From assembly GCA_036768485.1 (NCBI GenBank), contig JAVLUZ010000652.1, positions 124,001 through 188,000 on the forward strand: a stretch of DNA of 64,000 nucleotides, given 5' to 3'. This stretch comes from Mermis nigrescens. Its lineage: Eukaryota; Nematoda; Enoplea; Mermithida; Mermithidae. Shown piece after piece: positions 1 to 64,000 of the stretch. A program made the position numbers and the translations under genes. The notes beneath the pieces were generated by a model that was not told the origin of the DNA, ran no database searches, and saw nothing but the letters and a program-made list of their open reading frames with translations. Every line of letters starts with the position of its first letter. Within the stretch, counting starts at the first letter, position 1.

Positions 1-59
1 GTCACTGAATCGGATATTAAAGCACATCAAAGCTCCCTCATAATCTCTTTTTCTGAGCC

Positions 60-2057
60 AGTGAAAGATGTTTTCCGAAGTCAAATTTTTTTCAGAAGCC
101 GCAGAATATACTTCGATTTTTTGCGTTTTTAGCGGAAGTCTAATTCGTACTTTTTGTTCCATCGAAGCATTTTTCTTTGCTAGAACCCCGCTTGTAATTA
201 AGATGTTTTGGGTAAATCAGTAAGTAAACACATACGGTAACATGCCACAACAATGACAGCAGTCCAAGAACGCGGGAAACAACATTCTTCTGAACATCAG
301 CATTAACTTTTTTAAACCAGACAACTTTACCTCATTCAAACATATCAAATGTTTTAAGCGTAAACTTTATATAACTACTGGGTGTAAAGAACACTTACAC
401 TCAGATTCGTAATCCTGACGTCATATGAGATATTTTGAGAAAAATAAAGCTTTTGCAAGGCTCTGAAACTGAAGCTGATTTCCAGTGTGAACTTTACACA
501 ACTACTGGGTGTATAGGAAATTTGAAGTCAGATTCGTAATCCTGACCTTACGGAACATATTTTGAAAAAGTTAACGTTTTGCAACATTCTGGAAGTAAAA
601 TAAATTCGTAATGTAAACTATGCATTAGCGATAAATGAATAGTGCAAACTCTACACAATTACTGGGTGCAGAGAAAACTAACAGTCAGATTCGTAATTCT
701 GATGTTACATAGAACATTTTGAAAAAGATTATGCTTCCGCTACGTTCTATTGCTGAAATTAATTTTTAGTGTAACCTTTTCGCAACCAACCTTTACGTAA
801 AATAAGTTTTGGTCGGATTCGTAATTCTGATATTACTCTGATATTACAATTAATATTTCAGAAAAAATCAACTCTCTCACAATGGTCCGAATACAAATAA
901 ATATTAGATGTAAACCATTTTACACCAATGTTGAATGTAAGAATACGCGCCAAACTGACGTATGACGTTTGACCTCCAATACATTTTTAGACTTGTTATC
1001 ATGTCCAGACTCATCACTGAAGAAGTTGGCAGAAAAAACAAGACAGAAACACGTTTAACACCCCCGATTTTAGACTTTACATACACCTTTCAAAAAAGCT
1101 CAATATTGGTATAAATAGACACGATTTGCTGTTACGTGTACGCCTTTAAAAGTGCCTTAGTTTTTTTCTATTCGACTCACTCCGACTGCTAAACGAAAAA
1201 AAGGGGAACAAAAAATGGACAATAACGTATTTTTTCACCATCCTCCTAATTGCGAACCTATTTGAGATATTAATTAATCTAAAAAGGGAAGGAAACGTAC
1301 ATTTTCGCCCAATGTTACACCCACGATCGCGAACTCTACACCTCGGGAAGTAAATCAATATTGAGTTTTTCGAATGCAGTTTGCTGCGACGTGTAACCCA
1401 TAAGGCGTACTTTATTTTTATTTAAATCACATGTCTTGACTTATAACCGGAGAAGTTGGCGGAGAAACCTAAGACAAAAACCTGTTTTTTACACCATTTA
1501 CCAGATTGTAAATTTTAAACCCGTGGATCTAAATCCGTATTTAGTGTAGAAAAGCTTGATGGTAAAGCGAAAGTAGCCCTTGTTTTGTAATACATTTCTA
1601 TGAGGAAAAATTTCTTTGTACTCATACCCAGAGTTGTTGGCAGACAAAAAGGCCAAAATGTGTTTTTTCACCCTCAGATTCTTTACACTCTTTACACTGC
1701 CACTCTGAAAACAAGTCACTATTCAAAAAATAAAAAATTGATTTTCTGCTTACTTAATTGTCTACAATTTTTAAAAAATTAGACTAAACAGAATGCAAAA
1801 CTGAGTTAGACAAGTCGAGCGTCCGACCAAAATTTAAAAAAATCCTATATGTTATAACAATACAGTAAAACTTTTCACTCTTTACACACCGTGTATTGAT
1901 TTAAAAAATCAAAAAATACCCGCACCAAATTTTTTTATTATATATCTTTAAAAAAACCGGATATCCCAGATATGTGCCATTAGAGCTGTAGGGGGTGCAC
2001 CTGCGCAGGATTTAGAGGTATCCAAGTACAATAGGTACGCACTAACGCACTACACAT
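60..2057. repeat. Interspersed repeat, copy 1, with internal ~150-bp repeats
   Basis: This 2-kb non-coding block recurs in the same orientation at about 55690-58995. The left end shares a GCAGAATATAC..CGATTTTTTGCG segment and the right end shares GAGCTGTAGGGGGTGC-type sequence before a GGTACGC..TAACGC motif. Inside, a degenerate unit of about 150 bp repeats, recognisable by AACTTTACACAACTACTGGGTGT followed by GATTCGTAAT. No coding potential was found. It is probably a non-autonomous transposon or satellite-derived element of unknown class. Confidence 0.7.
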
Positions 2058-2271
2058 GATAAACATATTTTTTATATATACCAGCCTTAAATATAAGTCC
2101 AGAGGGTCTTATTTTTTCAAAAATTACGCACACAACTTAACCTAAAATGCAAAAATAATTTGTACCTATTATTGAATCAACAATGATACCGCAATCGCAA
2201 TACGCTGATTTAATCTCCGAATAAACGCTATCACGCCTATGAATAAATTTTTTGATTTATTAAAAATTTTC

Positions 2272-2757
2272 TTATAAATTTGTATCTTCAAGCAGTAAAA
2301 ACAGTGCTAATTTGTCAAACAGTCCTGTTTTCCGCATAAAACCTTTGAAAAATGTGCAAAAGATGTGCGAGTCTGTGAAAAGAAGCTTGAGATTGTATGC
2401 GAATTGTTTTATAGTCTTTGATGCACGTTTGGAGCTACATAAATATACTGTAATTACCGAAGAAGCAGCGCAGCTTTTTGTAATGATAACTTCATCATCA
2501 TGGCATCTAAAATCGATCAACACCTGCTCGATTCCCGTACGTATGATTTCGCATATGTCAGGAGGCGCTGGCAATTTCAGATTGTACAACGGATTACCAT
2601 TCCCGTAATTTTCATGTAGAGGATCGCAAAACTTTTCGTAGTTATAAATGGGAAAAGAAACTAACTTGTCGCCTCGCAATGATTCGATTGATAGTGGCGC
2701 TTTACGCGGTTTCGAGAATATGTGAAAGAACGGTCTAACAGGTAAGGCATTTGACTC
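2272..2757 (-). CDS. Terminal exon of an unrecognised host gene (about 161 residues)
   Basis: The minus-strand frame is open from a T-rich acceptor (TTTTTTAG, ending at 2758) to a TAA at 2272-2274, with no ATG near its start, as expected of a 3' terminal exon. The protein has a basic, proline-containing start (residues near PRKAPLS), then a region with several cysteines (DICEII, DFRCHDDE, TKSCAASS) and a leucine-rich tail (ALFLLLEDTNL). I do not recognise the family. The splice signal and open length support a real exon; upstream exons would lie at higher coordinates and were not found. The plus-strand frame opposite it is a shadow. Confidence 0.5.
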   Translation of the reverse strand, partial: ESNALPVRPFFHIFSKPRKAPLSIESLRGDKLVSFPIYNYEKFCDPLHENYGNGNPLYNLKLPAPPDICEIIRTGIEQVLIDFRCHDDEVIITKSCAASSVITVYLCSSKRASKTIKQFAYNLKLLFTDSHIFCTFFKGFMRKTGLFDKLALFLLLEDTNL

Positions 2758-3594
2758 CTAAAAAAACGCTACACATAATGATATATCTACGCATAATCGA
2801 AAAGCGATAGATTATGCAGTACAACAAAATCAAACATTCGACAGAAAAACAGAAATTCCGCTCGTACATATGTATGTGATGTGTTTAGTGATTGACCGTT
2901 GGGTTATCGATAGATCCGAGCAGACAAGCAGGTGAGGTAAAGACCACAGATGCAAAACATCACTGTTTGGATTGAGACAGAAAGGGTTTACGGTGAAATA
3001 TTTTACCATATTTTTTCTAAAAATTTCCCATTTCGGGCGTCTATAACTCAAATCGCACGTGCAGGTCTGTTCTCAACCTTACAGGAGGACGAAAGTTGAA
3101 ATGTTTTGGCGAAAATAGGACAAAACTAAGTAAAAATCACAACTTTCTTGCTAAACAGTGGCCAATAATAACGGATCTTGACTCTTTCAGATGGTCGACT
3201 AAATGACAATACAGTGATTTACATGTATCCACCAAAATTACCGAAATATAAAATACAAATGAGGTAATATCTTTTGAACTTTTAGATTTCGAAAGTGCCC
3301 AACAGCGAGCATTCTGTTACTTATGCGTATGTACCTTCGTGGCACTCTCCACGTAAGAACTTCAAGTAAATAAAAGGCTCTAACGTTGAATTACCCCCAG
3401 CGATTTATATATAAGATACAGTAACCAAATTTTACAATACATTGCTCGTAGTCACAACTTTTGCGTAAGAGATCAAGTAGATAAGATGACACGAGTAATG
3501 GATCTTGGACTTTAGTTACTGTTAGCTCATGGGAAATCGCCGGGGGAAAACAGACAACGTTAAATTGCTGCACTTGACATTAACTGCGCCATCG
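2758..3594. other. Non-coding stretch
   Basis: AT-rich sequence without convincing exons. Short open frames here lack splice signals and domain resemblance. It probably is intron or 5' sequence of the gene ending at 2272, but nothing specific can be identified. Confidence 0.4.
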
Positions 3595-3845
3595 TATCAT
3601 AGGTGGGCGGCACCAAAGTTCCAATTAGGTGCAAGATTTCTTCAAAGGTCAAAAATGGCCCTAAATATGATTGTACGGCGAAAAAAATATTATTTTCAAC
3701 GTTTCTCATCAAGCACTATCCATTGGCATCAAAAAATTGCGAAAAAAACAAAAAAATTTCAAAAATTGAATTCTGGGAGGTATTTTGGTTTCTGGGGGTG
3801 CAGCATACCCCCAAACGCTCATGCCCAGGTATGCTTCCTATTCAT
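3595..3845. repeat. Dispersed repeat family 1 (partial copy)
   Basis: About 250 bp containing TAGGTGGGCGGCACCA, then GAGCACTATCCATTGGCATC-like sequence, then TTTCTGGGGGTGCAGCATACC. The same unit appears at 8098-8556 (inverted pair), 12780-13055 (reverse), 15795-16085 and 21110-21370. The copies share edges rich in G runs and a central AT-rich part. It is non-coding; the frames across it are shadows. Confidence 0.75.
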
Positions 3846-4099
3846 AATTGAATGAATTAACATCAATGAACTAAATATGAAAACTTATTTTCTCTTCAGC
3901 TTTTTTGGACAACATTCGTAGTAAAGGTACCTACAGAAAGTGTATATTTAAAAAGATCGACGACGTAGGAAATAAACCTGATTTACATACTCGTTCACTT
4001 TAAATTCGCATCCATGTCCGACTTATAAAAAATATTATTTTTTGATTTAGGACAATGAAAAAATTAAATTTTAATCATAGGAAAAAACGGTGAGCGGGT

Positions 4100-5835
4100 A
4101 TGCCAGTTCTAGAGGAATCGAAACTCCCCGCTCGAAAAAAAGATTGGGATGTACAACCGCCACATAATTCACAATTGCCGCATAGTTCACAACCGCTGCA
4201 TATTACAGAACCGCCGCATTGGAATGCACAACCGCCGCATAATGTACTACCGCCGCATAGTTCACAACAGCCGCAAAATACAGGACCGCCGCATACGTAA
4301 TTCACAACCGCCATATAATACAGAACCGCCGCAATAGCTATTTACACAAGAAATGTGTCTCAGATCAGGTGGATGTACCTGTAAAACATGTCATTTATGC
4401 GCGGTTCTTGTTTACTTAAACAAAATTTAGTGAAAGTCATTTTTAGGAAAAATAGGGTATTATCCTAGCACGTCTCCACCTTCGGAAAAACGTATCCTTG
4501 AACATCATCATTGTGCGAAAGTCATCGATCATAGTCATATTTGGTACGCTGATGACGAATATGATGGCCATTGTTAACAAAAATGTTTACATTTAATTAT
4601 ATATGCAAATTTATGCAAATTCTATTCAAATTCGAAATTGTGCCTCACCAGTTGTGGTCTGATTTGATTAGCTGATTATGAATACAGTAATCATTCATGA
4701 TACAAAGGCAGGTATTATTTTAAATTTTTTCTGGCAATAACAGAATCGCCGTATGTGCTATAGATCTTGAGATATAAAACATACATACTTGTGTTCCACC
4801 TTTTCTCGCGACAGGTTTTTTCTTTTTTGTGAAAATTCAAACATTGTAATATCTCAGCGAATATTTGATCTATTTCAACAAACTTCTTTTTGTTTAAAAG
4901 CCAACTTAATGCTGCACCTAAATCAATAAAAAAAACTTTTGTACAGCTATTGTAATCCTGGCGCTTTGCCAAAAAGTGCTATTTTTAGCCCCAAACTTTG
5001 ATTCCCTGTATCTCGAGAACTAAGAGGATGAAAAATATGAGGTTTTCGTTTTCATGTTGAGCTGGTATATTGTACCTAAGACCTTTGGGCACCTTTGTGT
5101 GAAGTTTAATTGAAGATTTCCTGAAAAACTTAAAAAATAAAAAGAGAAAAGAGAAAAATTATTAAAAAACAAAAAAAAGCAAAAATGAAAAAAATTAAAA
5201 ATTAAAAAAAGAAAAAATTAAAAAAATTAATATGATAGTCATTTTTGTCAAAACTGACTATCATATTCGTCATAAGCGTACCAAATGTGACTATAAACGA
5301 TTACTTATGCACAAAAACAGTGTTCAAGGACACGTTTTTCCGAAGGTGGAGACGTGCTAGGATAATACCAAATAATAGATGGTTGACTAAGAAACAGACC
5401 ATATTTGCAAACCCGAAACTTTTTAGCTATAGGCGATAACCGAGTTTGTCAATTAGTTGCACATTCAAGTGCCGAAATTTTGACACTTTTGAGCCAAACG
5501 TGAATTAAAAGGTGACATTTTACAATTTTACAAAGAAACGACAATTCTGGGGAGTTGCAGTACAGCCATATTGCGGAGTCAGTAGCCGTTCTGGTCCTCA
5601 AGAACACGTATGCATATAACGTGTGTAACGACTTATAAATTACGCGGCGGCTCTGTACCATGCAGAGGTTGTGAACTACGATAGGGCGGTTTTGAGTTAC
5701 GTATGCGGCGGTAGTGAACTATGCGGCGGTTGTGAATTATGCTGCACTTGCGAATTGAATGCAGTGGTTATGTACTATATGGCGATTGTAAACTATGCGT
5801 CGGTCGTGATTTATGTAGCGCTTGTGCATCCGACC
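4100..5835. mobile_element. Foldback element with minisatellite ends
   Basis: The two ends are long inverted repeats. 4450-4510 (TATTATCCTAGCACGTCTCC and following) is the reverse complement of 5315-5368, and 4500-4565 matches 5245-5300 inverted. Outside these, 4135-4335 carries an 18-bp tandem unit (CACAACCGCCGCATAATT) and 5660-5830 carries the same unit inverted. The centre (4700-5240) is AT-rich with a long purine-rich A/G tract near 5120-5240. No transposase was found, so it looks like a non-autonomous foldback transposon of about 1.7 kb. Confidence 0.65.
4135..4337. repeat. 18-bp minisatellite (CACAACCGCCGCATAATT)
   Basis: About ten degenerate copies of an 18-bp unit in tandem. Because 18 is a multiple of three, every frame through it stays open and yields repetitive peptide shadows; these are not genes. 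Confidence 0.8.
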
Positions 5836-7135
5836 CTATGCACAACCGCCGCATAGATCACAACCACCGCATAGTTCACAACCACCGCATAATACAGAAC
5901 CACCACATTAGAATGCACAACTGCCACGCCACATAATTCACAACGGCCGCATAAAACAGAACTGCCACAAACGTAATTCAGAACCGCCGCATAATTCATA
6001 AATCGCAAATTACGTTGTATGCATACGTTCTCTAGAGGGAGTTTGACCTCCAGAATGTTTTGACTCCTAGAATGGCTACTGACCCCTGCGACCCCGCAGA
6101 ATTGTCGATTCATTGTAAAATCGTAGAAAGTGCATTTTTTAGCTCATTTGTGGCTCAAAAGTGTCAAATCTTCGGCGGTTGAATTTACAATTAATTGACA
6201 GAGGCCCTTACTGAACTCAGTTATCAATGAAAGCTAAAAAATGTCGGGTTCGCAAATATAGCCGGTTTCTTAGTCGGCCATTTATTATTCCCAAAAACGA
6301 CTTTACTAAATTTTATTTAACTAATTAAACGAGAAATGGGACCTTTTCTAGAATATCCCCCCACCGTTTTTCCCAATGACTACTAACTTTTTAAAAATTT
6401 CATTATTAGCTATAGTGTACACACTTATTTACAAGTTGATTTTAAACTTTAAATGTAAGTTTAAACTATTAATGATTCGATAAAATTTTGAAGATTCGAT
6501 AAAATTTTGAAGTAAATTTTTTTTTAAATTTTAAATTTTTTTTATAAAATTTTAAATTTTTTTTATAAAATTTTGATAAAATTTTGCAGATTCGATAAAA
6601 TTTTGAAGGATATAGCGTTATTTATGCCGGCACCTTGATTTACTTAGCTTATTTATGAAGCACTTATTAAATAAGTAGTTACATCTGAAAATAATTCATA
6701 GGTACCTACCTTGAAATACCACATATAAAGGAATTCGCATAATTTGTGCTTTCGACCGGATGGCGAGATGGTAAAAGCGCCCAACTATAGAACTGAAGCT
6801 CCCGGGTTCGAATCCGACCGATTCCAAACGATTTATGCCGAAAAAAGTTACGAAAATCGGTGGGGGGAAATTCTAGAAAAGATCCGAGAAATGTTGATGA
6901 GTTATTTGTTTTACGTGTGCATGCCTGATCTAAGACACGATTCTTGTGTCAGCAATTGCAGGGGTTCTGTACTATGCGGCAGTTGTGAACCACATAGGCG
7001 GCGGTTGTGAATAATGCGGTGGTAGTGAATTGTACGGCGAGTGTGCTTTCCAATATGGCAGTTCTGTTCTATGCGGCGGTTGTGAACTATGTGGCGGTTA
7101 TGTGTTATGCGGCGTTTGTGCATCCCAATCGAAAA
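5836..7135. mobile_element. Second foldback element with minisatellite ends and a tRNA-like internal promoter
   Basis: It abuts the preceding element and has the same build: forward minisatellite at 5836-6000, inverted minisatellite at 6955-7130. The inner arms also pair: the TTTTCTAGAAT..CCCCCCACCG block near 6335-6372 is the reverse complement of 6858-6890. The middle is AT-rich with repeated GATTCGATAAAATTTTG. A tRNA-like segment lies near the right arm. No transposase is seen. Confidence 0.6.
6757..6830 (+). other. tRNA-like segment with A and B boxes
   Basis: The segment has an A-box-like TGGCGAGATGG and a perfect B box, GGTTCGAATCC, about 40 bp apart, the arrangement of a tRNA or tRNA-derived SINE promoter. 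The anticodon and T stems do not pair well, so it is unlikely to be a working tRNA. It probably is a tRNA-derived Pol III promoter captured within the foldback element. Confidence 0.45.
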
Positions 7136-7540
7136 AATAAGCACAATTTACATACGTATGCAACGCGAATATTGCGGTAAACAAGAATTCCTGACCGGTT
7201 TTGAGTGATTTGTCAAATACCATGAATCAAGCCCATTCTATGGGGTCTAGCTTGCGTCAAAAAATCTTCAAAGGAAAAAAGGTACAATAAAAATATGTGA
7301 TAGGTCAAGTCAGCCATTTTTCATACATTTTTCTGCTCAAGAACTACAATAAACGGTAAAGTAGGCAGAAAAGTTTGATAAATCAAGCGGCATTACGTCG
7401 ACAATGAATCAATCAAGTAATCGTTGGCTTTGTTATATTAGGTAGGATGTAATTCCCCAACTTTTCCGACTCTAACGCACATTGGAGAATGTATATACAT
7501 ATTGTTCACAAAAATCCGTCAGATAAATTAAAACTCTTAC

Positions 7541-7838
7541 TGCTGACGGTAATACAATTTCTTCCTTATTACTTTTCCGACGCATATCCAACCTGATAGT
7601 TTTACATGAAATGGAGAATTCGAAAATAGCCTTTTCGCAATCCCACTTTGTGGTTACTTTAACACCATTTACGTAGCTGATGCGATCAGTGGGCAATATG
7701 CCAACTTCGGCGCCTAAGCTGCCTTCAATCACCGAGGTCACATACACACGTCCGTTGCGCGAAACAACGCTCAAACCAAGGGGCTTTTGTGTAATAGTAG
7801 GAATCTTTACAACATATGGATTCCAACGAGTTGCGCAG
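7541..7838 (-). CDS. PDZ-domain exon of a host gene
   Basis: A 298-nt exon is bounded by a good acceptor (TATCATTTCCAG just above 7838) and donor (GTAAGAG at 7540 downward). Its frame encodes about 99 residues with the features of a PDZ domain: an LGLSVV carboxylate-binding-loop-like segment, then VYVTSVIEGSLGAEVGI, then ILPTDRISYVNGVKV, then helix residues DCEKAIFEF and a final strand KTIRLDMR. PDZ domains bind C-terminal peptides in scaffold proteins. The flanking exons were not found, so the gene identity is unknown. The frame continues past the donor into intron. Confidence 0.75.
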
Positions 7839-8097
7839 CTGGAAATGATAACAAAGAAATAAAATCTAGAAAATTCGTAGAAACGATAGAGCTAGGCTTT
7901 AAAGTTTACAATCCTACAGTTCTTGACAATGGGCACATTCTTTATTTATCCCAAGATGGTCTTTTCTTTTGCTTAGTTACTCATTGATTCCGAAGTCCTT
8001 TTATCAGAGTAGTAATTATATAACTTATAATTACATGTGGGCGTGGGGACGGGATTTGGAAGGTATGCGTCATACGAGGGCGTGGGGGCTTCAGGGG

Positions 8098-8556
8098 GTA
8101 TGCATCATAGGTGGGCTGCACCAATTTTCTGGGGAGGGGGGTTAAAAAATTTTCAAAGGTCAAAAAATGGTCTTAAAAGTGGTCGTATGGCGAAAGAAAC
8201 ACCATTTTTCGACGTTTCTCATCGAGCACTATCCAATGGCATCAAAGAACCACTAAAAAAGCAAATAAAATTTTCAAAATTTGAATCCTGGGTGGGGTAT
8301 TTTGATTTCTGGGGCGAGTATAACAACTTATGGGGGTGCATTCCCGCTACCCCCCACGCCCACACGTGGTATGCATCCCTGGAATTCAATTTTTGAATTT
8401 TTTGTTTTTTTTCGCAATTTTTTGATGCCAATGAATAGTGCTCGATGAGAAATATTGAAAAATGGTGTTTTTCGCCATACCACCATTTTCAGGCCATTCT
8501 TTGACATGAGAAATCTTGCACCCCCTCAGAATTTTGGTGCTGTCCACCTATGGTTC
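8098..8556. mobile_element. Family 1 foldback element, complete copy
   Basis: The left half (CATAGGTGGGCTGCACCA onward) and the right half (ending GGTGCTGTCCACCTATG) are inverted copies of each other, each with the GAGCACTATC/GATAGTGCTC core. About 450 bp, non-coding. This copy shows that family 1 is a palindromic MITE-like element and that other copies in the window are halves or rearranged versions. Confidence 0.65.
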
Positions 8557-8589
8557 TAAGCTCTGTGACATGTTTTTTTGTTGGAAATT

Positions 8590-9480
8590 CGGCACTTATG
8601 CAATTTAAGAGGACAAATTTTTTCCAAAATTACCATTTTTGGGGTAATTTTGTATCCGGATAACTAATTCAGCATTCATTTTTGATTTCAGACAAAATTT
8701 GGGTGAAAACTCAGGTTTTTTGTAATTTTTGTGGAAAAATTTCAAAATTTTTTTCTCGTATTTTTAAATATTCTAGGGTAATTTTCTACGCTGATGATGA
8801 ATTTAGCATTCATTTTTCATTTCCGTTAAAATTTGGGTGACAAATCAGGTTTTTGTCATTTTTGTAAAAAATTTCGAAAAAATGTTACCAATTGAGTTTG
8901 GGATGGAAAGTTCATATTTGAAAGAATTAGGAGACGGTCGGCATTATTGACCGAGTTATAGGCTGTTGAAGTTCATGTGTTTAGGGATGGGCGAAAAGTA
9001 AGCTCTGCCTTTGGGAATGTCTCGGATTAGTCTCAACTGTGACTGAGCAGGGTTACCAATGTCTTAGGCTTAGGCTTAGTTATGTGCATTCAGATTGATG
9101 CCACCGCATGGGCTAAGCCTGCGATTCATGGAGCAAAAATTGCGGAGCGAGCGAAACGAGCGGAGCAATTTTCGCTCCATTTATGTCTTAGGCTTAGCCC
9201 ATGTCTAGCACTAATCTGAATCCGCAAGCAATTGATGTCGCCACGAATTAAAATACTGAAGGTAATGAAAAATGAATGCTAAATTCGTCATCAGCGTGCA
9301 AAATTACCTTAGAATGAGCAAAAATACGAAAAAAAATTTTTTTGGAATTTTTCACTTTGTCTAAAATCAAAAATGAATGCTGGTTTCGTTATCAGCGTGC
9401 AAAATTAACCCAGAAAATTGTAATTTTCGGAAAAAAATTTCAAAATTTCTGTCCTAAACTGCATAAAAGCCGAAAATTCT
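8590..9480. mobile_element. Long foldback element (~890 bp)
   Basis: The outer ends (TATGCAATTTAAGAGGACA near 8596 and the inverted equivalent near 9450-9470) and successive internal blocks with CAGCATTCATTTTTGATTTC pair as inverted repeats. The centre, 9120-9180, is a tight hairpin around GCGGAGCGAGCGAAACGAGC. No coding sequence. MITE-like, class unknown. Confidence 0.55.
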
Positions 9481-9985
9481 AGTCCCACAAAAATTTGAAA
9501 AGATATAGTACTTGCGATTACCAGAAGCAGCCACTCATCACTAAATTCTATAAGTTCTTTCTTTGCCACATAAAAAAACTAATCGCAAAGTTGTTCATAG
9601 GCAAAACATAGGACAACATTTTGTAGGGACAGGAAATAAAATGCGACAACTATATTAGTAAAGTAATAAGTTTAATTTAGACTATCTCGCATGATGTGTA
9701 ATGTGCACTTTGTTTAAAATGTTTAAATCCGTGAATAACGATTTACACCCTAGAGCCTTGGGCGCGGGCTCCTGCATCCCGGCCATTCCACAGGTTCCTA
9801 AGGACTATGTAACACAGAAGTAGCGGTTGTAAGAGGCTTCTGCGGACAAAACTGTATGTTAAGCGAAAAAAGAATGGATTGTGGGTATGTACCAAACCAA
9901 TACCTGCATATTTTGAACAATTTTTGACGATCGTAACGCCATTTCTCAAATTTTTTCACCCTTCGCTACAAGTATGAGGTGGTGT

Positions 9986-10530
9986 AGTCTGTTCCATTTC
10001 AAAGAGCCCATTTTCGCTTTACGGTTTAGATCGCTGAGGTAGCTTGTTACTAGTGAAATATTGGGCGTGTTATGTTAGGTTATAGTCTGTTTCACGTTAC
10101 TTCGTGCATAAATTGTAGGAATTTTCAGCGACAGTAAGCTCGCAATCTGTCAGCTTATTGACGGAGATAATTTTAAAATTTATGACCGAAGTTGACCGAC
10201 TATAGGTGTTAGGCAAAGCACATTAAGCATCAATTATAGTCTGTTTCACATGAGTTTGGGCATAAATTTTGAGGATTTTTTCGAAAGTTAGCCGACGGAT
10301 TTCGGTAATTATATGTATATCGAATTAATGCTATAATCGCAATCTGTCGGCCTATTGTCGAACATAGTTTTTAAAATTTATGCCCAAACTTGTGTGAAAC
10401 AGACTATAGAAGAATTTTAAGCGACCAGTCGTTATGAGAGCATAAATTGAAGACGCCATTTATGCAGTGAAAAACTAATACAGCAAGTCTTCAGCGAACA
10501 GGAATCGTTTGGAATGGAACAGACTATAGA
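9986..10530. mobile_element. MITE with two nested MITEs
   Basis: The outer element begins AGTCTGTTCCATTTCAAA and ends TTTGGAATGGAACAGACTAT, and matches the uninterrupted copy at 26171-26410. Two copies of a second family are inserted in it: 10081-10204 and 10237-10409, the latter with clean terminal repeats TATAGTCTGTTTCACA...GTGAAACAGACTATA. TA-type ends suggest mobilisation by a Tc1/mariner-type transposase. Non-coding. Confidence 0.75.
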
Positions 10531-11224
10531 TAAGTACTTATGTAGGTGCCATGTCGGTCTGTAAGAGCAATTGCAGTTAAGATTCGCGCGGTTGATACAC
10601 ACAGACGGTCCCGACGACATGTCGCAAAAGCAAATGAAATTCGGCCCATCGGTAAATCAAGGCGCATGATTAAAAAGTAAAACTCTTCAAAACCACTTGG
10701 CTTTTATAGCAAGCATCAAAGTTATGAGCTTTGAATTTTCGGCAAAAATATCAGTTTCGGAATTTGTCTAATAGCTCAATCGATACTCAATCGCTTTTTC
10801 ATGAATTTTTTACCAATTTGTAGAAAACATATACGCTCTACATGCTAATGACAGTTATTTTTCGTTTTCAAATATTTTTATGTATGATAGTGGTGCTAAT
10901 TCAAAATTTTTTTGCCCAATCTTCGTAATTCTAGACCTGTAAACATCTTGTTACAGCAAAATAATCACCACATTAGATAGAGAATTTTTTTAGAGATCAA
11001 AAATATCTTTGAAATTTTTTGTCTGATCTATGGTTCTTGTTTAGTGCTGATTTTTCAGTATTTGTCGGTGAACATAATTTGTACACAATTACACACATTG
11101 TCTTACGCTCCGGTTCGTTCATACCAAAGACATTGATTAAGGAAGATGACAAAGCTTTCTTTATTCATATGCGAAGATATTGTATTTATAGCACACAGCA
11201 TACCTACACATACGACCATAGATG

Positions 11225-11960
11225 TACAGTATGATGATCGATATAGGGGTCAGTCTGTCTGGGAATCAGTAAATGAGTTTTTCAGGGCCAAAATGACGTC
11301 GAAACTGGTATAAATGTTAAAATAGCAGAAAACTACTTCAATCTACAGTTTTTGATCAACTTCAAGCACTTTTAGAGACAATTTTTGATTTTCACCGTTT
11401 TATACTTCATTTTATCTCTTTTTAAGATTTCCTACAATTTTTCCATTTCAAGGGTTCAGACACCGAGCGGGCTTAGGAGAAGTCAAATTTCGAGGTTTCT
11501 TAGAGCTAAATTTGGACTACGTAGGATCAAGGTAGAACGGACAAAATTGCCATCAGAATAGTGTTTCGTATTGATTCCTCCGGCACTTAGCGACAAACGG
11601 TTAGACGGCAGTCCGTTTTTTCCTAAATTCTGCCTTATTTTTCGCCGTAAAAATTCCCCATTCGTCCTTCTGGGCTGGGGTCTGAACCAGACATGCACTG
11701 GGGATCTAGAATCCCGAAATTGCAGAACAGAAACTTCCTGCCAAAAATGAAGCAAAAATCAAAGCCGAAAATAGTCAAAAATATTATGTGCCTTACACAA
11801 AAATGTTTGAAATCAACCAAAAACTATTAGACAAAGTAATTCTTACGCTATTTCGACGTTTTTAGATAATTTGATGGGCACTGTAATCAAAAAACTCAGA
11901 AAATTATCTTTTCGGACCCGGCTTACCTTGAGACTCGGCTTTCTGCGCATCTACTATGCA
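11225..11960. repeat. Dispersed repeat family 2 (foldback-like)
   Basis: Inverted halves flank a middle segment with GACATGCA..GGGGTCTAG-type sequence. Related copies lie at 12440-12780, 16085-16525, 17500-17765 and 60170-60430. The halves contain AAGCACTTTT and AACGCTATTT-type blocks that pair with each other. Non-coding; the frames across it are shadows. Confidence 0.55.
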
Positions 11961-12103
11961 CCCCTGAACTCTTATATGAATCTTTAATATAGACTTCAAT
12001 CCCCATGTGAATGTCTGCATATGACCACACATGGGCAGCGCCAAAATGTTTAGCGTCTAAGAACCAAAACTGGCCTATTTTGACCTTTAATGGGGGTCTA
12101 GAG

Positions 12104-13643
12104 TAGTGTTATTTTGGTAGCCCAAAAATAATTAAAATATGATATTGGTATAGTTGACTTATTTTTAATATGATATAAATATGATATTCTGCTATTTTTC
12201 ATTTAAAATATGATATATTTTTGATATTTGGTATATATTTAATATACTTTTGGTAGGTAAGTACCTATCGTGTAATTTCTGCAGCCATGTAAAAGTAGGT
12301 ATCTATGTAAGCAAAATACAGGTAATTAATACTCATTTATTATATTTCAAAGTCAAACGACTAATGCAAGCAATCAATATTTTTTCGAAGTAAAGCACAA
12401 GCATTACATTTCCAGACGCTGTTTAAAAAATTTTCATATATGTATAAAACTTTCAAAATTTACGAGATTAAGTTACAAAATTACATAAATTCCTTTCACT
12501 TTTCGTCAAATAACAAGATTTCGGAATAACGATCAGACATGTGCGTGGGGATGTGGGGTCTAGACCACCCAGAATAGGAAGATGGAAAATTTTGTAGGGA
12601 AAATGAGGCAAAATGAAGGCCAAAACCGGATGCAAATTAAAAATTTTCTTCAAGTGTTTCAAATTGACCAGAAACAGTGTAATATTGTGGTTTTAAGGCT
12701 ATTTAAGCGCTTATGCAAGTTATTGAGGTCATTTTGGCCCAAAAAGCTGAATTCTTGACCCCTGCCCCAAATCGCCCATGCTGTGCACCACACCTGAGCG
12801 TGGGGGGTTTAGGGGTATGCACCCTCCGAGAAACCAAAATACCCCCCCAGAAATCAAAATACCCCCCTCCAGAATTCAATTTTTGAAATTTTTTGTTTTT
12901 TTCGCAATTTCTTGATGCCAATGGATAGTGCTCGATGAGAAACGTTGAAAAATGGTATTTTTTCGCCGTACCACTATTTTTAAGGTCATTTTTTCACCTT
13001 TGAAAAATCTTGCTTTCACCCAGAATGTTCTTGCTGCCCACGTATGCTGTGCACCTATGATCACTATTAGCGAATCACAACGGTAAACAATACAGGTGGC
13101 AAACAAGAATCGAGAAAACAAGTATAATTTGATGGGTCAATGTCATGTGTTGTGGTACATACTTACCGACCTAACTGAGATTTTGAAATCTCCCAGATCT
13201 AGGCCACCTTTAATGAGCTGAGCTTGCCAAAAGTTATGCATTTATCAATTTCGACAGGATGTCACTCAATCATACTACACTGCGCTAATTGTATATATGT
13301 ACATACGATTAACGCAGGTGTACACAACCCTTAACGGACTCTACAGTATACATATGTGCAATAGGCGAGGTGGCTTGGTTGGGTATAGGTACATACATAA
13401 TTAAGTAGGTACCGATACTGTATGCATACTTAAGTATGTATTATGAATGAAAAAAGTGCTACCACTTTGTACCAAAATTATACCAAAATTATATCAAAAA
13501 ATATTTTCACATTTTCCGGAGTTTTAATATGATAAGAATATGATATACCAAAATTCTCAGAATTAAAATATGATATTGGTAGTCCAACAAGTGCCTACCA
13601 AAATCATACCAAAATTTATTTTTGGTATATCGAAATAACACTA
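12104..13643. mobile_element. Non-autonomous hAT-type element with 8-bp target duplication
   Basis: The ends are inverted: TAGTGTTATTTTGG at the left and AAATAACACTA at the right. Identical 8-bp direct repeats, GTCTAGAG, flank it at 12096-12103 and 13644-13651. A TAGNG-type terminus plus an 8-bp duplication is the signature of the hAT superfamily. The subterminal regions are rich in AATATGATAT and ACCAAAAT motifs. It carries copies of repeat families 2 and 1 (12440-13055) and encodes no transposase. Confidence 0.8.
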
Positions 13644-13651
13644 GTCTAGAG

Positions 13652-15790
13652 GCTTAAATGTACTTCAGAGGGTCCTCTAGGCCCTCATGTCAATGTGTGC
13701 ATAAGACAGTACGTACACAAAAAGGGCTTGGCCAATTGGCCAATTCGGCGGACACTCAGAAAGTTTAGTTTCACATAACAAAGATGACAGACTTACAGAA
13801 TAATTTACTTCCAGGAAAATTCAGCATTTGGTCAAAAAACCTCGGAATTCTTCAGCAGTTCACATATTCAAGACGGCACAAATGATTGTCTGCGTTTCTT
13901 TGCTTGGAAATTTACGGATGACATAAGTCCGTATCCAGGATTTTGTTGGGGGGAAGGAATTTTGAAATCAGAAAGCCTAAGAACCGTTAGGAGGTCGGCG
14001 ATAATAAAGGCTCTTTTGAGCGTAACTCGGCAAGCTCTATAAGGTTATGAAGAAAAATTTTCAAAAGTTCGGAAAATTTTCACTTTATTCTACATACAGC
14101 AAATTTACCATTTAGCTATCTGCACAACTGATTTTTCATCATTCAGTCGACAAATTATTTCTTATCTCATCTTTCTGTATTTAATCATTGTTCTTTACAG
14201 AGAAAAACAATGCACTATAATAAAATTCGGCGCGAAGCGCCGAAAACATTTTCACATATTTTACATGTCTAGCTCAAATTTTGATACTTTTTATTAGGGC
14301 TAGAAGGCAAAAACATAGATGAACAATGAATCCGGGCGCACGGCGTCGGTAAAAATTGACATGCTCTTCATGGGAAACTCGAATTTGAGCGGTTTAAAAG
14401 ACAAAATTATGCATTAACAAAAAATCCGGGGCGAAGCGCTGGAAAATTTTGAGTATTCTAGCTACAAATAAGCGCTAAAAACCTGTTTTTGTGGTGCTTT
14501 AGACGCACTTCGCAAATCTTTAATTTATTTTCTCTAGAAGAAAACAAGCAATTTTTCTTTATTTCGACTGCGACGTTTACCTGCATATCATTTCTAGCTT
14601 TTTTTCATCCGTCTTAAAGCACTTATCAGGTTCAAATTTTCGGAAATTTTCTAAAAGTGGGCTTATGCAAAAGAGACTATAGTCATAAATCATCAGGCAC
14701 TTATTAGAATAATTAATCCAAGTTTTTTAAAATTAATAATGCAAGTTGGTACACTAACCTTTTTCTGACTAAAATTAAGTCTATTCAAGACCTCGTCAGT
14801 TTTCTGCTCTTTATTAAAAAATGCGAAAGTCTAATAGTCAATTCACCAAATTTTGCGACCTGTTCAGAGGAGGAACCAGATGCCATGCCGAAACATACAT
14901 ATATGTATGAATTAGGTACATAGGTACATAACGAGTAGGTAATATGTACAACATCAGCAGTCCTAGGTGAATTCAGAAAAATATTATAAAAAAATATTGT
15001 ATACCGGACAAAAAATTAAAATGTATTTTAGAATCAGCAAACAATTCTCCATGTAACGTTTTCGATGTTTTTGCGGCAGCGAGACGTTTACGGGTCTAGA
15101 ATTATGACTGAATCCAAGCAAAAATTTTTTGGATAAGCGTAAATATCACATGCAAAAATATATGCTACCGCAAAATACCTGTTACTAACATGAAGTTTTG
15201 ATTTTTCTACAATTTGATAGAAAAATTCATGAAAAACGATTAAGTATAGAGTGACTTATTACACAAATTCCGGCACAGTCATTTTTACCAAAAATTCAAA
15301 AAGCCGTAACTTTGATTCTTGCTAAATAAGCCCAGGAGCATTTCGTAGAGTGTCACTTATAGCTTTTATCTTGTGTCAAGAGTACCTATTGGCGAAATTT
15401 CATTTGTTTCTGAGACTTGTCGTTGGGACCGATTGTGTGAATCTTAACGGCAATCGCTCGTAAGCCGTATATGTAGGTGCTTTTGCGTCAAATAATCAAA
15501 AGCACCTGCATATAGTAGGTACATTAACCTTAGCAGCAATCGAATTTTGTGTGTCTGGATGAAGCAAAGTCTTAAAAATCGCAGAAAAAACTTAATAAAA
15601 ATTGTTCTAGGGCCTACCATAATATGCTAGGGTGTACCCATATTATTTCTTCTGGGAATATCAATCTATCAAACCCCCTGCTCGCCAACACATGTGAAAG
15701 ATTATCCCCTCTGGAGCAAGCACGCAGCGTAGTGATACTATTTATGGTCTGCTTCATTTGTTCGAGAGACTTTTAAATGAATTTGATCCG
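13652..15790. other. Non-coding stretch with small repeats
   Basis: AT-rich sequence without convincing exons. It contains two GGCGCGAAGCGCCG-type short palindromes (14229 area and 14420 area) that recur near 18995-19030 and 38995-39010, so part of it is dispersed repeat. Confidence 0.4.
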
Positions 15791-15794
15791 CATA

Positions 15795-16525
15795 GGTGTA
15801 CACCATGCGCGGGAAGCACAAAAATTCTGGGGGATGGGCGTGCAAGATTTTTCAAAGGTAAAACAATGGCCTTAAAATGGTGGTATGGCGAATAAACACC
15901 ATTTTTCAACGTTTTTCATCGAGCACTATCCATTGGCATCAAAAATTGTGAAAAAACAAAAACAAATTTAAAAATTGAATTCTGGCGGGAAGTATTTTGA
16001 TTTCTGGGGGAGGGGCTTTTGGTTTCTCGGGGGGGGGGAGATGGGGCGCATACCCAACCCTCCCTCACGCCCAGGTGTGGTGCACACTATGGCCGATATA
16101 GGGAGCATCAGTCATGTTGTGGAGCGGTCGAAAATTTAGCTTATTTGAGCCGAAATAACATCAAAAACGGGTATACATGCTAATATAGCATTAAAACTAC
16201 GATATTCCACAGTTTCTAGTCATTTTCAAGCACTTTTGCGGAAAAATTTTCATTTTTCTTCTGAGGGATTTGAGTCAGACATGCACGAGGGCGGTTTTGG
16301 GGTCTAGCCCCCTCAGAAGGGGAAAATGGAAAATTTTGTGGGAAAATGAGGCAAAATGAAGGCCGAAAATGGATGAACATTAAAACAATTCCTTCACAAG
16401 TGCTTGAAAATAACCAGAAACTGTGAAATCATGTAGTTTTAACGCTATTTTACCACGTATGTAGTTTTTGAGGTCACTTAGGCTCAAAAAACTCAATTTT
16501 CGATCCCCTCACCCAGATCGGCCGT
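15795..16525. repeat. Adjacent copies of repeat families 1 and 2
   Basis: 15795-16085 is a family 1 copy (GAGCACTATCCATTGGCATC core, then a G-rich end). 16085-16525 is the clearest family 2 copy: its ends, GTGCACACTATGGCCGAT and the inverted ATCGGCCGTGCTGTGCAC, and its inner halves pair over more than 100 bp. Family 2 is therefore also a palindromic MITE-like element of about 440 bp. Confidence 0.65.
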
Positions 16526-16807
16526 GCTGTGCACTTACTGGTCTATACTAGACCCCTACGTACATGTCTGAGTACGATTACATATGTACACTACGCTGGC
16601 CTGTGCACTTTTGTCGTTCAACAAATGGGAGGTTCATCCTCAATATGCTGTTTAATACATCTACACACTGTCGAATTGAATTTTCGGCCATGATTTTTTG
16701 ATCGATGACACAAATACACTTTCTCAAAGCAGACTAACTTGAGCTGACAAATGATTTATGGGAAACTCAGAAACGGTGTCTTATATCCGTTTGCCGCCAT
16801 AATCTAC

Positions 16808-16968
16808 AGTCTGTTTCAGACAACTCCGGTCATAAATTTTAAAAGTATCTGGCTGACACACATAGCGATTATAGCATTGATCTGATATATGATTACCGAA
16901 ACCCTCAACTTACTGTCGATGAAAATTAATGAGTTTTATACACGTAATTATGTGAAACAGACTATTAC
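16808..16968. mobile_element. MITE of the TATAGTCTGTTTCA family
   Basis: A 160-bp element whose ends (CAGTCTGTTTCAGACA...TATGTGAAACAGACTA) and internal sequence resemble the nested element at 10237-10409. Non-coding. Confidence 0.7.
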
Positions 16969-17499
16969 TGCGTGTCATTGCTGATATCAATTTGTATCAG
17001 CCATAAATGGGCGTTAAGGGGGTCTGTGGGGCGGACCCTCTGAAAATCCAGTAAACTCCCCAAAATTGTAAGACCTGGTGCTATTCTTGGCGATTTTGCT
17101 CCGTCGGCTAACCCCATAACTTGGCCGGTGTTTTGTATGATTGAGGCTACTGATTTTATTTTCAAATAAACAACTCGGATATACATTCGTATACATAATA
17201 CAGAAGAATAAAAGATAAGAGCACTAGGCTCAAGTAAACAAGTGCGCGCGCCTACCAGTCGTTACATACTCTAGTAAAAATTTAAAAATAACTTTAGGGA
17301 CTATAAAAAAGAGAAATATTATTGAATTTAAATTGTTTTAATTATAGTTCTAAAGATTGATCATCGAAGGTAAATGATTAGAAACCTGCAAGTATGATGC
17401 TTGCGAAAAATTCGACGAAATTACCATCAAGTGTAGAAATTAAATCATAAATTCAAAAAATTGTGAAATATAGTCAAAACGTTTTAATTTGAGTTTAAG

Positions 17500-17965
17500 T
17501 AGTAACAACCAGGCATGCACTTTAAAAAGAATTTAGTAGGGGTTACACCAGAATGAAATAAGGAGAAAATTTTAAAATAAAGCGACATAATGGCTGAAAA
17601 TGAAGGGAAATCAAAAATGCGAAATGATTTCGACAGAAAATGTGGATTAATGAGATTTTTACGGTAATTAGTGTTTATATGTACCACTTTTTAAGGGCCA
17701 TTCTGACTCAAAAAACTCTTCGGCTGAGTTCCCTAGACCAGCCTTACCGTGCATCTATGGCATACATGTAACAGCTCCAAAATTTGGGTAAGGAGTCTCC
17801 AGCCATTTTAGGGGGGGGGGTGACTGACCTCTAATTTTTGGCCAAAAACCACCTAAAAACGGCATAAAATTCAATTTTTGTGTGTGAGGGGAAGGTCAAA
17901 AATTTTCTGGCTTTTAGGGGATAGGAACAACCAACTTTGGGCGAAGGCTCCCCTATCCCTTCTGT
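17500..17965. repeat. Family 2 fragment followed by repeat family 3
   Basis: 17500-17765 resembles the right half of family 2. 17775-17965, with a G homopolymer near 17812-17820 and the block CAAAAATTTTCTGGCTTT, matches 32705-32915. Family 3 is about 190 bp, non-coding, and of unknown class. Confidence 0.55.
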
Positions 17966-18044
17966 TACATGTCTGATCTATTGTAACACAACAAAATTCA
18001 TTCCGTATGAATCGCGCAACCCATGACGCTATTTTAGAAGGTTC

Positions 18045-18965
18045 CGTAAAATTCATCGTGGAAAATTCATTGCATGAAAATTTATCGTGGAAAATTCATC
18101 GTGAAAAAATTTATCGTGAGAAAATTCATCGTGGGTAAAATTCATCGCAGGAAAATTGTGATAAATCGAAACTTTCATTGTGATCAATTGATACATTCTT
18201 CAATACGATTCAATTCACTCAAATTGTTACGTATTTTCTAACGATATCATGCAAAATTTACGAAAGTGTTTTATTTGGCTTGCCGAAAACCAACAACTCA
18301 TGCGAAGGATGGCCCCGAGCCTTTAGTGAGCTAATCTTTGCCAGCCATCCAACTATATGGAAATTTTTATCCTATTCGAAAGACGACCAAGCTTTGAATG
18401 AAGGAAAAATAGAACAGTGTTTTGCTGGTGCCAATCCGCCTCCAAGCAAGAAAGTTTACCGAGATACGGCACTTCGAATTCAGCGTATAGTGCAAGATTA
18501 TGATAACCGTGATAGAATGGATTACTTTACGTGGATTAGTCCATAATTTTGACTACTAGGTGCTTTCATTAATGTTTTTTCTTGACATCTAGTCGCTATC
18601 ATGTCATCATTCCTTTTCTTTGACATCTAATCCATAAATACGTTCTTGAGCTGTCTTAAATTGCCGTTATAGAAATAGTTGAGTAGACAGCATTCAAGGG
18701 GCTGGTTGAAAAAACCGTTCAAAACACCATGACTGCAAATCAACCTCAAGCAACTATACACCAGGCTTAACTTGTCAGAATAGTTTCTTTTAAGTCAGTA
18801 GAAAAATACAGAACACACAGGATGAATTAATTTTAACTTTCTAAATGATGAATTTTTCTACGATGATTTCGCCTCACAATGAATTTTGCCCCACGATGAA
18901 TTTCCCACGATGAATTTCACACTATGAATTTTCCACGATGAATTTTCCACGATGAATTTTCCCTA
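18045..18965. mobile_element. MULE-type element with tandem-repeat inverted ends
   Basis: The left end (18045-18160) consists of tandem GGAAAATTCATCGTG units and the right end (18850-18965) of the same units inverted. Between them lies a fragment of a MULE-like transposase. Long inverted ends made of subrepeats are known for Mutator-like and Foldback-like elements. A target duplication was not identified. Confidence 0.65.
18266..18546 (+). pseudogene. MULE transposase C-terminal fragment
   Basis: About 88 residues remain open. They show the features seen downstream of the catalytic domain in insect MULE/FLYWCH-type transposases: NNSCEGWPRAF, HPTIWKFL, and ANPPPSKKVYRD followed by RIQRIVQDYDNR. 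The catalytic DDE region is absent, so this is a remnant that cannot mobilise anything by itself. It lies between the tandem-repeat inverted ends of its element, which supports the assignment. Confidence 0.7.
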
Positions 18966-19161
18966 AAGCAGTTATCATATGGTCATATGGCGCAAAGCGT
19001 CGGAAATCATATGGCGCGAAGCGCCGGAAAATTCAAGAAATTATTATTGTCGACGTGTAAAAAATCTTGCCGACTATTTTAGACCAATGTGGGGGGCGCC
19101 GCTCGCTCCCAACCCCTCTTTAATCCTTCCATATTTCTCAGACATACGGGAAGAGTAGTGT

Positions 19162-19338
19162 TTATTTTTCGTCACGCCTGAATTCAAAGATGTAATTTAT
19201 CCATGAAATTAATTGAGGGATATTAACAGTGTGTGAATAACCGTCATAGCCCCAAGTCTGATTTCGGCTGCCTCGAATTATACCGTATAACGAGTATTGT
19301 CCGTTGACTTTGCACATCAATGGGCCTCCAGAGTCGCC
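19162..19338 (-). CDS. Protease exon 6: catalytic Ser and C terminus
   Basis: Begins GDSGGPLMC directly after TATTTTTCTAG and ends at TAA (19162-19164) after 58 codons, including the final helix LISWINYIF typical of S1 proteases. Confidence 0.9.
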   Translation of the reverse strand, partial: GDSGGPLMCKVNGQYSLYGIIRGSRNQTWGYDGYSHTVNIPQLISWINYIFEFRRDEK

Positions 19339-22300
19339 CTAGAAAAATATTGCTATAATGAATGATGCATGACTTAAAGCTTTATATCCCAAGCTCACTT
19401 ACCTTTTTAAAATTAATTTATTTTTGTGTAAAATCTTAAATGGAACAAGAACAAAAATAAGACATTACAAAGAAACTTCGCAGTAGATCATAGTTAAAAT
19501 CGGCCAGCCGACTCATTTTGCTAGTCAATTTTTTCCGACATGATCTTATTACGTTACATCTCTTGCAAACCCTGATGATCTGATTAATGAGGTACGGCTT
19601 GATTCATGCGGCATTATTTTAAGCAAAAACACTAAATGATTTGAACACTATGTTGTATGAACTGTGCACTTTATTTAGTTACTGCATTCATAGGAAGTCA
19701 TATATAGGCAGGCTTTGGGCATTGGACCCGTAAATTTCGAATAAAACTCCATAGAACACTAAAACTCGAGTTTAAAGAATATTTTCGTCTTTTTGCGATT
19801 TTTTGATGTCAATGGATAAAGTCTAATGACAAACGCCAAAAAGTGGTTTAGCTTACCACCAATTTTTTTATTCCTTTCCCTAATATTCGAAAGAATATGA
19901 TTTCCTGGATTTCAGATGCGGTCTCCGTACGGTCACTGGACTGGAAGCAAACAAGGAAATTACGAAACGGATAACGTACTCTGCCTGAGCCCTTGTAACC
20001 CCCAAGCCAGCGAAGAAAAATGAGCGTGTGGCGGTCTTCTGGTTCTCCTTTGAATCGAGCTCCAGATAATACGCTGGCGGAGAGATGCTGAAGCTGATTA
20101 GCGAATTTGGAATCATCATCTGAATTAAAAAATTTTCAAAATTAAATAAAATAAGACTGAGAATTGGAATAGGAAGTCGAAGCAATGTATTATGCGTGGG
20201 ATTGATAATTATAAATGTGTTAAAAAGCCGCTAAATTGAATTTTGTGTGTATGTGTGTGTGTGTGTGTGTGTGTTTATTTATTATAGGGAAGATTTCGCG
20301 CTGTGAAGTACCTACAATTGGGAGCGCTCTTATACAAAAGTCATACAATTAAGGTGAGTTTACAAAATAAAAAACAACGAAATTACATGTTTTACAGATT
20401 ATAAGTGATTATATCCATTTTCAAATTCACGCAGCTAGCTAACATAGGAGAAGCAAAAGTTTCCATATTTCCCTACCGAGAAAATTCCCAGTTTATTTCA
20501 AATAATCTCCATTAATGACTTTCTATCCAAGATAACTTCCCGTAAGTACGGTAGAAAAGGATATGATTGCTTATAATATGTAAAATTTACACGTCAATCA
20601 CATAAATAAATATAAGAATCACAATTTCTCTGCTGAAAATGAGGAAGTATTAAAACATTAATTGCGAAATCAATTAGAAATAAAATCAAGCCCTTTCATT
20701 TCATAGATTAACACTTATTTAAATTCGTCGTAAAAAATGCGTTTTATTTCATTCGGTATCCGCTGTAATTACTGCGTCTTCCCCAATATAGATAATTTTT
20801 TGTCACTGACGCGAAATTTCTCCACGCATCAATAATATTTTTAATATTTTTTCTAAATCATTTCTTTTAACCCAAACGCACGTTTTAGCTATTTGTATCA
20901 ACACATCAACGCCCGTTTCAATCAGTTTATTTGGCGTAAGAAACCCAGCGTAAAAACATGTAGGAAAATTTTTGGCAAAAAATGTTTACGCGCTCGCACT
21001 CAATAATCGCGTGCATATTCGTTTATTTTTCATTTCGTCCAAAGAGAAAGGCAAAATTTACAATCTGGGGGAACCCCGTTTTTCCATTTTGAGACCCGGT
21101 GACCATACGTGGGCAGCAAGGAAATCCTGGGGGTGCAAGATTTTTTGAAGGTCAAAAAATGGCCTTAAAAATGGTGGTATGGCGATAAAAATACCATTTT
21201 TCGGCGTTTCTCATGAAGCACAATCCATTGGCATCAAAAAATTGCGGAAGAACGAAAAAATTTTCAAAAATTGAATTCTGGGAGTGTATTTTGATTTCTG
21301 AGGGGGTATTTTGGTTTCTGGGGTGGTGCATACCCCCTTCTCCCGAACCCCCCCCCCATGCCCAGGTGTGCCGGTGACGCGTCTGTAACGCATCGTTAAC
21401 AAAACAATAATGAACATCTTTCGCGTAACCCTCTATTTGTTTTAGAAACAGAAAATCGCAACAGGACTCGAATCGAACGTCAAATTGCAAAACATTAACC
21501 TTTTAACAGAAAACGATCGTAGTTTGGCTTGCAAGCCCGACTGATTATCGTACCGTTAAAAATTTTGTAGAAATTTTCTTACGTGCTTAAAAAATATCGT
21601 ACAAACGAACGTGTGCATCGTTTGAGTCAAATTTGTGTTTATCATCAACGTGCAGTAATTCTTTATGAAGGCGGAAAAATTTCTAAATTGATCTCTTTTT
21701 GGATCAAGCAATTCCACAACCGCGTATTTTACCATAAAAATATCGAACCTAGTCCGATCCTCTGACGTACGCAGTCTTGCCAGAAACATGAGTCTTAAAG
21801 CTTCGACTTTTTCCTCGATGTTTTCGATTCCTATTCTGCCAAATTTCATATAGTTTTGTACGACGTCTTCCTTAATTTTCGGCTTTCTGGCAGGATAGCA
21901 CAAAAAATTTTTGTCGCCTTATTCGCCACTTTAATTATTTTCTCAGGCGGATGAATAAAAGTTGCGACATACCAAAATTTCGAGAAAAAAACATGTGTTA
22001 ATAAAATTTGCGCGAGATTCTAACGGGAACTCAAAATGCAGGGAAGAGTTAATGAACTTATGTAACGTATTTCCTACCAGTTTACAGTGCCGTCTCGGCA
22101 AAAGCGGCCTTATTAAAACTCATTCTGTAAATGTTTAATTCATCAACCAAAAACCATTCGAATTTCTGAGGGACACCAATATTCTCATTCCTAATCACCA
22201 AAATTTGCGTTTTCTCATCGTTTAACCTCATGCCACTCGCTTTTTAAAAAATTTCGTATTCTTCAAACACTTTTTTTACCGATCTAACCTCTCAGCAAAA

Positions 22301-25300
22301 AATTCGTGCCATCAGCGTAATTGCTAATTTTCACCTTTTCGTCCAACAATAAGATGCCAACAACGGAATCATTCTTCCTGACCTATTTACAAAAAACTTC
22401 GGCTGCTAGAACGTATAATATTGGTGATAAAGGACAACCTTGTCTGATGCCCCTTACGATTTCAAAAGAAGCAGAAATTAATCAATTTACCAGTAAAGAG
22501 GAATTGACTTTACCAGCTATATAAATCATTTTAATCAAGTTTCTAAATTTTCAAGGAAAATTAAGATATTCTAGCGATTGATGCAAGAAAGTCCATTCTA
22601 TTACATCGAACGCTGATTTTTGATCCAGAGACAAAATTAACTCAGACAATTTTTCATCATTTGTTGCCAAAATTGAAGAATAAACTGTAACAATTCCGTC
22701 TCTTATATTTCTGCCGGGTATAGTGTAGGTTTGGGCTTGCTTAACCAAATCCGGTGTAAAAAGTTTCATCCTATTATATATGACTTTTGCAAAAATTTTA
22801 TAGTCTACGTTGAGCAAAGTTATCGGCCTCCAGCTACTACGAAGTGCCCAATCCCCATTCCCTTTATATATTTGACTAATTATATCGCAATACATGGATG
22901 CCGGTAATTCCTCCCTGGCGCACATGCTCTTGTAAAATTTGCATAAAATTGGCACTAAATTTTTCGCAAATTACTTAAAAAAAATTCGACAGGTATTCCG
23001 TCACTTCCGCGGGATTTTCCCGGCTTAACTTATTTGACAACCGATAGAACTTCCTCCTCATTTATCTCCGCTCCTAAAGTTTCATGATTTTCATCATAAA
23101 TTTGGGACAAAGCTCCGTAGTTCATAAAATAATTTACCGATTGCAAATCTACCCCTACTTGAGACATCACTTCCGAATATTGGGTCCTAAATTAGTTTGA
23201 AAAGTCAAGCTGATCAAAAATTTCGGTTCCGTCCGCTTTTTTAAGACTCGTGATAAGTCTTGAAATAGCGGGCGATTTTTGAGCCTGCCTGATGTCGGAA
23301 ACAATATTCTGATAATGCGTTTTGTACAAGCGAGAATTGATATCATCCCACTCGCATTGCCTCATTTTTTCAACCTTATACGCTAGCTCATCCTTCAAAA
23401 GGAATTATCTGGAAAGATCGGAATTTTTTCCTCCAAAAAATTCACATCTTCTTCCAGAAAAAATCGTACTTTTTTCTTACGTCAAGCGACTTCGATGCTA
23501 ATTTGCTTGCACTTTTTAGCCATTTGATCTTTTAACATTTGCCATTCATTCGGGAGAACGCAGCCTGCGGCCAACATACAAAGTTTTTGTAAAATTTCTA
23601 ACATTGCAAGCTTTGACTCCTAATTTTGGGTTAAAAGTAGCGCTCTCACTTTCCAATATGACAGTCCGGTTTTCAGTGCGGCACGAAAATTGGAAGAAGT
23701 GACTACCACTTTATGTTGCAAAAAACTTGCTTCAAAAACTTTCTGTTTCACCAAATCTTTCATAAGATTTTTCGTGCAATAAATTCTATCGAAGCGCGAC
23801 ATACTGGGCTGCGTGGACGTAAAAGTGAACTATTTTTCGTCATTTTTTGGTTTACAAATATCGCTCAATCTTAACTTTTGTTTAACTAACGCAAATTCAG
23901 CATGACCGGCTTCCGCACCGTCTACGCTGTATTGTTTCAGCGATCTATCACATTACTTAGTCGGTTGCCAACAAGCACGATCAGCTTCCTGTTATTTTCC
24001 AAGATGAAAAATCGAATTGTCGTATTTGTTTTGCGCTCCAATAAATTCATTGAAGGTAAAAGAGCAAAAATGGATATATATATATACATATATTTCTGAT
24101 AAGAATTTCATTATTTTTATTCATTTCGGTCACTTGAATTAGCTTTTGAGGAATTATGGATGAATCAAAATTTAATTAGTTTGCTCTAAAGTCAAGAATT
24201 ATTGTCCTCAGTGACCCGACAAAGATACAAATAATGTTTAAACGGAGTAGGCGGATCCATTTTAATGCTTTTGTGTGTTCGGCACTGATGATACGCAACG
24301 TTTGTTTCGCATTCATAAATATCCTAAATTTACAGCAAATCTACTTTAATTTCCTATAAGAAGATTCAATATCCTATCACGTCTAGAACGCTTAGCAGTA
24401 ATCCATAAAAAATGGATGTCACTATGAGAAAACAATTTAAAACATGAAGCAGTGCATTAGTGACAATGGAATATTTTACTTAAAAAATGTATTCATTAAC
24501 TGACACGTGTTTCCAATCAAATCTAAAATCTGGTTGAAATTTCAAGCTATCTTATGATATAGACATTGATTAAAGAAAACTCTAATCCAAAATCAAAAAG
24601 AAGACCGAAAAAAGCTGATGAATTTTTGAAGTTCGTTGAACATGAATAATTTGAAGAAATAGCGCATTTTGTGTATATGCTTTTCCAGGCTACTGTTGAT
24701 GCAAAAGGTGGTCCTATTGGTTTCTAAATTATGTTAATGTATGGAGTTATGTCCAGAATTCAGATAAAGGTCACTCCAAGTGTTTCAAGTTCGTTTTATT
24801 CATATTAAAGCAGAAAAACAAACAATATATGCTAAAATACGAATTTGCGAAGGAGCGCTTAGACTTTTGAGCGGCACTGTATTTACGAACTGTTCTATAG
24901 TCAGTTTCACGAAACCTTGTGCATAGATAAGAATTCTTGAGTCAACGTAAATTGATTACAAAAGCGATTCAAACTTAAGCAGCAATCATGATACTTTATA
25001 TAGCGATTGATAAGCCTATGAAGTTTTACTATGCAAAGTTGTATTACAGTAAAGTGCCATAGAAACCACTTTTGCAGCTGCTCGCTGGATCGCTGAAAAT
25101 TAATTTCTATGCACAATGTTTTGTTAAATAGACTAAAGAAATAAACTAATTCACAAGGGTCATACATATGTAAATCTTGGACACGTTTCTTCAAACATAA
25201 TATTGAGTTAGATCTAGAGGTGTAAAGTTAAATCTCTGGAGTAGAAAAACATGCTTTTTGCCTAACGAATTCTTCGCATATAAATTAGGTCGAGCGGACT

Positions 25301-28300
25301 ATTCTAAAAATGAAGCATATGTCAGCGGTTACAAATCTTGCTTGGTCGCTTTTCTTTAAATACAATACTGACTTAATTCCAGAGGGGTAATGTTCACAGT
25401 CTGGGGTGAGAAAGTTGTCTCTTTCTGTCAGCTTTTCTGGTTCGGAGTCTAGACATTCCCTCAATTCAAAAAGTTTACTGCGCATCGAGGGTCACGCAGG
25501 CGCTTGCGCTAATTCCTTCACAACCAATATTGAGTTGTTGAATAGGTGTAAAGTTTACAATAAAAACCTATTTTTGTTCGAGAGCTTTGCAGAAGGTTAA
25601 TGTATTGAAAATGATCTCCATCACGTCTGCATTACGAATCTGGGTCCGCTTGCACCAATTCATAAGTAAATTAAGTTAGTAAGTCCATAGACGCTTCATA
25701 AGTTGATTTAGTTAGTTTTTAACTTAGTGCATGGAATTCACTCGGCAAACCGATTCTATTATTGCTGTATGTAAGATCCGACTTCTTTGTCACTTGACCG
25801 GTGACGTATAAAAAATTCGCTGCTTACTCCGCTGAGCAAGGGAATAATCGAGCGTCACAGTAATAAGGAAATTATTTTCCCGAGCCGATTCATGCACTAC
25901 GTTTAAAAACAGACAAAGGTGTTTGCTTAAACCAAAGATTTTTAGAAAAGTCAGATCATCTCAGGTTCAAAAGTCCTTTCTACATGCAATCTGAAAGATT
26001 ATGCATTTATCTCACCTAATGTGTTTATAGATTTTTAGTCCAAAATTATAATTTTATGATAATTTCGAACTATTTTCTGTTGTTTGAAAACCAAATTATC
26101 TTCTTTATATTTATTTATCATTCAATTCAAGAGCGCAGTGCCGTCTGTTGTCAGATCAAATTAGTGTCAATAGTCTGTTCCATTCCAAACGGCGAATTTC
26201 CGCTTTATGGCTCATTACTATAGCAGAATATTTTACGGTTTAGGTTGTTGCGGCAGTTTTCTAGATGCGCCAAATGTCAAGCAAAGCACATTAAGCCTCA
26301 GTAAGAAGAGTTTAAAGCAATCAGCCGCTGCGAGAGCATAATTGAAGAAACCACCTGCGCCGTAAAAAACTAACAAAAATAGGCCGTTTGGAATGGAAGA
26401 GACTATAGCCATCACATTATCATTTGTGATGTAATAGGTAGAAAGATGTTAGCTTCCAAATTTTTTGATCTAGGTACCTATTTGAATCTAGTTATACTGG
26501 CAAAAAAGCTGTATTACAAAGAAACGAACACGCATCAATGACACCATAGGTATTATACAGGTGAAATTGGCGTGCCGTCCTGGCTGATGGGAAAATTTTC
26601 ATTAGTACGAGTGCTAATAAGGTCGTGCTAAAAATTAACTCTGGTTCATAGGCATTGGATACAAGCGGGCCCCTGACACTCAGTATTTGTGTAACTTTTA
26701 CACTGAAAAATAACTCTAGTTTTTCTAGCTTTGCAAAAGACTGATTTTTTGAATTTTTTCTATAACGTCAGGATTGCGAATTTGACTTTTAATTATCTTC
26801 ACACTCAGTGTGAAAAATTCACTCTGAAAACGAAACTTTTCTTTCAGGACATCGTAGATGAAATTTTTTAAGCTGCTCACGGTAGAATCAGGATTAAGAA
26901 TTCGACTTCAAATTTTCATTACACTCCGTGGTTGTGTAATGTTTGCACGACTTTAAATTTACGTACGCTTGATTTTATGTAAAAATTTTTAGGTATCAAA
27001 ACTTCATTTTTTCCAACGTTATACAATTTCATGACGATTGTGCTTTGCAATTAAAAAGTATTGAAAAAATCAGATTGTGCACGGACTACAATGAAAAATA
27101 TGATTTTGTTTAAAAATGTTGAATATACAAAATTTCGTAACCCTTTACTCTATGTTATTTTAGCAATAAATTGATTTCATGTAGAACAAATGTCACCATT
27201 AAACTAAGCGCATAAGTGTTTGCAACGTATGTTAAAACAAGTTTTTAGTTGATTGGGTCAACAAGATCATTCTTATAGACACTGGCTCTTAGATGCGACA
27301 CCGCGAAATTCATGAAAGAGAATCGTTTGAAAGTTGTCCTATAAGTCCATAGGTTTGGAAGAAAGGAACACACTAGACCTTAGCAAATATTATAATTTTC
27401 AATGTAGTCACTAAACATATTATTGCATTTAAATTAGCGCCTCCTACTCATTTACATACCTGACAATCAAAACATTACAGATTGAGCATTTAATCACATT
27501 ATAATCTCGAGTATTACTTTATGATCATACGGAGTCTTTCTCCTTAGGCTTAATTTTTAGGACTGCAAATTACTGGAACAGAGGCTGGGAGAAGGTCAGG
27601 GTAAACGGGGCCATTGGTCAAGCTTCCTGGAGTTTTACAGAGCTAGGACATCTTGTGAAACGTTCAATTCGTTAAGTGGGCCACTGCCATGCAATAAAAG
27701 GATGCCGTTGGTCAACTTTCTTTGTCTCTCTTGTATGGGTACTTGCATACATGGGCAATGAACTTGGCATAATGATGCCTTAGTCTTCAATAATAGAAAA
27801 TTGACCAGCAGTGGGCCTATCGCATCCAAAAATTGCAACCAACAACAGCGGCTGAATTGCTCACCTTTGCTTCCACAGAGGGTCGATTACTTATTGCTAT
27901 CCATAGAATGAGTTGTTGTTTTGTCTTAAGATTATAGGAATAAGCTCTCTGTTCATCTTCTCCTATGATTCTGTTGATGAAATTCTCAGGGTCAGCCTCA
28001 AATCTGTCACGAAGAGTCAATCCTTATTCTGTTTTTTGGTTCTAATCATGGATATACGCAAGGTCCAAGCTTCCTGGCGATGATTCATTAGTAAACGTCC
28101 TTATGTAATTATAGTGATTTTAGGTGTCAACACCCCTAGAGGGCGCAGGGATAAGGGTTGTGATGGAACAGCTCCGTGCCAGCCTTAAACAATGCTATCC
28201 AAAACTTAACAGTCCTAAATCCTAGGGCGTAGTCAGCATAAATATAAAACAAAGTATGGTGAATTTTTGGGTTAATTCGGTATCCAGATTCACGCTATAG

Positions 28301-31300
28301 CGAATAAAACAATGTTGCTCCATATGCAATTTTTCCAATCACCGCAGATTAGATTTGCAAAATATACAAAGTCAAATTTCGTATATATTCATGACATATC
28401 ATGCTAAACAAAAGGCTTTAGTCAAAGATGCATGGAAGTGAATCAATAAGGCGTAAAAATTAAAAACCTAAGGACTTATGGGACAACCCTCATCAATTAG
28501 TGCGTGCATTGCTGTGATACTGAGAATTTAAGGGGACTTTTTCAAAACTTACAAGCACACATAGGCATAGGGGTCTGGAACCCCCGAGAATCGGGCGGAT
28601 CCCCTGAAATCTATAGACCACTAGAATTGAAATTTTGGTGCTATTTCTGGAAATTTAGACTCATCGGAACCCCTCAGAATATGGTTGCTGTCATACATGG
28701 GCAGCAACAATATTCTGGAGGGGGTCTGTCGGGTTCGCATAAGGAGAGATAGGACTAAAAATTAAATTCTGGGGGTCAATCGATTTGGCGTGTGGTCGCT
28801 CAGAATCTGGTGGTCCAGACCCTCAAACCCCTCAAGCCCGCGTGTCGTTGCTGCCCACCCATGTCTTCGAGTACATATCCATTTTTTACCATGACCAGTT
28901 AAGCCCCATCCGCTGATCCAGCAATCTGTCTTCAGAACGGGCGCATAATACGAAGGCAAGCAGATTGACCGTATGTATCGGTTAAACATAATTTCGCGAT
29001 CAAATTTTATCAAAACCACATCTGTGCTTCTTTCGAGAACAGGAGAATATGGAAAAACTTGGACACTCCTTCGAACGACTTGATGCGGACTTGGAAAACG
29101 CCTGTCATACCTTCCGAAGACAAATTCGAACTTGTTAATCCAGATGTGAATGTTACTGAAAGGAATGATCAATTAAGTAAAGTGAGAAATGACTAACACA
29201 GAAACAAAAGTATCTACTGATTCGACGCCAATCAAATATGCGTGTACATACTTACAACAGGGAAATTTCCCGAAAGTTTTTTAAAAAGCCACCCCGACCG
29301 ACACTTTCGAGCTAAAAAGTCGAAAATGCTTCTATCAGAATATTTTCTCGAGCCTTATGGAGAAGTAAAAATGTTGTAACAGTCAGCAGTTTTCTGCGCG
29401 GGGATCAGCAACTATTCTTGGGGTCAAGCCCTCCAAGTACAAAACATATGTGCTGCAGGGTTCAGATGTACCTATGTACATAATGAAATTGATAATGGGC
29501 TGTGTGAGAAGCAAATTTTAGAAAGGAACGCTGGTCAGACCTGTTTGATAAACTATGCTGATCAATTGTATGCAAATGAAATTGAAAAAACCGTTGATTT
29601 ATGACGTCTGTTGACATGTTGGTGATAATCATTTTTGGCTAGCTATAATTCATTCAGTAGACTTCAATTTTTTGAAAAATAATTTCTGGTAAAATTTTAT
29701 GATCAGCTTAATCTGAAATGACTCGTTCTAGTTACTTAGATATTAGCGTTGGAGAAGTGACTAAAATTATTTCTATGCACGCTAAAAAGGAGTGGCCACT
29801 GGCTACGTATTAAAATATGACCTTTCATCTTTTAACTCCGACATTTCACCAGATGCTTTATTTTATGTTCCATGCTGTGATTGCTTAAAACAAGACATTA
29901 CGGAGAATCTATATTCTACCCCCTTCTCCCAAGTGCATGACTGATCTAGAAGACCGCCCGAATAGAAATTTGGCCGAAAATTGATGGAAATTGAAAATTT
30001 CCTACAACATTTTAAAATTAATCAGCAGAAATAATGAGTTGCTTTTACTCAATTTGAGCTTTTGCACCCGTTTTGAGATAATTTTTACCCTCAAAAGTCA
30101 TCCCTAGGCCCAGCAAAGTGCGCATCTATGCTCATGCATGACGCTATACTTCGGAAGCATATGTTGGTCAGAGCAATGCTTAGACTTGGGAGGCCAAGAA
30201 GATAAATGCGAATTCATTGCGTTGAGAGATTCAAATGGTCTAAAACACAATTGACAAGCAGCGTTGACAATTTTAAGCACTTTGTTTAAAGTTTGATTTC
30301 CTCCGCTCTTGGCTAAGTTTTCTATTTGTCGGAAACACATTCCCTTTTTCCTTATATTTAATCTAGAGATTTCAAAATATCCATACTGCACGTGCACAAG
30401 AGAGGAAGGGTGAAAATTTGAGAAGACGAATCGAGTGAGATTACGAGACGAGTACAAAATATGTCTTTTCAAAAATGTTGGCAGAACCTCCTGTGCAGAT
30501 ATTGGGCTCATCTTATTATTCACTTGGGGTGCAAGGTGAAGCAGTGAGTTGCCGAAAGACCCCATCGACTTGCAACAGCCATAGAGTTTTCTGATACCAG
30601 GATTACACTACAAACGCCAAACCATGAGCCGCCAACTTTCTGCATCATCATGCCCAGCCAAGGGTAGGCATAGGGTGACACCGTGGATCCTCCTACGACT
30701 CTTTTATCAATGTGCTGATAATGGTCGATTTTTGGAAAACCCGGAATGCCGCATGATTTAGCCGGAGGGCCGGGATCAATCAGCGGAGAAAGATGGGAAA
30801 GCTCTTTAAAAACATTGAAAAAGGAGATCCAGCTATCTTAAAATACTGATTTGTTTTGCACGAGCTCCTTTTCATCGTACGAAAAAATACCTGAATGCTT
30901 TTTGAGCATGCATCGTTTTATTTATGCTCGTTTAATCTGGGCGCCTTGCAAAAAATCCAAATTTAATTTCACGAGACTGAAAAGCCCGCACTTCGCAGAA
31001 ATACTGCTGCTTTGTGACCTCATTCACGTACTTATGTCTTCTTGAAGTGATTGGTAGTCGACTCCAGAAAGTTGATGCGCTGACCCAACACAGAATTCTC
31101 CATTTTAGAGAAAAAATCAGGAAATGTGCTATTTAAAGTGTCTTTAGCTATGTTTGGCTGAAAAGTTTTAGTTCAAATAATTAATTTATAACCTAATTTC
31201 ATTCAATTTTAATAAATTTTTTACAAATTTTTGTCTCCTTCTTTGTTTTAGATGAAAGGAGCATCGTCCGCAAACGTCAAAAAAATACGTTTTTGGCATA

Positions 31301-34178
31301 TGACATTTTTATGAATAGAATAGTGCTTATAAAAGCTTTTTAGACTGACTACCCAGATTTCTTATGCCCTTCATTTCTGGTTAGGCACGATGCTGAATTA
31401 GGATTTTGATTTAGAAACGGTACATTAGCTATTTGTCTAAAACAGCTCGTAATGTCAATTCTAAAGATATTTTTCAGGAGCCCTCTTTTATTTTGAAAGA
31501 GGCATTTTAAAGAGTCCTTCGAATAATACTTAATATTCTGCATAAAAAGCGCCTTGTTCGCCTAAATCTGATTGGAAGTTTTGGTAACAGTCACACTCCT
31601 CAGACCTCAGCAAGTACTTATCTTAGCCTATATAATTGCAAGGACGAAATGTTTGTGAGGACATAATTTTCACTCATTTAGCTGCAATAGAGTCAATAGA
31701 ACAAGTTAGAATTAATCTTCTGACAGATAATTTAATTTTAGGTAGTTAACAGATATGCGCTGCATGGGAATTTCGGGTGTAGGGGAGGGGTTAATATTTT
31801 AATGCAGTACTTTTCTGAACCCAAAATAATGACTACGAGTCAACAACATCATTTTTAGGCGTTTCCGACCATGCTTTATTTTTTAGAGCAGGAAGCAATC
31901 GATGAGGGATAGGCAATGCTATGGCGTAGGGGAGGGGGCGCGTCTAGCCCAAATGAATGGATTCTGCTGCAGATTTTGTCCGAACAAACCCCTGGCCAGA
32001 GCTGGCGAGCAGGGTTTACAGCAGCTACCAAAGTTCACTACCGACGCTTTACACTGCTTGATTTTTTAGCAGCTTCAAGAATCAATTTCGCTGAAATTTT
32101 GTCTCCCGGGAAAATTGTCTGCACCAGAGTCCGAGAGTCAGAGAGTCAGAAATGCGATTTAATTCCGATTTGTGTTGCTCTAATAACTAAAATCACCTGT
32201 TTAGTAAATTAAGTACAAATCCGAAGTCTGATCGAGCAACTTTCTTGCTTGTTCGATTGCAAGCTAAGTTTTCGTTTATCTGAGGCAATTTTTGTGAAAA
32301 TTTAACGAATTCTCACTTTGTGGGCACTTTAACCAGAAATATCTAGATTTAATAGCGGAATAATATTGAAGATCGTTTGGGGGTCGCAATCCATTGCTAG
32401 TCGACAAATAACAGCGATTGTTCAGTTCGATATAGTTTCCCGATCTGCAAGGACTCAATTTTTCGCACAATAAAATACATTCATTTTCGGCTACGTTATT
32501 GATAACCCACGTCAAATCCAATAAGTAAAAATTTTCGAACAAATTGATTAAACATAAAGACGAGCCGATATAACGTTCAAGATCATCACTGATACGCCAT
32601 AGGTCGTCCTGAAAGCAGTAAAAGGAAAATATCGATTCATTAAAATCCCCTTTACCGTGTAGCTTTTACTGATGAAGGGTTACCATCATTCATATAACGG
32701 CTCAAAACTTCAGGTGGGTCCCGGCCATTTTTATAAGGAGGGGGGGGGTAAGTGACCTCCAATTTTTGTTGAAAAACGAGCAAAAAACGCCTAAAATGGC
32801 CAAAAAATTCGATTTTTGCCAAAAATCGGGGGCTGGGTCAAACAATTTTCTGGCTTTGGGGGATGGAGGGACGTCCGACTTTGGGTGGTAAGCCCCATCG
32901 CCCCTGTTACCATGTATGCTTACCGTGATAGGATGCTCGATCTAGTCTATGTTAAATTTCATCTGATTTAGCCGCGTTGTTTATGCTCTTTCTAAATATT
33001 TATTTTATTTTTAAAAACAATTTCTTAAAAAGGTAAGATGAAAAAACGATTACAATGCGTAGACATAGACACCTGGTGGACATCCATGAAAAAGAAATAA
33101 AGATTAAAACGTTCAAGATGAAAAAGAAAAACGCTAAGATCAGATCAAGTCATTGGCTATTGATCGCCGCTCTAGTACATGATAAACGGAGGGTTATAAA
33201 GAACTACAAATTAGTGAAGTAGTGATATTTTTTGATTATTTCTAGCTTTTTAATCCTCTTGTTTTTTTAGTCCTTCCGTAGTTCTATAAATTGATTCGGT
33301 CAAAAAAATTAACACGCAAGCTTCCTCACCTAGAAATAAAATTTGAATGTGTGTTTTGAATAAATTTATCGATTTATTTTGAATGATTTTATAAAATTAC
33401 TTATTTATCATTTACAAGGGCAGGCAGGATCCGAATTTAAGGATCTATGTTATAAATTATGATTTTTGAAGATCGAATACAAAATCAACAGATTGATGTT
33501 AGTTCCTCAAAAAACGTCATTTTTCAACGTTTTTCATCCTGGTTTTATAAATTGGATAAAAAACCGCTAAAAATAGAAAAGATATAAATAATATCACTCT
33601 TGGGTCATCCAAGTTTTGATTGTGGCCTGTTAAATTCTGAGGGTTCAGACGCTAGATCCCACTGCGTATAATTTTCACGTTTGCCTAACTGGATAGAAAA
33701 TGCCATTAAATTGAAATCAATTCTTAAAATTAATTCAATATTGTCTTGTTGAATAGAAAGGATTTAAATGTACGAACAAATAATTAAAAAAATCTATAGA
33801 AAGCTACATAACAACGCACAGTTTAATGTAGATAGATACTTCCTTTTCTAGCCAATTTAAAAAAAGTAATAGCAAAAGAATTGTTTTGAATCCGCCTAAA
33901 ACGATATATCAATAAAATTCGGAATAAATCATATAAGGAGTAAACTGAATTGAATTATTTTGAAAACAGAGTAATTAGATACTAACTTTCGGCTCATTTT
34001 TTGACAAAATTAGATTATAAAACTATTTCAGGAAAGGCTAATTAGTGAAATATTTATTTTTGAATAATTTCAACGAATAATTCCAATTTCAATGATTTTA
34101 TCAATGCTTTTCACTTACTCTAGCAAACGCACCAAACACGAAAAACGCATGCACCAAAAGTGTGAGGCAGTGGTACAT
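19162..34178 (-). CDS. Secreted S1 serine protease, six exons, 404 residues
   Basis: Joining 34119-34178, 32317-32608, 30524-30803, 28890-29155, 19980-20119 and 19162-19338 on the minus strand gives 1215 nt with consistent phases and one terminal stop. The product has a signal peptide (residues 1-20), a cysteine-rich N-terminal domain (about 21-117, possibly PAN/apple-like), a linker with Cys135, an activation site after Arg152 (DKR/VVGG) and a chymotrypsin-fold domain with His204 (SATHC), Asp256 (STDVVLIKF) and Ser349 (GDSGGP). It is expected to be a secreted zymogen, like insect immune or developmental proteases. Cysteines at chymotrypsin positions 168, 182, 191 and 220 are absent and position 189 reads Gly, so trypsin specificity is unlikely. 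A decayed duplicate lies at 54641-62774. Confidence 0.85.
19980..20119 (-). CDS. Protease exon 5
   Basis: Lies between acceptor TTTTTAATTCAG and donor GTACGT. The frame continuing from exon 4 stays open and joins exon 6 exactly at GDSGGP. It contains FANQLQHLSASVL, matching the strand after the GWG motif in S1 proteases. The cysteines normally encoded here are missing. Confidence 0.7.
20246..20275. repeat. (GT)n microsatellite
   Basis: A TG dinucleotide run in protease intron 4, directly beyond exon 5. Confidence 0.9.
20280..21105. other. Protease intron 4, nothing identified
   Basis: AT-rich intronic sequence with no exon, RNA gene or recognised repeat. Confidence 0.4.
21110..21370. repeat. 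Repeat family 1 copy in intron
   Basis: Contains ACCATTTTT..CGTTTCTCAT, then TCCATTGGCATCAAAAAATT, then paired G-rich TTTTGATTTCTG and TTTTGGTTTCTGGGG blocks ending near CCCAGGTGTG, as in other family 1 copies. Confidence 0.75.
21556..23890 (-). pseudogene. Decayed LINE (non-LTR retrotransposon, L1/Tx1-like)
   Basis: Minus-strand fragments appear in LINE order. Near 23620-23802 lies the end of an apurinic-type endonuclease (SRFDRIYC, then FLQHKVVV where SDH is usual). 23192-23398 is linker. 22551-22955 is reverse transcriptase with SWRPITLLNVDYKIFAKV, IPGRNIRD and LSLDQKSAFD. Near 22400-22500 is RGIRQGCPLSPILY, and near 22310-22325 is YADG where the catalytic motif is normally YADD. 21556-21903 holds the C-terminal region (GRIGIENIEEKVEALR). 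Frames are broken repeatedly and the catalytic Asp is lost, so the copy is dead. It lies in protease intron 4. Confidence 0.8.
24100..26165. other. Intron sequence with repeat fragments
   Basis: AT-rich intron. A short (TA)n run sits at 24073-24092, a MITE-end-like TATAGTCAGTTTCACG at 24896, and 25200-25620 contains GGTGTAAAGTT-type fragments related to the repeat at 60-2057. No exon found. Confidence 0.4.
26171..26410. mobile_element. MITE, uninterrupted copy
   Basis: Ends AGTCTGTTCCATTCCAAACG and CCGTTTGGAATGGAAGAGACT. Internal sequence including GTCAAGCAAAGCACATTAAG matches the outer element at 9986-10530, which has two insertions this copy lacks. Confidence 0.75.
26655..27000. repeat. 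Fragment related to the 60-2057 repeat
   Basis: Contains alternating GTAACTTTTACACTG-type and GTCAGGATTGCGAATT-type blocks like the internal units of the repeats at 60-2057 and 55690-58995. Confidence 0.5.
27540..28040 (-). pseudogene. Mariner-type transposase fragment
   Basis: A minus-strand frame at 27817-28020 holds DPENFINRIIGEDEQRAYSY and ETKQQ-like KTKQQ, which correspond to the conserved stretch of mariner transposases around the first catalytic acidic residue. The next frame, to 27635, continues with degenerate sequence. Several stops and shifts interrupt it. It lies in protease intron 4 and is inactive. Confidence 0.6.
28890..29155 (-). CDS. Protease exon 4: catalytic Asp
   Basis: Begins after CCTTTCAG and ends at a GTAAAAAAT donor. 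It contains RRFPSPHQ, STDVVLIKFD with the catalytic aspartate, RYIRSICLP with the cysteine expected to pair with Cys135, and DCWISGWG. Confidence 0.85.
30524..30803 (-). CDS. Protease exon 3: activation site and catalytic His
   Basis: Carries the linker PGPPAKSCG, the cleavage site DKRVVGG, the strand YAYPWLGMM and LSATHC with the catalytic histidine. Acceptor TTTTTAAAG, donor GTGAATAA. The 153-codon frame running on from it into the intron is not coding. Confidence 0.85.
30810..32310. other. Protease intron 2, no further feature
   Basis: AT-rich intronic sequence between exons 3 and 2. Short open frames have no splice or domain support. Confidence 0.4.
32317..32608 (-). CDS. Protease exon 2: cysteine-rich domain
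   Basis: Begins after TGCTTTCAG and ends at a GTGAGAAT donor, phase 1. It encodes about 97 residues with six cysteines (ENECILLCEKLSPC, NNRCYLST, WLKCPQ), reminiscent of PAN/apple domains though not a firm match. Confidence 0.8.
32705..32915. repeat. Repeat family 3 copy
   Basis: Matches 17775-17965: G homopolymer near 32742-32749, then AACAATTTTCTGGCTTT and a C-rich end. It sits in protease intron 1. Confidence 0.65.
34119..34178 (-). CDS. Protease exon 1: start codon and signal peptide
   Basis: Twenty codons from ATG at 34178, hydrophobic (LTLLVHAFFVFGAFA), ending at a GTAAGTGA donor. The duplicate exon at 62712-62774 is nearly identical with one extra codon, which supports the start. Confidence 0.85.
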
Positions 34179-34179
34179 T

Positions 34180-35345
34180 GACGCACAAATCTCTGAATAG
34201 GTTTGTCTACAAAAAAAGATTAAAGCTGTTATTAATTTAATATTTTTAGCGTGTCTTTGTGGTTCAAAAATTATGGATTATCGATTGATCAATAATTGTT
34301 TATAATCCAAATCCGACAAGCACATTGGTTTTAGGGGTCCAGCTAGATCCCAAGACGGGATAATGAGAAATTTCTGGGATTATTTTAATTATTTTTGTAA
34401 TTATACCAAATCTTGAGGCCAATTCATCTCAAAAAGCTCTCTTACTATCCTCATCCGCATGATCTAATATCGTACACGGCAACGAAGCAGATAGGCAAAC
34501 TAGCTAATTGTTAATTCAAATTCTACTTTAAGGTACTTTTAATTAAATTTAATTCAGTTCTTACAATTGAATTAGATTAGATTGGCACAAAATATTACGT
34601 TACAATGTCGCTGAATACCATAAAAGTCGAGATCTTGGAGGATCTGACAAGATTATCACACTTTCGGGAAATTGATAGACAATGTGCAAATCAAAATATC
34701 GTATCATCGTATGTACTTCAGGCACAAACCCGAGTAATGTAATATCCACTTTTAAACAAGACATTGGCAGAAAAAACTGACTTATTTTAGAGTAAATTAT
34801 ATTTAGCTTAAAATGAGAGGAATTTATTTCATTTGTATCATATATAATTTAGTTAAAACATATATTTAATAGATAACAAAATTTTTAATGACTTGGTAAG
34901 TCACGCAAAATAAAAACAGATAAAAAGAGTAAAAATGAAAAGTAAAACGTGAAAAGTTAACCACTTAGAAAAGGCGGAAATATTGATTTTATGGTAAGGT
35001 CGGCAATTAAATAAATAAGTAATATCCTAAGTAGATAAGACAAAGGGAAAATGGATTTCCACGGCGACTGATTTCAAATTACGCAGTGTACACACGTTTG
35101 CGTATTATATGTAAACATTTTTAAATCAAACATTGCAGATGATTTTTAAAAGCAAAAAAATAAAACTATAAAACTGAAATCACAATTTATCCAAAACTAG
35201 TATATTCTTAGAAAAAAATTACAGAAAAAGCGAGTAGGAAAGCTACGAAGCAAAATAAATATAGCCTCTAAATTTATTCTATACGATTCATTTATAATAA
35301 TTTTAATTTATTTAGAATATGAAATTCCCCAATATGCAAAAATTC
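34180..35345. other. Upstream region of the protease gene
   Basis: Non-coding, AT-rich. The part to about 34735 is duplicated at 62776-63290 upstream of the second protease copy, so the promoter probably lies within it. No distinct promoter element could be assigned. Confidence 0.4.
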
Positions 35346-35349
35346 CGTA

Positions 35350-35992
35350 TCTTAAGCCTGATTTATACTTCAGGCGAACCGCGCCGCAAAAGGGGTTTTG
35401 CGGCCACAGTATGCCCAAAAATTAGTCGACCCTGCGCGAATATTCTGCGGCAAAATCCGCTTGCCGCGCCGCGTCGTGCATTTATACTTCACGCGGCGAG
35501 CTCGCCGCGTGGACAAAAAAACCAGTGACAAGGTGGCGCCTCACCGCCAATTCGCAGCCGCTTCGCGCAATGCGTTTATACTTCTTGCGAACTGCCGCAG
35601 AATATTGCGTAAATCGATACCTCATTAAAATTCAAAATGATTCGACGTCGACACTTGGCTCGAAACCTCATTAGCATTCGCAAGAGCAATGGGCTTTTTG
35701 ACTTTTGCGGCGCGGCGAAAAAGTGGTCGAAAAAGCTAAAAATAACAATTTTGACTCCTTGCGGCACGGCAGAAGTATAAATTGGAAAGCAGCGAAAAAA
35801 TCTAGACTTTTGCGAATCAGTCGGCGGCGCGGCGGCCGCGTGAAGTATAAATGAAATTGCGGCGGCGAATAATTCGCTGGCTGCCGCGCCGCAGCCTGGA
35901 GTATAAATAAGTTTGCGCGAAATTTCTGCAGCGGCCTTTGCGGCAATTTCTCGCCGCTTCGCTCGCCGCGTGGAGTATAAATCAGGCTTCAC
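35350..35992. mobile_element. GC-rich MITE-like element with repeated TTTATACTTC motifs
   Basis: The ends are inverted: AAGCCTGATTTATACTTC at 35354 and GAGTATAAATCAGGCTT at 35989. Internally TTTATACTTC or its complement recurs at intervals, each next to GCCGC-rich sequence. Base composition is far more GC-rich than the surroundings. Open frames of up to 138 codons here are compositional artefacts. Superfamily unknown; no clear target duplication. Confidence 0.65.
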
Positions 35993-36023
35993 AAAGAAAA
36001 AGTATCAGTAGTATACCCTGGCC

Positions 36024-36255
36024 CCCTAGGCCGCAACACAAGGTATATACAGCTATGTTTTGTGTTATATGCTCCGCCTACTCGATTTGACGACCAGCCC
36101 GACCGATCGATATGACGTCAAACCACAGACCAACTCGCTGAGCAAGCCAAGAAATGATAAAAAATGGTGGTTTCTCAACGCTAATTTGGCCCTTAAAAGG
36201 GCCGTTGGGTTCATGTAAAATGGGCGCATGCTATTTAGGTAGCAAACGGCTTATG
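36024..36255 (+). repeat. Polinton left terminal inverted repeat
   Basis: Pairs with 54305-54550. The outermost 50 bp and an inner block (36158-36255) are well conserved; the sequence between has diverged. The inner block reaches into the 3' end of the adjacent gene. Confidence 0.9.
36188..36209. terminator. GGCCCTTAAAAGGGCC hairpin, left TIR
   Basis: A 16-bp palindrome flanked by GTTGGG. On the minus strand it follows the stop of the left terminal gene by about 45 nt. Two more copies lie after plus-strand genes (37178-37199, 54338-54359). A role in transcript 3'-end formation is inferred. Confidence 0.5.
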
Positions 36256-36612
36256 CAATAGGATAGCATGTCTTTGCATCGAAAGCGTTCTTCGAAGATG
36301 TTAAACGGAAAGCTAACAGTAGCCGGCTGACTGGTCTCGTATTGGCTATTCCAATTGGATGCGGGAATTTATATTTTAAAACGCGAATTTTCCCGCCTTC
36401 ATAGTCTATCCACGGGCCATTGTTTAGGGCCTCTTGCACCCACCGCTTTAACTCCACTTCATTAGAGTGTGTAAAATATGAAGTCTTGGCCGGGTTTTGG
36501 CATTCTGACCAAGCCACTCTGTCAACATGTTTCAAAATATGTTTTTCGTAAAGCGTTTTAGGAATTACTACTAATTCAGAAAACTGACGACTATTGTAAT
36601 TCGCCCCATCAT
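36251..36612 (-). pseudogene. Left terminal gene, unknown function
   Basis: ATG codons at 36607-36612 are followed, after a frameshift, by an open frame running to TAA at 36251. The protein has segments such as RQFSELVVIPK, KRWVQEAL and PWIDYEGGKIRVL; I do not recognise it. It is preceded on its strand by TATAAAATATA (36638-36648) and a TGTAGCTGCA box (36658-36667). Its 3' end lies in the TIR. The TAA aligns with a CAA codon in the right-hand gene, so the stop may be a decay mutation. Confidence 0.5.
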
Positions 36613-36637
36613 TTTGACGCTAAACTCAGGCAAGCTC

Positions 36638-36697
36638 TATATTTTATATCGCTTACTTGTAGCTGCAAACCGGATTTATCCGGATTTTGTAGCTACA
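36638..36697. promoter_or_regulatory. Divergent promoter with paired TGTAGCTACA palindromes
   Basis: Two boxes, TGTAGCTGCA (36658-36667, one mismatch) and TGTAGCTACA (36688-36697), lie between divergent genes at about 45-60 nt from each start codon, separated by CCGGATTTATCCGG. The same palindrome recurs at 40423, 40478, 40529, 53367 and 53382. Confidence 0.6.
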
Positions 36698-36746
36698 AAC
36701 CCTTCCGTAAAAGGGTCATGTTTTACTTTAAGTGAGTTCTTTAGCC

Positions 36747-37159
36747 ATGGCTTTTGAAGAAGTATTAGCAAACTCTGAATAGCCTAATTTGACTGAAAAG
36801 GAAGTAAGCGAATTTTTTACTGATCTGGAAAATCAAGAATGTCTTACTGATGATGAAATGAAAGAGTTTTGGTTCCTAAGGTTCCAAAAATCGAAACTTC
36901 TGAAATGATTGCAGTTTTAGCTAAGCAGGAAAGAAATTGTACGGGTCTAGGAAACGACTTAAAGCGACAAAACATGCGCTTGTACGGACTCAAGCTGGAT
37001 CGATACGTATTGAAAGTCGTTCTGGCAAAGTTGAATGAAAGGAAGGAGAACCCAGAAATCGCCGAGATTTTGGATATGGTCCCATCGGGAGAGCAGAGGA
37101 GGAAGGCTGCTGAAACGTTTTACGATCAAAGGCCGAGAAAACGAAAATCGCTTGCCTAA
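36747..37159 (+). pseudogene. Small basic-tailed element protein, broken
   Basis: ATG at 36747 starts an acidic N-terminal part (residues such as LTEKEVSEFFTDLE) interrupted by TAG at 36780. A frameshift near 36868 leads into a 95-codon basic part with LAKQERNCTGLGNDL, YVLKVVLAKLNERKENPEI and a nuclear-signal-like RPRKRKS end. No family recognised. A TGTAGCTACA box lies about 50 nt upstream and the hairpin terminator 19 nt after its stop. Confidence 0.6.
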
Positions 37160-37177
37160 TTATTTTTATTACCCAAA

Positions 37178-37199
37178 CCCAACGGCCCTTTTAAGGGCC
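37178..37199. terminator. GGCCCTTTTAAGGGCC hairpin
   Basis: An internal copy of the TIR palindrome, 19 nt after the stop of the gene ending at 37159. It shows that the motif is tied to gene ends as well as to the TIRs. Confidence 0.5.
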
Positions 37200-37329
37200 C
37201 CATATGTGCAGAAGTGGTTGATTTTCAACTACACAACATCAACTGTACTGTGCGTATGTCTTAGACGTCTCCTGGGTGAAATTTCGGGTGTTTCTTCTAG
37301 TCCTCTTTGAAGAAGCCTTTTCTAGATTT

Positions 37330-38054
37330 TTTTTTCGGATCATAATCATAAAACCGTTGCAATAAAGAGAGTTTTCGTTTCAGCAAACACTTCCTCCTCC
37401 TCATCAGTACTTATAACTTGGGGTCTCCTCTTTTAGACGCGCTTTTTCCTATGCGTCTTTTGTACCACCCCAGGCTTTACAGTACGTTTAGTACCTACAG
37501 GCTGTTCGCCAGACACTGTACTTACAGCTTGTTCAACGATGCGGACAGGCAGTGGTTCAGAAATTTGCCTTTTTTTGTTGTTCTTCTAAAACATTTTGTT
37601 TTTTAGAAATATCGGCTAGAGCTAATAAATTGAGATCCGATTTTTCTTCAGGGGAATTACAAATTTTTTCGATTTTTCATTACGGAATCGAAAAATTCGC
37701 TAGGTACAACATACATCTTACGCACATTAATTTTTTCAGAGCTTCATCAAACGAATTAAACAATTCGGAAGGAAAATTTTGGGATTCAGACAAAATGATT
37801 TTCTGATTATCAGCTTTAGTAGTTTCAGGCAGTGAAAGCAAGTATAAACTAGTTTCGTATTTTTCGCAAAATTCAGGATTTTGAGCGCAAAAACTTCCGT
37901 TTAACAAATGGCGACAAATTTGGGTCAAAACGTCAAAAAATTCTGGAGGCGCCTCTTTATTTAATAATATACGTAAATTCTTTTTAGTTTTCTTTTCCCC
38001 CAGAAGGCGAAAAAATGGTTCGGCCCCCTTAATTATTTCTTTAGTAGAAGACAT
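37330..38054 (-). pseudogene. Polinton small conserved protein, broken
   Basis: An intact 124-codon start at 38054 contains LRILLNKEAPPEFFDVL and QICRHLLNGSF, resembling a small protein commonly found beside Polinton capsid or polymerase genes (alpha-helical, with a later hydrophobic or basic tail). Two adjacent stops near 37675-37682 are followed in the same frame by further coding-like sequence (SPEEKSDLNLLALADISKK). After a frameshift comes a basic tail (KRTVKPGVVQKTHRKKR) and an acidic patch. The original product was probably about 230 residues. Function unknown. Confidence 0.55.
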
Positions 38055-38078
38055 CGTTTAATAATAATTTACAAACGG

Positions 38079-38585
38079 TTGTTATATTTATACCCTAAGT
38101 TCCAAAAAATCATTAAGACTTTAGTTATAAATATTCTAGAACTAATTTCAAAAGCTGTACTCAAAATGAAATTTATAATTTACACTATTATTTTTATTTT
38201 TTGGAAAATTAGAGGCAGTTTAACTCGATGCTACACAGAGCTTCTTAACATTTCAAGATATGCGAGATCAATCTATTTGAAAGATAAATGTCATTTTCAG
38301 GTTGACGACTGGAAAAACTTTACACAACAGTATCCACTCCGCAAAACATTGTCTTTTGATCCACCATGCGAAAAACGTCTGAAAGTTGATGAAAATTTCC
38401 CAAGAATTAACGTTGAAGGCCGTTGCTTAGAGCCAACACGTAGACATAGGGAAGAATTATCTACCATTCCAACTGAAATAGCAAGCTGTATAGCATTATT
38501 AGTAATGCTAACTCTTATTTACATGATACGTTTCATCAAAAATGAAATCCTAAAAAGAAATGCTAATGAGTCCATAAAGCTCTAA
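38079..38585 (+). CDS. Putative membrane protein, 168 residues
   Basis: An uninterrupted frame with a hydrophobic segment near residues 30-45 (KFIIYTIIFIFWKI) and a second near 137-155 (ASCIALLVMLTLIYMIRFI), separated by a charged middle with several cysteines. An internal ATG at residue 30 could be the true start. It diverges from the gene at 38054. No family recognised. It is unusual in being intact. A splice-acceptor-like TTTTCAG at 38294-38300 leaves open a different exon structure. Confidence 0.45.
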   Translation: MLYLYPKFQKIIKTLVINILELISKAVLKMKFIIYTIIFIFWKIRGSLTRCYTELLNISRYARSIYLKDKCHFQVDDWKNFTQQYPLRKTLSFDPPCEKRLKVDENFPRINVEGRCLEPTRRHREELSTIPTEIASCIALLVMLTLIYMIRFIKNEILKRNANESIKL

Positions 38586-38751
38586 TATTCTGGAGTTTTC
38601 AACCATTTTCCTTGCTGATATTGAACATTATTTACTTATATATCGTGCGCAATGATTTAACAGAAAAATTCGTCGGTATTCATTTTTTTACATTATAACA
38701 AAAACGCTGAAAGTCTAAAAAAATCCGACATGCGCAAGCGCGGCTGCTTTT

Positions 38752-39756
38752 TCACATAGTCATAACTATGACTGCCAACACAGCCATTTTCAGGTTGACC
38801 GATATATTCATTCGGCTCACAGCAGCGGCCAACGCTTTCATCATCATGGCTCCTCGTTGCGACGGTGGCATGGCACTTGCTCCTAATATGTAATAGGCCA
38901 GCAGAACGTCGTTGGACATCGTGCTGAAAGAAGCATAGGTTTCACTATTAAACATGTACAAAGGAGCATTTCATCGAAAAAATATCAAAATTTTCAGCGC
39001 TTCGCGCCGTAGGATTGTTATTTTTCATAGTATATTATTAGAAAGAAATTTTCTTAAAAGTTCGAATTTTACAAGCTTAATGGATAGAGCATCTCAGGAA
39101 ACGACAGGAAATGTATTTTTTGTGCGCCGGCGAACATATCTCAAAATATAGGGTCCCCAATTTTGAACCAGCCCTAAAAAAGTCCTGTCTATAGTCATCA
39201 TAACATTCTATTATTGCAATAATAACTGTACAAAGTGGTAAGTTATTGAGAAAATAATACTAATTTACCACAACTGTTCCACCAAGCTGCTTTTATTTTC
39301 GGCCAGACCCGGCTGTGATGTTGTGGCGGCCTTTGTGCCCTTGCCAGTCATCTTTGATCGACCTGCCGCAACGCCGCGTCCAGTTAGACCTGGTGGAGCG
39401 TTGAAGACCGTCGCCGGAGGTGCCACGTTGCCAGCTGGCACAAAGTGACAAAGATTAGGCACGCCACAAAAAGCGGATGGTGGCGGTTGCTGAGCCATAT
39501 AAGCACCCAAAGGTGCTATGAATGGAAAACATAGAGCGCCTACTCCGCGACCCCTTAGTGACAATCCCGTCGATGGCAAGCCCATTGGCGGCAAGCCAAT
39601 TTCTTGTACACCTGCCCATAATGGCTCCTGCACGGCAGGTGGCGCAATATTTGACTGCCCAGCAGGTGTATTTTGCCTAACGAAACCTGGTCCGTTTCCT
39701 GCAAGTTCCTCGTCATCGCTCATATGAATTAAATTTATATCTTCGTTCGTCGACAT
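38752..39756 (-). CDS. Intact two-exon gene nested in the element, 219 residues
   Basis: Exon 1 (39269-39756) starts at ATG and ends at a GTAAAT donor; exon 2 (38752-38923) starts after CTTCTTTCAG. The join keeps frame (660 nt, 219 residues plus stop). Exon 1 encodes an acidic start (NLIHMSDDEELAG) and a long Gly/Pro/Ala-rich part (GLPPMGLPSTGLSLRGRG, APPGLTGRGVAAGRSK). Exon 2 encodes an alanine/methionine-rich hydrophobic tail. A TATA-like CTTTATAATG lies upstream near 39795. The coding sequence is GC-richer than its surroundings and undamaged, so it may be a later acquisition. Function unknown. Confidence 0.5.
38960..39240. repeat. Dispersed repeat fragment in the intron of the nested gene
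   Basis: Contains GCGCTTCGCGCC and neighbouring sequence resembling host repeats near 14229 and 18995-19030. The shared host repeat suggests insertion after the element integrated. Confidence 0.4.
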
Positions 39757-39983
39757 CTCGCAAAATTACAACTATATAACAAATTAAGAGCATTATAAAG
39801 TCGCAAAAAACGACGTATTTTGATTGAACTTTGCACGAATATCTACTACAGAGTTATTAAAATAGGCATCCTTGTTAACGTGTAAATTGCAGATGATATT
39901 TCAAAAATAAATATGAATAAAGGAATACCCATTCGGCTCTAATTTTTTATTTTTTTAATTTTTTAGTTTTCTAAACGAAAAGT

Positions 39984-40353
39984 TCACATTTTATTCAAAT
40001 TTATCATTAAATTTTCGTAGCTGATGCAATTTTTATCGTTTTGGTTCAGAATTTGAAGTTTTTTAATATATTTTTTGGCCATTCCTTTATCGATCGGAAT
40101 TTCAATTTCGTCGGCTATTTTTTCTCCTTCAATGATGCGAATAAAATTTTCATGTAAGTAGGCGCGCAATCTCGAAGCATCAATGCATCTATGTAAGCGC
40201 TTACACGTTTTGAACGTGCATTTTGTGTAATTTACACCTTTTAAGCCTTCAGCAAGACATGCTTCAACGAAATCAAAAGCGATCAATAATCTTTATAGTA
40301 ATATGATCAGCTAGAAATTGCTCAGCGAGAGAAAATGAAGTCACAAATGGCAT
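39984..40353 (-). pseudogene. Element protein of unknown function, frameshifted
   Basis: ATG at 40353 starts a frame (FVTSFSLAEQFLADHITIK) that shifts near 40290 into a longer frame ending at 39984. The longer part holds FVEACLAEGLKG, three cysteines (KCTFKTCKRLHRC) and a basic region near KKYIKKLQ. No family recognised. It is divergent from the polymerase gene across the TGTAGCTACA cluster at 40423-40538. Confidence 0.5.
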
Positions 40354-40422
40354 AATTGATGAACAATAGTAAAAAACGCGCATTATGTATTCATAGTATA
40401 ACAAGGTACGATTAAAAAGTTG

Positions 40423-40559
40423 TGTAGCTACAGAATGATACCGTTTTGGCGCGTTAATCAGAAACGGCGTTAAACATTGTAGCTACAAAATGTGACCGAT
40501 AAGAAGCGAGATTAGAGGCGCGAAAATATGTAGCTACAAATGAAGTAATAAATATACGT
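40423..40559. promoter_or_regulatory. Divergent promoter with three TGTAGCTACA palindromes
   Basis: Palindromes at 40423-40432, 40478-40487 and 40529-40538 lie between the minus-strand gene at 40353 and the polymerase start at 40596. A TATA-like AATAAATATA (40548-40557) follows the last box, about 40 nt before the polymerase ATG. Confidence 0.65.
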
Positions 40560-42037
40560 GATTTAACGTGTGAAATCAATATTTCTCGACATGCAATGGC
40601 GACTTTGACCGATTTATCGAAATTGAACGATGTGATTAAATCGAAGATATGGGTACGAAACGAAGCGCTGATCGGTGTTTTATTGAAGAAGGTGGTCGAG
40701 TATGGTGCACAGAATGCGATAACTGGCGAGTTTTGGGCGACGCTTATGGAAGATGGTTCCTCTCAGCAACTTGCACAACCTACGATAAATCGACAAACGC
40801 TCCAAACCCTTCTAGAGAGTGATCTTTGGATCGGACAGTCGAAAATCGCCTCCTCCATCTTCAACGAGTACCTGCAGCTACCCCCAGATGACCAACAGAA
40901 TTTCGCTACCCCCGAATTTTGGGCCGAAATCTTCAAAGGTTTCGATGAGGGTAAACATAAAATGAATCATAAACAGGAATGCACAGCATGTGGTAGGAGT
41001 TGGAGAGGGGGTATGATCCAGACCCCCGAATTAAAACTTTTCTTCAAAAGCACCTGAAATTGATCGAAAATCTAGTTTTGACGTTTTGCTTATTTTTTCA
41101 CTTCACTCTTCCCAAACCTGTCCTGCTGTACATCTAACGATAAGGAAGTTATTTATAAATATATTTCTCTATGAGCAACTTGTAAGCCTAAAAAATGTCA
41201 CTAATTTCAGAGGAAGAAATGCCTATTGCGGATTTCTACGAACTGGGCGAGGTGTCGAATTTACGGGTCTAACGTTTCAAGGCTCAGGCTGTTGGATACA
41301 ATGTGCGTTTCAAAAATTTTGACCCAGCCCAAGAAAACATGTTCAATCTGCTTCCGCGACTTTTCGACTCGATTATAACAAGAACGACTGCAGAATATGC
41401 CGAAAACGATCGAGTGGGGTTGGAAATCAACCATCCTAGCCTAGATACGGCAGTGTTGGTCCCTTTTGCGCCACTAAAAGACATGCTCGCGGAAAAAGTG
41501 CTAAGCATAATCGAGCGAGTGCAGCAATCGAACACAGAATTTGCGTTTAATGAGGCGATGCATATAAAGGTGGTGGTTGTAAAGAAGCCTGCGGGTCGGA
41601 GGAAAGAGCCGATATGAAGGGGCAAACACAAGAATAGTTAATTGGAACGAGTGGTTCGCCAAAGGCACAGGACCACATGGAGGCTGTTTTTTGCAAGTGA
41701 ATAAAAATTGATTTTTTTATCAATTTTTTTCGCTTAAAATTAGGATTTTTGCAGATTTTTAACAACAACGACATGCTATGCCTGCCAAGAGCGATTGTCA
41801 CAGCAAAAGCAAGGATCTACAATCATCCTCAATGGGAAACTATACGTAAAGGCGACAGAGACCGGTAATTTAACATTATTATGCATGATTTTTAAGGGAT
41901 ACTATCTTAATCGTTAAAAAGATATTTGAATGTTTTTGGTCGAAAGCTGTCAAATTTCACTATTTTTATGTTTTACAGTGTTTATCTAAGATGTTCAAAA
42001 TTTTTTACCAGCCCCTAATTCAATGTTATACATAATA

Positions 42038-42145
<108 letters not shown>

Positions 42146-42898
42146 TCTTTTAACAGCATTTTAATCATCTTTTGTAACTTTGCTCATAATTCTCATTCTA
42201 TACTTCATTTCAGAAAAATCCTACAACGAGAAATGGCGAAAGAGCTTATGAGACAGGTGGGCTTGCAGGACCATCGAGGGCCGTGTGGTATTGACGAGGC
42301 CAAAAAGATGAAAGACTTTCTCACGCCCAATTACCAGGTGCAAATTTACTCAAAAGATGCTTTTATCGCCTTGATTCACAAAGCTCCCGAGGCAGAAAAG
42401 AAAATTTCTCTGTACCTTCATGATGGTCATTTTGATGTCATAACAAGGATGCCCGCTTTCATAGGACAATCGTATTTTTGTGAAAAATGCGACAAAGGTT
42501 ACAGCAATATTGATGAACATAGCTGCAACAAGGGTGGTTGCCCAGGATGCAATCGGCCCCAGCCATGCCCAATTGTCAGCTGGACAAAATGCCAGGATTG
42601 TAATCGGTGAGAACGTTTTTCTTTATTTTCAAATTTTTTGGCAATCTTTTTGAATTCTTTCAATTATTTTAGCTGGTTTCCTAGCATCACTTGTTTCCTC
42701 AACCATAAAATGGGCTTAACAAAGAAGGCGATAAAAAGCGAAAAGTGCAGTCATCCTGTGAAGCCATGAAACGGTGCAAGGATTGTGGTCAACTTATCAA
42801 ATCAAAGCAAAAGAAGGGCCACAAGTGCAATCATTTTTACTGCAGAACGTGCAAGGCTGATGTGCCCAAGGAGAACCATGAATGCTTCATTAGAGTAG

Positions 42899-43384
<486 letters not shown>

Positions 43385-46300
43385 GAGTTTTTCAGAAATT
43401 TCTGTCCTTTTTCCAAAAGATAAATAAGAATAAAATATATATAAAAGTAAAAGAATTGATTATTTTTAGGTCAAAAAGGAAGATTCGGAAAAAGAAAAAA
43501 CCCGAAGGCCCGTTTTCATCTTTTTTGATTTTGAAACGAGACAGGATGACGAGTACAAGGAGAACAAGCTCGGAATGACCTTCAAGCACAAACCCAATTG
43601 CTGTGTGGTCTACCGGCGCTGCGAAACCTGCAAGGACAGGAAAATCGGAAATTGTGAAAAATGCGGTCAAAACAGGAACGTTTTTATGGGTGAATCGTGC
43701 CTCGACGACTTTGGAAAATGGATATTTTCCGAAGAAAATCGAGGTGCCACCGCCTTAGCCCATAATGCACGATCCTTCGATGCCAAATTTTTGCATGAAT
43801 ACTTGCATCGTAAAAGGACAGTCAAACCAAACGTTGTCGCAAAAGGTATTCTTTTTAGAGTTTTTTTTTCAGAATTTTAATTGTTAATTTTTCTAGGCAT
43901 AAATATTATACTCGTACTTTATGTATTTTAATGTTTCAACATTTTCAGGGCTCGAAATTATCATGCTGGAAGCCAACAATATTCGGGTCATTGATACGCT
44001 CAATTTCCTACCCTTGCCACTGTCAAGCTTCCCAAAAACGTTTGGAATGACGGAATTGAAAAAAGGCCACTTTCCACATCTTTTTAATCGACTGGAAAAT
44101 TGGAACTATGAGGGACCACTGCCTGCTGCTGAATTTTATGCCCCACGGTACATAAAAGAATAGGCGAAGGCTGAATTTGATAAATAGTGAGATTTTGACT
44201 TGAATTTCCAATTTTTTCATACAAAAACTAATTTATTAAAATTGCTGGAAAGTTCCAAGAATCTGCTGTTCAATTTTCAGCACAAGTTGCTGACATACTG
44301 TGAAAGTGATGTCGATATATTGGCGAAATACGCCCTCAAATTTCGAGATATATTCTTAAAGTTACGATTCTTTTTTATCTCACTATAACTTTGTGCTAAT
44401 TTTTTAGAAATTTCCCAGGAAACGGGTGTCGATCCGTTTTTAAAATCTCTTACAATCGCCTGAGCATGCAACGTTGTTTTTCGCCAAAAGTTCCTTCAGC
44501 CAAATACTATAGGGAATGTGCCCTATGGAGGGTACAGGCGAGAAGAGAATCAGTTTATCACTGCACTAAAATGGTTCAAATGGATCGCCCATACACAAAA
44601 CATACAAATACGACACAAACTGATTGGCGGAGAGATAAAAATCGGCAATTTCAAGGTTGATGGCCTGCATGAAAAGACTGTGTTCGAATTCTATGGGTGA
44701 TAATAAGAAAAATTTTTTTGTTTTTAACACTCAAAATTTTACTGTAAAAACAAGATTTTCGTACAGGTGGCACGGCTGCCCAAAGTGTATGACTAAGCAG
44801 AAAGATGTCATTGCTGACCATAAATCGACAGCTGAAGAAGCCTATCAGGTAAATATTTGCATTTTTTGCCATTTTCGACGAAATTCTACATTTTTAATAA
44901 TTTTTAGCGAAAAACGGATAGGCGTGAAGCACTCAAAGCTCGAGGGTGTCAAGTCATCGAAATGTGGGAGTGTGTGTTGCGAGAAGAACTAAAGAGAAAT
45001 CGAGAGATGAAGGCATTTTTCGATTCTGTCACGATAAACGGGCCAATGAATCCCCGTGATGCGTTCTACAGAGGGCGAACAAATGCAGTAAAACTGTACC
45101 ACAAGTGCAAAGAAAGCGAGAAAATTCACTATGTGGACATCATCCTTGGGTGTGTAAAATGGGTAAGTTTTTTTCTCATTTTTCTCCTGAAAAAGACAAA
45201 TTTTCTTATTATATTCCTTTTTTACTAGGGTTGTTCCCATTGCGCCACCCGGTAATAATCACAGAAAATTTCGGAAACCTCACCAATCGACCATATATTG
45301 GCGTCATCAAGTGTAAGGTTGTACTGCCTCAACAACTCTACCATCCTATCTTGCCTTACCGCTCAAATGGAAAGCTGCTCTTCCCTTTGTGCCGCACCTG
45401 TGCCGAGAACCCAATTGACGCCTGTGATCACACTGACGAGCAACGAGCCCTCAATGGGGCGTGGGTCTCCCTTGAACTTTACAAGGCCATGGAAAAAGGA
45501 TATAGGGTAAAAAATACAAATTCAAATTATTTAATCTATCGTTTGATTTAAAATGACTTATTTTTAAGATTGTTAAGATCGAGGAAGTGTGGCATTACAA
45601 GGATACAACGCAGTATGATCCTGAAACAAAATCGGGAGGCCTATTTGCCGAATACAGCAAAACATTCATACGTTTGAAGCAGCAAGCGGATGTATACTCT
45701 GCAAATGCACAATCGGATTAACAAAAACCCGAATACGTTGCAAACAACGAACGAGTGGAAGTTGTGAAGCTGATTCCCGCCGAAATTGCAAAGAATCCGG
45801 GTCTTCGTGGGTTGTCGAAATTACTGCTGAATTCATTTAAATTTTCTGTTTTATAATCTTCATTATGGACATTTTTGAATGAAACAAGTAAAAAACGTTA
45901 ATTTTTTCAGTTTGGGCAAAGAAACAACATGACCCAGATGGAGTATTTTAATAAGCCAGCCCAATTCTTCATCACCATATTGGATGATACAAAAAACGTG
46001 ACAAGTGTTCTATTTTATGGCGATTCCTTAGCATGCACAACATACAAAACCGATGACGAATTTCTCGAAGCGCTGGCTAATACGAAACCCATCATTGCCT
46101 TATTTGTCACCTGCCAAGCCCGGCTAAAACTGTACAGCTACCTCGAAAAGTTGGAGGAACGAGTTTTATATATGGATACAGGTACCTATTCTTTTAAAAT
46201 TTCAATCAGAAATTGTGTTTTTTTATTTTACTTTCGGAATAATACATAGAATTTCAGTGTTTTCATATAATAATGCTTAAAAATTGGTCTTTTTATTAAA

Positions 46301-46831
46301 CGTCAAAGTACTTTGTTTTTTCAGATTCGATTATCTACCTCACATCCCCAGGAGACACCTATGACGTTCCAACTGGCTGCTATTTAGGAGAGATGACAAA
46401 CGAATTAAAAGGATTCGGTGTGAATGCATACATAGACGAATTTACCGCGGGCGGCCCTAAAAATTATGGCTGTCTAGTGACAGACGGACAGAAAATTGTA
46501 CATGAAATCATAAAAGTGCGAGGCTTCCGAATAAATGCAACATCCATAGATCAAGCTAATTTTGAAAATTTAACAAAAGATGATATTCGCCTTTGTAAAT
46601 GACGCGCCTATTATTAAAACTGTCTTTGAAAATCGTATTTTACGTGATTAAGAACGTGTTGTATATACCGCAAAATGTAAAAAAGATTACCGTGTTGTTT
46701 ATAATAAGCGTGTTTTATTCAACAATTTTGTTACTTTGACATACGGTTTTTGAAAATAAACGTGAAAAAAGATTTGTAACTCCGCCTTTGCCGGTCCCCA
46801 GCCCGGATGTGAAAGGAGGAGGGCTGAAATC

Positions 46832-46842
46832 TATAAATATTA
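46832..46842 (+). promoter_or_regulatory. TATAAATATTA box before the basic protein gene
   Basis: Lies about 32 nt before ATG 46874. The identical 11-mer precedes the major capsid gene at 49830. Confidence 0.55.
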
Positions 46843-46873
46843 ATAATTCATTAATCAATTTAAATCTTCAAAA

Positions 46874-47199
46874 ATGGAGGGAAATATGGAATTGAGAAAA
46901 CGTCCTTTTAACGGAGGAGGAAAAGAGACCTTATGGGCGGACAATACGACCGCCTATTGAGTTATGTGGGAGGAATCTGTATCGCCCCATGTACCCTCTC
47001 ATGATACATTTATGTCATTTTTGTCAAAAAAATTCGTCTGAAAAAAGACGTTTTCGAAACAAATTTAGGAAAATGGTATTTTATCGTTCAAATGTGCCCA
47101 AGATGTTGTGAATATAATCGGGCATCCCAGGATGGCTGGAAACATGGTGATTAAGAAATATATTGCTCAACAGGTTGAAAAAGCGAAAAATGGCTTGTA
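46874..47199 (+). pseudogene. Small basic (core-like) protein, frameshifted
   Basis: ATG at 46874 begins ELRKRPFNGGG; a shift near 46920 leads to EEKRPYGRTIRPPIELC and an Arg/Lys-rich continuation (EKRRFRNKFRKM). A second shift near 47040 may continue to GHPRMAGNMVIKKYIAQQV, ending at 47199. Composition and position beside virion genes fit a DNA-condensing core protein; this is inference, as no family was recognised. Confidence 0.45.
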
Positions 47200-47202
47200 A
47201 AG

Positions 47203-47214
47203 TTATAAATATGA
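47203..47214 (+). promoter_or_regulatory. TTATAAATATGA box
   Basis: Lies about 30 nt before ATG 47243, with the same core as the boxes at 46832 and 49830. Confidence 0.5.
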
Positions 47215-47242
47215 GCGATATCTGACAAAAATTATCTACAAA

Positions 47243-47569
47243 ATGAGTTCTCAAGGTGAATTGACTTATAATCATTTTGTGACCAAGTTGGCTGATATAG
47301 CCTGCACGAGGTACATCACTTCACATGATGTGCAAAGCATTGTCTCCTGCTTTTGGAGTTTGCTCACTGAAGAATACAAATAAAATTGCAAAAGCATCGA
47401 TAATCGGAAAGCATTTTGGAATTTTGCGCTTCATGTGAAACGATGCCTAATAAATCGTGAAATCGAGCCCATTTTAGATTTTTGGCGATATTTCGATCAA
47501 AATGGCAAAAATACATGGGAAAGCATGTATGAAAATTGCCTAAACGAGCGAGTTAGTCGCGCATTATAA
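47243..47569 (+). pseudogene. Element protein of unknown function with one in-frame stop
   Basis: A 108-codon frame from ATG 47243 to TAA at 47567-47569 is interrupted only by TAA at codon 47 (47381). It is rich in aromatic residues and cysteines: YNHFVTKLADIACTRY, SCFWSLLTEEY, FWNFALHVKRC, LDFWRYFDQNGK. No family recognised. It lies between the basic protein and the integrase and has its own TATA-like box. Confidence 0.55.
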
Positions 47570-47874
47570 ACGATTTATTCGAATTGAACAATAAAAAAAC
47601 CAAAAAATTAGCGCCTTAATAAAAGGCAGTACAATAAAGTCAATTTTGCAAAACCTTGTTATGGAAAATAAAGCAAAATACTGTAGCATTTTCTTAAGCA
47701 TACACAAGGTTTCGCAGAACAGACTATAGCTGCAAACGAATCTGTCCTGAGGCAGACGGCTTTAAATACGTGAAGTTTCATCTGCTGGCGCCACCGTGTC
47801 GCTTTTAGATATGAAACCAGGCGCCGATCGGGCAATGTTTATAAGTAACGAAGGCATCGAGTGCATGATAAAAA

Positions 47875-48981
47875 ATGGAGAAAATTCCAGAAAAATTATA
47901 TTATGCGCCTGATACTGGTTATATCGGTATTCGTGGACTCTGGACCCGCGCTAGAAAAATTTCGCCAAAGGTTAAGCTTAAAGATGTAAGCGCTTGGCTT
48001 CAAAAGCAGCCGACATACAGTATGCATAAACAAGCTCGCAAGACATATAGTAGGAATAAAGTTTTAGTCAGCGCAATAGATGAACAGTGGCAAGCCGATA
48101 TTGTAGATTTTGCAAACACTGAGCAAATTGAACGATAATTACAAGTATCTCTTAACACTGCATTGACCTTTTTTCTAAATTTGCATGGTCTATTCCATTT
48201 AAAGTCTAAAAGCACAAAGGATGTTTTGCAATGCATTCAAGAAAATTTTATATGATGGCAGGAATCCGTATAAATTACAAACAGACGAAGGCAAAGAATT
48301 TACAAATGAGCGAATTTCAGAAATTTCTAAAGTCTGAATTTATCGCTTTTTCTCACAACACGAAGTGAAATGAAATCAAGTCGTGGTTGAACGATTTAAC
48401 CGAACGCTGAAAGAGCTTAATGTGGCGATACTTTTCGCAAAACAACACATACAGGTACATCGATACTATAGGCAAATTAGTGGAAAATTATAATTCATCA
48501 TTTCAACGAACAATAGGGATGGCACCGAAAGATGTTTCGGGAGAAAATGAGCAAGAAATTTTAAATAGGGCATTTAGAATCGAAGCAAAAAGTGTAAAAT
48601 TTAAATTCGATATTGGGGATAAAGTGCGAATAAGTAAAGTTAAGCGGACTTTCGAAAAGGGGTATTGGCCTAACTGGACAGAAGAGTATTTTATTGTAGC
48701 AGAGAGGTTCGACAGGAATCCGACCCGTTTACACCTTGAAGGATCAGATGGATGAAAAATTGCAGGGCATTTTCTATGAGCCAGAAATGCAGAAAATTCG
48801 CGTTTCAGCCGATGATTCATTTGTGATTGAAAAAATACTGGAAACTCGTAAAAAGAATGGTAAAACAGATTATTTAGTCAGATGGCGGGGTTATGGTCCA
48901 AAATTTGATTCTTGGGTCTCTGACGTAATTAAATTATACATATTATTATTTAGTGAATTAAAAAACAACAAAGATGGATGA
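47875..48981 (+). pseudogene. int: Polinton integrase with chromodomain, frameshifted
   Basis: The N-terminal part (87 codons intact) has SAWLQKQPTYSMHK and the first catalytic region WQADIVDF. Later pieces in shifting frames include LQTDEGKEF (second Asp), VVVERFNRTLKEL (catalytic Glu), GDKVRISKVKRTFEKGYW (SH3-like C-terminal domain) and a chromodomain, SFVIEKILETRKK..YLVRWRGYG. At least four frameshifts (near 48140, 48255, 48360, 48755) make it dead. It would have joined element ends to host DNA, with the chromodomain steering to chromatin. TTTATAAGTAA lies about 37 nt before its ATG. Its 3' end overlaps the start of the minor capsid gene. Confidence 0.9.
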
Positions 48982-49720
48982 TTTTGCCACAGGACCTTCT
49001 GAATTTTACGTTTATTTCAATTCACTTGACAGCAGTAAGCAGAAAGATGGTTATATTTTTCAGCTAAAAAACCCCTAGAATTTCCGAGTGAATGGGAAGT
49101 TGCAATCGAAGAAATTATTCTCAAGTCCTCCCGTGGGAAGCCCCAAAATTATAAAATATGCCTCTCCAGATGATCCTGATAAAATTTCTGAGCTGTTTAC
49201 AATTAAAAATATCGATTTTCCACAAAATGCTCAGCAACTTGTTGCTTCTTTCAACTCTGCGATACCAGATTCTTTGAAAAAATATTTTAGCGTAGAGTTA
49301 AATGATGAAAATTTTGCTATTCTGAACATTTTGAATACTCAAGTGAAATTCGATTCTGAATATTTAGGATTTAAAAAGAATGAAACTTACCCTAACGTTC
49401 TACCCACTAAACTTCAAAAAATTCGAGCAGATTACAAAGTTTCCGTCCCTCACCCAATTTTTTACATTGTGTGCGACTTCACTTTGCCAGTAATGCTCGG
49501 CTCAAGAAATATTCAAATTTTATGCATGGATTCTTTCCAGTTTAGCATGTACAAAAGTTATAAATATTCTCGTGTATGTTATCATAAAATAATTCGAAGC
49601 TATATTTCGTCAATGTTTTTGACTATAACTGATATTAAGGGAAATCCATACGATATTCTAGACCCCATTATCATAAAATTTCATTTTCGAAGGCATAATG
49701 AAATACGAGCCTTTTTGTAG
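48974..49720 (+). pseudogene. Minor capsid (penton) protein, frameshifted
   Basis: ATG at 48974 begins SEFYVYFNSLDSSK, typical of the first jelly-roll strand of Polinton penton proteins. A shift near 49075 leads to EFPSEWEVAIEEIIL, and a second near 49165 to the main 200-codon part ending IIIKFHFRRHNEIRAFL, which matches the usual C-terminal strand of this family. About 248 residues. It would form the five-fold vertices of the virion. The assignment rests on these segments and on position just before the major capsid gene. Confidence 0.8.
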
Positions 49721-49874
49721 AAATACTAATAATACGCAAGTTGGTGGGGCATTTGGAGACTTCATCAAAAAAAACTCAGAAAAAGAAGAAAAAGAGCAAG
49801 AAAGAGCAGGTTGGTGCAGGCAGAAAGTCTATAAATATTACAAAACAACGCAATTTTGCATTAAGAAACTCTAA
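49698..49874 (+). CDS. Small basic protein between capsid genes
   Basis: An intact 58-codon frame overlapping the end of the minor capsid gene and ending two bases before the major capsid ATG. It has TQVGGAFGDFIKK, then a Lys/Glu-rich part and a basic tyrosine-rich tail. A run of seven A at 49767-49773 permits a shift into an even more lysine-rich frame (KKKKKSKK), so the true product is uncertain. Position suggests a small virion or pVI-like protein; this is a guess. Confidence 0.35.
   Translation: MKYEPFCRNTNNTQVGGAFGDFIKKNSEKEEKEQERAGWCRQKVYKYYKTTQFCIKKL
49830..49840 (+). promoter_or_regulatory. TATAAATATTA box before the major capsid gene
   Basis: Lies 47 nt before ATG 49877 and is identical to the box at 46832. 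Confidence 0.55.
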
Positions 49875-49876
49875 AT

Positions 49877-51167
49877 ATGCCAAGAATTAAGAAACTTACC
49901 GAAAACGTCGAGGAACTGGATATTTTTTCCGGTCCTACCTTGCAATCTGCAATCACTGGCGAGACCGAAACGGAATTTTTTCCGATTAATCCGCTTATGT
50001 CAGATGAACCAATACAATTTGATATTCCAGAATCTTTTACACAGTTAACTGATCCGAGTTTTTTATTAAAAGTAAGAGCTAAAATCGTCGATGGGGTTGG
50101 AGCTGATTTGGCAGATGGTGTGAGAGTCGGGCCCGTTAATTTAGCTTTACATTCGATTTTTAAAGACATTACATTGAAAGCAAATGGGGTCTTAGTTAGC
50201 CAAGCTACAGGTACCTACCCCTACAGGGCCTCACATTGAAACAGCATTTACCTACTCAACAGCTGCAAAAAACGGATCGGCGGGAGCCCCTCAGCTCTAC
50301 TATAAAGACAAAGCAGGGAAATTTAACGGTGTTGACAAAGATATAAACCCAGGTTTTGATGCGAGAATGTCAAAATTTGCAAAGAGCGCCGAAGTAACAA
50401 TGGCCGGAAGACTTCATTTAGACCTTTCATTGCCAAATAAGCTAATTATTCCAGGAGTAAAATTTTCATTGACATTTTTTCCATCTTCCTCTCCTTTTCA
50501 TTTGCTTTCTGGAACTAATAATGCGGCCGAAAAAATGATAATCACGAAAATGGTTTTAAAAGTAAGGCGCATAAATTTAAGCAGTGCAGGCGTTTTGGCT
50601 ATAGAACGTGGACTTAAACAAAAGCCCGCTCAATACGCAGTTAATCACGCTGTAGTCCGAACTACTCAAATGATCATGTTTCAAACACAATTGTCAAACT
50701 TCACATTACACAGTGGCCAGGTTCCCCGTTTAATAATTTTGACTTTAATGCCTAGCAAGTGTTTTTCAGGAAACTATGCGCGCAATCCTTTTCTTTCACG
50801 TTGAAAAATGCCTTTTGGCGCAAATTGATGTGAATGGGAGGCAGTACCCACCAGCCCCCTACAGTCCATTTTTTTCCATGTTAGAACCTAATCTTAATTC
50901 ACTGCGCATGATTAGAAACTTATTCAGTGACTCGGACACTGGCGTAAGCTATGATGATTGGACTGAACAAGGGTACCAAATCCTTCCTTTTGACCTTATG
51001 CCCGAGGATGGGGTGTGCCAGCGCGCAGTAATGGTGTTGTAACTTTTTCCGGAACCTGGCCACAGAATGAAATTAATGAAAATTTCACGGTCCTTTTTTA
51101 TCTTTTATGGGATAACATTATATCTACTGATGAGCGCAAAAATATAATTTTAGACTTTATACCATGA
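49877..51167 (+). pseudogene. mcp: Major capsid protein (double jelly roll), three frameshifts
   Basis: ATG 49877 begins an acidic leader, then FFPINPLMSDEPIQF, VNLALHSIFKDITLKANG and TYPYRA, characteristic of Polinton major capsid proteins. A single extra base near 50233 breaks the frame before IETAFTYS. The next part runs to about 50795 (MIMFQTQLSNFTLHSGQVP), then shifts to the part with LLAQIDVNGRQYP and DLMPEDG. A third shift near 51030 reaches the C terminus, ending TGA at 51165-51167. About 430 residues, the family's usual size is similar. The stop overlaps the protease ATG (ATGA), showing tight packing of virion genes. Confidence 0.92.
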
Positions 51168-51634
51168 ATGCGAATGAATTAAGAAACTTAATTAAATGCG
51201 ATAAGGAATCGAGTGAAATCTTCCAAGGCATATTTTCTTGCGATGAAATAAAGCGACAAAAATTTAAAAAACATAGCTGCGTTATTGTCAACACAGACTC
51301 ATCTACTGGACCCGGCGTTCACTGGGTAGTATTCTACAAAAATGGGAAAAGCGTTACGTTTTTCGATAGCACAGGAAGAAAATTTAACAGTTACGCAAGT
51401 TGCATAAAAAGGGCGTTCAATCACTTTGCAGCAGGAGCAAGCAAATATTCTTCATCGAATAAAGTTCTACAGTCGAGACAATCAAATTATTGTGGTATGT
51501 ATAGCGTGTACGCAATATATCAGCTGAGCAGAAATAAAAGCATAAATATGATTGAGCGAAACTTTACAGATAATACACTTGATAATGATGAAAAAATCTG
51601 TATATGGTTTAAAAAATATTTGCATAAGCCCTGA
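51164..51634 (+). CDS. pro: Adenain-like cysteine protease, intact, 156 residues
   Basis: The uninterrupted frame has the C5/Ulp1-like catalytic set: His53 in GVHWVVF, Asp68 in FFDSTG, Gln103 seven residues before Cys110 in NYCGMYS. Length is normal for Polinton maturation proteases. It would cleave capsid or core precursors during virion assembly. It starts within the major capsid stop codon and is followed after two bases by the ATPase gene. It is the only core gene without an evident lesion. Confidence 0.92.
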   Translation: MNANELRNLIKCDKESSEIFQGIFSCDEIKRQKFKKHSCVIVNTDSSTGPGVHWVVFYKNGKSVTFFDSTGRKFNSYASCIKRAFNHFAAGASKYSSSNKVLQSRQSNYCGMYSVYAIYQLSRNKSINMIERNFTDNTLDNDEKICIWFKKYLHKP

Positions 51635-51636
51635 CG

Positions 51637-52219
51637 ATGGAGGAAATAAATTCGGACATTGAATATTTAAAAAGACCAGCTAATATTATAATTTCAGGAG
51701 CTACAGGTTCCGGAAAAACGTACTTCTTGTTGAAATTATTAAAAGAATGGCCTTTCAAATCAGAAAGAGGCGAAATTTATTATTTTTACAATATATGGCA
51801 ACCGCTTTTCGAAGAATTTATCGCAACGTTCCCAGACATTAAATTTATTCAGGGCTTATGCTTAGAACCGCTGCCCGCTGCTGGAATAAGATGCAGATGA
51901 TAAAATAAGAGTCTGCATATGCGATGATTTAGCCGACTGTGCGTGTAAAAGTGAAGACTTTGCCCGCCTTTTCACAGTCTATGGGCACCATAAAAACCTT
52001 CTCAACGTTTTCATATCGCAGAATCTTTTTTTGAAAGGTCCTTATTCGACCACAATAAACAGAAACACGCATTATTATGTTCTCACGAAAACACCTCATC
52101 TTAATGCAGTGGATACATTAAGCAGGCAACTATATGGCGCCAATGGACCTTTGAGAGCCGCATACCTGAAAACAATGTCCGATAAGCCGTACAACTATAT
52201 TTTGGTAGATGTTTTTTAG
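51637..52219 (+). pseudogene. atp: Packaging ATPase (FtsK/HerA-type), one frameshift
   Basis: The first 80 codons carry Walker A, GATGSGKTYF. A shift near 51885 leads to the second part with Walker B RVCICDDLAD, then GHHKNLLNVFISQN and TLSRQLYG, all features of Polinton genome-packaging ATPases. About 193 residues. It would pump DNA into capsids. It closes the plus-strand virion cluster and converges with the F-box gene. Confidence 0.9.
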
Positions 52220-52336
52220 TGATAATTTTAGAGACAAAATGCGTACTAATATATTTTCTTCTGAATGACCCATGATTAGATGACGCGCAAGCACATAACC
52301 CGGAAAATTCCGGTCTAATTTGTTTTTTTGGTTTTA

Positions 52337-53324
52337 TTAGTAAGAAGACACAAAGTAATTATTACGATTGCGCAAAATAATTTTGTTTGAACATTTATAA
52401 TTTACAGCAATCCAATTGAGATCGGAAGCATGACGTTTCGCGTCCAGTATGTACAAATTAACACGATCAAAATACTGAACAATAAAGTCGTTAAATTCTT
52501 CATCATTTTCGTAAATTTGCGATAAATTAAAACATAGAGTGGTCGAAGTATCTGCGATTATCAAAATACAAAAATTGAACAATACTTTCGAAACAATCGC
52601 GTACTGAAACTTTTTGATGGGGATTTTCGGAAATTCGTTCGTCGGCAAAATCGAGAGACAGAAATGTAAGGCGAGTGGTTTGAATCATGGAGGCATAGAG
52701 TATAGCATTGTAGTCCGTAGGCACAATGACAGTGATAAGCACTATTTTTTCTGGGTTGAGGCGGCGAACAAATTCTGGAAAATGAGAGTTGAGGTGAAGG
52801 TGGGTCATGACGAGCATCTTGATGGGTTTGGAGGCAGCCATGGGCCGAAATTCGAGCTTTAGGCGGGCGTCATGTAAAATCAGCGAGCGTTTCTGCGAAT
52901 TCGACTGCAAAAATCGATTTAAAACGCGGCTTCCGCAATAGGCGTTAATATCAATGTTCGATAGTGACAAAACTTCGGGGTTGGATCTTTCCAGGGCATC
53001 GGTGACGCAGCGATGGTGTTTTCCCTTTAGGGCGCGATTTCCTTTGTGACGTACGACCATCAACTCGACCTTGGGGCCTCCTACGACGGGGTATAGAGCT
53101 GGGTCATTGTAGGGGTTGCCGGCGGAAAAAAGACCACTCGTGTAATTATTGTATCGAATACTTTCGATAATCTTAACGTGTAAAGTCAGCTTCTGTTGGA
53201 TCGGGCCAATAAAATTCCGCAAAACATACAGCCACCGCTTGCACACAGATTCGCAAGTAATTCGTTCATTGATTCCCAAATACGAGAAAATAAGCAAGAG
53301 AACGTGATAGGGCAAGTTTTCCAT
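52337..53324 (-). pseudogene. F-box protein, one frameshift
   Basis: The start at ATG 53324 gives an F-box at residues 1-40: ENLPYHVLLLIFSYLG then CESVCKRWLYVLRN. The frame also runs upstream of this ATG, but the F-box and the promoter boxes favour 53324. The remaining ~270 residues alternate leucine-rich strands and helices (KPIKMLVMTHLHLNSHFP, EKIVLITVIVP, TTRLTFLSLDFAD). A frameshift near 52570 leads to a last part ending 52337. F-box proteins recruit substrates to SCF ubiquitin ligases, so a viral one may redirect host degradation; that role is inferred. Two TGTAGCTACA boxes lie 43-68 nt upstream. Confidence 0.8.
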
Positions 53325-53366
53325 TTTTGAGAAAATGATGAAAACACGGCCTTTTCTAGTCTGCTT

Positions 53367-53410
53367 TGTAGCTACAAAACTTGTAGCTACAAGTTTAAGT
53401 ATAAATAAAA
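53367..53410. promoter_or_regulatory. Divergent promoter between F-box and TBP genes
   Basis: TGTAGCTACA at 53367-53376 and 53382-53391, then TATAAATAAAA at 53400-53410, 22-32 nt before the TBP ATG at 53432. Confidence 0.65.
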
Positions 53411-53431
53411 AATTCAAAAGTTCCCGCCATA

Positions 53432-53935
53432 ATGTCTGTGTGCAGCGTTGTCTGCAGTGCTGATCTGAAAGCTCCTCTGGATTAAGGAGAAATTGCGAAA
53501 GTGCATAATTTACGCGTTCATAAGCGGTTCCCAGGGTTGAGCCTCAAGCTGATTGCCCCAAAAGCAACGGTTCTGCTTTTCAAGTCGGGCAAGATGGTCT
53601 CTACTGGGACAAAAAGCTCCGAAGACGGACGCCAGGCCTTGCTTAAAGCCATCGAAACGTTGAAGATACCTAATATTCGTATTTTGCATTTTAAAGTGCA
53701 TAATTTTGTTGGCTCCTGCAAAGCCGATAAACCCGTCGATTTGCCTAAACTGTACAAGAAATGCTATACCTACTGTTTTTACGAGCCAGAAATTTTTCCA
53801 GGGCTCACTCTGAAACTGTTTAAACCCGCCGTTACTGCTGTTATTTTTCATACGGGCAAATCTTTTGTTACCGGTGCAAAGGATAAATATGAACTGTTTC
53901 GTGCATTTGCTATTGTGCGTTGTATTTTAGAATAA
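53432..53935 (+). pseudogene. tbp: TATA-binding protein homologue, one in-frame stop
   Basis: The frame from ATG 53432 to TAA 53933-53935 covers a whole TBP core (167 residues), broken only by TAA at codon 18 (53483). Both direct repeats of the saddle are visible. The first has KRFPGLSLKL, ATVLLFKSGKMVSTG and KSSEDGRQA; the second has VHNFVGSC, YEPEIFPGLTLKL and AVIFHTGKSFVTGAK. The four phenylalanines that TBP inserts into the TATA minor groove all have counterparts (KRF, LLF, EIF, VIF). Many other positions differ from the highly conserved animal TBP, so it is not a recent host retrocopy. Other functions are unlikely. Confidence 0.9.
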
Positions 53936-53947
53936 TAAAATTTTTAG

Positions 53948-54354
53948 ATGGCCGAAATTGCTACGAATTATATGTTTCGATTTCTTCGGCTTTACATTAT
54001 GGGCGCACGATTCGATGATTCGTTGTACCGAGAAATTGCCAAGAACACGTGCAAGAAGTTGAAAAAGAGCTTCGAAATCAACCCTTCGATATGGACGTTG
54101 AGACAGCTACAACGGCCAATTACGCGAAATTCGCCGATGACGTCATGCGATCGGGCATAACAAAGCAACGCTTATACACGCTCTTAGCCTACACGGATAA
54201 TTTAGCCGAAAATATGGAACGCAAAAATATGGATGTTGGGATTTTACTTTATTCGTTCAAGAGCTACTTCAAGCTACACCTGGCCATGCGGTTCATTACA
54301 CAATACGTCCAAGCCGTTTCCTACCTGCGCCCAAAAACCCAACGGCCTTTTTAA
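53948..54354 (+). pseudogene. Bcl-2-like candidate, one frameshift
   Basis: ATG 53948 begins a helical segment (FRFLRLYIMGARFDDSLY) and shifts near 54045 into a frame with EVEKELRNQPFD, KFADDVMRSGITKQRLYTLL and FKLHLAMRFITQYVQAV. The order of helices, the D-x3-xSGITxxRL segment (BH1-like position) and a final HLA..FITQ (BH2-like position) recall small viral Bcl-2 proteins. No motif is decisive. If right, the role would be blocking host cell death. The stop codon lies within the hairpin of the right TIR. Confidence 0.45.
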
Positions 54355-54550
54355 GGGCCAAATTAGCCGTGGGCAACCACCATTTTTTAATCGTGTAGGT
54401 ATGCACACACAATATGTATGTATCGCTATTTCATTCCTCGGTGGGCGGGACTTCGTCAATCGGCGTGTCGGCTGTTAGCGATCAATCGGCGGGTGGGCGG
54501 GGCATATAACACAAAACATACCTGTATATACTTTGTGTTGCGGCCTAGGG
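54305..54550 (-). repeat. Polinton right terminal inverted repeat
   Basis: Inverted match to 36024-36255. It ends GGCCTAGGG at 54550 and overlaps the last codons of the Bcl-2-like gene. Confidence 0.9.
54338..54359. terminator. GGCCTTTTTAAGGGCC hairpin, right TIR
   Basis: Third copy of the palindrome. It contains the TAA stop of the gene ending at 54354. Confidence 0.5.
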
Positions 54551-54640
54551 CTACACGATTAACTACGTCTACCTTTTAAAAAAACCGCACCTCTCAGATG
54601 TGTGCATATACGGTATTAAACGGATCATTGCAATTTTTAC
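54551..54640. other. Element-host junction in intron 4 of the protease duplicate
   Basis: The 90 bp between the element end and the exon 4 donor contain AAAAAAACCGCACCT, also present at the right end of the repeat near 58877, so a repeat fragment lay at the insertion site. Confidence 0.45.
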
Positions 54641-55120
54641 CGTAACCAATTCGCCCCCAGCCGCTGATCCAGCAATCTTTTTTGGCACGTTATCATCAAA
54701 TAACGGCAAACAAATCGGTCGAATGTACCGGTTGAAATGGATTTTCCGGTAGAATTTCACGAAAACTACTTCCGTGCTTCTATCATGGTAGTCGAGTATG
54801 GGTATACTGTACCACATTTTCGAATAATTTGATGCGGACTCGGAAAGCGTCTGTCATACACACCAAAGACGAATTGCAAAGATCCCGCGCTGTGGTGAAT
54901 GGTGCTAAAACATAAAATGTCGTCACCTGACACGCACAGCGCGGAAATTCTGGGGGATCGAATGGTTTTTCTAATCCGCCTTTTTTTGACCAGAAACGTC
55001 AGATAACCGTCATATCACATTGGCGTTTTTGATGGCGCTCTAATTTTTTAGAACGTGGAAACGTGAAGAAATTTTAAAAAAATCGAAAAAATTTAAATAA
55101 ATTGATCCAAATATATAGCT

Positions 55121-55883
55121 ACTAGCAAAGAAAAATGCTCCGATGGAACAAAAAAGATGAATATACTTGGAATTGTGGATTATTATGGATGTAAAAGGAG
55201 GGGACTAGGAAAAATCTACCTAAAGTCGGAAAATCTGCTAAAAATCACACTTTCTCTAAGCAACGCAAAAAATCGATGTATATTCTGCGGCCAACAGATT
55301 AAAATAAATATTCAACCATAACAATGATTGAAACAGCAGCACGTCAGCTATGCAGTAGTTATGGGAAATGATATTAAGTAAACTAACAGTCTTCCAAGCC
55401 AATTGAATGAAATAGCAAACATTGAAGACAATTGAAGACATGGTTGGTTAAAAACAGTAGGAAACACGTAAGTTGACTTGAAACAGACTTAATGTAGATA
55501 CACTAGCATGCCCGAAACGATTGTGTGCACTAATCAATCGGCTCCTGCTTTGCTTGCTATAATGCTCATAAAACAAAACAACTTTAAATACAATACCTCT
55601 TAGTTTTCTATCAATCAGGTGCCAGCAATTTAAAAAAGTAACCTTGATAGATTTCGTTTATACACTCTTATCTGAAACTTCGAACATTATTTAAAAAAGA
55701 CACTTTTTTAGAGGCCGCAGAATATACATCGATTTTTTGCGTTGCTTAGAGAAAGGGTGATTTTTAGCAGATTTTCCGACTTTAGGTAGATTTTTCCTAG
55801 TCCCCTCCTTTTACATCCATAATAATCCACAATTCCAAGTATATTCATCTTTTTTTTCCATCGGAGCATTTTTCTTTGCTAGT
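55121..55883. repeat. Long near-perfect inverted repeat, 172-bp arms
   Basis: 55121-55292 and 55713-55883 are reverse complements with very few mismatches, separated by about 420 bp. The arms share GCAGAATATACATCGATTTT. The right arm is the start of the repeat at 55690-58995, so the left arm may be a duplicated, inverted end. Confidence 0.85.
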
Positions 55884-58800
55884 ACACTACTTTTAATTAG
55901 CGTGATTTCAGTACATCAGTCAGTAAACACAATCAGTAACATGCCACAATAATGACAACAGTCCAAGAACGCGGAAAACAATATTGTTCTTAACATCAGC
56001 ATTATCCTTTTTAAACAAGACAACCTTATTGACACCATCCATTTTCAAATTAAAACTGCATTAAAATATTTCTTCTTAATGTGCAGCCCACTTATAATCA
56101 AGCACAAAAATTTAACCAACGAATTCACATTGCAAATCCTCACTCAATCAATACACAAGCACAATGTGTTGTGACTTTTGAAATTGAAAACACCCAATTT
56201 TCAATTTTCAAATTGAAAATTGGATCAACTTTCAAATTGAAAATTGGGTCAATTTTCAAATTGAAAATTGGGTGTTTGAATTTGCGATGAAGAAAATAAT
56301 CAAAAAGATAGTCACTTGGTTTATTTAAGCCGAGTAATAAAATAACGACCGTCCACCAATTCCAAACTAAACGCAACTAATCTGATCACTATGAAAAAGT
56401 TTTGAAAAATGAGCTTTCTAAGCGAGAGTTGTAAACCAAGAGAAACTTAAAGTTAAAACCTACCATTAAATTATGAGAGAATTATAAAAGATTTTAAACT
56501 TCAAGAAAATGGAAAAGGCGGGATGTTGGTAAATTAGAAGGCAAAGATTTTCGGCAAAAATTCAAAAACTTCACGCAAATATCAAATGTAAGGAACACTA
56601 ACGCTTTGATTTGGTAGTAAAATAAATTTGTAGTATAGACTACATATTAACAACAAATGAATAGTGCAAACTTTACACAACTACTAGGTGTAGAGAATAC
56701 TAACAGTTTACGGCTTATTAATGTACATGATTACAATAAAGCTGTATATCTTTGTCGACTTCTGTGCACAGTAGTGTGATTGCTGGTTCATTTTAAACCA
56801 CTTTTGCAGGCAATTTACATCAATTAAACGATAGCTCTCCATGTGCAAGATTTTGTGAAACATATTATAAACACGGCTAAGAAAGATTTAACTTTAATGC
56901 AACCCATTTAAGACAAAATTACATCTCTTCAATGATCTAAGGACACTTGAACATAATTTTTAAATCACTTTAGATTACTTTTGAGGGTAAAAAACTCACT
57001 TAATTGATGTCTCACATATGAATCCTTGAAAATTTCTTGACTTCAGTTACAAAGTCTCTGCAAGTCTATCGAATTAGGGTTAACACGTAACGTAAACTTT
57101 ACACAAACACATAGCGTAAAGAATATTTTAGTCGGATTCGTAATTTTGATATTGCTCCGATATTTCTTTCAACATTTATGGAAAAATGAGTCTCCATAAT
57201 GTTTTAAAGACAATAAACATTAGGTTTAAACCACTTTGCAATACTGCTGAGTGTAAGCAAGCGCGCCCAATTGACGTATATATTTCATTCCCTGTAAATT
57301 TTTATATCTCAGGAAAAAATTTCGATTTTTGCAATGCTCTAGAACAAAGGCTAACATGCAGTGTAAAAAATTACTCGGATATTATGATCAACATTCATGA
57401 AAAAATTATGTCTCTACAATGGTCTGAGGACATATAAACAATGAATGTAAACTACTTTACATCACTGTTGGATGTAAACAAACGCGCCTACGTGACGTCT
57501 CACATTTGATCCTTTGAAAACTTCTAGGCTCCAAGAAAAAATTAGGTTTCAGGAATGCTCAAAAACGAAGATAAATATATATGTAGTGTAAACTTCATGT
57601 AAAGACCTAGTGTAAAGAAGATTTTAGTCAGATTCGTAATTTTGATATTGTTCCGATATTACGATTAATATTTATGAAAAAATTAAGTCTACATAATGTT
57701 CTATGGACAAACTAACAATTGGTGTAAACTACTTTACAACACCGTAGAGTGTAAACATATGCGCCAGACTGGCATATCAAATTTGATTCCTGGTCCATTT
57801 CTAGACTTGATAAACGTGTCCCTGACTCGTAACCGGAGAAGCAGGCAGAAAAAACAAGACAGAAACGCATTTAAAACTCCAAATTTTTGACTTTACGCTC
57901 GCTAAATATTAATGTATAGACAATTTGCTTTGACATGCACCCGATATAAAGCACTTTATTTTTATTCTATTAGACTTATCCCGACTTCTGGACGGAGAAA
58001 GTGGCGAACAAAAAACGCAACAAAAACGTATTTTCCACCATTTAGAACACTGTAAACTTTAAAATTCCGTACCGAACTCCCTATTGAGTTTAAAGAAATT
58101 CGGTTTGGTACAATTTGTAGCTTTTAAATCGTAGTACATTCCTGTGTGCCAAAATTCTGTTGCAAAAATTATTTGGCATGATTTATCAATCAAACTTCGG
58201 AAAAAACGTGTTTTTTAGCCCATTTTTTACCTCTGATTTCGAACTTTACACCCCCATAAATAACTCAATATTGCCTTTTTTAAATGCGGTTTGCTGCGAT
58301 GTTTAGCCCCTGTGAGGCACTTTATTAATGCTGTCTTCGATTTGCACTGACTCATAAGCGGAAAAATTTGGCAGAGAAATCTTAGTTAAAATCCATTTTT
58401 TTACACCATCCACTAGAGTGTAAACTTTAAACCCCAGGATCTAACTCACCATAGAGCATAGAAGACTTTGCTTATATGCAGAATGTAGCCCTTGATCCGC
58501 TCTACATTTCTGTCAGAAAACATTTTTAAAACCTCATAACCGGAGTTAGTATCGGACATAGGAAGGTTGAAAACTCGACCAAAAGTGCTTTTTCACCCCC
58601 AGATTTTCGCACTCTTTACACTGCCGTTCGATAAATAATGCGAATTTCAAAAACAAAAAAAGTGTCATCTGTAGAATTCATCCCTCTATTATCCTATTCT
58701 GTTCAATCCTTCGAGTCATCAATACTCAGTTGTCCACATGCCGCAGTAAAAAGGTCCCAAAATTTGTCCTATGTTATAACGTTACACAAAAACTTTACAC

Positions 58801-58995
58801 CTTCTTTACACAGTCAATTTTCAGTTTCAAGAAAAACAAAAAAACACGGGCAGCGAATTTTTTTATTATCTTTCTTTTAAAAAAAACCGCACCTTCCAGA
58901 AGTGTCCCGTTATAGCTGTAGGGGGTGCCCAGGTGTTGGGGGTACCCAAGTATATTATAGGTACGCGCTAACGCGCTACCTATGATAGAAGGACA
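55690..58995. repeat. Interspersed repeat, copy 2 (3.3 kb)
   Basis: The longer copy of the repeat at 60-2057, with the same ends and many more internal units carrying TAAACTTTACAC.. and AGTC(A/G)GATTCGTAAT. Short frames inside are not supported as genes. Confidence 0.7.
56170..56280. repeat. Tandem AT palindromes
   Basis: CAATTTTCAAATTGAAAATTG-type units repeat about four times. Each is nearly self-complementary, so the tract can form hairpins. Confidence 0.8.
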
Positions 58996-60169
58996 TCGCG
59001 AAGCGAAGAAAATTTGATACTTTTGAGGAAAACGTTAGCTAAAAACACTTCAAAACCGTACTTTATACAATTTTTTCGAAAAATCAACAATCCTGTGGGG
59101 TGGGCAGCTATTTGGCATAGGTCATTAGCTACTGTTTGGGATCAAAACTCCAAACTCAAACCTCTTTTGTCAAGATCACTGATACGTAGCCGATTCGGGG
59201 TAGGATCCCTTCCCAACAAAAACACGTATGCTACCATGACTCTTCAGAATTTAAGTGATGTTCGTGTTTGCTCGCCATTATAATTACCTGGGATCGGAAT
59301 TGATACAGTGAACTGCCGTCAGTGCCCATGGAGTGGATTTATCCATTGCATTCGCCGTTATGATGACGACACCACTAGTGCCAAAGAGCCTCCCATCGAG
59401 GTTGTACTCCATTACCATGCCAAGCCAAGGGTAAGCATAAGGAGTCACTGGGTCACCTCCGACGATTCGTTTAGACATCTGCTGATGGTCGTCCATACAT
59501 GCAGCAGAGGGAGATGGTGATCCCTCATCCTAAGCTAGTCGTACATATCCCCCGGTCAGATGATTTTCGATCCCCTACTTTTGGCGAAAACATGCATTTT
59601 TTCCCATTTTTAGGTACTTTATTTTGCTACTTTTTAAGCAGAAATTAGATGTCGTTTACCCCGCTTCCTCTTACCCTAGAGATATTTCAGGAATGCACAT
59701 GATCCTTGGAGTTTTCTCCAAAGATACCTTTCTCACCCTTACTAAAATTTTTCAAGTTTATCCCATAGAATTCGCGATTTTTCTGAAATTTTGCATAAAT
59801 GTCATTTTGGTCTATATTTTCTTGAATTTGCTCTAATTCGATCGGTATATTTTCTAATTTTTTTGAAGCTTCTGTTTTTGATAGGCAAAGAATCGTCAGA
59901 AATGCCAAACAAATATTGTTTTTCAGCGTATCTACCCTTTGTGAGGCCAAGGAAGAACTTGAAAAATTTTTGTTTCACCCCCAGAATTCCCATGCTGTGC
60001 ATGTCAGCCGGGAATCTCCATCCAGAGTTTCAATCCTTTACATTGTGTATTCGTCGTTCGGAAAAGCCGAAATACCGCACGTTTCAGCCTGAAGGCCAGA
60101 ATCGGGGGTCGACGACAAGCGCAATGGTTCCTTGAAAATATTTGCGATAATTAATTTAGCGCTTCTCGG

Positions 60170-60430
60170 GACACAACCAGGCATGTGAAGTGGGAGTAAG
60201 GGTCTGAGAAACCTAAACCCCTAAATAAAAAATGGCAGATTCTCTGACAAAAATGAGGCAAAATTAAAGGTTAAAAACCAATAAAAATGATCATTTTTTC
60301 GAAACTCCTTGTAATGGAATAAACACTGTAGATTAAGATGTTTTAACGCTATACCATTTTTTGGCATTATGCCCTTAAATGCTCATTATTTGACCTCTCA
60401 GACCGATCTGAGCCACGTCCAAGGCCGGTC
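60170..60430. repeat. Repeat family 2 fragment
   Basis: Contains AGGCATGTGAAG, GAGGCAAAATTAAAGG and TTTTAACGCTAT-type blocks ending near the GATCTGAGCC segment, as in the copy at 16085-16525. Confidence 0.5.
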
Positions 60431-61010
60431 GTGTGTGCGTCTACGGATACAACAAAACGTTCACAAAGGAATTGGGAATCCAGATCGCAGAAGAAGAACG
60501 AAATTTTTCTAGAGACGATGAGGCTAAATTAGAACAGCAAATAATGGTAAATCGGAACTTATTGGAAAATTGTTCAAAATTGACCATCAACAATCAATTA
60601 TCAACCCAGGTTCAAATTTATTTGAAAATTAAATCACGAAACTTTGGCTTGAGTAAAAATTTCCCATTCAACTTAAAGCTAAACTAAACCTCACTAGAAT
60701 GCTTGTTCTGGTCTTCTACAACATAGACTAAAATATGAACGTTTGAATTGAAAAACTTAGAATTGAAAAACTCCAAAAATTTAGAAGCACACTAGAAGTA
60801 AATTTTTGATCTTTTGTTTCTTAACCGATTTTTCATGCCTTCGGATACAGTTGAATGAGAAAGGTCGAAACACGCTTCTATTATCGGATTATTCATTATT
60901 TTCAGACCATTATAAAAATCGCCAGAATGAACTCCGTTTATTTTGTAAAAAAATGATCCTCAACAACACGAATCGGGTTTAAACGGGATTTCATTGCGAT
61001 TAGTCGCCTC
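60431..61010. other. Intron of the protease duplicate, nothing firm
   Basis: One 84-codon plus-strand frame (60433-60687) begins in the repeat and has no splice or domain support. Confidence 0.35.
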
Positions 61011-63320
61011 TCATAAATAAAATCGCCTACTTAATAAATTAAGTACAAATCTGAAGTCTGATTGAGCAATTTTCTAGCTTGTTCGATTGCAAGCTAAGTT
61101 TTCGTTTATCTAAGGCAAGTTTTCTTAAAAGTTAAACGAATTCTCACTTTGTGGGCATGTCAACCAGAAATATTTGGATTTAAAGGCGGAATAATATTGA
61201 AGATCGTTTGGGGGTCGCATTCCATTGCTAGTCGACAAATAACAGCGATTGTTCAATTCGATATAGTTTCCCGATCTGCAAGGACTCAATTTTTCGCACA
61301 ATAAAATGCATTCATTTTCGGCTACGTTATCGATAACCCACGTCAAATATCAATAAGTAAAAATTGTCGAAAAATTTGATCAAACATATTAAGGACGAGT
61401 CGATATGAGTTTCAAGATCATCACTGATACGCCATAGATCTTCCTAAGAGCAGTAAAAGGGAAATATTGATTCATTAAACCCTCCATTTACCGAGAAATT
61501 TTTACTGTTGAAGGGTTACAATGATGGGACGCCTATTTAGTCTATGTTAAACTACATTTAATTTACTCTAACAATTATTAGCTTCATTTCGAGCGGTTTT
61601 TTATGCTCTGTCTGAATATTTATTTTATTTTCAAAATTAATTTCTCAAAAGTTAAGATGAAAAGACTATTACAATACATTTGACACCTGGTGGACATCCA
61701 TGAAAGAGAAAAAAGTTAAGACGTTCAAGATGAAAACAGAAAATACTAAGATCAGATAAACTTATTGGATAGATCGCCGTTCTAGACATGATAAAAGGAG
61801 ACTTAAAATAAACTACGAATAAGTGAAGTAGTGATATTTTTTATTATTTCTAGCTTTTTGATCCTCTTTTTTTGGTCCTTCGTAGTCCTATAAAGTCATT
61901 CGGCAAAAAAATTATTACGCTAAGCCTCCTCGTCTAAAAATTAAATTTAAAATCCGTTTCCAATAGATTTATCCATTCATTTTCAATGTTTCGATAAAAT
62001 TACGTATCTATCATTTACGAGGCAGGCAGGATCCGAATTAAGTCAACAGATTGATGTTAGTTCACCAAGAAACGTCATTTTTCCTCATTTTTCATATAGG
62101 TTTCGTAAATTGGATAAAAAATTGCTAGAATGGAAAAAATTTCAAAAACATCATTCTTGAGTAATCCAAGTTTTGATTGTGGCTTGTTGAATTCTGGGGG
62201 TTCAGGCGCCAGATCCCACTGCCTATAATTTTCTCTTTCGCCTAACTGGATAGGAAATGCCACAAAAGTGAAATCAATTATTAAAATTAATTCAATGTTG
62301 TCTGGTTGAATAGAAAAGATAAGAAGTTATAAAAGAATATTTAAAAAACATAAGAAGGTTTCAGAAATAATTAATAAAAAAGCAATAGAAAGTTACACAA
62401 CGACGCTGAATTAAATGTAGATAGGAAGTCCCACTTTCTTTAGCCAATTTCTAAAAATGTATTGACGAAAGAATTGTTATAAATCCGCCGTAAACAATAT
62501 ATCTTTTAAATTCGGAATAAATCAGATGCGGTATAAATTATATTAAATTATTATGTAAATACACTAATAAGACAATAACTTCCGGCTCATTTTTTGACAA
62601 AAATAAATTTTTAAACTATTCGAGGATTTGTTAATAATTATGATATTTATTTTTGAATTGTGTCTTCAAATAATTTAAAGTTCAATAATGGCATTAATAA
62701 TTTTCACTCACTTGAGCAAACGCACCATGAAACACGAATAACGCTTGCACCACAAGTGTGAGGCACTGGTACATTGACGCACGAATCTGAATAGGTTTAT
62801 TTACAAAAAAATTAAAATTATTATCGATTAAATATTTTTTAAGCGTGTCTTTGCGATTCGAAAATAATAGATTACCGATTGATCAATTACTGTTCATGAT
62901 CATAATCAGGCACGCACGCTGGTTTAAGGGGCCAAGCTATACCCCAAAAGGGGATAATAAAAAATTTTATTAAATTATTTTTATTTTTTGTATCTATACC
63001 AGAACTTAAGACCAATTCATCTTAAAAAGCTCTCTTACTATCTCCCATCCGCAATATTGCGCATCGAATATCATTCACAGCAAAGAAGCGACAAGCAAGC
63101 TAGTTAAGTTATAATTCAAATTCTACTTTATCGCAGTTTATATTTAATTTAATTCAGTTCTTGCAATTTAATTAGATTAAATTGGTATAGAACATAACGT
63201 TACAATGTCGCTCAATACCATAAAAGTCGAGATCTTAATTCTTCCGACAAGATTATCAAACTGTCAAGAAAATGATAGACAATGTGCAGCGCAAGCCAAA
63301 AATCTTTTTGAAATCTTTTT

Positions 63321-64000
63321 GGTGCCGATTCAAACCGATCGCAGCTTCCAAAGCGCAAGCTGCACCAATGTACTGTATGTGATAAATTTTTTATACGTCA
63401 AAGCAGGTTAGCAGAGCATGAGAATTCTTCGCATTTAGGAGCTAGGTATAAATGTCCTTCATGTGCCACTCTTTTCCGATTAAAAAGGAAATTAGTTACT
63501 CATTTTGAGGTGAAACATGTGGTACCAAACTGTATGTATTGTGAGCAATCTTTCAGTTCAAAAAAGGAATTATTTTCGGACACTCACATGAAAAAATGCC
63601 TAAAAGTACGTGCTAATCCTGTCATTGAACCAATTGAAAAAAATTGAAACTTCTGAAATTATCTCTGAGGACAGGATGATTGCTGAAGATTTGTCCACCT
63701 ACCCTGAAGAAATTAGGGATGAAGTTGGGAGATACTGGCGGCTTATCCGAACGACTAAAACTGTAAATGATGTGTTGGATCATGCATATAACTATAGATG
63801 GGGAACTGGAAATTACCTGGAAATGTTGAGTGATATTTTCCAAAATGAAAAGGAAGCTTTTCGCGTAGATGCAGCACTTGGGTGTTTCCTCAAAAATCGT
63901 GAAACTGGTGCAGTAAATTATTGGTACGCATGTCAGAATAATTTTACGCTATTAGGAAAACCTGTTCTTATAACTAATGGTAATGATGTAAAAAATGTGG
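63321..64000 (+). CDS. C2H2 zinc-finger protein of a possible second mobile element, truncated by the window
   Basis: One frame (to a stop at 63645) encodes three C2H2-type fingers: CTVCDKFFIRQSRLAEH, then CPSCATLFRLKRKLVTH, then CMYCEQSFSSKKELF with a final H..C. After a one-base shift near 63645, a second frame stays open to the end of the window (about 115 codons), with EIRDEVGRYWRLIRTTK, WGTGNYLEMLSDIF and ALGCFLKNRETGAVNYWY. I associate this combination with long uncharacterised proteins of invertebrate mobile elements that also carry a DNA polymerase B domain. That is a recollection of the pattern, not a search result. Confidence 0.5.

Follow-up and report, generated by a model that had tools for sequence, protein, structure and literature searches.

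A TATA-binding protein gene carried by Polintons of the nematode Mermis nigrescens, with TATA boxes ahead of many Polinton genes

TATA-binding proteins (TBPs) encoded by viruses are already known, and the closest cases are summarised here. ORF24 of KSHV, which belongs to the late pre-initiation complex of beta- and gamma-herpesviruses, is a TBP-like protein whose partner is host RNA polymerase II; the mimic forms part of a larger protein, recognises TATTWAA, requires the four phenylalanines considered below and lacks the TFIIB-contact glutamates (E184 and E188 there; 186 and 188 here) (PMC12529657). The giant virus Chrysochromulina parva virus BQ1 (CpV-BQ1) carries a TBP and two TFIIBs, and the polymerase of its host is the supposed target (PMC12085832); the TBP gene of Megavirus chilensis is accompanied by genes for TFIIB, TFIIS and eight subunits of a viral RNA polymerase (PMC11464507). 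In a survey of mirusviruses, a TBP was present in 59% of their genomes as against 0% of Nucleocytoviricota (PMC10132985).

Here we report a TBP gene within a decayed Polinton of the nematode Mermis nigrescens, together with its relatives in the same genome and one outside it. Mirusviruses (PMC10132985) and the mirus-like elements of Cymbomonas (PMC10675990) likewise encode a TBP of their own, but are described as having HK97-fold capsids instead. Megavirus chilensis resembles the present case in bearing a TBP gene in a DNA virus and differs from it by its own polymerase, TFIIB and TFIIS, while CpV-BQ1 brings two TFIIBs, whereas TFIIB is not amplified in the M. nigrescens genome.

Polintons (Mavericks) and adintoviruses have in common with our element the genes for DNA polymerase B (PolB), integrase, protease, ATPase and capsid, and terminal inverted repeats (TIRs). 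Polintons are considered to stand near the root of many eukaryotic DNA viruses; to our knowledge, they are assumed to rely on their hosts for promoter recognition. No TBP has been reported in any Polinton as far as the open-licence literature searched shows, which for Polintons upholds the preliminary description of this locus, where none was known from Polintons or adintoviruses; two further surveys do not use 'TATA' in their main text (PMC11071308, PMC10328495). The M. nigrescens assembly is described as 867 scaffolds that total 524.2 Mb, of which 84% is repeats, and the main text of that paper has no mention of 'Polinton', 'Maverick' or 'TATA' (PMC10989877); for a relative, Romanomermis culicivorax, 6.5 Mb of Polintons are reported (PMC10879605).

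The Polinton copy in the window and its TBP gene

The window is the 64,000-nt stretch of M. nigrescens DNA that was analysed, and within it the outermost matching inverted repeats, with Polinton genes inside them, delimit a decayed Polinton/Maverick copy of about 18.5 kb (36024-54550). The outer block of the left TIR (36024-36084, plus strand) is 92% identical to the reverse complement of the outer block of the right TIR (54490-54550, minus strand), and a second pair of blocks (36158-36211 against the reverse complement of 54336-54389) matches at 91%, so that each end holds two short TIR blocks of 54-61 nt. A TATA-like GTATATAC is present inside the TIRs. No 6-bp target-site duplication is visible in the flanks (CTGGCC and CTACAC) of this decayed copy, whose ends may be a few bases off.

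The genes expected of a Polinton lie between the TIRs. On the plus strand these are pieces of PolB, assigned to the protein-primed type, with short inserts (42365-44697), found by tblastn with the PolB piece of another locus of this genome, L054, which itself matches PF03175 at 3e-24; a retrovirus-like integrase in pieces with a C-terminal chromodomain (47875-48981; Chromo 1.6e-8), 55-65% identical to the L051 integrase, which matches rve at 1e-14; a penton-like minor capsid gene (49088-49720), named by its position, with homologues in other elements and no Pfam match; a major capsid protein gene split into 49877-50239, 50367-50804 and 50776-51042 (49877-51042 overall), recognised by blastp to the L051 and L057 capsid genes; an adenain-like cysteine protease (Peptidase_C5; 51164-51634; PF00770 1.1e-5); and an A32-like packaging ATPase (51637-52216; PF04665 4.4e-5) in two frames, 51637-51900 and 51890-52216. 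The capsid protein of L057, a homologue of the one in the window, matches the double jelly roll PF21738 at 4.4e-4, which is below the Pfam cut-off. An F-box protein gene, its start codon checked, lies on the minus strand (52527-53324; PF12937 1.3e-8), divergent from the TBP gene; the location given in the preliminary description, within TIRs and beside an F-box gene, thus proved correct. Decay is evident from the in-frame stop in the TBP gene and the splitting of the ATPase and capsid genes over frames.

The TBP gene (53432-53935, plus strand) has 168 codons including the final stop. The frame is not open throughout, since a TAA at 53483-53485 interrupts it within the first repeat. The open part (53501-53935, 144 aa) matches PF00352 in two stretches, in line with the proposal that both repeats of the TBP saddle are covered, at E=5e-33 and 113.2 bits against a cut-off of 22.9, and chain sequences from 35 solved TBP/TFIID entries match it at E≤1, the best at 2.6e-30; these scores rule out a chance match. 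The VHNFVGSC and YEPEIFPGL stretches are present in the translation, and all four positions of the DNA-intercalating phenylalanines are F, as the same description had stated. At the level of sequence the frame is confirmed as encoding a genuine TBP. An AlphaFold model of the window ORF alone was poor (pLDDT 39); with the TBP of the metagenomic contig L065 as a second row the pLDDT rose to 60 (about 58-79 in the repeat-2 blocks), and all 44 of its 44 PDB matches at E≤0.001 were TBPs, with a TM of about 0.5. The window protein is thus predicted to have the TBP fold, in a model of low confidence.

Several minor features of the window deserve mention. The inserts between the PolB pieces are about 60-100 nt long at places where the L054 relative is uninterrupted; one of them (43851-43947) has GT..AG-like borders and ends in TTTTCAG, and the inserts are possibly spliceosomal introns in the window's subfamily. 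Long ATT/AAT repeat tracts occupy 42022-42144 and 43059-43326 of the PolB region. Immediately outside the left TIR, in 35774-35990, AGTATAAAT occurs four times (at 35774, 35844, 35900 and 35974). Diverged direct repeats (71-88%) flank the Polinton (32150-34688 with 60981-63288; 136-2061 with 55837-58987), as if it had been placed between two copies of a duplicated region.

Polinton TBP genes across the genome and beyond it

Searching the 523.96-Mb assembly (860 contigs) with the window ORF (best 150 of 1883 candidates) and the Pfam profile (best 150 of 2554) gave at least 239 distinct TBP places, of which two are exons of the host TBP gene on contig C73, leaving at least 237 TBP-like places that are matches and not necessarily whole genes. 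No stop interrupts the matched stretch in 127 of the 150 window-ORF matches, a count that covers this stretch only and includes the window copy, though its TAA lies just upstream. Undisrupted relatives of the window copy (L004-L006) encode 167 aa, and 13 TBPs from different loci share 27-93% identity with one another.

These genes reside in Polintons. Twelve TBP-centred pieces of 8 kb each (L051-L062) were fetched, and in all twelve blastp against the window element or among the pieces identifies further Polinton genes: integrase, capsid, protease, ATPase, PolB, F-box and small conserved genes. Because L060, L061 and L062 are near-copies of sampled subfamilies and L056 is close to L055, the pieces represent about eight subfamilies besides that of the window. 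Genome-wide, at least 101 of the 237 places have one of the listed proteases, PolBs or integrases (at least 150, 80 and 116 of these, respectively) no farther than 20 kb away. About 6 would be expected under uniformity, and 200 trials of random placement on the same contigs averaged 21 and reached 30 at most, the extent of each contig being taken as the largest coordinate seen plus 20 kb. The host TBP exons on C73 have no listed marker within 20 kb. In 24 of the 50 TBP-protease pairs the two genes share a strand, with TBP 1.95-2.35 kb downstream. For the twelve pieces, a solitary passenger gene is rejected by the Polinton genes around TBP. The preliminary description had said beforehand that it would fall if no other Polinton copy in the genome carried the gene; other copies do carry it, as the twelve pieces and the genome-wide proximity to Polinton markers attest.

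The nematode might have domesticated a family of TBP paralogues that Polintons dispersed merely as passengers; this would account for the many copies with long open frames, and for the 136 of 237 places that have no listed marker within 20 kb among the matches listed. We consider it very improbable given the recurrent position of the gene among Polinton genes, the twelve of twelve TBP-centred pieces that are Polintons, and the distant metagenomic Polinton (L065) that also carries a TBP.

The arrangement around the gene varies. L052 holds two different TBP genes (2205-2519 and 3892-4434) with starts 1.7 kb apart, one of them broken and related to the L054 type, and in L008 (2256-2615) and L011 (2225-2638) a remnant of a second, different TBP follows downstream of the window-type gene. 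TBP has an F-box gene for a neighbour, no more than about 1.5 kb away, in four subfamilies (those of the window, L051, L052 and L053), and the two may share a joint role acting on host proteins. The 9.8-9.9 kb examined of each of L063 and L064 revealed no TBP. Both are copies of a Polinton family with dozens of protease copies (around C216:119204 and C529:369008), which may be a TBP-free lineage.

Spread beyond M. nigrescens rests on a single contig. The L057 capsid protein has 801 protein-database relatives at E≤0.001, the best being 83% identical (among the best 120 of the 801). Scanning GTDB contigs with a capsid alignment gave a single locus, L065; this contig of 11.6 kb is filed in the MAG 'Planctomycetota bacterium isolate Dive96_bin10.66'. 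Scans of viral contigs with TBP, integrase and capsid queries gave no relative, and protein searches with TBP brought up no candidate with three shared words. L065 carries, besides a TBP (Pfam E=3e-45), a capsid gene (37% identical to that of L057) and penton-like, protease, ATPase and integrase genes with relatives in the nematode Polintons. Its TBP stands head-to-head with the ATPase gene, as it does in L055. Given this gene set, L065 appears to be a Polinton, presumably eukaryotic, that was mis-filed in a bacterial (Planctomycetota) MAG. A distantly related Polinton contig from elsewhere carries the gene too, something the preliminary description had suggested looking for in related genomes.

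The Polinton TBPs are far from that of their host. Vertebrate TBP shares 86% identity with the host protein and archaeal TBP 42%; the 13 Polinton TBPs share 28-43% with it, roughly the archaeal distance, and L004, an undisrupted relative of the window copy, shares 38%. In a tree of 16 Polinton rows and four cellular TBPs, host and vertebrate TBP grouped at 95/92 and a branch with 94/94 support separated 14 of the 16 Polinton rows from the others; the TBPs of L057 and L065 fell outside this main group on long branches. An AU test rejected the grouping of host TBP with the window's family (p=2e-6) and did not reject a grouping of all 16 Polinton rows (p=0.33). That a recent retrocopy of host TBP or TRF landed in a Polinton is suggested by the lack of introns in the gene, but we find it barely credible in view of these identities and of the many Polinton-linked copies, one of them outside this genome (L065); for TBP itself the identities and the AU test rule it out, and tight grouping with host TBP, the other outcome that the preliminary description had named as fatal to its claim, was not what the tree gave.

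Polinton TBP evolves under purifying selection. Between related subfamilies dN/dS (Nei-Gojobori, NG86) was 0.11, 0.13, 0.17 and 0.20, at dS values of 2.2, 0.76, 0.41 and 2.2, respectively, with one further pair saturated. Values within families were higher (0.27-0.44 in the window's family; in a family with 185-aa proteins, 0.37 between two members and 0.28 over 17 copies), which fits decay after insertion.

TATA boxes, contact residues and a proposed promoter-recognition step

A recurrent box, TATAAATA, stands ahead of Polinton genes. In the window it lies 32 nt before the TBP start codon (53400-53407, plus strand), 47 nt before that of the capsid gene (49830-49837, plus; AGTCTATAAATATT) and 39 nt before that of a small conserved gene (47204-47211, plus), and a divergent pair (38085-38133; first bases at 38092 on the minus and 38126 on the plus strand) precedes the conserved genes at 37680-38054 (minus) and 38166-38585 (plus) by 38 and 40 nt. 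A promoter set of 56 genes was compiled, from which one without an ATG was dropped; the start was taken as the first ATG in most genes, and the elements are related, so that the genes are not independent samples. Within 120 nt upstream on the sense strand, TATAAATA occurs at 26 of the 55 genes, compared with a mean of 1.0 and a maximum of 6 in 100 shuffles, and it occurs antisense at seven, partly from divergent promoters; the remaining 29 genes have no such sense-strand box. The form GTCTATAAA precedes 11 of the 55 (0.1 in shuffles). The boxes lie mostly 30-60 nt before the ATG, and for the 32 genes with a TATAAA the median distance from the nearest one to the ATG is 40 nt. Held-out genes (16, of which 15 were usable, three of them from the window) gave six of 15 sense and two of 15 antisense.

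The box is not uniform across lineages. TBP genes of L051, L053, L054, L057 and L058 have no TATAAA in the 120 nt upstream. Two 8-kb pieces of the L057/L061 lineage contain no TATAAATA and instead hold TATAWAAG four and five times (expected 1.2-1.3), while in L065 TATAAAAAG or TATATAAATG lies 34-37 nt before three of 11 gene starts, with TATAAAA farther off at two more. The TBPs of L057 and L065 are also the two outside the main group of the tree, and co-variation of TBP and box is thus suggested, though only suggested, by these two cases. In L063 and L064 there are three boxes at 16 genes. At -30 to -60, TATAAATA precedes two of these 16 genes as against 23 of 50 in the pieces with TBP (Fisher p=0.019), a comparison that excludes five L057 genes, with which the count would be 23 of 55, the p-value applying to the 50.

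A role for the protein in transcription or its use merely to bend DNA can be weighed on the placement of these boxes. TBP bends DNA, and Polintons might employ it for that purpose in replication, integration or packaging, not in transcription, a use with which the TATA-like sequence within the TIRs would agree. The boxes, however, lie mostly 30-60 nt before start codons and are biased to the sense strand (26 versus 7 of 55), and the proteins keep the TFIIB-contact glutamates, which bending alone does not need. We regard this explanation as improbable.

These residues were compared in 16 Polinton TBP rows with fungal TBP as the ruler, in yeast numbering. All four DNA-intercalating phenylalanines are kept in 14 of the 16, the exceptions being F207Y in L032 and L043, which belong to one family. 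Glutamates 186 and 188 of the C-terminal stirrup, which contact TFIIB, are both kept in 14 of 16, including the window copy; K replaces the glutamate at 186 in L043 and that at 188 in L059. N69 is kept in all 15 rows that cover the position and N159 in 12 of 16. On the convex helix, K or R is found at position 137 in six, at 138 in 11, at 141 in three and at 145 in one of the 16, and the net charge of the helix runs from -5 to +3, compared with +3 to +5 in the four cellular TBPs. The basic convex residues are what we take to be the contacts of TFIIA, NC2 and Mot1, and this patch appears to be thinned and largely, but not outright, lost.

Cellular TBP (PF00352; 1cdw, 1mp9, 7z7n) thus has in common with the Polinton protein the two repeats, the intercalating phenylalanines, the TFIIB glutamates and the saddle core. 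The latter differs in its 28-43% identity to host TBP, its single open frame, its residence in a mobile element, the absence of a long N-terminal extension and the largely lost convex patch. In contrast to ORF24, as described in PMC12529657, the Polinton protein is a true TBP that mostly retains the glutamates and is accompanied by TATA and not TATT boxes; both features set it apart from a herpesvirus-type mimic.

Our preferred reading, to which we give a probability of roughly 0.65, is that a resident Polinton TBP reads the TATA boxes of the element and hands over to host TFIIB and RNA polymerase II. The Polinton would produce its own TBP, which is predicted to bind the TATAAATA boxes ahead of Polinton genes and to recruit host TFIIB and RNA polymerase II; a host origin of TFIIB is proposed because no amplified TFIIB was found, a Pfam TFIIB search of the genome in which 10 of 10 candidates were scored having returned three partial matches. 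With most of its basic convex patch gone, the element TBP may escape host regulators such as TFIIA, NC2 or Mot1. The outcome would be a private promoter-recognition step in the element's own expression phase. Counting against this reading are the agreement of TATAAATA with a general TATA consensus, the 29 of 55 genes with no such box, the three boxes in L063 and L064, and the basic residues that persist on the convex helix. The earlier suggestion that the element directed its own promoter recognition gains support from the positioned boxes and from the DNA- and TFIIB-contact residues.

The protein could alternatively be a decoy or modulator of the host machinery, acting through shut-off, TFIIB sequestration or interference with silencing, while host TBP reads the element boxes. 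TATAAATA fits what we take to be the general TATA consensus, so the host TBP might indeed read it; the TFIIB-contact residues are retained in 14 of 16 proteins, and the F-box gene near TBP (window, L051, L052, L053) could act on host proteins. Against this, the DNA-contact phenylalanines are kept just as often (14 of 16), the TBP gene is under selection, and the form of the box varies by lineage (TATAAATA mostly, TATAWAAG in L057/L061, TATAAAAAG-like in L065), L057 and L065 being apart in the TBP tree as well. Such a role seems unlikely to us.

If a resident TBP does read the element's boxes, a TBP kept by selection, with no TFIIB to go with it, would be a minimal route to transcription of the element's own, and the elements would offer diverged TBPs that nature has paired with their promoters, making testable how TBP specificity evolves, which TBP surfaces serve host control and where viral TBPs come from. 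More tentatively, and at odds that we would place somewhat short of even, a whole lineage of Polintons, here and beyond, may possess an ancient TBP of its own, largely freed from the host regulators of TBP, with co-changing TATA boxes (TATAAATA, TATAWAAG, TATAAAAAG) and with reliance on host TFIIB and RNA polymerase II. Were this true, the element TBP could be a source of the TBPs in large DNA viruses.

Between the F-box and TBP genes of the window lie two adjacent palindromes, TTTGTAGCTACAAA and CTTGTAGCTACAAG (53365-53393), which are built on TTGTAGCTACAA, occur upstream of TBP in L004 as well, and constitute a possible operator.
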